Notes: generated from the letters alone by a model not told the origin. A stretch of 51,338 bases of DNA from Bifidobacteriaceae bacterium (GCA_031281585.1 JAITFE010000022.1:1-51338); one strand, 5' to 3'; shown: positions 1 to 51,338, counted from the stretch's first letter. Numbers and translations are program-made.

Positions 1-345
1 GTGTTCCCCGCCGCCCGGCTGCCCCCCGCCGCCGGGGTGTTCGCCGCCGGGTGGGTCTACGCCGCCGGGTTGGTCGCCGCCGCCGGGTTGGTCGCCGCCG
101 CCGGGTTGGTCGCCGCCGCCGGGCTGGTCCCCGCCACCAGGCTCATCGCCGCCGCCGGGTTGGTCGCCGCCGCCGGGTTGGTCGCCGCCGCCGGGTTGGT
201 CCCCGCCGCCGGGTTGGTCCCCGCCGCCGGGTTGGTCGCCGCCGCCGGGCTGGTCTCCGCCGCCTGGTTGATCCCCGCCGCCGGGTTGGTCGCCGCCGCC
301 GGGCTGGTCCCCGCCGCCGGGTTGGTCGCCGCCGCCGGATTTGGC
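1..345 (-). repeat. Hexapeptide-coding tandem repeat (GGGDQP)n linker
   Basis: An imperfect 18-bp tandem repeat inside the GH101 gene. On the minus strand it encodes about 18 copies of Gly-Gly-Gly-Asp-Gln-Pro, with variants such as GGEHP, GGVDP and GGDEP. The repeat is still running at the window edge. It probably acts as a flexible, slightly acidic spacer that carries the catalytic domains away from the cell wall or joins them to a C-terminal anchor. Tandem units of this kind change copy number easily. Confidence 0.9.
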
Positions 346-3300
346 CCTGACTTCGAAGACGCCCGTGGCGGCCACTTCGCCGTCCACCATGGCCTGGACC
401 GTGTGCGGGCCCGTGGCCAGGTCGTCCGGGATGGTGCCCGTGACCGTGCCGGTGCCGTCAGCCGCGATCGCCGTGGAGCCCAACACCACCGTGTCGGAGT
501 GGATCACCACTGTGACCTGGTCGCCGGCGGTGAAACCGGTCAGGTCCACCGTCAACTGGGCACCCTGTTCAACCGAACTGGCATGGGACATCGCGGGCAC
601 GGCCGGCGGCTGGCAGGAAGACGGGTCGTCCTCGGCCCGCTCGGCGGGCGGGAAGCCCGCCTCGTCCAGGGTGGTCGAACCGTACAAGCGGACCTCGGCC
701 GCCGAGCCGTAACCGCCGCCCGACTTCTCGGTCAACTCGACCAGGCGCACATATTGGGCCTGGACGGCGGTGAACATGACCACCTGCATGGCCCGGCTGT
801 CACCCGTGTCGAAGGCGCCCGCTTTGGCTTCAGTCCAGTTTGAGCCGTCCAGCGACACTTGGATCTTGTAATTCTTGATCCAGCCGTTGTTGCCGGACTG
901 CCGAGGTTGGTAGCCCAGCCCCTTGACCGTTCCGACCACGCCAAGATCGAGTTGCAGCCAGTGGTTGTCCTTGGCGCCGCCGGACCACTTGGTGTGCCAG
1001 ATGGTGGACGGGTCGCCGTCAACGGCGTTGGACGCCGGCCCTTCAGCACCGGAAGTCGACTGCTGCTCGTCCGCGGTCGCCTTCAAGGTCGCGGACGGGA
1101 TCACCCCGTCCAACCCGACCGCGGCGTCAACGCCAGACCGCGCGACCTTGACCGCGCAGCCGTTGAAATAGGTCGCGTCGAATTCGAACGGCACACTGGT
1201 CCCGGCCGCTTCGACCGGCACTTTCACCAGCCACGAAGTCTTGGCCGTGGCGCCGGGGGCGACCGAATCGAAGTGGTTGCCGTTCTCCTGGGCCACCTCG
1301 ACCGTCCACTCTTCCGGCAGGCCGATCAAGCGCATGACCAGGTTCTGGGCCGCAGTCGCCTCGACGTTCGTGAACGAGGTGGTGATCCGGTTCGAGCCGG
1401 GGCTCAAGAAAGCGCCGTCCGGGGATTGCAGAACCGCGCACACCGCAGGCTGATCGGATTCTCCCAGGTCAACAATCTTGAAGTTGTCCAGCATGAAGTC
1501 GGCTTTGTCGTTCTCGGCGGTGAGCTTGCGCAGCCCAACCCACGGGTCGCCGCAACCGGCCACGTATTCCTCCACGTGGTCTGCGGTCTGAACCGGATTG
1601 ACGGTCGCGGCCAACGGCGTCACCAAGAGCTCCGTGGAACTGAGGAACCCGCCGCCAACCTTGTCCACGCCACGCACCCAGGCGTACGTGTTCGGGAAGG
1701 ACGTCTGGTAGTCGAACTCGACCCGGACCTTGTGCCCCGCCGGAATGGTCACCGTGGACGGCACGGTCCGGTAGACCAGGCCGGCCCGCTCCTCATGAGA
1801 CTTGAGCGAGTAAAGACCGTCGATGACGTCGTCGACCGCCAGGCCCTTTTGCGGCCCGGTGGTGAACGGCTGGTTCTTGTTCTTCCACTCGTGCTGGGTG
1901 AACGGCTCGTTCAGTTTCGAGATGACGGTGCGCGGGTCGGTTTGGCCGCCGGCGTCGCCGTGGATGAACGGTCCCCAACCGGGCTGGTTGCCCTCGAAGT
2001 CGGCCCAAACCAACTCGGTGCCAACCGCCGTGGTCCCGGAGGCGACCCGCGTGGTGTCCGCGAAAACGCGGGCGTCGTCCAACAACACGCGCGCCGCGCC
2101 AGCCTTCGCGGAAACCTTCGCCGTCACCTCGCCGGAGTCGGGAGCGGTGAAGTGGACAACCGCGCGCTGCCCGTAGGTTTGGACGCGCGCGTCTGCGGCA
2201 ATCAGGTTCTTCAGCGGCGAGATGTCGAAGGTCCGCTGGGTGCCGCCGGCCGCAATGGTGACTGCGCGGCGTTGGCCCTTTTCAATCTCGACGTCAATCC
2301 CGAACGTGTAGCGTCCGCCCGGCTGCAGGCCCTTGACGGTCTGAGAAATCGAAGAGTTCTCAGCGCCCAGCAGAACCACGTTGTCGCCTTTGTCGGTTCG
2401 GGACAAAGCGGCGCCGCCGGTCGGGTTCCATTTGGCCAGCGAACCGGAGTTGAAGCCCGGGTCCGCCACGCCGTGCTCGCCAACATAGGAGGCGGCGGGC
2501 AACGCCACCGCGCCGCCCACCGGCGCGAGCACGTAGGGGACGCCCGCTTCTGCGGCGACCGTGACACTGCCGCCCTGGGCGGTCACGGTTGAGACCTTGA
2601 CCCGCCCCTGATCCGTCAACTTGAACAGCTCGAAAGCGGAACCACCGGCGAACGCGCTGGTCAACGGCCAGGTGGTGGTGCCGCCCGCGGGCACGTAGAG
2701 GTACATTTTGACCGGGTTGGACGGGCTGGTCACACCGGCCGGGGTCGAGGATTCGCCCCACGGCAGGAGATAAGAGTCGCCGCGGGCCACAACCGCGCCG
2801 TCCATTTTGACGACGCGCTGGCCGTCCTCTATAGCGGCGGTCACTTCGACCTGGCCGTCGCTCAGGGACGCCGTCTTGTCGACGTCCCATTCCATCAACT
2901 CGTAGTGCTGGAGGAACTTGGTCACAACGTTGTTCGCCCAGATGTTCTTGTAGAAGTCGTTCCAGGAGCTGTGCCCGGTCCAGCCTTCGAAGTCCACGAT
3001 CGCGGTGCCGCCCAGCAGCGGGTCGGTGTTCCAGATGTCGCGGTCGGTGTTGGCTATGAACCGCAGCATGTCGGAGTTCAGGCCCTTGTTGGTCTTGCCG
3101 CCGTAGTTCTTGTCGGCCGACCAGTGCGACCAGGTGGAGGTGCCCTCAAAGGCGTAGGACCATTCGGACGCGACTTCGAACCCGATCCCTTGGGAGGGTG
3201 CCCACAGGTTCTTGACCAGCGCGTCTGAGACCCAGCCGGAGGAAAGGTAGCCGTCAATGTAGACGCCGTCCAGTTGGGGCGATTCGTCCCTGAGCTCCTT

Positions 3301-5211
3301 CAGACGGTCGAGGGCCTGGCCGGACGCCAGGTCGTAGGTCTGGTCGATCGACACTTCTGCGCCCAGCCAGTTCCACCCCAGGCCCTGGCCTTTGATCAGA
3401 TCTTCGGCGAAGTGGTTCGCCTCCGGGTAGGCGCCGGACAGGTTGACGTGGACCGCGAAGTCGGCGTTGTACTTCTTGCCCTCCGCGATCAGGTGGTTGA
3501 ACTCCTCCAGGCCGCCGGCGCGGACATTGAAGTTGCCGCCGTAATCCGGGTGGGCCGAGTCGTGGCCTTCGGCCTGGTAGCCCTTCTCCAGCACCCACTG
3601 GCCCAAGCCGTCCGTGGTCATGGCGATCCGCTGGATGTTGTCCAAAGTCTTGCGGAACGGGTTGGTCGCGGTGGCCCCGAAGTTGAACGGGATGCGCTGA
3701 ACCACGCGGTCCGCCACCCGTTCGTGCCCCAGCGGGCGCTCCATCAGCGAGCGGTAGACAATGGCGCCGTCCTGCCAGTCGGTAACGCCGTTCTTGTTCC
3801 CCGCCTCGTCCGTGGCCAGCAGAATTGTGGCGCGCGGCAGTTCGTAGGGGATCACACGGGGGTCGGGGTTGGCCGGCGGGTCCGCCGTGCTCGCGGCCTT
3901 TGCCCAGACCGTCCACGGCCCAACCCACAGCCCGGCTTGCACCACGCCGGCGCCGGCCGCGCTGATCCGCGTCTCCAGGCGATGGTCCCAGCCGCCGCCG
4001 TTCTCCTCGCGCATGTCGCCGGTCGCGTTCGTGATGATTGAGCCGGTCAGCCCGCCGCCCGTGATGAACCCGTAAGGCGTCCCCACAACGGCGCCGTCCG
4101 GTTTGGCGGACCCGGTGATCTTGATGTAGGCGTCGGATTTGACGGTCGAGTCGGCCGAGATGACCGTCCGGTCAAGCTCCGCGTCGCCTTGGTCGGAGGT
4201 CACCGTCAGCAGGCGATGGTCCGGGATCGCGATTTGGTCCACAAGGTTGGCCTTCGCGCCCTCGATCTTGTCGATGGTGAACTCGACCGTGTTGTCGTCT
4301 TTCACCGCGATCGTCGAGGTGATCGCCAGGTTGTCCAGTTCCGCCAGTGTGGACTTCCAAGTCGCCGATGCCGTCGTCGAGCTTTCCAGCACCGTGGTGG
4401 CCGTGTAGTCCTTCATTGAGCCGCGCGGGCCGATCGAGAAGGTGTCCAGGACGGCGTCTTGCCCCGCCATGGTCTTGGCACCCAGTTCGTATTCGACCAC
4501 CTGCGGGAACTCCTCGGCGACCGTCACCTTCAGGCCCTTGCCGTTGGTCAGCTCTTTGGGCGTGGCCGTTGTCACCGGCGGGCCGGGCGGCTGGGTTGGC
4601 GTAGTGTCGCCTATGGCCATGGCCCTAAGTTCGCCGATCGCTGCCACCCAGCTGGTGTTGTAGGTGCTGGCCGCCTCGAACTTGACGTAGCGGCCTTTGA
4701 CGGGCGCGGCGAAGTCCACCGGGTAAACCACAGAGTGCGCGCTGGGGCGGTTGGTTGAGCCGTAGTCCATGGTGCCCTCGGCCACCGGGGCGTCCCAGCC
4801 GTCGTTCGTCTCGGCCACCGTCTTGTCGTCGGTCACGTAGACCGCGTAGTCCTTGATCGGGCCGTTGTTTTGGGCTTTGACCGAGTAGAGCACGCCGGTC
4901 AGGTCGAAGCTGCCGCCCACGTCAATGGTGACCCAGGCCGGCAGCGTGCACTGCCCGCCGGTGGGGCAGAGGCAGCTCCACTGCGAGGTGTAGTCGCCGT
5001 CGATGGCGCCCAACGCCGTGCCGTCTTTGTAGCCGGGTCCCGGCCAGGGGGCGGATTCGCTGGAAAACGCCACCACGGCGTACTGCTTGTAGTCAATCTC
5101 GTGAGGTATGGGGTCAGCCAGTGCGGGCATGGCGCCGGCCAAAATGACCGTCAGTGTTGTGGCGCCGGCCGCCAGGCTGCGGCGGAGCCGCCGTCCCGTG
5201 GTCCCTGTCAT
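1..5211 (-). CDS. Endo-alpha-N-acetylgalactosaminidase, GH101, partial (C-terminus beyond left edge)
   Basis: An exported glycosidase that should release the core-1 disaccharide Gal-beta-1,3-GalNAc from mucin-type O-glycans. The ATG at 5211 has GGAG eight bases upstream and opens a signal peptide (twin Arg, hydrophobic core, cleavage near ALA-DP). At least 1737 codons are open to base 1. Domain order read by eye: discoidin/F5-8C-like domain (about residues 30-170), GH101 core, a NEW3-like segment (about 1255-1360), a second F5-8C domain (about 1375-1520, with AVDGDPSTIW), an Ig-like segment, then a Gly-Asp-Gln-Pro linker. In the core, D653 in GVYIDGY fits the family nucleophile and E683 in ASEWSY the acid/base. 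These assignments come from spacing, not alignment. The wall anchor or last domain is not visible. It diverges from the importer and phosphorylase genes for its product. GH101 is secure; the domain edges are approximate. Confidence 0.93.
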   Translation of the reverse strand, partial: MTGTTGRRLRRSLAAGATTLTVILAGAMPALADPIPHEIDYKQYAVVAFSSESAPWPGPGYKDGTALGAIDGDYTSQWSCLCPTGGQCTLPAWVTIDVGGSFDLTGVLYSVKAQNNGPIKDYAVYVTDDKTVAETNDGWDAPVAEGTMDYGSTNRPSAHSVVYPVDFAAPVKGRYVKFEAASTYNTSWVAAIGELRAMAIGDTTPTQPPGPPVTTATPKELTNGKGLKVTVAEEFPQVVEYELGAKTMAGQDAVLDTFSIGPRGSMKDYTATTVLESSTTASATWKSTLAELDNLAITSTIAVKDDNTVEFTIDKIEGAKANLVDQIAIPDHRLLTVTSDQGDAELDRTVISADSTVKSDAYIKITGSAKPDGAVVGTPYGFITGGGLTGSIITNATGDMREENGGGWDHRLETRISAAGAGVVQAGLWVGPWTVWAKAASTADPPANPDPRVIPYELPRATILLATDEAGNKNGVTDWQDGAIVYRSLMERPLGHERVADRVVQRIPFNFGATATNPFRKTLDNIQRIAMTTDGLGQWVLEKGYQAEGHDSAHPDYGGNFNVRAGGLEEFNHLIAEGKKYNADFAVHVNLSGAYPEANHFAEDLIKGQGLGWNWLGAEVSIDQTYDLASGQALDRLKELRDESPQLDGVYIDGYLSSGWVSDALVKNLWAPSQGIGFEVASEWSYAFEGTSTWSHWSADKNYGGKTNKGLNSDMLRFIANTDRDIWNTDPLLGGTAIVDFEGWTGHSSWNDFYKNIWANNVVTKFLQHYELMEWDVDKTASLSDGQVEVTAAIEDGQRVVKMDGAVVARGDSYLLPWGESSTPAGVTSPSNPVKMYLYVPAGGTTTWPLTSAFAGGSAFELFKLTDQGRVKVSTVTAQGGSVTVAAEAGVPYVLAPVGGAVALPAASYVGEHGVADPGFNSGSLAKWNPTGGAALSRTDKGDNVVLLGAENSSISQTVKGLQPGGRYTFGIDVEIEKGQRRAVTIAAGGTQRTFDISPLKNLIAADARVQTYGQRAVVHFTAPDSGEVTAKVSAKAGAARVLLDDARVFADTTRVASGTTAVGTELVWADFEGNQPGWGPFIHGDAGGQTDPRTVISKLNEPFTQHEWKNKNQPFTTGPQKGLAVDDVIDGLYSLKSHEERAGLVYRTVPSTVTIPAGHKVRVEFDYQTSFPNTYAWVRGVDKVGGGFLSSTELLVTPLAATVNPVQTADHVEEYVAGCGDPWVGLRKLTAENDKADFMLDNFKIVDLGESDQPAVCAVLQSPDGAFLSPGSNRITTSFTNVEATAAQNLVMRLIGLPEEWTVEVAQENGNHFDSVAPGATAKTSWLVKVPVEAAGTSVPFEFDATYFNGCAVKVARSGVDAAVGLDGVIPSATLKATADEQQSTSGAEGPASNAVDGDPSTIWHTKWSGGAKDNHWLQLDLGVVGTVKGLGYQPRQSGNNGWIKNYKIQVSLDGSNWTEAKAGAFDTGDSRAMQVVMFTAVQAQYVRLVELTEKSGGGYGSAAEVRLYGSTTLDEAGFPPAERAEDDPSSCQPPAVPAMSHASSVEQGAQLTVDLTGFTAGDQVTVVIHSDTVVLGSTAIAADGTGTVTGTIPDDLATGPHTVQAMVDGEVAATGVFEVRAKSGGGDQPGGGDQPGGGDQPGGGDQPGGGDQPGGGDQPGGGDQPGGGDQPGGGDQPGGGDQPGGGDEPGGGDQPGGGDQPGGGDQPGGGDQPGGVDPPGGEHPGGGGQPGGGEH

Positions 5212-5370
5212 GTAATCCACTCCGTCGTAGGTAGATCGCGCCTGGGGCCACGCTGCGAACTGAACAGGCTCGAAACTACAGCCCTTGATCGTTTTCGTCA
5301 AATCTGCTCGCGTACGCGCACACTTGCTCGCGGCGATTCGTCGGTGAATCTGCGTGGCGGTGAGTGATTT

Positions 5371-5386
5371 TGTGGTTTGGATCACA
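5371..5386. promoter_or_regulatory. CRP/GlxR-like operator (imperfect)
   Basis: TGTGG-N6-TCACA lies between the divergent GH101 and transporter genes. It matches the TGTGA-N6-TCACA recognition pattern of cAMP-receptor-type regulators (GlxR/Crp in actinobacteria) with one mismatch. It is 160 bp upstream of the GH101 start and 290 bp upstream of the binding-protein start. The rest of the 464-bp gap (5212-5675) holds no ORF that looks real. Confidence 0.5.
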
Positions 5387-5470
5387 TTTTGGCCGGCTCG
5401 AACACGCCCGCGAGCCCTTGTCGGGCACCGTCTGGCCGCCGAACTGGCCGCTGCGACTAGGTTAAACGGA

Positions 5471-5490
5471 CCTGTGACCAACATCACAGG
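5471..5490. promoter_or_regulatory. CRP/GlxR-like operator (perfect palindrome)
   Basis: CCTGTGA-CCAACA-TCACAGG is a perfect 7-6-7 inverted repeat with both TGTGA/TCACA half-sites intact. It lies about 190 bp upstream of the substrate-binding-protein start. It is a strong candidate for cAMP-dependent or catabolite control of the mucin-sugar locus, possibly acting with the weaker site about 100 bp to its left. A TTGACG near 5510 could be a -35 element for the rightward operon, but no convincing -10 was identified. Confidence 0.62.
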
Positions 5491-5675
5491 CGAAAACCGC
5501 TCAATCCGCTTGACGCCGTGCTTGGCCCTGCGCAAGTATTGCTTACGGCTGCTCTATCTTGCCGTGAATCGCGCGTAATCGCTCACGACGTCCTAGGCGG
5601 CATTTGGACAAATGAAGCTCGGTGCGGGCCGCCGGTTTTCACGTCGGCTAGGGTCCGCTTCCGGAAGGAGAAACA

Positions 5676-6995
5676 ATGAGGTTATCGGGGAAGGCCGCCG
5701 CAGTCATCGCTGGAACAGCTGTGCTCACGCTCAGCCTGGCCGCGTGCGGCGGAACAAAAGAAAACGAAACGGGTAACAACAAGACGCCGGCCAAGGGCGG
5801 CGAACCCGTCACGGTCACCTGGTGGGGTTGGGCGCCGGGCTACGAGGCGGCAGCGGGGGCGTTCAACGCCGCCCACAAGGATGTTCAAATCAAGTTCGAG
5901 CAGATCAGCTCCGGCAGCCAGGGCGGCTACGACAAAATGTTGACCGCGGTCAAGGCGGGCAACGCGCCCTGCCTGGGCCAGGTGGGCGCGGAGACATTCA
6001 CCAGCTTCCTGGCCCAAGGCGCCCTCGAGGACGTCAGCCAATACGTCACCAGTGCCAAGGACGACTTCCCAGAGGCGGCCTGGAAGACCGTCTCGCTGGG
6101 CGACAAGATCTACGGCATCCCGGTCGACTCCGGCACCATGGGCATGTTCTACCGCGCGGACCTGTTCGAACAGTTCGGCCTGACCGTGCCGACCACCTGG
6201 GACGAGTTCAAGGCCGCGGGCCAGAAACTGCACGCCGCGGACGCCACCAAGTACATCGCCAACCTGCCCACCGACGCCTACAACTTCTCGGGCTACTCCT
6301 GGCAGGCCGGCGCGCGCTGGTTCTCCGCCGCCGATGACGCCTGGCAGGTCACAATCGACTCGTCCGCCAACATCAAGGTCGCCGACTTCTGGCAGTCGAT
6401 GGTGGACGAGGGAATTGTCTCCACATTCCCCAGCTGGGACGCCGCCCTCAACGCCGCCTGGTCTGACGGCACCGTCCTGGCCGAGGTCGGCGCGGTCTGG
6501 ACCGCCGGCATCCTCGAGAGCGAGGCCAAGAATTCGGCTGGCAAGTGGGCCGTCGCCCCAATGCCCCGGTGGGCCGGGTCGGACGAGGTCGGCAACGTGG
6601 GCGGTTCGCCCAACGCCGTGCTGAAGGGATGCAAGAACCCGAAGGAGGCCGCCGAGGCCGCCCTCTGGCTGTCGACCAACGCCGACTCCCTCAACCTGAT
6701 GATCAACGAGGGCGGGCTCTACCCGGCCTCGACAGCGGGCCAGGCGCTCCCGGTCATGAAGGAAGGCCGCGAGTTCTTTGGCGGCCAGGCGATCTTTGAG
6801 GTCTTCGCCAAGGAGTCAGCCAAGGTCAACCCGGATTGGCAGTGGGGACCGGTCATGACCGTGACCAGCTCCGCGCTGGCGGACGGCCTGGGCAAGGTCG
6901 CCAACAAGTCCGGCACCGTCGCGGACGCGTTCAAGTCGGCGCAGACAAAGACGGTCGATGAGATCGAGGCGCAGGGTTACGCCCTGAAGAAGTAA
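5676..6995 (+). CDS. Sugar ABC transporter substrate-binding lipoprotein (likely galacto-N-biose/lacto-N-biose)
   Basis: A family-1 extracellular solute-binding protein of 439 aa. The start follows AAGGAG with good spacing. The N-terminus has positive residues, a hydrophobic stretch and the lipobox LAAC-GG, so the mature protein should be lipid-anchored at its cysteine. The body has the features of carbohydrate-binding receptors, including a WWGW motif early in lobe 1 and GVFYRADLF-like and WLSTNAD-like segments. The ligand is inferred from context: two permeases and a GH112 phosphorylase follow, and a GH101 that releases galacto-N-biose lies upstream. No ATPase gene is present, so a shared MsmK-type ATPase elsewhere probably powers import. 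Confidence 0.9.
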   Translation: MRLSGKAAAVIAGTAVLTLSLAACGGTKENETGNNKTPAKGGEPVTVTWWGWAPGYEAAAGAFNAAHKDVQIKFEQISSGSQGGYDKMLTAVKAGNAPCLGQVGAETFTSFLAQGALEDVSQYVTSAKDDFPEAAWKTVSLGDKIYGIPVDSGTMGMFYRADLFEQFGLTVPTTWDEFKAAGQKLHAADATKYIANLPTDAYNFSGYSWQAGARWFSAADDAWQVTIDSSANIKVADFWQSMVDEGIVSTFPSWDAALNAAWSDGTVLAEVGAVWTAGILESEAKNSAGKWAVAPMPRWAGSDEVGNVGGSPNAVLKGCKNPKEAAEAALWLSTNADSLNLMINEGGLYPASTAGQALPVMKEGREFFGGQAIFEVFAKESAKVNPDWQWGPVMTVTSSALADGLGKVANKSGTVADAFKSAQTKTVDEIEAQGYALKK

Positions 6996-7006
6996 CGCCC
7001 AACCAA

Positions 7007-7047
7007 CCGGGGGCGGGACGGCCGTTCAAGCGGTGTCCCGCCCCCGG
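7007..7047 (+). other. Intercistronic stem-loop between binding protein and permease
   Basis: A perfect 13-bp GC-rich inverted repeat (arms 7007-7019 and 7035-7047, 15-nt loop) lies 12 nt after the binding-protein stop and is not followed by a T-run. Such hairpins commonly protect the 3' end of the binding-protein mRNA or cause partial termination, giving more binding protein than permease. That role is inferred. Confidence 0.7.
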
Positions 7048-7085
7048 CCCTTATCAGACCCGGTCCGGATCGAAAGGTGAGACCT

Positions 7086-8045
7086 GTGGCTGTGATTACC
7101 AAAGCGCCCCCTGGGCCGCTCGCGAACGCCGGCCCCGTGCGCCGACCCCGGCGCGCGGGCCACCGGACTGCCCGCACCGCCATCCGCCGTGCTTGGCCGT
7201 TCGCGCTGCCCTTCCTGGCCCTGTTCCTGGCCGTCTACATAATCCCAATTTGCTATTCCGTCTATCAGTCGCTCTTCACCGTCTCCCGCTCCGGCCTGGG
7301 GTTGACCGCGGCAGAGCCGAAGTTCGCCTGGTTCGCCAACTACGCCAGGGCCTTTGAGGACCCGGCGTTCATGGGCTCGCTTGGCCGGGTCCTGTTCATC
7401 GGCGTGATCCAAGTGCCCGTGATGCTGGTCCTGGCATTGGTGCTGGCCTTGTTCATCGACTCGAAGATCGCGCCCGGTACCAAGGCGTACCGGATCATCT
7501 ACTTCCTGCCCTACGCCCTGCCCGGAGTGATCGCCGGCCTGATGTGGTCGTTCCTCTACGCCCCCAGCCTCTCCCCCATAGTGCGGGGCTTTGAGGCGCT
7601 CGGCTGGAACGTCGACTTCACACGGGACGGCGTGCTGCCGTTCTCCATCATGAACATCCTGACCTGGGCCTGGACCGGCTACAACATGATCATCATCTAC
7701 TCCTCGCTGCAGTCCATCCCGCCCGAGGTCATCGAGGCGGCCGCGATCGACGGCTGCTCCGGCTGGAACGCGGCCTGGAAGATCAAGGTGCCCATGGTGC
7801 GGCCCGCGATCATCCTGACGGCGGTCTTCTCAATCATCGGCACCGCCCAGCTCTACAACGAGCCGGTCACCATGAAGGCCATCGCCCCGAACCTGTCCAG
7901 CGACTACACACCCCTGATGTCGGCGCTCAAAACGCTGACGTCGAACTTCCCGTACTCGGCCACGAAGGCGGTCATCCTGGCGCTCTTCATTGGCCTGTGT
8001 TCGGCCCTGTTCTTCCGTTTGACCAGGCAGAAGGATCCGTCATGA
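7086..8045 (+). CDS. Sugar ABC transporter permease, MalF/MsmF type
   Basis: An inner-membrane subunit of the importer, 319 aa. The GTG at 7086 is preferred because AAAGG lies eight bases upstream; the in-frame GTG at 7077 overlaps that site. About six membrane segments follow a basic, Pro-rich cytoplasmic N-terminus. The EAA loop that contacts the ATPase is visible as VIEAAAIDGCSGWNAAWKI in the second half. The stop overlaps the next start by four bases (ATGA), so the two permeases are translationally coupled. Confidence 0.92.
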   Translation: MAVITKAPPGPLANAGPVRRPRRAGHRTARTAIRRAWPFALPFLALFLAVYIIPICYSVYQSLFTVSRSGLGLTAAEPKFAWFANYARAFEDPAFMGSLGRVLFIGVIQVPVMLVLALVLALFIDSKIAPGTKAYRIIYFLPYALPGVIAGLMWSFLYAPSLSPIVRGFEALGWNVDFTRDGVLPFSIMNILTWAWTGYNMIIIYSSLQSIPPEVIEAAAIDGCSGWNAAWKIKVPMVRPAIILTAVFSIIGTAQLYNEPVTMKAIAPNLSSDYTPLMSALKTLTSNFPYSATKAVILALFIGLCSALFFRLTRQKDPS

Positions 8046-8902
8046 GCCATTCGGTCACACCTTTGCAACGGATTTCGCCCACCTCCAAAGCCGTGGTCAT
8101 GTTCGTCATGACCCTGTTCGCGCTGTACTGCTTGGCGCCGGTCTGGTGGCTGATAGTCGGCGCCACCAAACCGGACGGCACCTTGTTCACCGGCAGCGGC
8201 TTTTGGTTCACCGACATCTCCATAGTTGAGAACCTGCGCACCTTGTTCCAGGCCCAGAACGGCGTCTTCCTGTTCTGGATCCGCAACTCGCTGGCCTACG
8301 CCGTGGGCGGCGCGCTGGTCTCCACGTTGATCTCCGTCATGATGGGCTACGCCCTGGCCAAATACCCCTTCCCCGGAAGGGGCGCGGTGTTCGGGGCGGT
8401 GCTCGCCGCCGTCTTCATCCCGGCCCCCATCTTCGCCATCCCGCTTTACCTGATGTTCTCCGGGTCCGGCCTGATCAACACCTTCTGGTCCGTTTTCATC
8501 CCGTGCATCGTCAGCCCGTTCGGCGTCTACCTCTCCCGCATCTACGCGGCCGAATCGGTGCCGGACGAGGTGATCGAGGCCGGGCGGATCGACGGCGCCG
8601 GCGAACTGCGGATCTTCTTCAAGGTCGGCATCAAGATGATGGCGCCCGCCATGCTGACCATCTTCTTGTTCCAGTTCGTCTCGATCTGGACCAACTACCT
8701 GCTCCCGTCGCTGATGTTGGCGGACGCCCGGCTCCAGCCGGTCACGGTCGGCCTGATCGCCTGGCAGCAGTTGCGCGGCAATCCGGTGGGCTATTCGACG
8801 GTTGTGACCGGCGCCTTGGTGTCCGTCCTGCCGATCGTCATCTTGTTCCTGTCGCTGCAGAGCTTCTGGTCCAAGGGCCTGGCCGCGGGAGCCATCAAGT
8901 AA
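8042..8902 (+). CDS. Sugar ABC transporter permease, MalG/MsmG type
   Basis: The second membrane subunit of the importer, 286 aa with about six TM segments. Its EAA loop reads VIEAGRIDGAGELRIFFKV. It starts inside the stop codon of the first permease and ends 28 bp before the phosphorylase gene. With the upstream binding protein and permease it forms a complete family-1 (CUT1) importer apart from the ATPase. Confidence 0.92.
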   Translation: MSHSVTPLQRISPTSKAVVMFVMTLFALYCLAPVWWLIVGATKPDGTLFTGSGFWFTDISIVENLRTLFQAQNGVFLFWIRNSLAYAVGGALVSTLISVMMGYALAKYPFPGRGAVFGAVLAAVFIPAPIFAIPLYLMFSGSGLINTFWSVFIPCIVSPFGVYLSRIYAAESVPDEVIEAGRIDGAGELRIFFKVGIKMMAPAMLTIFLFQFVSIWTNYLLPSLMLADARLQPVTVGLIAWQQLRGNPVGYSTVVTGALVSVLPIVILFLSLQSFWSKGLAAGAIK

Positions 8903-8930
8903 GAAACCGCCGAACCGAGAGGCCAGCAAC

Positions 8931-11174
8931 GTGGACAACACCCACACCGAACCAGTCGACCAGCCCGGTTCCGCCCACGCCCCCGCCCGCCGCTCCGAAG
9001 GCCGCGTCACCCTGCCGACCGAAGTCGGCGCGGAGGCGGCATGCTACGAGTTGCTGGAGGCTTTGGGGGCCGATGCCGTCCGGAACTCCGACGGCACCGA
9101 AGTGCCTCCCGAGTTGCGCGACCTGGGTTTGGCCGTCTACTCGAAGTATTTCGTCAACCGCGGCGACCGCGCCTGGGCCGGCGCCCACCCGGACCAGGTG
9201 CAGGAGCTGTACCTGCTGTCCCGCCCGGTCACCGCGACCGCCGCCGAGCTCGAACTGGAGCCGCTGGCGGGCTTCTACCACGAGCAGTTCAGGGTGGACC
9301 TTGAGCACTACCCGAAAACTTGGTGGGAGGTGCGGGACCGGACGGACGGCATCGTGCACCCGGTGGACGGCTGGAGCGTGGACGTGGCGGACTGTCCGGG
9401 CGGGCAGGGCGAGCCGAAAGTGACGGTGAGGGTGACCGGAGCCCAGCCGTACCACGAGTACACCGTCGCTTTCCTGGCGTGGAACATCTGGGAGCCCGTC
9501 CAGATGTACAACCACCTGACGAACAGTTGGGGCGACAAGCCGCACGACCCGGCCTACGACAACTTCCACGCCGAAACCCGCGAGCACAATCTGGCCAAGC
9601 TGCGGACGTGGCTGGCGGACAACCCCAAGACCACCGTGGTGCGCTTCACCACGTTCTTTTACCAATTCACGTTGATCTACAACGACCAGGCGGAAGAGAA
9701 GCACGTGGACTGGTTCGGGTACGCCGCCACCGTGTCGCCGGCCGCGCTGACCCAGTTCGAGGAGGAGTTCGGGTACCGGCTGACGCCGGAGGACTTCGTT
9801 GACGAGGGCTACTACCACGCGACCGGGCGGCCGCTCACGCCGCGCTGGCGGGACTGGCTGGCGTTTGTCCGCCGGGTGGTGACGGCGGGAGCGAAAGAGC
9901 TGGTCGCGGAGGTGCATCAGGCCGGGCGCGAGGCGATGATGTTCTTGGGCGACCAATGGATCGGCACAGAGCCGTACGGGCCGGATTTCGCGTCGATCGG
10001 GCTGGACGCCGTGGTCGGTTCGGTGGGGGACGGCGCCACTTTGCGGATGATCGCGGACATCCCCGGCGTCCGGTACACGGAGGGGCGGCTGCTGCCGTAC
10101 TTCTTCCCGGACGTGTTCCGGCCGGGCGGGGACCCGGCGGGCGAGGCGCTTTCGTCCTGGCTGCGGGCTCGGCGGGCCATGTTGCGGCATCCCGTGGACC
10201 GGATTGGGTACGGGGGGTATCCGTCGCTGGCGGCCGCCTACCCGGATTTTGTGGCGGTGGCCGCGCGGGTCGCGTCCGAATTCCGGGAGATCCATTCGCG
10301 TTCCCAGGGGGAACGGCCGTGGACCCAGGGCGGCCGGGTCGCGGTGTTGAACGAATGGGGTCCGCTGCGGGCGTGGCTGGCCTACACGGTGGCGCACGGC
10401 AAGCCGTACCGGTTCACGGAGCCTTATGCCGGGCTGCTGGAGGCGCTGGCCGGGTTGCCGTTCGATGTGACCTGGCTGAGTTTCGCCGAGGTCCTAGCTG
10501 ATGGCGTGCCGGATGACGTGGGCTGCGTGATCAACGCGGGGCCGGCGGGGACCTCGTTTTCCGGCGGCCCGGTGTGGGCGGATTCGTCTTTGGTGTCTTT
10601 GCTGCGGTCCTGGACCGCCGCCGGCGGCTTCTTCCTGGGGGTGGGACAGCCGTCTGCGCTGGTCAGAGGCGGGCGGACCTTCCAATTGGGGGACGTGTTG
10701 GGGGTTGACCAAGAGGTCGGGTTCTCGCTGTCCACGAACTGGTATCCCCGGCTTGACCCGTTGCACTGGGTCGCCTCGGACGCGCCGGCGGACCTGGACT
10801 TGCCCGATTCGGTCCGCTTTGTCCACGCCTCCGAGCTGGGTGCGACGGTGGTGCGGCAGGATCGCGGCGACGTGCAACTGGCGGTCAACGAGTACGGCGC
10901 GGGCCGCTCGGCGTATTTGGCGGGCCTGCCCTACTCAGCCGTGAACGCGCGGCTGGCGCACCGCGTCCTGCTGTGGGGCATGCGCTTGAACGCTCCCGCG
11001 GTCCCGTTCCTCCCGGACAACGTCAATGTGGAGGTGGCGGCCTATCCGGGCGCAGGCTGGCTGGCGGCGTCCAACAACACCGACTCCCCCCAACAAGCGA
11101 CTTTCACAACCCCGTCCGGTGCCACCCACCGGGTCTCGCTCCCCCCAGCGGCCATAACCTGGCTCCCCCTCTAA
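8931..11174 (+). CDS. lnpA: 1,3-beta-galactosyl-N-acetylhexosamine phosphorylase (GH112)
   Basis: A cytoplasmic enzyme of 747 aa that cleaves galacto-N-biose or lacto-N-biose I with inorganic phosphate to galactose 1-phosphate and GalNAc or GlcNAc. The GTG start is preceded by GAGAGG. The length is typical of GH112, and the family segment FTTFFYQFTLIYND...HVDWFGYAATVSP is clear (encoded near 9650-9740), as is MMFLGDQWIGTEPYG. It is the last gene of the importer operon, as lnpA follows its transporter genes in Bifidobacterium. The kinase and epimerase genes (lnpB-D) that complete the bifidobacterial operon are not in this window. Preference for GNB over LNB cannot be read from sequence, though the adjacent GH101 favours GNB. 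Confidence 0.93.
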   Translation: MDNTHTEPVDQPGSAHAPARRSEGRVTLPTEVGAEAACYELLEALGADAVRNSDGTEVPPELRDLGLAVYSKYFVNRGDRAWAGAHPDQVQELYLLSRPVTATAAELELEPLAGFYHEQFRVDLEHYPKTWWEVRDRTDGIVHPVDGWSVDVADCPGGQGEPKVTVRVTGAQPYHEYTVAFLAWNIWEPVQMYNHLTNSWGDKPHDPAYDNFHAETREHNLAKLRTWLADNPKTTVVRFTTFFYQFTLIYNDQAEEKHVDWFGYAATVSPAALTQFEEEFGYRLTPEDFVDEGYYHATGRPLTPRWRDWLAFVRRVVTAGAKELVAEVHQAGREAMMFLGDQWIGTEPYGPDFASIGLDAVVGSVGDGATLRMIADIPGVRYTEGRLLPYFFPDVFRPGGDPAGEALSSWLRARRAMLRHPVDRIGYGGYPSLAAAYPDFVAVAARVASEFREIHSRSQGERPWTQGGRVAVLNEWGPLRAWLAYTVAHGKPYRFTEPYAGLLEALAGLPFDVTWLSFAEVLADGVPDDVGCVINAGPAGTSFSGGPVWADSSLVSLLRSWTAAGGFFLGVGQPSALVRGGRTFQLGDVLGVDQEVGFSLSTNWYPRLDPLHWVASDAPADLDLPDSVRFVHASELGATVVRQDRGDVQLAVNEYGAGRSAYLAGLPYSAVNARLAHRVLLWGMRLNAPAVPFLPDNVNVEVAAYPGAGWLAASNNTDSPQQATFTTPSGATHRVSLPPAAITWLPL

Positions 11175-11200
11175 GGACCAATGTCGCGGGGACGGTCCTT
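11173..11200. terminator. REP-like stem-loop at the end of lnpA
   Basis: AAGGACC (11173-11179) pairs with GGTCCTT (11194-11200) across a 14-nt loop, followed by TTTCG. The left arm overlaps the lnpA stop codon. The right part contains a 14-mer (11187-11200) that recurs in inverted orientation at 25254-25267. It may be a transcription terminator, a copy of a dispersed REP-type element, or both. Nothing else is visible in 11201-11394. Confidence 0.5.
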
Positions 11201-11394
11201 TTCGTCAAAACGCCGGGGCCGGACGTGCGCGGCTAGCACCGGACGCGGCCCCCGCAGCAACGTCGCGTCCTCGAGAGAGGCACCGGCGCCGCAGAGAGCA
11301 GTTTTCAATGCCGCCGATGCCGTCTGGTCGCCTCTCCCGGCACCTTCCGGGTGTTCCACATCCCTTCATGGAGGCGAGGGGGTTGTCTGATGTG

Positions 11395-11847
11395 TCATGA
11401 CGTTGGTGGACGGTCGATTTGGCCCCACTGCGCGGAAAAGCTCATGCCCGGCCGAGCTTCTCGGGGCTGGCCGCCACCTTGATGTCGCGACACCGGCGCA
11501 CGCCAGGTTGACCCTGGGCGTGCAGTCGCTACTGCCGAGCGGCGCCCATCCGATGAGCTGGACGTCAGGTGCCAGCCACAACAGGAAGGGCACTGGTATA
11601 CCCGTCGCTCAAGGCGCCTGGATTCCAATCCGAGCGTGGCAGCAACCTGGCGCTCGTACTTGATTCCCAAGAGCGCTTCTTTGGCCGCGGAAACGTCCGG
11701 GTAGCGGACCTTCGAGCCAGCTGAGCAACGGTCCACGCGCGGCGCGCGGTGGGCCGGACTGGGCGCCAGCCAGACGCGATCCCGGCTTTCCGTGGATCGC
11801 CGAGCCGCACGCTTCGGCCGTTGCGGTCTCATACTGTCGTTGGCCAT
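11395..11847 (-). CDS. Small CxxC zinc-ribbon-like protein, function unknown
   Basis: 150 aa. The ATG at 11847 is chosen because AAGGAG lies seven bases upstream; the longer frame to 12069 has no such site. The middle of the protein resembles small actinobacterial and phage proteins: basic residues, a lone Cys, KVRYPDVSAAKEALLGIKY, then YQCPSCCGWHLTS, i.e. a CPxC pair followed by a WHLTS tail. It is Arg-rich at the N-terminus. The C-terminal 45 residues are low-complexity and could be non-native. It points away from the nine-gene operon and shares its upstream region. Its role is unknown, possibly nucleic-acid binding. Confidence 0.6.
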   Translation of the reverse strand: MANDSMRPQRPKRAARRSTESRDRVWLAPSPAHRAPRVDRCSAGSKVRYPDVSAAKEALLGIKYERQVAATLGLESRRLERRVYQCPSCCGWHLTSSSSDGRRSAVATARPGSTWRAPVSRHQGGGQPREARPGMSFSAQWGQIDRPPTS

Positions 11848-12011
11848 GGGTTTCTCCTTCATCGTCGGTCCCGGTTCGCAGCCACGGTAGGCCGGGCCTG
11901 GGGGACTACCAATGCGCGGCGTCCCTGGGGACGCGTCAACTCGCCCCGAGGGCGGCCCGCGCGTTGACTGATGCCGCTGGCACCCGGCCAGCACCCACGA
12001 AAGGAACACCG

Positions 12012-13034
12012 ATGGAAAAGGTCCCCGGCACCACCCACACGCTCTGGCTTCTGTTGCTGGTGGCAGCAATAGCCGCAGTGGTCTTCTATTTCCGTTCGAA
12101 TAGGGAGGGGCACCGTCCCCTTCTTCCCCATCTCGGGATCAATACACCGCAAATCAAGAGCTTGACCGAATTCATAGCCGAGCGGGCTGTCGACTGGATT
12201 CGGGACTACGCCGCCGACCCCCAAATCCCGGTGCCCACCCTCTACACGCACGTTCTGGTAGATCCTGACCACGGGGCGGTGCTGCGATCGTCAAAACGCC
12301 AGGTCAACGAACGGCTCCACGACCTGATTCGCGACCTAGGCGACAAGGCGGCGGCACCGAGAGGGTCGACTTTCGCGGGAGCCGACGTCGTGGTGCTGGA
12401 GGTCTCAGACGGACCCGTGGGCACTAAGCCCGATGTGTACCTGTCAGCGGATCCGAGCCAGAGGCCCCGCTGGAACCGCGCGGGCAGCCCCGCCCGGCAG
12501 GTCGCCGCCGACGCGCCGCCGATGCCGTCGTTTCCGGCCTCGGAGAAGGTCGCGGACTCGGCGACAGGGACCGCGACCCCGGGCTTCGCCACCGCCTACT
12601 CCCCGCCTGCCCCGTCCCACGCCCCCAGCGCGGTCAGCACGCCGAACGATTCGGTCGGCATTGTCGTCACGTCTCCCCGCGTCAGGGCGTCCGAATCAAC
12701 CAACGGCCTTGTCACCGCAGTCGTGACCGAGCCTGGGCGGGAACCCGCCTGCTACACATTGGAGCCCGGCCGCACGGTACGTGTCGGCCGGTCGCCGGCC
12801 TGCGAAATCCCGGTTGCGGCTTACTACGCATCCCGCGATCACGCCGCGCTGACGCTGGAGGACGACGTGCTCACAGTCACCGACCACTCGAGCGGCGGCC
12901 TGTGGCTGGAGAGGAACGGCTCTGGCTGGGTCAAGCTCTCAGGAACATCCAGGCTGGCCCTGCCAATCCGCTTGTCCTGCGACTGCGATGGCGAGCTGGC
13001 GATCACCCTTGCACCGCTGTCTCACCGGCCATGA
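12012..13034 (+). CDS. Membrane-anchored FhaA-like FHA-domain protein; first gene of the nine-gene operon
   Basis: 340 aa, starting at an ATG with AAAGGA upstream (an in-frame start at 11964 lacks an RBS). One TM helix (residues about 10-27) is followed by a domain with VPTLYTHVLVDPDH and a paired-helix segment (about 45-150). This resembles the DUF3662 domain of mycobacterial FhaA. A Pro/Ala/Ser linker follows, then an FHA domain (about 245-325) with G259-R260, S274-R275 and H277, the usual phosphothreonine-binding positions. The Asn of the usual SxNG motif is replaced (SSGG). In actinobacteria FhaA/FhaB proteins are encoded with rodA, pbpA and pknA/B. Here the FHA gene overlaps a rodA-pbpA fusion by four bases (ATGA). 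The FHA call is confident; the DUF3662 likeness is tentative. Confidence 0.82.
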   Translation: MEKVPGTTHTLWLLLLVAAIAAVVFYFRSNREGHRPLLPHLGINTPQIKSLTEFIAERAVDWIRDYAADPQIPVPTLYTHVLVDPDHGAVLRSSKRQVNERLHDLIRDLGDKAAAPRGSTFAGADVVVLEVSDGPVGTKPDVYLSADPSQRPRWNRAGSPARQVAADAPPMPSFPASEKVADSATGTATPGFATAYSPPAPSHAPSAVSTPNDSVGIVVTSPRVRASESTNGLVTAVVTEPGREPACYTLEPGRTVRVGRSPACEIPVAAYYASRDHAALTLEDDVLTVTDHSSGGLWLERNGSGWVKLSGTSRLALPIRLSCDCDGELAITLAPLSHRP

Positions 13035-15838
13035 GTTCCAAGCAATCGATCTGGGGGCCGCCATTGGCCGCAGCGTTCGCGGGGTTCGCGGCCGCCGCCT
13101 CCCTGGCCGGGGCGGATGGTTCGTTGAGGGCCGGGTTTGGCATGCTCGTGGCGACGGGTGGCCTGGCGGTAGGAACCGTAGCGAGACCGTTCACCTACCA
13201 AGTCATCGCACTGTTCGGGGCCGGCGGAGCGACCGCTGGCCTTCAAACTCGTTTTGGCCACGATCTTGCCAAGGAAATCGTGATGTACGTGGCGGTGGCG
13301 CTGGTCGCCTGTGCCTGCGGCACAGGTGGCTGCCGCCTTGTGTGGAGGTCTCGAATAGACGATGGATCCTGGCGGATGAAAGTCGGCTGCACGCTGATCG
13401 CCGCCGCCACAGCGCTGCGGTTCGGGCTCGTGACGGCTCTGGCGCTGCCCTCGGGTTACCGATGGGACCGCATCAAGACAGGGTTCCTGCCGCTGCCCGT
13501 CGCGGGAGGCATTCAGGTTGGGGAGTTCACCCGGATCGCCTTGGTGGTTGGCGCGGCGCTGGTGGCGGGCGTGTTGGCCGCCGGGGGGCGATCTGGGCTC
13601 GGGAATCCCCTGCCGAAGGCGGCGACGCTGCTCTTCGCGGTCTACGTTGTCTGCGGAATGGCGCTGGACACCGGCCCGACCGCCATCACGCTCCTGGCGT
13701 GCGGTGTTGCGACCTGGACGGCTGTCCGCGCCCGTCAGCCCGCTGATTCCGAACCGCCAGGCCGCCGTCGAACGCGCTCCCCGCAACCGGTCGCTCTGAC
13801 CTTGACTGCGGCCGTGGTCGCGGCAGTCGGCATCGGAGCCGTAACGTCTTCAAGCACTGTCAGTGCGCGGCTCGCCGACTGGCGGGCCGCAGACCTGTCC
13901 ACCGCCACTTTGCAGACCCAGATGGCCCGCATCGCCGCCGCCGAGGGCGGACTGATCGGTCGGGGATGGGGGACCGGCGCTTTCGGGTCCGGCATATATG
14001 CGGCAGATTCCGACTACGCGCTCGCTTCGATCGCAGCCGACCTCGGCCTCCTGCCCGCCTTGGGGCTGGTGGCTCTGGTGTTGGTGGCGCTGGCTCAACT
14101 AGGTGCTGCCGGTCGAGTTCGAATGCGGGCGCAAACGGAAGCGGTCACCCGCGCATTAGCGGCTCTGAGCATCACATGGTTGTTGGTAGCGGCGCTGGGC
14201 GGCCTTGGGATTCTGCCACTTACTGGGATCAGCGCCCCGTTCTTGGTGCTCAAGGGATCCTCAATCATCTCCAGTGGGTTGCTGGTCGGCGTGATCGTTG
14301 GATTCGTCCAAGGAGACACTGGCCCGGCAACTGTCCGCCACCAGGCCTGGCGCGCGCCAGTCTGGGCCAGGACGGTGGCGGCCGGGCTGGTGGTCTACGG
14401 GATAGTCATGGCTTGCCTTACCCCAAGCCGGGGCGCTCTCGCAACCTACCGGCCAATCGGCGACCTGTTGGCGCGCGACGGATCAGTTGTCGCGACGACT
14501 GGCCCCGACGAATCGCGGACCTACCCAACGCAGAGCCTATACGCCGACCTGGGAGGCAGCATCTGGGTACAGTCAGATTCGGGGCGTCGCCTCTGGTCGC
14601 GTTATGGCCTGGAGACATCCCCTCTTCTGACATGCGGCAACGAACCCGATCTCAGCGACTGGTTGGCAACTGCCATACATCCGGTGCCGTGTTTGCCTGT
14701 CGACCTGGTGTCAACAATCAGCCCAATTGCGCAGACGGCCATCTCGCGAGCCATAGCCACGTCCGACCTGCGGCCCGGCCAAGTATCCGCTGCCTACGTT
14801 GACGCCACCAACGGCGAGATTCTCGGACTGTATTCAGGAGGGGTGGCGGATCCGAATTCTCTAGAAATCGATCCTGCGGCCCCGCCTCCCGCCCCATGGC
14901 CCGCCATTGACTCGTGGCGTCTCGCCACGCCGCCCGGTTCGGCCTTCAAGCCGCTGATCATGGCGGCGGCAGTGGACCTCGGGGTGCCCACGCCGAGTCG
15001 GGCGCTCGACAGACTGGTGACCGACCCGGAGACGGGCGAGGGGATGGTCAATGCCAGCGGCGCGCGGTGCCCGGACGGTTCGGTGGGCACCGCTTTGGCG
15101 GCCTCCTGCAACACGGTGGCGGCCGACTACGCCATCGCGGCGGGTGCCGGCCGCCTGGCCGATTACGTGAACACGCATTTCGGCGCAGACTCGGAGCTTT
15201 CATACGACGTCGCGGACGTTTCCGCCCGTCCGCGCCTAACCACGGGTTTGGGATCCCTGGCAACCGCGGACGGGAACACCTCTCCGGCGCTGGCGCGCAC
15301 GTCAATCGGGCAGGAGTCGGTCACCGCCAGCCCCCTGTCGTTGGCCGCCGCCTACGTGTCGTTGGTGCGGGGAACCGAGCATCCCGGCGAACCGGTGCCG
15401 TTGGCCCACCTCGCGGCAGGCGTATGCCAGGAAGGCAAGTACAGGGCCGTCAGCTGGGAACAGTTCGGCGCTAGCCCTTCGGCTGACGCATCGGCCCAGG
15501 TCCTGTCTGGGATGCGGTCTGCCATCACCGCCCCCTTCGGCACTGCGCGATCCCTAGTTCTGGGGCACCCCGAATTGAGCGGCCGCGACCTCGCCGCCAA
15601 GACAGGCACCGCCGAGGTGGCGACGGATGCCACCGGCACGGCCACAAGGGTGGACCGCTGGGCTGTCGCCGTTCTCGACTCCCGCTACGTGCTTGTGGTG
15701 AGGGTGCTAGACACTGCGGATAACACCGGCAACCCGGCTTTGGCGTTAGCCGGTAACATCTTGGCTGACACAGCGGCGATCGGCGAGTCGGTCGCCGCTT
15801 CCCCCGAATGCCCGGCGAACAGCCATTCCCCGGGATAG
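13031..15838 (+). CDS. RodA/FtsW (SEDS) glycan polymerase fused to a PbpA-type class B transpeptidase
   Basis: 935 aa with two peptidoglycan-synthesis enzymes in one chain. Residues 1 to about 455 are a polytopic SEDS domain of 10-12 helices. Its signature GLIGRGWGTGAFGSG...AADSDYALASIAADLGLLP places D328 at the catalytic Asp of SEDS enzymes, and ALGGLGILPLTGISAPF is the second conserved block. After one more helix comes a PbpA-like region (residues about 465 on; dG-like LLARDGSVVATTGP) and a transpeptidase with S637-A-F-K640, S692-C-N694 and K857-T-G. All three penicillin-binding motifs are intact, so both activities look functional. The parts are in the order rodA then pbpA, as in the standard actinobacterial operon, where they are separate genes. 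It starts inside the FHA stop codon. No frame break is seen across the junction. Confidence 0.92.
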   Translation: MSSKQSIWGPPLAAAFAGFAAAASLAGADGSLRAGFGMLVATGGLAVGTVARPFTYQVIALFGAGGATAGLQTRFGHDLAKEIVMYVAVALVACACGTGGCRLVWRSRIDDGSWRMKVGCTLIAAATALRFGLVTALALPSGYRWDRIKTGFLPLPVAGGIQVGEFTRIALVVGAALVAGVLAAGGRSGLGNPLPKAATLLFAVYVVCGMALDTGPTAITLLACGVATWTAVRARQPADSEPPGRRRTRSPQPVALTLTAAVVAAVGIGAVTSSSTVSARLADWRAADLSTATLQTQMARIAAAEGGLIGRGWGTGAFGSGIYAADSDYALASIAADLGLLPALGLVALVLVALAQLGAAGRVRMRAQTEAVTRALAALSITWLLVAALGGLGILPLTGISAPFLVLKGSSIISSGLLVGVIVGFVQGDTGPATVRHQAWRAPVWARTVAAGLVVYGIVMACLTPSRGALATYRPIGDLLARDGSVVATTGPDESRTYPTQSLYADLGGSIWVQSDSGRRLWSRYGLETSPLLTCGNEPDLSDWLATAIHPVPCLPVDLVSTISPIAQTAISRAIATSDLRPGQVSAAYVDATNGEILGLYSGGVADPNSLEIDPAAPPPAPWPAIDSWRLATPPGSAFKPLIMAAAVDLGVPTPSRALDRLVTDPETGEGMVNASGARCPDGSVGTALAASCNTVAADYAIAAGAGRLADYVNTHFGADSELSYDVADVSARPRLTTGLGSLATADGNTSPALARTSIGQESVTASPLSLAAAYVSLVRGTEHPGEPVPLAHLAAGVCQEGKYRAVSWEQFGASPSADASAQVLSGMRSAITAPFGTARSLVLGHPELSGRDLAAKTGTAEVATDATGTATRVDRWAVAVLDSRYVLVVRVLDTADNTGNPALALAGNILADTAAIGESVAASPECPANSHSPG

Positions 15839-15855
15839 CTCTGAAAGGCGCAGCG

Positions 15856-16911
15856 ATGTCCGGCCAAGATCGCCCAGCGGTCAACCTGGTGTTTCGTCTT
15901 GGCCGCGACCCCGCCCCCCGCGGCGCGCCCGAGCCAGTCAGGATTCCGTGGTCCGCAAACGGCGGGACCATCCGTGTTGGACGCCTGGCCACGCCCGCAG
16001 AGGACGCGGTGCCGCTCCTCCCCCCCGTCCAGTCCCTGGTGACAAGCAACCCCACACGCTTCCTGCGTCTTCTGGACCGAAAGACTATGGAAAACGTCCC
16101 TCGCCGTCTGCTCGGTCTCCGCGTGGTTGCAACTCGATCCGGCCACTGGGTCGAGGTGTGCGCGGCTTTCAGCAACCAAAACGAATGGGAAGCCCGCTTA
16201 ACCACGTCCCTGGGCGACAAAACTTTGGATTCGGACCCAAGTGCGGACGTTTGGTATCGGTTTCCGCCCGGCGCGTCGGTCAAAGTGTACGGATCCAAGA
16301 CACTAACTGACGCCGAAGGCGTCGACACATCAGTCTTGGAGGTAGAGAACGTCTCCCCGTTTGGCATCGGAGCGGGCCAGCCCCCCATTCTAACGGCGGG
16401 TGTGGCGGACAGACTGCGACCGCCCACTAAGAGGGCGATCGACCACGCGGAAGACTTCGACAACGAGTCCGGCCGCCTCACCAGACCGAAGGTGTCCTTG
16501 GCGGTGCTGGCGGCCGCCCACCGCATCGCGGCAGACACATCCAACCGCGCCACGGCCGGTGAACTGCGGACGGTCTTGGAAAACGGACCCGTCCCGGCCT
16601 GTCATTCTCGAAGGCAGTTGGAGCGGACAAGTTCGGTGCTTGGCTGGATATCGGAGCGGATACCCCGGTCTGAACTCAGTGCAGACGTGGAGACCCTGAC
16701 AGGGCTCGTCCTCGACGAGCCACAGATCGCGCAATGGGCTAGGTCACCTCAAGAGCACGGCTGGACAGGCCCGAAACTCGCTCGCCACATTGGCATGCTG
16801 GCGGCCCAGGCCGGCCTGATCGAACCGTCATTGGTCGAACACTGCGAACAACAGTTACTTGGCGCCCTGGCTGAGCTTCACGCAGCCGAACCAAAAGTCC
16901 CCCGCCAATGA
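15856..16911 (+). CDS. Unknown protein with a possible degenerate FHA-like N-terminal domain
   Basis: 351 aa, starting at the ATG after GAAAGG (longer in-frame starts lie inside the upstream gene). No family is recognised with confidence. The first 180 residues look beta-rich and contain GGTIRVGRLA, reminiscent of the first strands of an FHA fold, but the SxxH motif is not evident. The rest is helical (RPKVSLAVLAAAHRIAAD..., LARHIGMLAAQAGLIEPSLVEHCEQQLLGAL) and may be an adaptor or dimerisation region. No signal peptide or TM helix is present, so it should be cytoplasmic. It lies 17 bp after the SEDS-PBP gene and overlaps the kinase-like gene by four bases, so it is part of the same operon. 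Confidence 0.75.
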   Translation: MSGQDRPAVNLVFRLGRDPAPRGAPEPVRIPWSANGGTIRVGRLATPAEDAVPLLPPVQSLVTSNPTRFLRLLDRKTMENVPRRLLGLRVVATRSGHWVEVCAAFSNQNEWEARLTTSLGDKTLDSDPSADVWYRFPPGASVKVYGSKTLTDAEGVDTSVLEVENVSPFGIGAGQPPILTAGVADRLRPPTKRAIDHAEDFDNESGRLTRPKVSLAVLAAAHRIAADTSNRATAGELRTVLENGPVPACHSRRQLERTSSVLGWISERIPRSELSADVETLTGLVLDEPQIAQWARSPQEHGWTGPKLARHIGMLAAQAGLIEPSLVEHCEQQLLGALAELHAAEPKVPRQ

Positions 16912-17996
16912 ACCCTCTGCCCGCTGGCGCCATTCAGCCAGGCAAGTCATTCACTGTGGCCGACTATGAACTCGCAGGTTGTACCGGCACGTTGACAGGT
17001 CAACCTCTTTCTCCTTGGAATGCTGCCGACCCCCGCTCGAGGATCTGGGAAGTCGAAATAACCCTGCCCAACGGCCAGCGCCTCGACCAAGCACGCACAC
17101 CAGTACTCGCCAAGATCGTCTCTATCCTCTCCTGGGATACGCACGGGGAGGCGGCCGCTTTCCAAGCGGCTTTCGAGTCCCGTCAGAATGGTTGGTCCGC
17201 GCCGCGCCATCTTGAGATCTGCCTCGGGAAAAGCTCAATCGGCAACAACACGGCGTTCATCGTCCGCCGGTACGGTCCCACCGTGGCGGACCTAATGGAT
17301 CAGATCAACCAAGGCGCAGACCCCATCGACAACCGCACGGCCCTTGCAAGGGCCGTGCTGTGGTCGGGGACCCAGGCAGTGACAGAACTCAACCGGATAG
17401 AAAAGGGGATCCACCGGGACATCCACATCTCCAATATCTGTCAAATCGAACCCGCGGGCACCAGAACCCTGGGAATGGACGACTTGGTTCTGATCGACAT
17501 GGGAAGGGCGTACGGGGACGCGATGAGGCAATCGGGCTTTTCGGAAGGGACGAATGTGGGGGTTCCCGCTCTTCACGTTCCCTACCTTCTGCAGATTTCG
17601 CATACCCCAACGCTCACCTCCGAAATCGGATCGGTCGCGATCGCCGCGCACGTCGTAGCCTCCGGCGGCGCCAGTCCATACTACGAGATCAGTTCAGGTG
17701 ACCATCTGCAGATCCCGGACCTCAAGTTGGAATCCCGCCCGAACCGGGCACAACTGCGCGCCAGCTACGGATTCAAGGCTGACCACTCTGCGATGGCGGG
17801 GCTGGTATCCCCTGACTTTCGGGATCATCTGGGCCAGTTGATCGACGCGTTTGCCTTGGAATCTGGGTTGCCGGCGCTTGGCGACTTGCTCGCTCTAATC
17901 GGCATCCTCACCGGCCAAGACGCCATGCGCCTAAAGAAGGATTTGGGGCAACCGTCGGACTCCCTCCGGACGCCCCCAAGGCACGGCGATGTCTAG
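16908..17996 (+). CDS. Divergent protein-kinase-fold protein
   Basis: 362 aa. A kinase catalytic core can be traced: K69 in VLAKIV (beta-3 lysine), E81 or E90 as the helix-C glutamate, H169-R170-D171 in GIHRDIHISNI with N176, and D197-M-G in LVLIDMGRA replacing DFG. Main catalytic residues are therefore kept. The glycine-rich loop, however, is unclear, and a normal activation segment and C-lobe (APE motif, substrate helices) are not recognisable. It may be an active atypical kinase, a phosphotransferase of aminoglycoside-kinase type, or a pseudokinase. No TM helix follows, unlike PknA/PknB. Its position after FHA and SEDS-PBP genes suggests the FHA protein reads its phosphorylation. Confidence 0.7.
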   Translation: MNPLPAGAIQPGKSFTVADYELAGCTGTLTGQPLSPWNAADPRSRIWEVEITLPNGQRLDQARTPVLAKIVSILSWDTHGEAAAFQAAFESRQNGWSAPRHLEICLGKSSIGNNTAFIVRRYGPTVADLMDQINQGADPIDNRTALARAVLWSGTQAVTELNRIEKGIHRDIHISNICQIEPAGTRTLGMDDLVLIDMGRAYGDAMRQSGFSEGTNVGVPALHVPYLLQISHTPTLTSEIGSVAIAAHVVASGGASPYYEISSGDHLQIPDLKLESRPNRAQLRASYGFKADHSAMAGLVSPDFRDHLGQLIDAFALESGLPALGDLLALIGILTGQDAMRLKKDLGQPSDSLRTPPRHGDV

Positions 17997-20226
17997 CCGA
18001 GAACCGGGAAGGCTGTCAAACCAGGAGTTCCTTGACGCCGTCAAGGAACAACTCGCGCGGCCTGGGGTGCCATCGGTTCCCGTCCGGCCGTCCGACGCCG
18101 AGCCTAACCGGCCATCGCATGCCCCCCAGCGAATGCGGCGATTCGTGGAAGCCCCAGCTGTCCCCGGCGAATCTCACCAGCCGCACCCAAAGGTCGGCGA
18201 ACCCGTGCCAAGAGGGCGAGAGGCAAGAGGTGGAACGCCTTCTCCGCCCGAGGTTCCACATGAGTCTCTTGGGCCGCCTGTCGGCGACAAGGACGAGACA
18301 GCAGGGCCGAAGGCTCCCGCTCAACGCTCTACCCAACGGCCCACCGTGCTGCTCTCGTTGTCGCCAACAGTTGTGCTTCTCGCGCTGGTCCTTGGGCTGG
18401 ATCACACGGGTGCCGGTCCCCGTGCGCTTGAGTTGCTGGCTAGTTGGCCGCTGCCGGGTGGAACGGGATTCTGGCGGTGCCTCGCGACCCTGGTGTTCAT
18501 CGGCGTCGGGATGATGCTCGCACTCGGCGCTGGCTACAGCCTCGCCAAAGATGAGCACCTGAGGCGGACATTCTGGCTGGTGGTAACGCCAGCCTTAGCG
18601 GCCGCTCTCGCGCTGGTGCTGTTCCTGGGCTGGGCGCGGCTCGGCAGCCTGATCGCTCCCTGGCCCCAGAACCCCTATTTTGCACCTGACCCGGCACTGT
18701 CAGGACTCAAGTTCATCGCGCTTCCAAGCCTGGGTGCCGGAATCAAGTGGGTCCTGGTGTGGCTTTGGCTGGCCGTCCCGTCAGGCCTCGCCTGGGCGGT
18801 CGCTGAATTGGCCGGAATAAAGCCGCGGTTCGCTGGGCTCGTGGCTTTCTTGGCCTCGACGGTGATCGTGGCAGCCGCATGGATTAGCAGCATTTGGACC
18901 GAGGGGCGGCTCCCCACTGGATTCATGGTGGGCGCAGCGGCTTGTTGCGCTGTGTACTCATTTTGGGACGTTATGTCGAAGAGGAAGTCGACGCCGACCG
19001 GAGTGCGCCTGATCACGTTCGTGCTCTTAGGTCCGTTCTACATCATCCTGGCGGCTGGGATCCTGGCGGGATCGGTGGGGCAAATTGGCTCGCTGCCGTA
19101 CGCAGAAGCGGCCGGCTGCGCCGAAGGAGACATCCAGTTCGGCCCCGCATGCATCGAGCCGACAAAGGATTGGGTGCGAGCAACCGCAGAACAACTGGCG
19201 GAAGACCCTCTCCTCGAAGAACTTGGCCTGCGTGATGTGCGGCAGTTGACCAGCGAGGACTTCAAGGAGGCCACCGGGCTTACCACCGTCGTGTTCAAGC
19301 TGAAGAACCATCCCGAGGCCACGGTCTATGTCGCCTCGGGGCAAGCCCCGCTGTTCTATCCCGACTACGCCCCGCCGAAGGCCTGGACCGAAATCTACGC
19401 GGACGCCGCCACTGATAGGCAGCAGCTATCAGAGTCGATCGCTGCGCGGGCCTTCTATGAGGCTGCCGACTCGTCTGACAGAGCACCTTTCCAGGCCGGG
19501 GCCCACGTCAAGCTGGGCGGCAACGTTTGGTTCGATCAGTCCACCAATCTGCGGGTCCTAAATGGGACAGCCAGCCAACTTCGGCGCCTTGTGCTCCGGC
19601 AAGGCGAGACCTGCGGCCTCAAGACCACGTCCTGCGCGAGTAGCACCATGGTTTACGCCCATCTTGCGGTGCGGAGCGCCAGCCCCGCCCAGATGGACGC
19701 GATCAACCGCCAGGCCGAACGGCTGTTAGCTGGAGTCACGGCCAAGAATCTGAGTACCCTGGACCAAGCCTGGATAGCCCGCGATGTTGACGCCATCAAG
19801 GCTGCGGGTCTAGACCCGGGATTGCTCACAGTACCGGTCTCCGCAGACACACCGCCTTTCCCTCCGTTTGAGCTTCCCGAGGGAGCTCTGGCCCGGACCG
19901 ACCTCAGCCTCGGCACCCGCGCAGACAACTATTTGTCCATCAACTTGCGTCTCTCGGATTCCGACAGTGTGATCTCTACCGCTTGCGAGACCCGAGACTG
20001 GGTGCCAGGCGTCCGTGGTTGGTGCCAATGGGAGCAGTGGGCGCTGGGCGAGGAGTCAGAATGGTACCAAGCTTGGTATTTCCACGACTTCGAGGGCGGA
20101 AGCAGCCGCGCTCAGGCCACTGCGGGAATCCACTCCAAGAGCGACGTCGCTCCGGACCAGAAGATCGTGGACAGTATTCTGGGCGAGATCAGACTCAAAG
20201 GACTCATTGATGCGGGAATTGACTAG
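17989..20226 (+). CDS. Polytopic membrane protein with a large extracytoplasmic C-terminal domain, unknown
   Basis: 745 aa, overlapping the kinase-like gene by eight bases. An N-terminal cytoplasmic region of about 115 residues is Pro/Arg-rich and probably disordered. About seven TM helices follow (roughly residues 118-365). The last 380 residues should then lie outside, starting near AAGCAEGDIQFGPACIEP, with four to six cysteines able to form disulfides (CAEGDIQFGPAC, CGLKTTSC, CETRDWVPGVRGWC). No family is recognised. It could be a surface sensor or scaffold for the SEDS-PBP and GTPase proteins. By eye its codon use is less strictly GC-biased than that of the murJ or ppk regions, as in the neighbouring operon genes. 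Confidence 0.8.
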   Translation: MSSREPGRLSNQEFLDAVKEQLARPGVPSVPVRPSDAEPNRPSHAPQRMRRFVEAPAVPGESHQPHPKVGEPVPRGREARGGTPSPPEVPHESLGPPVGDKDETAGPKAPAQRSTQRPTVLLSLSPTVVLLALVLGLDHTGAGPRALELLASWPLPGGTGFWRCLATLVFIGVGMMLALGAGYSLAKDEHLRRTFWLVVTPALAAALALVLFLGWARLGSLIAPWPQNPYFAPDPALSGLKFIALPSLGAGIKWVLVWLWLAVPSGLAWAVAELAGIKPRFAGLVAFLASTVIVAAAWISSIWTEGRLPTGFMVGAAACCAVYSFWDVMSKRKSTPTGVRLITFVLLGPFYIILAAGILAGSVGQIGSLPYAEAAGCAEGDIQFGPACIEPTKDWVRATAEQLAEDPLLEELGLRDVRQLTSEDFKEATGLTTVVFKLKNHPEATVYVASGQAPLFYPDYAPPKAWTEIYADAATDRQQLSESIAARAFYEAADSSDRAPFQAGAHVKLGGNVWFDQSTNLRVLNGTASQLRRLVLRQGETCGLKTTSCASSTMVYAHLAVRSASPAQMDAINRQAERLLAGVTAKNLSTLDQAWIARDVDAIKAAGLDPGLLTVPVSADTPPFPPFELPEGALARTDLSLGTRADNYLSINLRLSDSDSVISTACETRDWVPGVRGWCQWEQWALGEESEWYQAWYFHDFEGGSSRAQATAGIHSKSDVAPDQKIVDSILGEIRLKGLIDAGID

Positions 20227-21280
20227 GTGTCCCCACTGCACGCTGCCGGTTGACGTCGCGGCAGGCCTCAATGTCAACTGGATTGGGCTTGACGGCTCCG
20301 TTTACGCCACACGGCCCGATCCCATTGAGACCCCCACCCGTCCTCACTGCTCCAACGAGCGCGCTGGAGACCCGTGCGGTGCCCAGTTGGTCGAGGGACC
20401 CGCGCTTCTGGCCCTCATCGTGGGTTCGCACCGGTCCGGCAAGTCCAGCTTGGTTTGGGGGTTCCGCGAGCACCAGCGCAGTTTCCCGTTTGGCCCGTGG
20501 ACTTTTCACATCGACGACGCCGCCGAGGAGACCTGGAGGGCAGTTTTCCGGTCGCGGGAGGCCACTCCGCGTCCAGAGAGAGGCCCGGCCCGCGCCAGCA
20601 TTTACGCGATTACCGAGCCCGAAACCGGCAGGCGCGCCTCGTTGATGCTGTGGGACTTGGCCGGAGAGATGTTCGAGACGGTCAACGAAGTTCTGGCGCA
20701 GCCCTTCGTGCCATTCCTCGACCTGGTGATCATCACTGTGCCGCCGAGCGACCTATCCGTCCGCACGGATCCGGAAACTGACGCAAGGACGGGCGGCCGT
20801 GATTCGCAAGGCGCGTACGCCCAGTGGCTCGCGACGCTCAACAGCCGGTTCAAGTCCATCGACAAGCCGCGTTTGGTCGTGCTGGCCCTGACCAAGTGCG
20901 ACGTGTACAAGGGACCAGACGGCTTTCCCCACGAATGCCTTAACCCTCGGTACCGGTTCGCCCGCGCGGCACCGCCAGGACAAGCCACCAATCGGCAGAA
21001 CGTAGACGCCTTGCGCGCCCAGTGGGAAAGAGAAAGCCTGCTTCTCTTCGAATTCATGAGGGGTGCCGGCGCCGAGGGCATCGCGTCGGTCACTTCTCAG
21101 TTTTGCCCCGACTACCAAATCGTGGCGGTGTCTGGAACCCGCAAGGAGGAGGAACCTCCGCCAGAACGCCCGGAAGCCGCAGTACCTGCTCTGGCTGGCG
21201 CGCCCGACAGAGCGGGAGACCCGTTCGCCATGGCTCTATGGATGCACGGTTGGGGAGCCGATTTGGAGAAACAGCCATGA
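20210..21280 (+). CDS. TRAFAC-type GTPase with N-terminal zinc finger (DO-GTPase2-like)
   Basis: 356 aa. The ATG follows AAAGGA by seven bases and lies 17 bases inside the preceding gene. C7, C10, C47 and C56 could bind one zinc ion. The nucleotide-binding motifs are G72-SHRS-G-K-S79 (P-loop), D149-L-A-G (DxxG) and T228-KCD231 (TKxD guanine specificity), so it should bind GTP and switch conformation. The layout and the following GAP1-like gene resemble the GTPase called DO-GTPase2 in surveys of NTP-dependent conflict systems; that match is from memory. The C-terminal 40 residues are Pro/Glu-rich. No membrane segment is present, so it probably acts on the cytoplasmic face of the partner membrane proteins. 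Confidence 0.85.
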   Translation: MRELTRCPHCTLPVDVAAGLNVNWIGLDGSVYATRPDPIETPTRPHCSNERAGDPCGAQLVEGPALLALIVGSHRSGKSSLVWGFREHQRSFPFGPWTFHIDDAAEETWRAVFRSREATPRPERGPARASIYAITEPETGRRASLMLWDLAGEMFETVNEVLAQPFVPFLDLVIITVPPSDLSVRTDPETDARTGGRDSQGAYAQWLATLNSRFKSIDKPRLVVLALTKCDVYKGPDGFPHECLNPRYRFARAAPPGQATNRQNVDALRAQWERESLLLFEFMRGAGAEGIASVTSQFCPDYQIVAVSGTRKEEEPPPERPEAAVPALAGAPDRAGDPFAMALWMHGWGADLEKQP

Positions 21281-23229
21281 CCGCAATGCCACCCACCCGA
21301 CCCGGCTTTGAACAAGCTGTCTATTCATCCGCCACCTCCGGACTCTCGGGAGAGGCCGGTTTTGGCCTTGTGGCGACCAGTCCCGGCTGGGGTTTCACCG
21401 ACGTCCCTGGCGGCGACCACGAGCTTCGGCGCCTGATCGGATTCGGCGCGAAGCGACGAGATCCGCGCGGCAGTGGCTTTTGGGCGTTCGACTTTCACCC
21501 TAAGCACCCTTGGGGGTCCGTCATCGTGGTGAAACGCCCGGCCGGAGACGACGCCAACGGCCGGCCCGGTAATTATGAAGCCCGCCTGCTCGTGGACTCT
21601 TCCGGCACCCTGACTCCGTCCGAAGCGGTGGCGGTGGCCGCCCGTGTGGCCGAAGGCACAGAGGTCTGGCAGCCCACCATGTCTGCTACCCGCGGACTCG
21701 AGCCAGTCAACTGGCAACCGGGCGAAGAGCAGTTCGAGCCACGGATGGTGGAGGCTTTCGTGTTGGGTGGTCTATTCGACGCGCTCGACCAGGGTAAGGG
21801 ACTCGTTGTTACCGCGTCGGCCGAGGAATCGGTCGAGTTACTCGCCGGAATCGTTCGAAGTCTTCCCTGGCGGCTGGCGGCTGGCTTGTCCCTATCGTCC
21901 TACATCGACAATCCGCAAGCAGCGCAACGTTCCGGCATAGCCATTTTGGTGCCAGAAGTGGAGCCCTTGCGCCCCCCATGGTTTGAGGCACAGCCGCTCA
22001 TTGCCGCAGACCGCGAAGCAAGCCTGCTCTACCCGCCCCAATCGGATGGTTCGACCGGTGCCACCCTACTAGCTGACTTGGCAACCGCCCGCTTCTGGAG
22101 CCCAAACGACTCGAACGCCTCGACCATCGACGAGTTGATCGCCGAGGTGCGGGAGAGCATCTATTTCAACCGTCCGAGCGCGGAACTCTCAGACGCCGAG
22201 TTGGTTGATCAGACGGCTGGGCTGAGCGATCGCCCAGCCCAAAGGCAGGCAGAGCTCGTCCGGGAAACTGCCGACCGCATAGCCGAGGGACGCTTCGGGG
22301 CGACCAACCCGTGGCAAAGATTCGACCCCCGCATCCGGAACCTCCTGCTGACTGCCTTGAAAGAGGCTTGGCAGGGTGCGCTCTCAGTCCTGGATCCTGT
22401 CATGGCGACCAACTTGCTGAGGCCAATGATCGAGTTGGGGACCCCCCCTCAAGATCTGGCACGAGAAGCCGCCTCCATACTGTCCCAACCCGCTGCGCCA
22501 ATCACATCAGCGACTTCTCCGCTCGAGACATGGGTTGTGGCGCAGGCCGAGGCCGCGCCACTCACGGCGTGGCTGGGTTGGGGCTCTGCTGCCTGGCGGC
22601 ATTCGGCGCTTCTGGCCAGACCAGCACTCAGACAGGACCTGATCAAAACGACGCTTCGGCATCCCGGTCAAATTGAGGACTGGCGTGCGGCCTCAGATGC
22701 CCTGCGCCGCCTCTTGGCCGAAGGCGCCGCCGATGAGTTGCTCCTGACTTGGCTGGCGCCCGACCGTTCAAGCTTTTCGGGCACCCCCGACAGCTCCGTC
22801 GCCGTGGACCAAGCCAGCTTTCACGTGTCGGCGCTGCTAAACGCCCTGCGGCACTTGGACGAGGACGTGGCGTTGAGCGTCCTCAGCCGAGCATTGGCCG
22901 GTGCCCAGCCCGCCATCCCTGGGCCCCACGGCCGCCCGGCACCGGTCGACGCGCCTCGTGTGGATGAGCGCGTGAATTGGCACCAGACGCCTCGACCGGG
23001 AGGTGCGGAGCAACGGCATCAGCCCCAGAAGCCTGACTCCCCGGCAACAGAAGAGAAAGCCCGGCGCTGCGCTTTGGGAGCGCTGCTTGGAAGCATGCTG
23101 ACAAGAAAACGCAACCGCCGACTTCAGAAAGAGGCAGATGCGGAAAGTGACCAAGCGATTGACGCCAAACGCCAACCGATCGAAGAAGCTGCTCCTGGAC
23201 TAGACGTCAGCGAGGCCCCTGATGGCTAG
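21277..23229 (+). CDS. GTPase-associated protein 1 (GAP1)-like protein
   Basis: 650 aa, starting within the GTPase stop codon (ATGA) after GGAG. The N-terminus reads FEQAVYSSATSGLSGEAGFGLVATSPG, close to the 'YTS..GL.G..GFQ..A.SPG' opening of GAP1 proteins. Further in, WRLAAGLSLSSYIDNP fits the conserved 'lSF.TY..nP' block. The middle is helical, and the C-terminal 60 residues are basic and charged (KRNRRLQKEADAESDQ), perhaps contacting membrane or nucleic acid. GAP1 proteins are predicted partners or effectors of the GTPase encoded beside them; the biochemical activity is not known to me. The pairing of these two genes, rather than either motif alone, supports the call. Confidence 0.72.
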   Translation: MTAMPPTRPGFEQAVYSSATSGLSGEAGFGLVATSPGWGFTDVPGGDHELRRLIGFGAKRRDPRGSGFWAFDFHPKHPWGSVIVVKRPAGDDANGRPGNYEARLLVDSSGTLTPSEAVAVAARVAEGTEVWQPTMSATRGLEPVNWQPGEEQFEPRMVEAFVLGGLFDALDQGKGLVVTASAEESVELLAGIVRSLPWRLAAGLSLSSYIDNPQAAQRSGIAILVPEVEPLRPPWFEAQPLIAADREASLLYPPQSDGSTGATLLADLATARFWSPNDSNASTIDELIAEVRESIYFNRPSAELSDAELVDQTAGLSDRPAQRQAELVRETADRIAEGRFGATNPWQRFDPRIRNLLLTALKEAWQGALSVLDPVMATNLLRPMIELGTPPQDLAREAASILSQPAAPITSATSPLETWVVAQAEAAPLTAWLGWGSAAWRHSALLARPALRQDLIKTTLRHPGQIEDWRAASDALRRLLAEGAADELLLTWLAPDRSSFSGTPDSSVAVDQASFHVSALLNALRHLDEDVALSVLSRALAGAQPAIPGPHGRPAPVDAPRVDERVNWHQTPRPGGAEQRHQPQKPDSPATEEKARRCALGALLGSMLTRKRNRRLQKEADAESDQAIDAKRQPIEEAAPGLDVSEAPDG

Positions 23230-23824
23230 CGCCGGCAAAGGCCGCCGAATCATCGGTGCTGTGTTCGTTGCGTTTGCCGGTGCACAAGCGTGGGTGCTGG
23301 GTCTGAGTTGGGCGGCAGAGCCCGAAAGACCCCTCCAATTTGCGGCAGCACCGCTGCTCACCGTCAATACCACGGCCGAGGTCCGGCCCCAGGGCGCGGA
23401 AGACGGCTGGGAAGAAATCCTCGACCTGGAGGAAGGTCGTTGGGTGGACTTCCGGCTGCGAGTCGAGAACACAGGCGACGAGCCGCTGACCGGGCTGCGT
23501 ATCAGGGCCACGTTGAGCGATTCCCTCTCTGGCGACCGCGAGCCGACAATGGTGCTGTCTACAGCCAAAGATTCGCCCAAGGACGTAAAGCGCGACCAAT
23601 TTCTCGCCATAGACGGCTGGCCCATGCCGACCGTGCCGGCCAAGGGCTCTGTCACCGTCATCCTCTCCGCTGAGTTGGACCCTCCGGGATTCGGTGAGGA
23701 CTCCGAATGCGAGCCGCAGTTGCACCATTTCCGAGCCGCGGTCGGCCCCCCAGCCGACCCGAGACAGATCACCGCAGCTGAGCAGGTGGCAGTCGGAACA
23801 GTGAGAGCCCTATGCCAATCATGA
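23222..23824 (+). CDS. Secreted or membrane-anchored beta-sandwich protein, unknown
   Basis: 200 aa, overlapping the GAP1-like gene by eight bases. The N-terminus is a signal sequence or anchor (KGRRIIGAVFVAFAGAQAWVL). The exported part contains WVDFRLRVENTGDEPLTGLRIRATLSD, the pattern of the DUF11/CARDB-like beta-sandwich domains found in actinobacterial surface proteins. Two cysteines lie near the C-terminus. It probably forms an external part of the complex encoded by this operon; no precise function can be given. Confidence 0.75.
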   Translation: MASAGKGRRIIGAVFVAFAGAQAWVLGLSWAAEPERPLQFAAAPLLTVNTTAEVRPQGAEDGWEEILDLEEGRWVDFRLRVENTGDEPLTGLRIRATLSDSLSGDREPTMVLSTAKDSPKDVKRDQFLAIDGWPMPTVPAKGSVTVILSAELDPPGFGEDSECEPQLHHFRAAVGPPADPRQITAAEQVAVGTVRALCQS

Positions 23825-23852
23825 CCGCAAGACCGGGGAGGATGATCCCATC

Positions 23853-24836
23853 GTGAAGGGTTCCTTTGCGGCGGCCCTCTTGCCTTGGGCAAGGTCCCTG
23901 AACCCGGAATCTAGAATTGTGGGCGTCTGGCGCTTGGCCGCCGCGACTGAGGATCACTCCGAAAGGAAGTCGACGGTGCGGTTCTTCCCGGACGGCACCT
24001 TCAAGGAAACTGAACGCGGACTACCTACCCATCGTGGCCGCTGGTGGATTGATGCCGAGGGACAAGGACATGGTGACTTTCGCGTGGAGATGGCCGGGCC
24101 CGTTAAGGCCGAGTGGCTGTACCCCCTTCCGTGGCACCAGCGGAGATTGCCCCAAGACCCTTTGGTTTGGCTGCTCCTAGTCGCCATCGTCGCTTTGAGC
24201 GTACTCGGCACAATGCTCCCAGGAGGCCTTTACGGCCACCTGGCCGATTCGGCCACAACCCGTGCGCTCGATTCAGCGGGTCCCTCAGCGGCAGCAATTG
24301 CTGCCGAGCAGTCCGCGCCGGCGGCGGGCGAGTGCCTATCGGTCTACCCGATGGAGCTTCATGACGAGCCGCCGGAAGACTGGCGCGACTCCACAGTGGC
24401 CTGCGACTCGACCAACGCCAACGTACGCATCGTGGACGTGTTCATGGGGGGGCAGACGGTGCCGAAATGCGATACCGACGCAACCGGATGCATGAGATTC
24501 GTGGACGCGGGGCAGACTTTCCACTTCAACGCCATTCCGCAACTGGGCCAATGCTTCTTCGGTTGGCGTTGGGATTCGGGCGGCTATTCCTGGCCCATAC
24601 GCCCGATGCGATGCGGGACCGAGCCACCCGACTGGGTGCTTTCCCCAAGCGAGGAGTGGGCTGCGGAACACGGAACCACAGTCTCTGACGGTCACCTCAC
24701 CGAATGGACAACCGAGGCCGTCCTGGCCGCTGACGGCACCTGCCCGGAGGGAATGTCGTACTGGACTGTCGATTTCTCCGAGACCGAGACAACTAAGGTC
24801 TGCGGATCCGGAAAACCGGTCGACGCCGCCGAGTGA
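23853..24836 (+). CDS. Single-pass membrane protein with lipocalin-like inner and Cys-rich outer (LppU-like) domains
   Basis: 327 aa, GTG start with GGGGAGG about 11 bases upstream; last gene of the operon, 28 bp after the previous one. Residues 15-95 (RIVGVWRLAAATE...VRFFPDGTFKE...GRWWIDA) look like a small lipocalin/META-type barrel on the inside. A TM helix spans about residues 108-128. The outer part has paired cysteines (GECLSVYP, VACDSTNANVRIVDVF, PKCDTDATGC, GQCFFGWRW, MRCG, GTCPEG, KVCGSG). This resembles the LppU/SCO3897 family or the septum-formation domain of actinobacterial lipoproteins, with moderate certainty. It may be the surface-exposed end of the system. Confidence 0.72.
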   Translation: MKGSFAAALLPWARSLNPESRIVGVWRLAAATEDHSERKSTVRFFPDGTFKETERGLPTHRGRWWIDAEGQGHGDFRVEMAGPVKAEWLYPLPWHQRRLPQDPLVWLLLVAIVALSVLGTMLPGGLYGHLADSATTRALDSAGPSAAAIAAEQSAPAAGECLSVYPMELHDEPPEDWRDSTVACDSTNANVRIVDVFMGGQTVPKCDTDATGCMRFVDAGQTFHFNAIPQLGQCFFGWRWDSGGYSWPIRPMRCGTEPPDWVLSPSEEWAAEHGTTVSDGHLTEWTTEAVLAADGTCPEGMSYWTVDFSETETTKVCGSGKPVDAAE

Positions 24837-24966
24837 TCGCGCCAGGAAACTGCCCGACACACTGTGGCGGATAGGCGTGGGGGATGGACCTGCCGTCCGA
24901 AGGCACCGATATCCACGACCGGAGCGGCAGCACCGGCGGCAGTTCCCGCCGCACTGCGCTGCGGAT

Positions 24967-25146
24967 GGCGCGTTGCGGGGCGAGCCGGATTATGACCGGT
25001 CAGCGGTCGACCGGCTGACCTCGGCATTCGACTTGATAGACATCAGCCAGCAAGTGATCGACGAGACGATCAAGCTGCGCCCGTTCCTGAAGGCCCTTGA
25101 CTCGGTCCACCTCGCGACCGCCCAGGCTAACGGCTTGGCCCTTCTC
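24967..25146 (+). pseudogene. Remnant of a VapC-type PIN-domain toxin gene
   Basis: An open frame holds LTSAFDLIDISQQVIDETIKLRPFLKALDSVHLATAQ (split here: the C-terminal half of a VapC PIN domain, with the conserved LDSVHLATAQ helix that carries a catalytic Asp). The N-terminal half with the first acidic residues, and a VapB antitoxin, are missing. Downstream the frame runs into REP-like hairpins. It is therefore a decayed fragment, evidence of past gene turnover at the end of the nine-gene operon. The rest of 24837-25415 contains no intact gene. Confidence 0.65.
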
Positions 25147-25200
25147 TTGCCCCGAAAGCAGCTGGCGGGGCCTGCCCCAGCGGGCCTCCGCCTGGCCGCC

Positions 25201-25267
25201 GGGAACCGTTCCCCGCACCCAAACGACAAGGTCCTTCCCCGCTGTCCAGGCGGAAGGACCGTCCCCG
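25201..25267. repeat. REP-like palindromic element
   Basis: GGGAAC-C-GTTCCC (25201-25213) is followed by GGTCCTTCC (25230-25238) pairing with GGAAGGACC (25252-25260), then GTCCCCG. The 14-mer AAGGACCGTCCCCG at 25254-25267 is found inverted at 11187-11200. Elements of this GGACCGTCCCC type are often dispersed and moved by REP-associated Y1 transposases (RAYT). No such transposase is in this window. Confidence 0.55.
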
Positions 25268-25343
25268 GCAACCCGGCAAGTCCGCTGGCCCGGTGCCCAA
25301 GAAAAGCCTGTCCCAACTGCAGGGGCGGGCCCTGGCGTGGGCC

Positions 25344-25401
25344 GGAAATGGGGACGGTACCTTTTTCCGGCTCGCCGGAAAAAGGTACCGTCCCCATTTC
25401 C
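25344..25401. repeat. Near-perfect 28-bp-stem palindrome (possible bidirectional terminator or REP element)
   Basis: Arms 25344-25371 and 25374-25401 are exact reverse complements, with only two bases between them. The core is GGGGACGGTACCTTTTTCCGG and its mirror copy. It lies 14 bp downstream of the ddl-like stop (minus strand) and after the plus-strand operon, so it could terminate transcription from both sides. Its similarity to the hairpins at 25201-25267 and 11173-11200 points to a REP-type mobile origin. Confidence 0.8.
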
Positions 25402-25415
25402 ATTTCCCCGACCAG

Positions 25416-26360
25416 TTACCCCGCAGCTATTGAGGCTTCCGCCAAGGCGCGGTAGAGGGCGGGCAAGTGGTGGCCGGCCGCCAGGGCGGCCTGGGGGAGC
25501 AAGGACGTTTCCTGCATGCCCGGGGCCACGTTGACCTCCAGGAACCACGGCACGCCGGCGGCGTCCACGATCATGTCGGTTCGGGAGATCCTGGTCAGGC
25601 CCAGAACCTCGTGGGCCGCCAGGGCCAAAGCCGCCGCCGCGCCAGCGACACCCGAATCAACGCGGGCCGGGGTGAAGAACTCCGTGCGGCCCGGGTTGTA
25701 GCGGGCGTCGTAGTCGTAAGGCCCGTCGGTGACGATCTCCACCGCGGGCAGCGCCACCGGCCCGGACCCAAGGTCGATCACCGACACGGCCAATTCCGTC
25801 CCGGCCACCGACCGCTCGATCAGCGCGACCTCCCCGTACGCGAAGCAGTCCATCATGGCGCGGGGCAGGTCCGCCGGATCGACCACCTGCGTGACCCCCA
25901 GCGCCGAGCCGCCGTGCAGCGGCTTGACCACCAAGTCGGTCCCCAGCGAAGACGCCACCAGGTCCAACAGCGGGGCTGCGCCCAATTCCCGGAACAGCGA
26001 CTGCGGGAACGTGACGTAGTCCGGCGTGGCCAGCCCCGCCCGGCGGATGATGGTCTTGGCGACCGCCTTGTTCCAGGCCGCGCGGGCCGCCCTGGGGTCT
26101 GACCCCAGATACGGCACGCCCGCCAACTCCAGCACGTCCCGCACCGAGCCGTCCTCCCCCAGCGCGCCGTGCAGCAGCGGCCACACCAGGTCGAAGTCCG
26201 CGCCCGCCAGCCGATCCATCAGCCGGGCGTCCAGGTCCGCCTCGACAACGCCGCAGCCCGCCTCCCGCAGCGCCTCCGCGACCCGCCGTCCCGACCGCAG
26301 CGACACGTCGCGTTCATGCGACAAGCCGCCCGCCAGTATCAACACCTTCGGGTTGGCCAT
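25416..26360 (-). CDS. D-alanine--D-alanine ligase family protein (ATP-grasp)
   Basis: 314 aa, ATG with AAGGAG eight bases upstream. Ddl motifs are present: LAGGLSHERDVSLRSG at the N-terminus (Glu and Ser of the D-Ala site), LVVKPLHGGSALGV (ATP-binding Lys and the loop), and FLEVNVAPGMQETSLLPQ at the C-terminus (metal-binding Glu/Asn). It should join two D-alanines for the peptidoglycan stem peptide in the cytoplasm. It is shorter than E. coli Ddl. A main ddl gene may lie elsewhere, so this could be a paralogue with another D-amino or hydroxy acid substrate. It is the last gene of a minus-strand run trxB-trxA-aminotransferase-ddl; in related actinobacteria it often lies beside parB. Confidence 0.85.
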   Translation of the reverse strand: MANPKVLILAGGLSHERDVSLRSGRRVAEALREAGCGVVEADLDARLMDRLAGADFDLVWPLLHGALGEDGSVRDVLELAGVPYLGSDPRAARAAWNKAVAKTIIRRAGLATPDYVTFPQSLFRELGAAPLLDLVASSLGTDLVVKPLHGGSALGVTQVVDPADLPRAMMDCFAYGEVALIERSVAGTELAVSVIDLGSGPVALPAVEIVTDGPYDYDARYNPGRTEFFTPARVDSGVAGAAAALALAAHEVLGLTRISRTDMIVDAAGVPWFLEVNVAPGMQETSLLPQAALAAGHHLPALYRALAEASIAAG

Positions 26361-26521
26361 CGTTCCGCTCCTTTGGGTTGCCTAATTTGTGCCCGATGCC
26401 GTCCGCCCGCCGCGTCTTCCCCCACGCGGTCGCAGCGCGACCGTTTGCGCCGCCCAGTCCGTCCGGCCACGCCTGCCCGTACCGCCTGCCCGATGCCGTC
26501 CGACAACTCCCAGCCCACCCG

Positions 26522-27856
26522 TCAGGCCACGTCCGGTGCCGGACTGGTGACGTCCGCGACCGAATCTGCGCCGGCCCCGGAAGGCGACCGGGCGGCATCG
26601 GCGGCGGCTGGGCCGAACAACGCGGCCAACTCGATCTCCTTGGCCAGCACACCCGCCAGGCGCCGCACGCCCTCCCGGATGCGTTCCGGCGTGGGGTAGC
26701 AGAAGGACAGGCGCATCTGCCTGTTCCCCTGCCCGTCCGCGTAGAACGCGGTGCCGGAGACGTAGGCGACCAGCGCGGTGGTGGCGCGCGGCAGCATGGT
26801 CTTGGTGTTGACGCCCTCCGGCACTGTCACCCAGGTGTAGAAGCCGCCCTCGGGCGTGCTCCAGGTGCATTCGGGCATGAGCTCCCCCAGGGACGCCAGC
26901 ATGGTCTCGCAACGCTCGCGGTAGACCCCGCGATAGGCGTCGATCTGCCCCCGCCAGTCGCAGTTGTCCAGGTAGGCGGCAATCGACAGTTGGGAGGCGT
27001 GCGAGGGGCAAAGGATTGAGGCCTCGGAGGCCAACACCAGTTTCTCCCGCACCGCGTGCGGGGCCGCCGCCCAGCCGGTCCTGTAGCCAGGCGCCAGGGT
27101 CTTGGAGAACGACCCGAGGTAGATCACGCCGTCCTCGTCCAAGGAGCGGATCGCGGGCGTGATCTGGCCGTCGAAGCCCAGCATGCCGTACGGGTTGTCC
27201 TCCACCAGCAAGATGCCCTCGCGTTGGCAGATGTCCAGCACTTCCGCCCGGCGGTCAACGGGCAGCGTGACCCCCGCAGGGTTGTGATAAGTGGGACAGG
27301 TGTAAAGGAACTTGATGCGCCGCCCGGCCGCCTTCAGGCGCTTGACCGCCTCAGTCAGCGCTTCGGGAACCAGGCCGGCGTCATCCATCGGCACGTGTTC
27401 CACCCAAGCCTGGTAGGACTTGAAGACGGAGAGCGCTCCCACGTAGGAGGGCGCCTCGGCCAAGACCACGTCGCCGGGGTCGACAAAGATCCTTGTGACC
27501 AGGTCGAGGGCCTGTTGCGAGCCGGTGGTCACCACGACATCGTCCGGGTGGGCCTGAATCTTCTCTTCGGCCATCACCTGGGTGATGTGCGCGCGCAGCA
27601 GGGGATGGCCTTGGCCGTTGCCGTACTGCAGGGCGACGGCCCCCTCCGTGGCGATCAAGTCGGCTGTGACCTTGGCGATCAGGTCCATCGGCAAGGCGTC
27701 CAGGAACGGCATGCCGCCCGCCAGGGAGACCACTTCAGGCCGGTTGGCCACCGAGAACAAGGCTCGCGTCTCGGAGACCCGCAGCCCGTGCGTCCGCCCG
27801 GCATAGGAGCCGAACCAGGGGTCGAGCCGAGTTCCGCCGCCGGGGTTGGTTGACAT
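26522..27856 (-). CDS. PLP-dependent class I/II aminotransferase (2-aminoadipate/MocR-type fold)
   Basis: 444 aa. Fold-type I aminotransferase with SLAGGMPFLDALP near the N-terminus, YGNGQGHPLLRAHI, VTTGSQQALDL, the YTCPTYHNPAGVTLP substrate-binding segment, VEDNPYGML, and SFSKTLAPGYRTGW with K252 as the PLP Schiff-base lysine. It resembles LysN/KAT-like transaminases of aromatic or aminoadipate substrates; specificity is not readable. The start lies 10 bp after trxA, so they are probably cotranscribed. The C-terminal 40 residues are an Ala/Pro-rich tail without structure. A link to D-amino-acid supply for the neighbouring ligase is possible but unproven. Confidence 0.87.
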   Translation of the reverse strand: MSTNPGGGTRLDPWFGSYAGRTHGLRVSETRALFSVANRPEVVSLAGGMPFLDALPMDLIAKVTADLIATEGAVALQYGNGQGHPLLRAHITQVMAEEKIQAHPDDVVVTTGSQQALDLVTRIFVDPGDVVLAEAPSYVGALSVFKSYQAWVEHVPMDDAGLVPEALTEAVKRLKAAGRRIKFLYTCPTYHNPAGVTLPVDRRAEVLDICQREGILLVEDNPYGMLGFDGQITPAIRSLDEDGVIYLGSFSKTLAPGYRTGWAAAPHAVREKLVLASEASILCPSHASQLSIAAYLDNCDWRGQIDAYRGVYRERCETMLASLGELMPECTWSTPEGGFYTWVTVPEGVNTKTMLPRATTALVAYVSGTAFYADGQGNRQMRLSFCYPTPERIREGVRRLAGVLAKEIELAALFGPAAADAARSPSGAGADSVADVTSPAPDVA

Positions 27857-27866
27857 GGGGGCGGCG

Positions 27867-28193
27867 TCAGCCGATGAACTCGGCCAGCTCCGCGGCCAGC
27901 AGCGGCTTGGGCTTGGCGCCCATCACGGTCTTGACCAGCTGGCCGTCTCGGTAGACGTTGAGGGTCGGGATCGTGGAGATGCCGTAGGCCTGGGCCGTCA
28001 CCGGATTCTCGTCGGTGTTGAGGGCGACGAACTTCATCCTGTCGCCGTTCTCCGCCGCCAGCTGCTCCACCACTGGGGTGAGGAGGCGGCAAGGGCCGCA
28101 CCATGGGGCCCAAAAATCAACTAGGACGGGCTTGTCGGCTTTCAGCACCTCGTCCTCAAACGTCGCGTCGGTAACCGCGTTCAGCGCGCTCAT
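27867..28193 (-). CDS. trxA: Thioredoxin
   Basis: 108 aa with the classic fold and the redox motif W31-C-G-P-C35, the cis-Pro segment ISTIPTLNVY and buried Asp of VLVDFWAPW. AAGGAG stands eight bases before the ATG. It reduces protein disulfides in the cytoplasm using electrons from the thioredoxin reductase encoded just upstream. Equivalent to mycobacterial trxC in the same gene order. Confidence 0.97.
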   Translation of the reverse strand: MSALNAVTDATFEDEVLKADKPVLVDFWAPWCGPCRLLTPVVEQLAAENGDRMKFVALNTDENPVTAQAYGISTIPTLNVYRDGQLVKTVMGAKPKPLLAAELAEFIG

Positions 28194-28370
28194 CGCAATG
28201 CTCCTTCATTCATCAACACTTGGCTTCATATCGTTTCATGGTTTGCGGGTATCCCTGGGCTACCGGCCCGCGCAATACCGCGTACCGACCGGCGCGCCCG
28301 GTTCCGGGGGTTGCCGTGAGCCCGCCCAGATTGGCGCAAGCCAACCTGACACGGCCCCAGCCCGGCCCGG

Positions 28371-29354
28371 TCAGACCGTGGACGCGGCGATGGCCGCGTC
28401 GGCGGCCAGTTCCTCCAAGTAGTCCTGGGCGTCCAAGGCGGCCTGGGCGCCGGTGCCGGCGGCGGTGATGGCTTGGCGGTACGTCCGGTCCACCACGTCC
28501 CCGGCCGCGAACACGCCCGGGATTGACGTCGCCTGGTGTTGGGCGTTGCCCGGCTCGTCCGGGGCCGAGGGCCCGTCGACAATGATGTAGCCGTCCTGGT
28601 CCAACGCGAGTTGGTCCTTGAACAGGTCCGAGTTCGGGGTGTGGCCGATCGCCACGAAGATGCCGTGGGCGTCCAGGCGCCGCGATTCGCCGGAGCGCAG
28701 GTCCCGCAGGGTGACGCCGCTGACGGCGCCCTCGCCGTGGATCTCCTCCACGACGCAATGCCAGGCGAACTCGATCTGGGGGTGGGCCAGGGCCCGTTCG
28801 GCCATGATCCGGGACGCCCGCAACTCGCCGCGGCGGTGCACAACCGTCACCTTGGAGGCGAACTTGGTCAGGAAGACGGCCTCTTCCATGGCGGAGTCGC
28901 CGCCGCCCACCACCACGATTTCCTTGCCTTTGAAGAAGAACCCGTCGCAGGTGGCGCAGTAGCTGACACCGCGTCCGCCCAGCCGTTTCTCCGACTCCAG
29001 GCCCAGCTCTTTGTAGGAGGATCCCGTCGCGATTATCACCGCGGCCGCCTCGAAATGCTGGCCGCCCAAGGTCTTGATCTCCTTGACGGGGCCTTCCAGC
29101 GCGACTTCCACCACGTCATCGAACACCAGCTTGGCGCCGAACCGGGTCGCTTGGCTGGCCATCCGCTCCATCAACTCGGGGCCCAGCACGCCGTCCGGAA
29201 AGCCCGGGTAGTTCTCGACCTCCGTGGTGTTGACCAGGTTGCCGCCGGCCGTCACCGACCCGGCGATCACCGTCGGCTCGTAGCCCGCGCGGGCCGCGTA
29301 AATCGCCGCCGTGTACCCAGCCGGACCTGAACCAATGATCACAACCTGCTCCAC
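28371..29354 (-). CDS. trxB: Thioredoxin-disulfide reductase
   Basis: 327 aa. The GTG at 29354 is chosen because GAAGGAG lies six bases upstream; the longer ATG frame to 29408 includes that site. FAD-binding GSGPAGYTAA at the N-terminus, redox-active CATC in GVSYCATCDGFFF, NADPH-binding VVGGGDSAMEEA, and HRRGELRAS are all present, with the C-terminal GVFAAGDV. It transfers electrons from NADPH to thioredoxin. A 177-bp gap with no visible gene separates it from trxA. Confidence 0.96.
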   Translation of the reverse strand: MEQVVIIGSGPAGYTAAIYAARAGYEPTVIAGSVTAGGNLVNTTEVENYPGFPDGVLGPELMERMASQATRFGAKLVFDDVVEVALEGPVKEIKTLGGQHFEAAAVIIATGSSYKELGLESEKRLGGRGVSYCATCDGFFFKGKEIVVVGGGDSAMEEAVFLTKFASKVTVVHRRGELRASRIMAERALAHPQIEFAWHCVVEEIHGEGAVSGVTLRDLRSGESRRLDAHGIFVAIGHTPNSDLFKDQLALDQDGYIIVDGPSAPDEPGNAQHQATSIPGVFAAGDVVDRTYRQAITAAGTGAQAALDAQDYLEELAADAAIAASTV

Positions 29355-29376
29355 AACCAACTCCTTCAACGAACTC

Positions 29377-31704
29377 TTAGGTGACAACCCCAACGACCGG
29401 CGCGACACCGGGACTCAAGGGTACGCCAAGGTTGATCGCGCCGACGAGCGCCAGGATAACCAGCCCCAAGCACACGCAAGCGACCACCACCGCGATGAAT
29501 GTGATGACGGGCCACCAGTTGCGCGTGGCCGTCACCTCGGGCGCCTGGGGTTGCGCCGGCAAGACATTATTGAACGAAGGCGCTTCGACGTCAAACAATC
29601 GGCGTTCGCCCCCAGCCGGGGTGGCGGGCACCGGCGCGGTTGGCGCCGGCAAGCCTTGGGGGGTGCCCGATGCCGTTCCCCCGCCCGCCGTCGCCGCCAA
29701 GAGTTGGTCCGCGACCGGCTCGGGCGACCACGTTTCGATCGGCTCCTCGACGGGGGCGGCCTCCGGTTGCGTGGAACTGGCCCAGTCGCGACCCGCCAAG
29801 AGGTCCACGGCCTGCGGGGAGCTTGGCGCCGCCATTCCCTCCAGGACCTGGCGAACCTTTTCGTCACGGGGTCCGGGCGGCACCTCGTCCCGCCTGATAG
29901 GCGTGGCCAGAGGGCCGGGACGGGGCAATTTGGCCCGATTCAGCGGCCGGTCGTAGTAGGCGGGCTCGTCTTCCCAGTCCTCGTCTTCTTCAACCGGGTC
30001 AAGGACTATGGTGGCGTCTTCGTCGGCGTCCCCCACCGCGACCGGCTCGTAGGTATATTCGTCATGGACCAGGGGCGGCACCGACGCCAAGACCTCGGCC
30101 AGGTCCTCCGGCAGCGGCGGCAGGGTGAACTCTTGCGGTTCGACGGGTCGCCTGGGGACCACTTTCGGGATGGCCGGACCGGGGGCGGGCGTTTCGGTCA
30201 GGTCCAGTTGTTCCGCCAACGAGGACAGGGCCGGGAGCGGGGTCGCCCTGGCCACCGGCCAGACCAATTCCTCTAGTCCCACCGGTTCGGGTTCGGCTTC
30301 ATCCAAGTCTGCTGGCTCGTCCTCGAAGTCCCAGTCCTCTTCAAGGTCTTCGTCTCCATCCTCCTCGACGAACTCCTCCGCCAGGGCTTCGTCTCCGTCG
30401 AATCCGTCCTCGTCTTCAAGGCTGGCCTCAAGGTCCCATTCGGCCTGCGGCCGGAAGTCCGACTGAAGACCAGGCCCGGCGTTCGCCGCCAAATCCGGTT
30501 CGGGGTCCGCTTCGAAGTCTTCCCCGAGGTCCGCTTCGGGGCCGCCTACGCTGTCCGCGTCCGGGCTTTCCGTCATTCCCGGCGCGAGGTCCGCGCCGAG
30601 TTCCGCCAGGCCGGCGAACTCCCTCGCCGACCAGTGCCGCGTTGTCCCAGAGCCCGCGTCCGCGCTGGCCGGAGCCACAATCGCCTCGATCGCCGCCAGC
30701 CTGTCCTGGATGACGGCCTGGGTTGCCAGGGCCGCCACGTCGGCGTCCGTTGGCCGCAACGGCCGGGCGCCCGCTGGAAAACTGGAACGGACGGGATCCT
30801 CGGCGGGCAGGACCGCCTCCGCCCCGGAGCCCTGGTCATTGGGCTCCTCCTGGTCGGAGTCAGCCGAACCGGTTGGCTGCGCGGGCGGCGCCGCCTCGCG
30901 CGGAACCGGACTGCGGACAAACGCCGAATAGGGCAGGCTGATCCGCACGGTGGGCCAAATGCCGAGGTCTTCGACCACCTGGGCGGCGTCAGCGGGCCCC
31001 ACCCCGCCGGTCGCCAGCGCCACCGCGCACAACGTGTTGAGGTCGCCGGGGACGCCCGAGACCAACTCGATCGGCGCGACGGGATTGCCCTCCCACAGCG
31101 GCGGCGGCGGCATGACGCTGGGGGTCTCACCCGGCCAGCGGGCCGTCAGCGCGGCGTACAGGATTGACACCAGCGCTTTGGCGTCTGCGGCCGCCGAGCT
31201 GACCGGGTCCTCATCCGCCCGGCCGCGAGCGGCCGCGTCCCAGGCCATGCCGCCAATCCTGACCGTGTCGCCCTTGCCCAAGAAGATCAGTTCCGGCCGC
31301 AGCGCCAGGTGGTGCACGTCATGCGCGGCCGCCTGGGCCAGCGCGGTGGCCACTTCGCCCGCCACCGCGCGGGCTTGGGCCGCTGGGAGCGGCCCCACTT
31401 CGGCCAGGGAAACGCCGTCCAGCGGGGCCGTCAACACGAACGAAATCCCGGAATAGCGTCCGGCGTCAATGATCCGGACTATCCGGGGGTCGTCAACCAG
31501 GGCCGCGCTGCGAGCCGCGTCAACCGCGTCTTCCGTGTGGTCGCCCGTCAGCAGGTGCACCTCGGTCTGACGCGAGAGGATCTTGTCGGTGGCGCGGAAG
31601 CGTTGCGCTCCCGGCAAGTTGGAAAACAATTCAGCGTCAAGCTGATAGCGACCCATTAGCAGGTCACCCATGTCGAGGTCGGGGCGCGACGATTTGGAAT
31701 CCAT
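29377..31704 (-). CDS. Membrane-anchored pseudokinase with long acidic region (MurJ-associated family)
   Basis: 775 aa. Residues 15 to about 290 follow a protein-kinase fold, but the key residues are lost: the beta-3 Lys region reads TEVHLLTG, HRD becomes HLALRPE (A134 in place of Asp), and DFG becomes GGMAWD. It should not phosphorylate. A highly acidic low-complexity stretch (about 380-620, rich in EDE and DLEED) follows, then a TM helix near the C-terminus (ITFIAVVVACVCLGLVILAL) with a short outer tail. In Mycobacterium a pseudokinase domain is fused to MurJ and, when phosphorylated, binds FhaA. Here it is a separate gene, with a P-type ATPase gene between it and murJ. A role in controlling lipid II flipping is inferred from that relation. 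Confidence 0.83.
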   Translation of the reverse strand: MDSKSSRPDLDMGDLLMGRYQLDAELFSNLPGAQRFRATDKILSRQTEVHLLTGDHTEDAVDAARSAALVDDPRIVRIIDAGRYSGISFVLTAPLDGVSLAEVGPLPAAQARAVAGEVATALAQAAAHDVHHLALRPELIFLGKGDTVRIGGMAWDAAARGRADEDPVSSAAADAKALVSILYAALTARWPGETPSVMPPPPLWEGNPVAPIELVSGVPGDLNTLCAVALATGGVGPADAAQVVEDLGIWPTVRISLPYSAFVRSPVPREAAPPAQPTGSADSDQEEPNDQGSGAEAVLPAEDPVRSSFPAGARPLRPTDADVAALATQAVIQDRLAAIEAIVAPASADAGSGTTRHWSAREFAGLAELGADLAPGMTESPDADSVGGPEADLGEDFEADPEPDLAANAGPGLQSDFRPQAEWDLEASLEDEDGFDGDEALAEEFVEEDGDEDLEEDWDFEDEPADLDEAEPEPVGLEELVWPVARATPLPALSSLAEQLDLTETPAPGPAIPKVVPRRPVEPQEFTLPPLPEDLAEVLASVPPLVHDEYTYEPVAVGDADEDATIVLDPVEEDEDWEDEPAYYDRPLNRAKLPRPGPLATPIRRDEVPPGPRDEKVRQVLEGMAAPSSPQAVDLLAGRDWASSTQPEAAPVEEPIETWSPEPVADQLLAATAGGGTASGTPQGLPAPTAPVPATPAGGERRLFDVEAPSFNNVLPAQPQAPEVTATRNWWPVITFIAVVVACVCLGLVILALVGAINLGVPLSPGVAPVVGVVT

Positions 31705-31892
31705 GACCCTAGTTACTCCCGTTGGTGGTGCCGGTCATCTCAGTCATACTAGCGGCGCGGTCCCCCCGTAGTCCCAGACTGGCCGGGGCCGCCTCGGCCC
31801 CGGTTCGCCAGGCTGCGCCGGGACGCGGCCAGCCGACAACGCCCCCCGCTCTGCCCGCAGGGGCGTCCCCCTGTCCGGGGCCGTCCTCGGGT

Positions 31893-34490
<2,598 letters not shown>

Positions 34491-34699
34491 GCCATCCAAC
34501 CTACGGACCGCGGGTATGCGGTTGCCGCTGTTTTCGATCAAGGTTCGATCAAGCCGCTTTCATATGGCTGAGGAGCGAGGAAGGCGTTAGCGCTGCGGGT
34601 CGGGTCCGGTCGGGGCGGGTCGCCTGTGCCGGGCCTTGCTGGCCCACATCGGCCCGTTCGGGCTGCGGCCGGCACAGTGCCCAAGGCAGCCAAAGAGGG

Positions 34700-36631
34700 T
34701 CAACCATGCTCACCAGCCGAGGCGGGCCGGCGCAGGCGCGCGAGGAGCGGGCGCGCGAAATCCGCCAACTGGGTCACTCCCAACAGGCGCAGCAGACCGA
34801 CATAGGACACGGTGATGAGGAGGCCCACCACCACCAGGGCCGCCAGCGAGGTGGCCAGGCTGGCCGCGCCACCGCCGGGGAACAGGCTCAGCGCCAGCCA
34901 GCCAACCTCAGCGCTGAGGCACGCGGCGGCGCCCGCCCGCAGGTGCATCCATCCCAGTTCGCGGCCGTCAATCCCGTCCAGCCGGTCCCGCAACGAGGAA
35001 AGGCGGAGAATAGCGCCGGCTAGGAAGGAGAGGGTCTGCCCCAGGCCAATCCCCGTCACCCACCACGCGGGCGGCAGCAACCAGAAGCTCACCAGCGAAA
35101 AGCCCGCGAACAACAACGACATGGGGATCTGCAGGGCCAACAGCGTGCGGCCGTCTTCCAGCGCGAAGAAAACCCGTTTCACCAACAGGGTCATGCCCAG
35201 CGGGACCAGCCCCAACGACATGGCCACCACCGGCCCCACCAGGGCACCCACCTCCGGCAGGCTGATGCCCGGTTGCAGGACGCGCCCCAGCGGCAACGCC
35301 AACACCACCAGCAGGGCGGTGAACAGGAAACTGAACGCGCTGGTGGTCATGATCGCGTAGGACAGGTCCTGCCGGACCAGTTTCAAGGCCCCCGCCTGCA
35401 CGTGTTCGCTCATGCGGGTGAACAAGGCCGTGGTCAAAGAAACCGTGATCAACGAATGGGGAATGATGTAGATGCTCAGGGCCAAAGTCAGGATCGCGTT
35501 CGAGGCGACCGTCTGACCAGGCGCGGCGTCCTGAGCGGCCGAGGCCAGCCGGATCGCCACCCACATTGCGCCCTGGCTGAACACCAAAGACAGCGCCGTC
35601 CAGCCGGTCATCCGCGCCGCCCGGCCCAGCCCAAAGCCGCGAAAACCCCAGCGCCAACGGGGGCGCAGCCCCAACCGGGCCATTGGGCCGACCAGGATCA
35701 GGGCTTGGACAGCTATCCCCAACGTGGCGGTTCCGGCCAGCAGCAGGGTCTGGCCAGTCCCCCACCAGGCGGCCGAGGCTTGGCCCGCCGCCGGTCCCGC
35801 TCCCCCAGCCCCAGCAGACACCGCGTGGTAGCGGCCGAAGGCGGCGATGAACACCCCGAAGCCGAGAATCGAGACCGCGTTGTTGGCCACCGGCGCCCAC
35901 ATCACCACCCCGAACACGTTGCGGGCGTTGAGCACCTGGCTCCAGAGGAGATAAATGCCGTAAAAGAAGACTTGCGGCAGACACCAATACGCGAACACCG
36001 TGCCCAGCCCAAGCTTTTGCGCGTCCCAGTCCTGGGTGAACAGAGTCAGCCAGAACCCGGCCGAGACGGTCAGCAACACGGTCAAGGCGCCCAGCAGCAC
36101 CGTCGCCAGCGTGAGAAGCCGATGCACAAACTCCTCGCCCTGGCCCCGGCCAAAAGCCCGCACGATCTGCGGCACCAAGACCGCGTTGAGCACGCCCTCG
36201 GCCAAGATGGCGTAAAAGAAGTTCGGCAGGGTGTTGGCGGCGTCGAAGGCGTTGGCGGCCATGGTGCCGACGCCGATCGCCCCGCCCAGGACGGCGGCCC
36301 GCACCATTCCCGCCACCCGCGAGGCGGCCGTGCCGGACGCCATCGCCAAAGTCGAGCGCCCAATCGAAGGCGCCGCCGCCATGGGCTCCCGTTCGTTTCC
36401 CGCCGGAGACTGATCAACGGCACCCCGTGGCGCGGCCCGCGCGCCGGAAGCGCCGGGAAGACCGGAACGGGGCGAAACCGGTGAATTGGGAGCGCCGGTT
36501 GGCTCGCTCGCGCCGGCCGAACCCTTCCGGCCACGCCGCCCCGGCTTGGCGGGCTGGGCCGGCCGGTGGCTTTGCGCCCAGCGCCGAGCCGGGCGGGCGA
36601 CCGAGGGGCGGTCCGGCGGCGGTTCACTCAC
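34700..36631 (-). CDS. murJ: Lipid II flippase MurJ
   Basis: 643 aa. The GTG at 36631 overlaps the stop of the upstream gene (GTGA), with GGGAGG about ten bases before it. An N-terminal cytoplasmic extension of about 105 Arg/Pro-rich residues precedes roughly 14 TM helices. MOP-superfamily MurJ traits are the early SRVAGMVRAAVLG segment, FFYAILAEGVLNAVLVPQ, the FYGIYLLWSQVLNARNVF loop and SIYIIPHSLITVSLTTALF. It flips lipid-linked peptidoglycan precursor to the outer face. Unlike mycobacterial MviN it has no fused pseudokinase. It is translationally coupled to the DUF6049 gene. Confidence 0.94.
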   Translation of the reverse strand: MSEPPPDRPSVARPARRWAQSHRPAQPAKPGRRGRKGSAGASEPTGAPNSPVSPRSGLPGASGARAAPRGAVDQSPAGNEREPMAAAPSIGRSTLAMASGTAASRVAGMVRAAVLGGAIGVGTMAANAFDAANTLPNFFYAILAEGVLNAVLVPQIVRAFGRGQGEEFVHRLLTLATVLLGALTVLLTVSAGFWLTLFTQDWDAQKLGLGTVFAYWCLPQVFFYGIYLLWSQVLNARNVFGVVMWAPVANNAVSILGFGVFIAAFGRYHAVSAGAGGAGPAAGQASAAWWGTGQTLLLAGTATLGIAVQALILVGPMARLGLRPRWRWGFRGFGLGRAARMTGWTALSLVFSQGAMWVAIRLASAAQDAAPGQTVASNAILTLALSIYIIPHSLITVSLTTALFTRMSEHVQAGALKLVRQDLSYAIMTTSAFSFLFTALLVVLALPLGRVLQPGISLPEVGALVGPVVAMSLGLVPLGMTLLVKRVFFALEDGRTLLALQIPMSLLFAGFSLVSFWLLPPAWWVTGIGLGQTLSFLAGAILRLSSLRDRLDGIDGRELGWMHLRAGAAACLSAEVGWLALSLFPGGGAASLATSLAALVVVGLLITVSYVGLLRLLGVTQLADFARPLLARLRRPASAGEHG

Positions 36632-38781
36632 GCAGCGGTACCTCCCGGAGGACTGGTCCCAGATCGGGACGTTCCGCCCGCACCAGCTTCCACACCAGGT
36701 TCCAGACCGAGTTCCGCACCAGCTTCCAGGCCGGGTTCCGCGTCGGTTTCCACGCCAGCTTCCCCGCCCCGCGCCCCGCCCCCGCGGCGCTGCCGCGGAC
36801 GCGCCTGAGCCCGCCGCTTCTTCACCGTAGAGAAAATGCCGAACGCCAGGATCAGGGCCAAGATCCCGCCCGCGACGGCCGTGCCCACGGTCTCCCATTC
36901 GGCCTGCACCCGCATGGTCAAAGAGGCGGACTCGGCGACCGGGCGGCCCTCCGAATCAAGCAAGTCGACCCGCACCCGGAAGACGCCGTTGGCGACCGCG
37001 TGGACCGGCACCCGCGCCGTCACCAACGTGCCCGGATCCAGGTCCAGGCTGACCGGTTCGCCAGTCTGGATGGCCGTTGTCTGCGGGGTCAGATTCACCA
37101 CCAGCCCAGTCACGGGCTCGTTGGAGGCGTTCCGGACGGTCACCGGCACCCGGCCGTCGTCGCTGATCAGATTGACGTCGCTGCCCGCCTCGACAGACAC
37201 CGGCGGCACCGCCGTGGCGGCCTCGTCCAGCGCCACCGCCGCCGAACTGGCCCGGCTGGGCCCCGCCAGTGCGTTCGACAAGGGCGCCAACAGCGGCGGC
37301 AAAGAACGCTCCAAGTACGCTCCCGGATCCGGCGTCAAGGACGCGAACGCCATCATCCGGTCCGTCAAGGACACTATTTCGCGAAGCGAATCCGGCGGCA
37401 GGTCCGGCTTGGGCCTGAGTCCGCCTGTCTCCGGCAGTTCACCCCCAATGGGCGCGTTGACCGCCGCTGGCAACGGCGTTGACCGGACCCAGCTCGCCTC
37501 CGTGAGGACCCGCAGCAGGCCCCAGGCGCCCAGGTCGGGTTCCCAGCCGCGCGGCATGGCGACCACCGCCGAAGCCTGATAATCCTCCACCTGCGCCCGC
37601 TGCGCCAACCAGGCCGAGTCGGCCAGCACCTGGTTCGCCTCCAACCGCGCGCTTCCGCCGCTGGTCAACGCCTCGGTCAAGCCCGGGTCGACGGCAATCA
37701 ACGCGGGCTGGCCCGCCCGTTTCGCCACCGCCCGGGGCACCGGCTCATCGAACTGATCGGGTGCCAGCAGGACGGCGCTGGAGCCCGCGTCCGCCATGAA
37801 ACTGACGACGGCGCTGGTGGCCGGGCTGGCCGCCCAGGCGAGGCTCGCGGAGGTGCGGGCGGCTGGGACTTCTCCGACGGCATCGGACAAGGCGGACTGG
37901 CCGATCTCCCGGGCGGCCACCACCAAAGCGGCGGCGCTGGCCCCGGCCTGTGCCAACTCGGTTTCGTCGAGATCCTGGTACGGGAGCATGTAAACGGGCT
38001 TGCCCGCCTCAATGCCGTCCTTGACCGCCGTGACCAGCGCGTCAGCGTGAACATCAGACTCGGCGTCGCCGGCGGCCAGCAGCGCCGGATCAACCATCCA
38101 GGCGATCAAAGGGTCCGCACTGGCCTGCGCCACCCGGCCCAGGCGTTCCAGCGTCTGCGCCCTGGCTTCCCCCGGCGCCGCGGTCAAGCCTGCGGCCACG
38201 GAAAGGTTGAGGCGGCTCGTGACGTGCTCGGGCGGGGCGTAGGTGACGTAGGTGCGGTCGGCGGCCACCACCCCGCGCAGCGTCTCCAGGACCGCCGCCA
38301 CGCCGCGGGGACCCCAACCGGGCTCGCCGTCTCGGATGCCCAGGTTCATGCTGTTCGGGCCGCTCGCCCTCTTCGTCAAGGTGAATGTCTGCGACTGTCC
38401 GGGCTGGATTTCCACATTCTCCGCCGTGTCGGCGATCCACGCCTCCTCGGCCACGTCTTGGACGCCCCTGTCGCACCAATCGATCAGCTCCTGCCGCGTC
38501 TCAAACATGTCCGAGGCGACCGACAGGTTCACGTTCCCGCGCCACACCTTGCCGGTCCGGTTGTCCACCCGCACCGTCATAGTCATGGTCTCTTCCGGGT
38601 CCGTCAGCACCGGCGTGGAACTCAGAATCCTGATGCTCGGGTCGTCGGTCTTGGCCGCCGCCGCCGGCCTGTCCGCTGCGGCGGCCTCCGCCACGCCCAC
38701 GCAGCCCCGCGCCGGCCCAGCCATCAACCCGAGCACAGTGGCGGCCACGGCGACGCCAACTACCGTCTTAATCCAGGTCAT
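36628..38781 (-). CDS. DUF6049-family exported membrane protein (Rv3909-like)
   Basis: 717 aa. Signal peptide (MTWIKTVVGVAVAATVLGLM...ARG), a large extracytoplasmic part with beta-sandwich segments (MTMTVRVDNRTGKVWRGNVNLSV near the start; VPVTVRNASNEPVTGLVVNL near the end), a TM helix near residue 655 and a basic, Gly/Glu-rich cytoplasmic tail. Its place between a NUDIX gene and murJ is the conserved place of Rv3909-type proteins. The function is unknown; cell-envelope support of MurJ is a common guess. The ATG lies within the stop of the NUDIX gene. Confidence 0.85.
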   Translation of the reverse strand: MTWIKTVVGVAVAATVLGLMAGPARGCVGVAEAAAADRPAAAAKTDDPSIRILSSTPVLTDPEETMTMTVRVDNRTGKVWRGNVNLSVASDMFETRQELIDWCDRGVQDVAEEAWIADTAENVEIQPGQSQTFTLTKRASGPNSMNLGIRDGEPGWGPRGVAAVLETLRGVVAADRTYVTYAPPEHVTSRLNLSVAAGLTAAPGEARAQTLERLGRVAQASADPLIAWMVDPALLAAGDAESDVHADALVTAVKDGIEAGKPVYMLPYQDLDETELAQAGASAAALVVAAREIGQSALSDAVGEVPAARTSASLAWAASPATSAVVSFMADAGSSAVLLAPDQFDEPVPRAVAKRAGQPALIAVDPGLTEALTSGGSARLEANQVLADSAWLAQRAQVEDYQASAVVAMPRGWEPDLGAWGLLRVLTEASWVRSTPLPAAVNAPIGGELPETGGLRPKPDLPPDSLREIVSLTDRMMAFASLTPDPGAYLERSLPPLLAPLSNALAGPSRASSAAVALDEAATAVPPVSVEAGSDVNLISDDGRVPVTVRNASNEPVTGLVVNLTPQTTAIQTGEPVSLDLDPGTLVTARVPVHAVANGVFRVRVDLLDSEGRPVAESASLTMRVQAEWETVGTAVAGGILALILAFGIFSTVKKRRAQARPRQRRGGGARGGEAGVETDAEPGLEAGAELGLEPGVEAGAGGTSRSGTSPPGGTAA

Positions 38782-39281
38782 TCCGCCCCGTCCAGCAGCC
38801 GCCGCGCCACCTGCACCAGACGGCGCTCGTTGGGATAGGCCAGGCGTTCCCGCAGTTGGTCCAACGGGACCCAGGCGGCGTCCTCCGCTTCCGCGTCCGG
38901 GTCGTCCTCGGCCGTCAACTGGCCACCCTGCGCCGAAAGAAGGTAATGGTGCACAATCTTGTGGACCCGGTGGCCCTCGCCCAGGAACCAATAGTCAATG
39001 GTGCCGATCCGCTTGATGACCTGCCCCTGGATGCCCGTCTCCTCGTGGATCTCCCGAACCGCAGCCTGCGCCGGGCTTTCGCCGGGTTCCAAGTGCCCTT
39101 TCGGCAGGCACCATTCCAGCCGCCCGCCCCGGTTCCGTCTGGCGATCACCGCCGCCTGCGCCACCCCGTCAATCGCGTCCACTACCAGGCCGCCCGCCGA
39201 GATTTCCTCGATCACCGGCAGCGGCCCCGCCCCGACAGGCGCCTGATGGTCACTGGACACGACAGCCAGCCTACCGAGCAT
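38778..39281 (-). CDS. NUDIX hydrolase (MutT4-like)
   Basis: 167 aa from the ATG at 39281 (GGAG eleven bases upstream); a GTG at 39260 is an alternative. The Nudix box GHLEPGESPAQAAVREIHEETGI is complete, with the REXXEE metal-binding core. It should hydrolyse a nucleoside diphosphate linked to another moiety. It heads the NUDIX-DUF6049-murJ group, as Rv3908 does in Mycobacterium, diverging from pcnA. The 128-bp repeat array lies directly upstream and may form part of its leader. Confidence 0.85.
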   Translation of the reverse strand: MLGRLAVVSSDHQAPVGAGPLPVIEEISAGGLVVDAIDGVAQAAVIARRNRGGRLEWCLPKGHLEPGESPAQAAVREIHEETGIQGQVIKRIGTIDYWFLGEGHRVHKIVHHYLLSAQGGQLTAEDDPDAEAEDAAWVPLDQLRERLAYPNERRLVQVARRLLDGAE

Positions 39282-39486
39282 CCAGGGCTTCGCTCCATCA
39301 ACCGCCTGGCAGCGCCACTCAAAGCCGATTTCGGCCCGGCCTTGCGCCGCCCGCTCCGGCCCCTGGCTTCGGCCCTTGAGACATCCAGGCCGCCGGGGGA
39401 GGCTCTTGGCCCCGGCCCGCCCCGCCGTGGCCAACCGCCCGACGGCCCGCCGCGATGCGCGGAGTTCCCGCGCGCCGCCCACCGGT

Positions 39487-40345
39487 GATCGACACCACCG
39501 TCCGGGTGGTGTCGTTGCCGGGTGCCCCTCGCCCAATGCCGCCCGGCCCGGTCCCAACGTTTCCACTGGTCAGCGGGTTTCCCGCCTTCGAGGACGCCTC
39601 CGGCCGACACCCGCGATCGACACCACCGTTTGGGTAGTGTCGTTTTCGGGTGTCTCGCGCCCGACGCCGCCCGGTCCGGTCCCAACGTTTCCCCTGGTCA
39701 GCGGGTTTCCCGCCTTCGAGGCCCCCTCCGGCCAACACCCGCGATCGACACCACCGTTTAGGTGGTGTCGTTGCCGGGTGCCCCGCGCCCGGCGCCACCA
39801 GGCCCGGTCCCAACGTTTCCCCTGGTCAGCGGGTTTCCCGCCTTCGAGGCCCCCTCCGGCCAACACCCGCGATCGACACCACCGTTGAGGTGGTGTCGTT
39901 GCCGGGTGCCCCTCGCCCGGCGCCACCAGGCCCGGTCCCAACGTTTCCCCTTGTCAGCGGGTTTCCCTCTTTTGGGGCCGCGTCCGGCCAACACCCGCGA
40001 TCGACACCACCGTTGAGGTGGTGTCGTTGCCGGGTGCCCCTCGCCCGATGCCGCCAGCCCGGTTCCAACGTTTCCCCTTGTCAGCGGGTTTCCCTCTTTT
40101 GGGGCCGCGTCCGGCCAACACCCGCGATCGACACCACCGTTTAGGTGGTGTCGTTGCCGGGTGCCCCGCGCCCGGTGCCGTCCGGCCCGGTCCCAACGTT
40201 TCCCCCGGTCAGCGGGTTTCCCGCCTTCGAGGACGCCTCCGGCCGACACCCGCGATCGACACCACCGTTTGGGTAGTGTCGTTTTCGGGTGTCTCGCGCC
40301 CGACGCCGCCTGGTCCCGTCCCAGCCTTTACGCGCGTCAGGCCAT
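39487..40345. repeat. Tandem array of a 128-bp hairpin-bearing repeat (about 6.7 copies)
   Basis: Copies begin with GATCGACACCACCGT at 39487, 39615, 39743, 39871, 39999, 40126 and 40254 (spacings of 128, once 127; last copy partial). Each opens with CGACACCACC-N5-GGTGGTGTCG, a 10-bp inverted repeat; copies 2 and 7 have one mismatch in it. Most copies also carry GCGGG-TTT-CCCGC. The junction of copies 1-2 is nearly identical to that of copies 6-7 over about 90 bp, and copies 4 and 5 share private changes (TTTCCCTCTTTTGGGG), showing duplication of sets of units. The period is not a multiple of three and no frame looks coding. It fills the space between two co-directional minus-strand genes. Confidence 0.93.
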
Positions 40346-40357
40346 TTGCCCGGCGCG

Positions 40358-40957
40358 TCACGGTTGGTTTGAACGGTCCTTCTGTGGGGGGCTGGCCGGG
40401 ACGTGGGCTTGGCGGAGCATCGCGCGCGTCAGCCACGGATGGAACAAGCTCACCACCGGCCAATAGAGCTGGCCCAGCGCGCTCTTCAACCTGAGCATGG
40501 TTGTGACCGTCACGCGGCCGCCGGCCGTCGCGATTCCGACCCGGAAGTCAAGGTGCTTGTCATCCACGCCCAGCACAACCTCGTCCGAACCCTGGTCAAT
40601 CAGCGGGAAGCCAGTGTAAGGGGCGTCCTTCACCAGGCTGGTGGCCGGCGCCAGACCGAACGGGCGGACCAACGCGTCCCGCACCGCGAAGAGGGCCACA
40701 ACCACCGGGGACAGGGAGATGACGGCGTGGGCCCACTCGACGGCATCGGCGGTCTCGTTTGGCTTGACCGACGCTGCCCAAGCGTCGACCGCGCGGAAGC
40801 CCTCACTGTGCCGCCAGAGCAACTGGCTGGGCGCCGGTTCCTCCTTGCGCGCCGCCCGCTCCCCCGGCTTCGCCAATTCCCAAACGGCCCAACCCAGGCC
40901 CAGGCCAATGAGCCCCGCCACCCCGGCAAACGCCCGCCGCCAAGCCAGGCCGACCAT
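40358..40957 (-). CDS. DUF2867-family protein with N-terminal membrane anchor
   Basis: 199 aa, ATG at 40957 with AGGAGGAAGGGG upstream. A hydrophobic N-terminal helix (FAGVAGLIGLGLGWAVW) is followed by a DUF2867-type domain: AWAASVKPNETADAVEWAHAVIS, FAVRDALVRPFGL, FPLIDQGSDEVVLGVDDKHLDFRVGI and PWLTRAMLRQA. The family is of unknown function, in some proteins fused to nucleoside-diphosphate-sugar epimerases. The gene is transcribed toward the repeat array. Confidence 0.83.
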   Translation of the reverse strand: MVGLAWRRAFAGVAGLIGLGLGWAVWELAKPGERAARKEEPAPSQLLWRHSEGFRAVDAWAASVKPNETADAVEWAHAVISLSPVVVALFAVRDALVRPFGLAPATSLVKDAPYTGFPLIDQGSDEVVLGVDDKHLDFRVGIATAGGRVTVTTMLRLKSALGQLYWPVVSLFHPWLTRAMLRQAHVPASPPQKDRSNQP

Positions 40958-41064
40958 GGAACACCCCTTCCTCCTGAACAAGGCCCCACCAACCAGGATG
41001 CCACCGCGGCTCAGGGTTGACTCACACGCGCCAGGGCCAACCCGCACCCGTTGATAGATCGGCG

Positions 41065-41088
41065 CAACTATCACAAGCTGGATAGTTG
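41065..41088. promoter_or_regulatory. Operator-like inverted repeat
   Basis: CAACTATC-N8-GATAGTTG is a perfect 8-8-8 inverted repeat in the 294-bp divergent gap between the DUF2867 gene and the small ORFs; a partial third copy (GTTGATAG) lies about 15 bp to the left. The AT-richer arms stand out in this GC-rich sequence. It is a candidate binding site for a dimeric repressor. The regulator is unknown. Confidence 0.45.
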
Positions 41089-41251
41089 GTTGCCGTGCTG
41101 CGCGACCCGGCCCTCGTGCCAACGGGACCCGCAGACGGGCGCGCAGGATGGCGGAGCCCCCGCGAAACCCAAGCCGATAGAGTTTTCCCCGTTCTGTTTG
41201 GCACCCTGGGCAGCGTGGCGCGTGTTTTAGTGGCCGGTGTCCTGATCATCG

Positions 41252-41362
41252 ATGGAGAAACGGGACGGCGAAGACGCCAACCGTGCCCTGCTCGAACTCG
41301 CCCAGGATCCAGCCGGCGACGTGGGGGCAGCTGTCGCAAAGGCGTTGTCCCGCGTCAAATGA
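41252..41362 (+). CDS. Tiny ORF (36 aa), possibly coupled to the next gene
   Basis: It encodes a short acidic helical peptide (MEKRDGEDANRALLELAQDP...AVAKALSRVK). The stop overlaps the next ATG (ATGA), typical of translational coupling. No clear ribosome-binding site precedes it, and no homologue is recognised. It may be a leader peptide or a chance frame. Confidence 0.35.
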   Translation: MEKRDGEDANRALLELAQDPAGDVGAAVAKALSRVK

Positions 41363-41628
41363 ACGAGGTCCCTCGGTCCGTACTGGCGTGGGCCGTGCGA
41401 CAAGCCGACTTCGGCCTGGAGTTCGAGCTCTCCCCGTCCGAATCCTTGACCGTAGCTCTGCGGCAAGTAGAAATCTCGTTCCTACTCAAGGCCGGTTCCC
41501 ATGCCGCTGTCATGGAAGTGCTTGAGCAGTTGGCTTGGGATTCGCAGTCCAGCGCCCAGTTGGACAAGCAAGCGAAACTCAACATCCTTGAGGCGCTGCG
41601 CGGTTGCTGGGACGAGATCCACCCCTGA
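41359..41628 (+). CDS. Small helical protein, unknown
   Basis: 89 aa from the ATG at 41359. The sequence is soluble, balanced in charge and predicted helical (VLAWAVRQADFGLEFELS, SLTVALRQVEISFLLKAG, MEVLEQLAWDSQSSAQLDKQAKLNILEALRGCW), which looks like a real protein rather than a shadow frame. Its size and neighbourhood resemble immunity- or antitoxin-like proteins, but no family is recognised. It precedes pcnA by 88 bp. Confidence 0.55.
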   Translation: MNEVPRSVLAWAVRQADFGLEFELSPSESLTVALRQVEISFLLKAGSHAAVMEVLEQLAWDSQSSAQLDKQAKLNILEALRGCWDEIHP

Positions 41629-41716
41629 GCAGGCTTTCGCGCCCCGAGTCCAAGCCCGGGCCGGGCGCGGGCGCTGCGTCCCCGCTAGCGGGCGGGCTCG
41701 AATAGGCTTTGTTGCC

Positions 41717-43174
41717 GTGTCCCAACCAAAATCTGAGCTAGGCGGGGTGTTCGAGCGTGCGGCGGCGCACGTCATCGGGCAGATACCGAAGGAGGCCCAA
41801 GAACTGGGCCGGGCGTTCGCGGCCGAAGGCGCGGAATTGGCGCTGGTGGGCGGGCCGGTGCGGGACCTGCTGCTGGCGCGCGGGCTCGAAGACCTCGACC
41901 TGGCGACCAACCTGCCGCCGGAGCGGACCCTTGAGATCCTGAAGCGGTGGGCCTCGAAAACCTGGGAGGTGGGGCGCGCGTTCGGCACCGTGGCGGGGCG
42001 GCGGGGCGACACGGTGGTGGAGATCACGACCTACCGCACCGAGGAATACCAGCCGGATTCGCGCAAACCCGCGGTTACGTACGGGGACTCGTTGGAGGGG
42101 GACCTGTCGCGGCGGGACTTCACCATCAACGCGATGGCGGTGCTGCTGGCCCCCGAGCCGCGCTTCACGGACCCGTTCGGGGGGCTGCGGGACTTGGCGG
42201 CGGGGTTGCTGAGGACGCCGGTGGCCGCCACCCAATCCTTCGACGACGACCCGTTGCGCATGATGCGCGCGGCGCGGTTCGCCGCCCAACTGGGGTTCGA
42301 CGTGGACGAGGACGCGGTCGCCGCGATGACCAAGCTCGCAGACCGGATTGAAATAGTCTCCGCAGAGCGGGTCCAGGCGGAACTGGTCAAGCTGATGCTG
42401 GCGCCCCAGCCGCGCCGGGGCCTTGAGCTCATGGTTTACACCGGCCTGGCCGAACATGTGCTGCCGGAGTTGCCAGCGCTGCAACTCGAAATCGACGAGC
42501 ACCACCACCACAAAGACGTCTACGAGCACACGCTGACCGTGCTGGACCAGGCGATCGCGCTGGAGACCAGGCCCGATGGCGCGGTGCCGGGACCGGACCT
42601 GGTGTTGCGGTTGGCGGCGCTGCTGCACGACATCGGGAAACCGGCGACCCGGCGTTTCGAACCCGGCGGCGGGGTGTCCTTCCACCACCACGAGGTGGTG
42701 GGCGCGAAGCTGACGGCCAAGCGGCTCCGCGCGCTGCGCTTCGACACCGCCACCGTCAAGGACGTGTCCAAGCTGGTGGAGTTGCACCTGCGCTTCCACG
42801 GCTACGGGGAGGGCGAGTGGAGCGATTCGGCGGTGCGCCGGTACGTCACGGACGCGGGGCCGCTGCTGGAACGCCTGCACCGGTTGACCAGGGCGGATTG
42901 CACCACGCGGAACCGGCGGCGGGCGGAACGGCTCTCGTTCGCGTATGACGACTTGGAGCGGCGGATCGCGGAGTTGGCGGAGCAGGAGGAGTTGCGGGCG
43001 ATCAGACCCGACCTGAACGGTGACCAGATCATGGCGATCCTGGGGATCAAGCCCGGCAAGGACGTCGGCCGGGCCTACCGGTACTTGCTGGAACGCCGCC
43101 TCAACGAAGGCCCGCTCGGCGAGGAGGCCGCAACCGAGGCCCTGAAGGAATGGTGGGCGGGACAGCGTGCGTGA
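41717..43174 (+). CDS. pcnA: CCA tRNA nucleotidyltransferase
   Basis: 485 aa, GTG start. A class II nucleotidyltransferase: LALVGGPVRDLLL, catalytic LEDLDLATN (DxD), RRDFTINAMA and a long C-terminal HD domain with LAALLHDIGKPATR and HHHEVVGAKL. It adds or repairs the CCA end of tRNAs; the HD part may have phosphatase or phosphodiesterase activity. Matches Rv3907c in position and length, diverging from the NUDIX-murJ group, although a DUF2867 gene and the repeat array now lie between. Confidence 0.94.
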   Translation: MSQPKSELGGVFERAAAHVIGQIPKEAQELGRAFAAEGAELALVGGPVRDLLLARGLEDLDLATNLPPERTLEILKRWASKTWEVGRAFGTVAGRRGDTVVEITTYRTEEYQPDSRKPAVTYGDSLEGDLSRRDFTINAMAVLLAPEPRFTDPFGGLRDLAAGLLRTPVAATQSFDDDPLRMMRAARFAAQLGFDVDEDAVAAMTKLADRIEIVSAERVQAELVKLMLAPQPRRGLELMVYTGLAEHVLPELPALQLEIDEHHHHKDVYEHTLTVLDQAIALETRPDGAVPGPDLVLRLAALLHDIGKPATRRFEPGGGVSFHHHEVVGAKLTAKRLRALRFDTATVKDVSKLVELHLRFHGYGEGEWSDSAVRRYVTDAGPLLERLHRLTRADCTTRNRRRAERLSFAYDDLERRIAELAEQEELRAIRPDLNGDQIMAILGIKPGKDVGRAYRYLLERRLNEGPLGEEAATEALKEWWAGQRA

Positions 43175-43484
43175 AGAGCTCCGGCAGCAGGCCCATCCCA
43201 AGATCCGGTTCGTGACCGAATTGGGCGGCGAGCGCAGAGCCGCGCTTTCCAACGGCCCGCAGGTTTGGACCGTGGCCGAAGCCTGGCTGGCCCACACCGG
43301 CGGGGACCGGGATGTGGCGACCGTGGCTCACTCGACTGGCCTGACAACAACCGAGGTCGAAGCGGCGCTGGCCTATTGGGCCGACTTCCGCGAGGAGATC
43401 GACCAGCTATTGGCACGGCAACGGCAGGCCCAAGACGACGCCCTGGCCGCTTGGGAGCGCCCTGAGGCGCTCAACTCCGCCTGA
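43167..43484 (+). CDS. Small DUF433-like/antitoxin-like protein
   Basis: 105 aa, GTG start overlapping the end of pcnA by eight bases. GPQVWTVAEAWLAHTGGDRDVATVAHSTGLTTTEVEAALAYWADFREEIDQLL resembles the helix-turn-helix of DUF433-type proteins, in which a VWTV strand is followed by helices ending in 'EVEAALAYWAD'. DUF433 proteins often act as antitoxins of PIN toxins, but no toxin gene follows. The role remains uncertain. Confidence 0.6.
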   Translation: MREELRQQAHPKIRFVTELGGERRAALSNGPQVWTVAEAWLAHTGGDRDVATVAHSTGLTTTEVEAALAYWADFREEIDQLLARQRQAQDDALAAWERPEALNSA

Positions 43485-43556
43485 GCACAAATCCTCGCTC
43501 AACGGAAGTCAACGTCCCACGGCGGGCCGCCTAGCAGCGCGGCCGCCGGCTCCCGC

Positions 43557-45194
43557 CTATGGGTTCCCAGGCCAGGTTGCCAGCGCCGCCGTCGTCCCGG
43601 CCGCCGCCAGCAGCAATAGGGTGGCAAGCCAGCGGGCCAGCGGGGTCCAGAGCAGGCCGCGCAAGATGGTCCGCAAGCCCTGGCGGGTTTCCGCCGCAGA
43701 CGGGCCCCACCAGGCCAGCATCAGTCCGACGGCCACGCACACGGCCGCCGCTTGCGGCTGAGCCTGGCCCACCCCGACCACGTTTACCGCCACCGCGTAG
43801 CCAGCCCCGCCGATCGCGCCCGCCAGAGCCAAAGCCGGGATGGACCCGCCCAGGCCCCGCAAGAAATACCAAGGCAGTGCCAAGACCGTGCGCGTCCGGT
43901 CGGAGGGCCGCGGCCCCCGGCGGTAACGCCGCGCCGCCACCGACTCAACCCCCACCCAGACCGCGCGCGCCACCACCAGGGCGCAGGCCGCGACCCCCAC
44001 AGCCACCCACGGCCAGTGCAGCGCCGCCGCGCTGAGCAGCGCCCACAGCCCAAACGTTAGGGCACGTGCCGGCTGCGGCGGCGACGGGTAGGGCTGGGGT
44101 GGGGGGACGGCATCGGCGGCGTTTGCAGGAGACGCCCCGGACGGCGGGTACGCGGGCGCCGGGTAGGCCTCCCCCATGCCCGATGCCGTCTCCGCGCCCC
44201 CAGCCCCCACCCGCCCGTCGCTGAGCCACGTTCGGTAGTCGACCCGGCGCGGCTCGCGCCAGGGCGGCTTGACGGGTTCCGTCCACAGGGCGTCCCGTGG
44301 GTCCAAAGCGGGCTCGGTCAGACCTTCCTCAAGGACGGGGGCTACCCGCGTTGGCGGCAGCCGCTCCGCACCCAGCCCGTCCACCACAGTGTCCACCGGG
44401 TTGATCGCGGACGCGAGCTCGGAAAGGCCGAGGCGGCGGTCCGGGTCGGGGGTCAGCGCCTGTCTGAAGGCTTTGGCGATACGGGGCGGCAGGCCCTCCA
44501 CATCCGGCACGCCGTCCAGCACCCTCGCGAGCACCGCCTCCACCGCGCCCGTGCCGAAAGGCTGGCGCCCGGTCGCGGCGTTGAGCAGGAGCGCGGCGGC
44601 CGCCCAGCGGTCGGATTCGGCGCTCGGGTCGGCCCCCCGCAGGAGTTCCGGCGACACGAAGCCGGGCGTGCCCGCCACCAGGCCCGCCGCGGTCAACCGG
44701 CCCGCACCCGTGTCTTGCGCAATCCCGAAGTCGATCAGAACCGGCCGACCGTTCTTGTTCAGGACCACGTTGGACGGCTTGACGTCTCGGTGGAGCACCC
44801 CGGCGGCGTGGACCGCGTCAAGAGCCCAGTCGAGGTCGCGGGCCAGGTCCGCCAGCTGTTCCGGTGTCCAGGGTCCGTGGGCGGTGATGTCGCGGGCCAG
44901 GGAGACGCCTTCGACCAGTTCGGTGACTATAAAGGCCTCCGCGCCGTCCAGTTCGGCGTCCACCACCTGGGCCACGAACGGGGAACGGATGGCGCGCTGG
45001 GCGGCGACTTCGCGGCGCAGGCGCTGGCGCGAGGCGGGGTCTGCGGCCGAATTCGGGTGGAGGAGTTTGAGGGCCACAGGCAGCCCTTCGGCGTCCCGCG
45101 CGCGGTAGACAGTCCCCGACGCGCCCGAACCGAGCACCCCGGCCAGCACGTAGCCGCCCAGCTCGGTGCCGATGGGCAGGGTCATGGACTGCAT
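43557..45194 (-). CDS. Transmembrane serine/threonine protein kinase
   Basis: 545 aa. An active-looking Hanks kinase: glycine loop GSGASGTVY, K43 in VALKLL, H135-R-D137-VKPSN142, D155-F-G and GTPGFVSPE (activation segment end). A Pro/Ala-rich juxtamembrane linker (about 315-375) leads to about four TM helices (about 380-545) rather than the single helix and PASTA repeats of PknB, so it is not a cell-wall-sensing PknB. It lies convergent to the pcnA group and divergent from radA. The linker holds two copies of the dispersed motif CCGATGCCGTCC/T. Confidence 0.9.
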   Translation of the reverse strand: MQSMTLPIGTELGGYVLAGVLGSGASGTVYRARDAEGLPVALKLLHPNSAADPASRQRLRREVAAQRAIRSPFVAQVVDAELDGAEAFIVTELVEGVSLARDITAHGPWTPEQLADLARDLDWALDAVHAAGVLHRDVKPSNVVLNKNGRPVLIDFGIAQDTGAGRLTAAGLVAGTPGFVSPELLRGADPSAESDRWAAAALLLNAATGRQPFGTGAVEAVLARVLDGVPDVEGLPPRIAKAFRQALTPDPDRRLGLSELASAINPVDTVVDGLGAERLPPTRVAPVLEEGLTEPALDPRDALWTEPVKPPWREPRRVDYRTWLSDGRVGAGGAETASGMGEAYPAPAYPPSGASPANAADAVPPPQPYPSPPQPARALTFGLWALLSAAALHWPWVAVGVAACALVVARAVWVGVESVAARRYRRGPRPSDRTRTVLALPWYFLRGLGGSIPALALAGAIGGAGYAVAVNVVGVGQAQPQAAAVCVAVGLMLAWWGPSAAETRQGLRTILRGLLWTPLARWLATLLLLAAAGTTAALATWPGNP

Positions 45195-45389
45195 TTGTTC
45201 AACTTACCGTCCGTGCCGTCTGGTGGGCCGCAAGGCGCGGGCGGCCGCGCCGGGGCGGCCCTTCGGCTTCGCGGCTCGGCCGCCGCGCGGGGCCCCTGCC
45301 GAAGGGTCCATCCGCGTGTCGCGCGTCCACCTCTGAGTGGCGAAGAGGCTGGTGGGAACGCTGTCAGAGGCAGTCGATAGGTTTCTTGC

Positions 45390-46793
45390 ATGTCGACTTC
45401 GAGGGCTTCGGCCAAGGGTTCAAAGGCCAGTTTCCGGTGCTCGTCTTGCGGCGCCCAGCCACCCAAGTGGACCGGCCGCTGCGGCGGCTGCGGCGAGTGG
45501 GACACCATCGCAGAAGTGGCCCCCGCGTTGGCGGTTGGCGTCGGCCCGTCCGGGGGACTGCCGCCCGCAGCCTTGATGCCGATCACCGAAGTCGCGGCCG
45601 GGGAGGCGGCGCCCTGGCCCACTTCGGTGGGGGAATTGGACCGCGTGCTGGGCGGGGGGATTGTGCCCGGCTCGGTGGTGCTCCTGGGCGGGGAGCCGGG
45701 GGTGGGCAAGTCGACCTTGCTGCTGGAGGTGGCGGCCAAGGCGGCGGCGGGCGGACGCAAGGTGGTCTATCTGACGGGCGAGGAGTCCGCCAGCCAGGTG
45801 GCGGCGCGGGCGGCCCGGATCGGGGCGGCCCATCCCGGAGTCAAGTTGGCCACGGTCACCGAGTTGGGGCAGGCCTTGGCCGTGGTGGCGGCGGAGGCCC
45901 CGGACTTGCTGGTGGTGGACTCGATCCAGACCTTGAGTTCGGCCGATTTGGACAGCGCCCCCGGCGGCGTCACCCACGTCCGGGCGGTGACCGCCGCGCT
46001 GGTCGCCGCGGCTAAACAGGGCACCATGGCGTGTCTGCTGGTCGGCCATGTCACCAAGGACGGGCTGGTGGCCGGGCCTCGCACTTTGGAGCATCTGGTG
46101 GACGCGGTAGCCATGTTCGAGGGCGACCGGCATTCCGCTCTGCGGCTGCTGCGGTGCACCAAGAACCGGTTCGGCTCGGCGGATGAGGTCGGCTGCTTCG
46201 AGATGACGGAGGACGGCATCCACGAGGTGATCGACCCGAGCGGGCTGTTCCTGGCCGGAGGCGACCCGGCCACGCCGGGGGCGTGCACCGGCGTCATGAT
46301 GGAGGGGCGCCGACCCATGGCGGTGGGCGTCCAAGCCCTTGCCGTCCTGGCGGTCGGATCGAATCCCCGCCGGACCGTCTCCGGGCTGGAGTCGCCCCGC
46401 ACGGCCATGCTGCTGGCCGTGCTGGAAGCCCGCTGCGGGCTGGACCTGCGGGCCCGCGACGTGTACGTCGCCACGGTGGGCGGCATCCGCTGCCAGGATC
46501 CGGCCACCGACCTGGCGGTGGTCTTGGCCGCCGCCTCCGCCCACTTCGAGCTGGTGGCGCCGCCCGGCCTGGTAGCCATTGGCGAGGTGGGGTTGGGCGG
46601 CCAGCTAAGGCCCGTCAAGGCGCTGGCCCGGCGGCTTGAGGAAGCCAGCCGGTTGGGCTTCAGCCAAGCCGTCATCCCCGCCGGGGTCGCTCCCCGGCTG
46701 GGTCCGTCCGGCGGCGACCTCGAGTTGATCGAGGTGGCCGAGGTCCATCAAGCCTTGCGACTCCTGCAACCGACGGGGGCGATCGCCATGTAG
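45390..46793 (+). CDS. radA: DNA repair protein RadA
   Basis: 467 aa. N-terminal zinc ribbon (CSSCGAQPPKWTGRCGGCGEW), RecA-type ATPase with Walker A GEPGVGKS at residues 101-108, the RadA-specific K258-N-R-F-G motif and a Lon-like C-terminal domain. It is a branch-migration helicase in recombination. The disA gene follows 45 bp downstream, a conserved pairing in which RadA limits DisA activity in other bacteria. Confidence 0.96.
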   Translation: MSTSRASAKGSKASFRCSSCGAQPPKWTGRCGGCGEWDTIAEVAPALAVGVGPSGGLPPAALMPITEVAAGEAAPWPTSVGELDRVLGGGIVPGSVVLLGGEPGVGKSTLLLEVAAKAAAGGRKVVYLTGEESASQVAARAARIGAAHPGVKLATVTELGQALAVVAAEAPDLLVVDSIQTLSSADLDSAPGGVTHVRAVTAALVAAAKQGTMACLLVGHVTKDGLVAGPRTLEHLVDAVAMFEGDRHSALRLLRCTKNRFGSADEVGCFEMTEDGIHEVIDPSGLFLAGGDPATPGACTGVMMEGRRPMAVGVQALAVLAVGSNPRRTVSGLESPRTAMLLAVLEARCGLDLRARDVYVATVGGIRCQDPATDLAVVLAAASAHFELVAPPGLVAIGEVGLGGQLRPVKALARRLEEASRLGFSQAVIPAGVAPRLGPSGGDLELIEVAEVHQALRLLQPTGAIAM

Positions 46794-46838
46794 GGCTATA
46801 GAATTCTGGCCAGCCACCCATTTGCCAGGAGTCCTTTC

Positions 46839-47981
46839 GTGTCCGCCAAAGCCAGCCAGCAGTCAGCCGCCGAGCTTCTGCGCGCAACCCTTGAAGCCGT
46901 CGCGCCCGGCACTGAACTGCGCGGAGCGCTTGAGCGGATCGCCCGTGGACGCACCGGCGGGCTGATTGTTCTGGGTTTCGACCCGGTGGTCGACTCGATC
47001 AGCTCTGGCGGTTTCGAGCTGGATGTGCCGTTCTCAGCCACCCGGTTGCGCGAGCTGTCGAAGATGGACGGCGCGGTGGTGCTGGACTTCGAACGCGGGC
47101 GGATTGTCAGGGCCGCAGTACAACTACTGCCCGATCCGTCCATCCCGACCAGCGAATCCGGGACGCGCCACCGCACCGCCGAACGGGTCGCCAAGCAGAC
47201 TGGGTTCCCGGTCATCTCCGTGTCGCAGTCCATGAACATCGCGGCCTTGTACGTCCACGGCATCCGCCATGTGCTGCTGGACCCCGAAGAGTTGGCGGCG
47301 CGGGCCAGCCAGGCTTTGGTCACGCTTGAGCGCTACCGCGCCCGGCTGGAAGAGGGTGCCGCCAACTTGACCGCCCTCGAGGTCGAGGACCAGGCCACAG
47401 CCCGCCAGGTGGCCGAGGTCGCGGGCAGCCAGGAAATGGTTTGGCGGATCGGCCAGGAGATCGCCGACGTTTTGACCGAGTTGGGCACGGCCGGGCGGCT
47501 GCTGCGCATGCAGTTCGAGCAGGCGATCGCGGGCGTTGAGCAGGACCGCCGGCTGTTGGCGCGCGACTACGTGCGCGTTTCGCTCCCCGGGGCGACTGCG
47601 GAACCGGACCGGACGGCATCGGCGGACGCCTCCCCGGCCGACCAAGCGGTGGCCGACCCGTTGGCGGCGTTGGCCGCCTTGCCGACCAACGCGTTGATCG
47701 AACCTGAAAAAGTGGCATTGGCGCTGGGCCTGATCGACACGCCAACGGACATAGAAATCCAAGTCAGCCCCCGCGGGTTCCGGTTGCTGGCCGCGGTGCC
47801 GGGGCTGGACGGGCGGACGGCGGAGGCGATCATCGGGCGCTTCGGCTCGCTGCAAGAGATCCTGGGCGCGGGGCTCGACGACCTGCGGGCGGTTCCCGGC
47901 CTGGACCGGCCCAAGGCGCGGACCATCCGCGAAGGCCTCTCACGGATCGCCGAGACGGCGACCCTCGAAAGATTCGTCTGA
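46839..47981 (+). CDS. disA: Diadenylate cyclase DisA, DNA integrity scanning protein
   Basis: 380 aa, GTG after AGGAG. DAC domain with D77-G-A79 and the R110-H-R112 motif of GTRHRTAER, so it should form c-di-AMP from two ATP. A helical spine follows, then a C-terminal helix-hairpin-helix region ([35 protein letters not shown]) that binds branched DNA. A linker near residues 250-275 carries one copy of the GGACGGCATCGG motif. Confidence 0.96.
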
Positions 47982-48003
47982 TTTGTTGTGGAAGGATCGG
48001 TCT

Positions 48004-50124
48004 ATGGATCACCAACTGCCTTCCGACCGGTACGGTGACCGCGAGCTAAGCTGGCTGGCCTTCAACCAGCGCGTCCTGGAACTGGCCGAGGACCAGGACC
48101 TGCCGCTGCTTGAGCGCGTCCGTTTCCTCTCGATCTTCAGCTCCAACCTGGACGAGTTTTTCATGGTCCGGGTGGCCGGCCTGCAACGGCGGATGGATGC
48201 GGGGATGGCGGTTGTGGCCGCGTCCGGCCTGACGCCGCGCCAACTGATGGACGCCATTCAGAACCGGACCCATCAGCTGGTCGACCGCCAAGTCCAGTGC
48301 TTCGAACAGCGCATCCAACCGGCCCTGGCGGCCGAGGGCATCACGCTGGTGCGCTGGGACCAACTCGAAGAACACGAGCATGACCGCCTGGGTAAGTTCT
48401 TCCGCAAACAGATCTACCCGGTGCTGACGCCCCTGGCGGTGGACCCGGCGCACCCCTTCCCCTACATCTCCGGCCTGTCGCTGAACTTGGCGGTCATTCT
48501 GACGGACGACAAGGGCAAGACGCACTTCGCGCGGGTCAAGATCCCCGAAACGCTGCCCCGGTTCGTGGCCGTGGACTCCAAGGGCAAACCCCGCGAACCG
48601 GCTGTGGCGGACCTGGCGAAAGGGCCCACGTCGTTCGTGCCGATCGAAGACGTGGTGTCCAACCACCTGAGCGAGCTGTTCCCCGGCATGGAAATCAGCG
48701 GGGTGCACACCTTCCGGGTGACGCGCAACGAAGACGTGGAAGTCGAAGAGGATGACGCGGAGAACCTTCTCAAAGCCATGGAGCGGGAGTTGCTGCGCCG
48801 CCGCTTCGGACCGCCCATCCGGCTGGAGGTCGCGGCGGGCATCTCCGACCAGGCCAGGAAACTCCTGATCAGGGGTCTCCAGATCACCGACCGGGAGGTC
48901 TACGAACTCGCCGAGCCCCTGGACTACCGGGGCCTCAACGTGATCGCGGACCTGGACCGGCCCGACTTGCTCTACCCGCCGTTCGTGCCCACCACGCACC
49001 CGAACCTGGCGGAAGTCGAATCCGCTGAGCCGACTGACATCTTCGCCGCGATCCGGGCTAACGACCTGCTGTTACACCACCCGTACGACTCGTTCTCCAC
49101 CTCGGTGCAGACCTTCTTGGCCCAGGCGGCGTCAGATCCGGACGTGCTCACGATCAAGCAGACCCTCTACCGGACTTCCGGCGACTCGCCCATTGTCGAC
49201 TCGCTGATCGACGCGGCCCAGGCCGGCAAACAGGTGCTGGCCCTGGTGGAACTGAAGGCGCGGTTCGACGAGGAGGCCAACATCACTTGGGCGCGGAAGC
49301 TTGAGGAAGCGGGCGTCCATGTGGTCTACGGCGTGGTGGGGCTCAAGACCCACTGCAAGCTGATGCTGGTGGTGCGCTCGGAAACCGGGGGGCTCAGGCG
49401 CTACTGCCATGTGGGCACGGGCAACTACAACCCCAAAACGGCCCGGCTGTATGAGGACCTGGGCCTGCTGACCGCCGACCCGGAGGTGGGCCAGGACGTG
49501 ACGCGGCTGTTCAACCAACTCTCCGGCTACGCGCCCGCCTCGACTTTCCAGCGGCTCCTGGTCGCCCCGACCTCGATCCGGTCGGGTCTGATCGAGCGAA
49601 TCGACCGGGAGATCGCCAACCATGAAGCCGGCCTTGAGGCCTGGATCCGGATCAAAGTCAACTCGGTGGTGGACGAGGCCACAATCGACGCCCTCTACAA
49701 AGCCTCCGGCGCGGGTGTGCCCGTCGAAATGGTGGTTCGCGGGATCTGCGCCGTCCGCCCGGAGGTGCCTGAGTTGTCGGAGAACATCAGCGTCCGCTCC
49801 ATCCTAGGGCGGTTCCTGGAACACGCCCGCGTTTACGCCTTCGCGAACGGCGGCGAGCCGGACGTGCTGATCGGGTCGGCGGACCTGATGCACCGCAACC
49901 TGGACCGCCGGGTTGAGGCGCTGGTCAACCTGCGCAACCCGGAGCACGTCACCGAACTGCTGGACATGTTGCGGTTGTCGATGAGCCCGGCGACGGCGGC
50001 CTGGGACCTCCAACCCGACGGCGTGTGGGTGGCGAACCGGAAGGATTCCGCCGGCCGCCCGCTGGAGGACATCCAGAGCGCCTTCATGGCCCGTCAGCGC
50101 CGGTCGGGAGCCAGAGTCCGTTGA
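48004..50124 (+). CDS. ppk: Polyphosphate kinase 1
   Basis: 706 aa, ATG after GGAAGGA. N-terminal [18 protein letters not shown] and FFMVRVAGL, and histidines at H450 (LKTHCK, the autophosphorylated site), H469 ([18 protein letters not shown]) and H607 (RFLEHAR). It polymerises phosphate from ATP. The NUDIX/phosphatase gene follows with an overlap, as ppk and mutT1 are neighbours in Mycobacterium. Confidence 0.96.
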
Positions 50125-51143
50125 CCATCACGCTGCACAAGGCGAAGCCGTCGCTCGGGGGGACCAGGCCAGCCACGACTGGCTTGGACGCCGCCGGCGC
50201 TTTGGTTTGGCGGGTCCAGGACGCGCAGTTGGAGGTGCTGTTGGTGCACCGCCCGCGTTACGACGACTGGTCGTGGCCCAAGGGCAAGCTCGAATCCGGC
50301 GAAGACCTGATCACTTGCGCCTGGCGCGAGGTGCTGGAGGAGACGGGGCGCCAGGTGGTGATCGGCCGCCCGTTGCCGAAGGTCGCGTATCCGCTGGCCA
50401 GCGGCACCATCAAGACCGTCTACTATTGGGCGGCCCGCCTGGCGACCGATGCCGACAACCCCGCCGTCTGCGCCCGTCCGGCCCACGCCACCGCGTCCCG
50501 GACGGAGATCGACCGCACCCGCTGGCTGCCCGCGGACCAGGCGTTGCGCCGGCTCACCCGCGCGACCGACCGGGTCCCGCTGCTCAAGCTGATGCGCTAT
50601 TACGAACGCGGCCAACTCGAAACCCGCCCGGTGGTGGTGATCCGCCACGCCCAAGCCGAGGACCGGGTCAAGTGGACCAAGCTGGACGGCCTGCGGCCCC
50701 TGACCGCGGAGGGCAGGGCCCGCGCACGGGGCGCCGCCCCGCTCTTGGCCGCGCTGGGCGTCCGCCGGGTCATCTCATCCCCGTGGACCCGCTGCCGGGG
50801 CACCGTTCGCCCGTTCGCGAACCGCGCCCGCCTGGCCGTCAACACGAACCGCTGGCTAACCGAATCTGCGGCGAAGACCAAGCCCGAGCGCGCCATCGGG
50901 CTCATGAAGCGGATCCTGCAGGGCGGCCCGCCGGTGGTCGTCTGCTCCCACCGCCCGGTCTTGCCGCTCCTGCTCAGCGTGGTGGCCGAACGCGCCGCCG
51001 GCAAAGTCCACCGCGCCCTGGCCACCGGCCCCCTCGCCACCGGCGAAGCCGCCATAGCCCACACCGTCCGCACCCGCTCCGGCAAAGTCAAAGTGGTCGC
51101 CCTAGACCGCGTCCGCCCCCCGCTGATCCACCGCCACCACTGA
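50121..51143 (+). CDS. MutT1-like NUDIX hydrolase with C-terminal histidine-phosphatase domain
   Basis: 340 aa. The TTG at 50121 overlaps the ppk stop and has GGGAG ten bases upstream, so it is preferred to longer frames inside ppk. NUDIX domain (residues about 15-150) with the complete box [23 protein letters not shown]-terminal SixA-like phosphohistidine-phosphatase domain opening [11 protein letters not shown]. This two-domain layout is that of mycobacterial MutT1, which hydrolyses 8-oxo-GTP and 8-oxo-dGTP or diadenosine polyphosphates. Confidence 0.9.
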
Positions 51144-51214
51144 GCAAGATCTCCACGCCTCGCCCGCGCCGCGGCCAGCATGCCCTCTCGGGATCCCCGC
51201 CCCGAGGAACGCCG

Positions 51215-51338
51215 TCATCCCCAGATGGCGCTGAACGGCAGCGCGATTATCCGGTCTCCCAGTTCGCGGGCTATCGGCCCGGCGTGGAACACCACGCCGC
51301 GAACAAAGGAGTCCCCGAGTTCATCGCGGAGCCACATC
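51215..51338 (-). CDS. AAA-type ATPase, DUF4143-like, C-terminal end only
   Basis: The last 40 codons of a minus-strand gene that continues beyond the right edge. The ending LRDELGDSFVRGVVFHAGPIARELGDRIIALPFSAIWG (about 37 residues, quoted in two parts: LRDELGDSFVRGVVFHAG and PIARELGDRIIALPFSAIW) is the usual C-terminus of ATP-binding proteins with a DUF4143 domain. The ATPase domain lies outside the window. Confidence 0.7.
   Translation of the reverse strand, partial: MWLRDELGDSFVRGVVFHAGPIARELGDRIIALPFSAIWG

Follow-up and report, generated by a model that had tools for sequence, protein, structure and literature searches.

The existence of SEDS-PBP fusions as single ORFs is noted in a passage of PMC10449877, where the genome of Rhodococcus RHA1 is cited. 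Such fusions, in RHA1 as well as in several small-genome families of Actinomycetota, resemble the protein encoded at 13031-15838 of the DNA examined in this paper, as each is one chain in which a SEDS part is followed by a class B PBP, with one transmembrane (TM) helix at the joint and the catalytic residues kept. The fusions of the small-genome families are chromosomal, lie in a growth operon with FHA, PP2C and kinase genes, and are fixed per family, whereas the protein at 13031-15838 is sporadic and is encoded in an island with GTPase and GAP1 genes. The RodA-PBP2/RodA-PbpA synthase (6pl5, 8tj3 and relatives) shares with this protein the enzyme families, the catalytic Asp, the SxxK/SxN/KTG motifs and the PbpA-type KTGTAE; the protein at 13031-15838 differs in being fused, very diverged, and present alongside the separate RodA and PbpA of its host. 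Similarly, RodA-PbpA, FHA and phosphatase/kinase signalling share one operon in fhaB-pstP-rodA-pbpA-pknB, the actinobacterial growth operon. This operon belongs to the core chromosome, whereas the cassette described here looks mobile and has DO-GTPase and GAP1 in addition.

According to the main text of PMC7159879, DO-GTPase/GAP1-N2 systems are proposed to be membrane-proximal conflict systems with variable effectors, and kinases together with PP2C and vWA are present in one tenth of them. The third actinobacterial theme in that text resembles the cassette in a DO-GTPase with a Cys-rich N-terminus followed by GAP1-N2, in TM proteins and in a kinase-like protein, and the PP2C of its kinase, PP2C and vWA set has a likeness in the Herbiconiux relative of the cassette. 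In contrast to this theme as outlined there, the cassette adds FHA and a wall synthase, and FNIII and vWA were not found in it. The main text names no SEDS, RodA, FtsW or transpeptidase component. In the literature searched, no description of a wall synthase inside a mobile-looking GTPase system was found, nor any link of FtsW, PbpA, PP2C or FHA with mobile elements. The noteworthy feature of the locus is a wall synthase that forms part of a mobile-looking GTPase system, not the fusion per se. The GTPase/GAP1-N2/FHA/kinase-like cassette, which was absent from an earlier sequence-only reading of this DNA, is more unusual than the fusion itself.

The cassette and its fusion protein

The window is the whole stretch of 51,338 nucleotides from Bifidobacteriaceae bacterium (GCA_031281585.1 JAITFE010000022.1:1-51338), and positions are counted from its first letter. 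The features of the cassette are as follows.

12012..24836, + strand: the complete cassette; its nine genes all run in one direction, most of them with overlaps of 4-17 bases
12012..13034, + strand: 340-aa FHA-domain protein with a membrane anchor, encoded by the first operon gene (Pfam FHA, 3.1e-6)
13031..15838, + strand: SEDS-class B PBP fusion, 935 aa, second gene of the operon (Pfam, motifs, hydropathy); SEDS at about 1-435, linker and TM at about 436-466, putative PbpA-type pedestal and the transpeptidase at about 470-925
15856..16911, + strand: protein without Pfam family, 351 aa, placed like the hypothetical gene (387 aa) that follows the fusion in Herbiconiux
16908..17996, + strand: kinase-like protein, 362 aa (HRD-x4-N and D-M-G motifs, read from the sequence)
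17989..20226, + strand: multi-TM protein with an extracytoplasmic C-terminal region, 745 aa (read from the sequence)
20210..21280, + strand: DO-GTPase2 with an N-terminal Cys-rich (zinc-ribbon-like) region and a P-loop (Pfam 2.1e-6, above cut-off)
21277..23229, + strand: GAP1 (GTPase-associated protein 1) of N2 type (Pfam GAP1-N2 9.2e-6, above cut-off)
23222..23824, + strand: small protein, 200 aa, with an N-terminal signal/TM and a beta-rich extracytoplasmic part (read from the sequence)
23853..24836, + strand: single-TM protein without assigned family, 327 aa, likely the last operon gene (GC3 0.716)

The DO-GTPase2 and GAP1-N2 genes are adjacent in that order with a 4-base overlap, and both products score above the Pfam cut-off. 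Two further matches, GAP1-M in the 21277..23229 product (4e-4) and a weak DUF11 in the 23222..23824 product, fall below it. The kinase-like protein is also below the Pfam threshold, and its single-sequence AlphaFold model has a pLDDT of 36, too low to confirm the fold. Between the 15856..16911 product and the Herbiconiux 387-aa protein, no sequence similarity is detectable. No FNIII domain appears in any cassette protein at Pfam E values up to 1; therefore, the cassette is filed as a variant and not as a typical GAP1-N2 DO-GTPase system. PP2C is also missing from 12012-24836. The GC3 of the nine cassette genes is 0.69-0.79, versus 0.81-0.91 in 16 flanking genes (Mann-Whitney p 5e-5), which points to a probable foreign origin of 12012-24836 and its probable horizontal acquisition. 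A clean empty insertion site was not found; siblings differ on the flank of Ddl that is turned towards the island.

The fusion is a single open frame of 935 aa on the plus strand, whose stop codon ends at 15838. The start codon at 13031 is an ATG that shares bases with the stop of the FHA gene lying upstream (ATGA, 13031-13034), which suggests translational coupling of the fusion to that gene. In Pfam, FTSW_RODA_SPOVE matches residues 262-423 (3.3e-11; 43.2 bits versus a cut-off of 26.4), covering only positions 186-348 of the profile, and the Transpeptidase domain matches residues 586-907 (4.8e-19); no aPBP glycosyltransferase or other further domain is found in the frame. The first half of the SEDS part yields no Pfam score and is strongly diverged, with Q162 and E165 of the QPxE motif and D213 kept. 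In the SEDS part as a whole, QPxE is changed to QVGE and GGSS to KGSS. D328 aligns with the catalytic-Asp position of host RodA and FtsW in the fourth periplasmic loop, and its equivalent in E. coli RodA, Asp262, is catalytic (PMC10449877). The PBP motifs S637xxK640, S692-C-N694 and K857-T-G859 align with those of host PbpA and FtsI. The PBP half has KTGTAE as in PbpA, versus KTGTSQ in host FtsI. The PBP_dimer_2 pedestal is not called by Pfam in the fusion and is called at 1e-6 in the Herbiconiux homologue.

According to hydropathy, one TM helix (about 448-466) separates the last SEDS helix from the PBP part. The sequence-only reading had described one 935-aa frame with these four catalytic sites and a single helix ahead of the PBP part; the frame, the Pfam domains, the alignments and the hydropathy bear it out in each respect, and the 1:1 pairing of SEDS and PBP that it proposed is true by construction. 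No start codon with an obvious ribosome-binding site lies near the joint, and GC3 does not shift across it (0.745 and 0.764 in the two halves). The AlphaFold model of the fusion from the single sequence has a pLDDT of 39, too low for structural conclusions. As judged from the frame and its residues, SEDS and class B PBP are truly joined in a single chain here, the motifs are intact, and the PBP half is of the PbpA type. A sequencing or assembly error joining two frames, the objection raised in the sequence-only reading, is ruled out as the source of the fusion, because homologous fusions with the same joint exist on finished plasmids, as the fusions of Herbiconiux and Rhodococcus plasmids attest.

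The fusion in its host and among other SEDS-PBP fusions

The host genome has three SEDS genes, along with six transpeptidase domains. rodA and pbpA lie side by side on one contig (C158), and ftsW and ftsI on another (C125); in trees, the fusion is placed outside the host RodA and PbpA clades. Since these separate rodA-pbpA and ftsW/ftsI genes are present, the fusion is not the cell's RodA-PbpA, and this identity is ruled out. The earlier naming as RodA-PbpA is right for the type of the PBP half; the separate rodA and pbpA genes, for which a search was proposed along with it, are the adjacent pair on C158. Of the 18 genomes searched in the host's family, the remaining 17 lack the fusion. Among 396 genomes of the sampled order, no other single-frame fusion occurs, and the remaining matches contain stops, i.e. 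they are adjacent rodA-pbpA genes. The fusion is an extra, sporadic and fast-evolving copy in its host.

A five-sequence profile applied to 396 genomes of the phylum revealed dozens of full-length single-frame fusions, mostly in four small-genome families. Each near-complete genome of these small-genome Actinomycetota families has the fusion as its third SEDS. At the one locus of these families that was annotated (L157), the gene order is FHA, PP2C, fusion and PASTA kinase; the same order is kept in another genome (L159), where SEDS and PBP are separate. The growth-operon order FHA-PP2C-SEDS-bPBP-PASTA kinase, fused or unfused, occurs in families other than that of the host. In G535 (L072) the genes are fused and in its sister (L095) they are unfused, suggesting a probably independent fusion in G535. 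A further fusion lineage, which combines an FtsW-like SEDS with a PBP_dimer pedestal, exists in other families and includes a plasmid of Rhodococcus pseudokoreensis. A single origin of the cassette and small-genome-family fusions is not rejected (AU test, p 0.16); several origins are more likely, given the unfused sister genes and the FtsW-like lineage.

The SEDS-bPBP fusion is recurrent, with at least four lineages including the cassette type. The search for other fusions, also suggested in the sequence-only reading, added at least three further lineages to that of the cassette, one of them fixed in whole small-genome families of Actinomycetota. Given these many additional fusions and the single ORFs already in PMC10449877, the occurrence of a RodA-PbpA fusion in nature is nothing new, and the novelty previously attached to it is not confirmed. 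The repeated fusion in at least four lineages implies that permanent pairing is tolerated in nature, and natural fusions are convenient single-chain subjects for the coupling of polymerisation and cross-linking.

Related cassettes on plasmids and in distant hosts

A tblastn search of 72,556 plasmid records showed that Herbiconiux plasmids carry a homologue of the fusion. The alignment of the 893-aa Herbiconiux fusion with the 935-aa fusion spans the joint and is 787 residues long (33% identity, E 2e-63). Its cassette consists of NYN, the fusion, a protein of an unnamed family, PP2C, a kinase-like/TM protein, DO-GTPase2, GAP and FHA, and five of the proteins match those of 12012-24836: the fusion (2e-63), the GTPase (4e-15), the kinase-like protein (3e-7), the GAP (2e-5) and FHA (4e-4). 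The kinase-like protein at 16908..17996 is similar to the N-terminal region of its Herbiconiux counterpart, in which the kinase-like and TM parts form one protein; in 12012-24836 they are two genes. When the DO-GTPase2 was searched alone, only two Herbiconiux plasmids matched among the 72,556 records.

Full-length fusions were also found on the finished plasmids pFiD188 of Rhodococcus fascians and pLW2 of Rhodococcus sp. LW-XY12, whose cassettes contain NYN, DUF4407-kinase, PP2C, FHA and the fusion, without DO-GTPase. In another genome (G089, locus L181), a related fusion has a DO-GTPase2 and a kinase recognised by Pfam as neighbours. The gene that separates this fusion from the GTPase occupies a GAP1-like position and encodes a C-terminal TM, with no family match. 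It can be seen that the link of fusion and GTPase exists at three loci in distant hosts, while a GTPase with a recognisable GAP exists at only two of them. In the concatenated tree, a branch with 99/97 support separates the cassette, Herbiconiux, two Rhodococcus plasmid and G089 fusions from all the others, a grouping in which long branches limit trust.

Searches of genome contigs with the fusion and with a two-sequence profile found no relatives, and no fusion relatives were found in viral contigs and phages. Another 24 GAP1-N2 loci of the class were read (about 10 kb on each side, contig permitting), and not one had a SEDS or transpeptidase. The relatives of the cassette are few, distant, and on long branches.

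Proposed role of the cassette

With moderate confidence, the locus is proposed to encode a portable, phospho- and GTPase-gated auxiliary wall synthase in a horizontally acquired operon. Its best reading is a variant of a GTPase-centric system equipped with a wall synthase, and the biological role given here is what we infer from the gene content. The SEDS half would polymerise lipid II and the PbpA-type half would cross-link the new strands, within one membrane-embedded chain. Retention of the catalytic residues over a large divergence suggests that both halves are active as polymerase and cross-linker. The kinase-like protein and the FHA reader would constitute a phospho-signalling set, to which the plasmid relatives add a PP2C phosphatase, and DO-GTPase2 with GAP1-N2 would constitute a GTPase switch; both would gate the synthase. 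Such gating is suggested by the kinase-like, FHA, GTPase and GAP1 genes, and by the phosphatase genes of the relatives, which travel along with the fusion, and it is the gene neighbourhood that points to GTPase control. The output would be local wall synthesis at the membrane, triggered by a signal from the envelope or from an invader and proceeding independently of the elongasome and divisome used for housekeeping. Envelope repair or defence is our best guess of the outcome.

Other explanations must be weighed against the gated auxiliary synthase. The fusion may be an ordinary one for supplementary growth or division, to which the GTPase and GAP1 genes are only separate passengers of the island. 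This is consistent with the independent recurrence of fusions, their fixation per family as third SEDS in a growth-operon setting, and the Rhodococcus plasmid relatives that have the fusion without DO-GTPase. However, the cassette genes form one operon with overlaps of 4-17 bases, and the fusion-GTPase link recurs at three distant loci, so that passenger genes are possible but rather doubtful. A plasmid-borne replacement synthase giving tolerance to beta-lactams or other cell-wall antibiotics, like acquired PBPs, would fit an extra transpeptidase on mobile elements, as well as the weak match of a fusion-family relative to plasmid PBPs, e.g. PBP2M of corynebacterial plasmids. It is quite improbable, as the GTPase, GAP1, FHA and kinase-like genes are left unexplained and the PBP half is PbpA-type rather than of the low-affinity type. 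Moreover, resistance PBPs usually come without a SEDS of their own.

Equally hard to accept is a toxic conflict effector, whose unchecked polymerisation would drain lipid II or mis-build the wall and thereby stop the infected cell. The proposal of DO-GTPase/GAP1-N2 as conflict systems with variable effectors, in the main text of PMC7159879, and the NYN nuclease genes at the cassette edge in relatives speak for it. On the other hand, all transpeptidase motifs are kept, which would be needless for draining lipid II, and PADLOC matches no defence model in the cassette.

For the gated auxiliary synthase, the resemblance of the gene set to the chromosomal FHA-PP2C-RodA-PbpA-kinase growth operon makes it plausible that the fusion and its partners derive from such an operon, with a GAP1-N2-type system having taken up its wall synthase, fused, plus the phospho-signalling set. 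If the GTPase and GAP1 do gate the synthase, a concrete enzymatic output would be suggested for a large class of actinobacterial GTPase systems that experiments have hardly explored, as well as a route of wall-synthesis control outside the elongasome and divisome. The more specific idea, that a mobile GTPase/GAP1-N2 system captured and fused its own wall synthase and deploys new wall through kinase/FHA signalling, is speculative and on balance unlikely. One example of its use would be the sealing or reinforcing of the envelope during attack, by a conflict system whose action is to build and not to destroy.

The membrane protein gene of the second fusion family

A second family of SEDS-bPBP fusions, separate from that of the window, combines an FtsW-like SEDS and a PBP_dimer pedestal in a single chain (loci L176, L177, L179 and L180). 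In each genome, the fusion is preceded by a conserved membrane protein gene of ~430 aa:

L176:7613-8929, membrane protein gene ahead of fusion
L177:10920-12215, the same
L179:7406-8674, the same
L180:11346-12608, the same

The motif LLSVATLTPAQAALLARDL, or a close variant, is found in this protein, and a Pfam scan of one representative returned no family match. It is a putative, so far unnamed partner of the chromosomal fused wall synthase.

Edges of the cassette

An NYN-domain nuclease gene comes first in all 3 plasmid cassettes carrying relatives of the window fusion. In two of them, L065 and L067, it neighbors genes for an integrase or a transposase:

L065:12148-12621, NYN nuclease gene
L066:5700-6311, NYN nuclease gene
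L067:8298-9071, NYN nuclease gene

This gene occupies the left edge of the plasmid cassettes. In the window, a possible PIN-domain (VapC-like) gene remnant of poor coding context lies at the right edge of the cassette (24877-25455). Directly beyond the window cassette is a perfect 20-bp inverted repeat (GGGGACGGTACCTTTTTCCGG...; 25350-25395). Because sibling contigs also contain self-complementary stretches, it may be a terminator or a repetitive intergenic element.

The MurJ cluster

Another wall component is seen in the window ~10 kb from the cassette, within a cluster that seems typical of actinobacterial chromosomes:

34700-36898 (-), 41501-43174 (+), 43557-45194 (-), genes for the MurJ lipid II flippase and, in its vicinity, a CCA-adding-type polymerase and a Ser/Thr kinase
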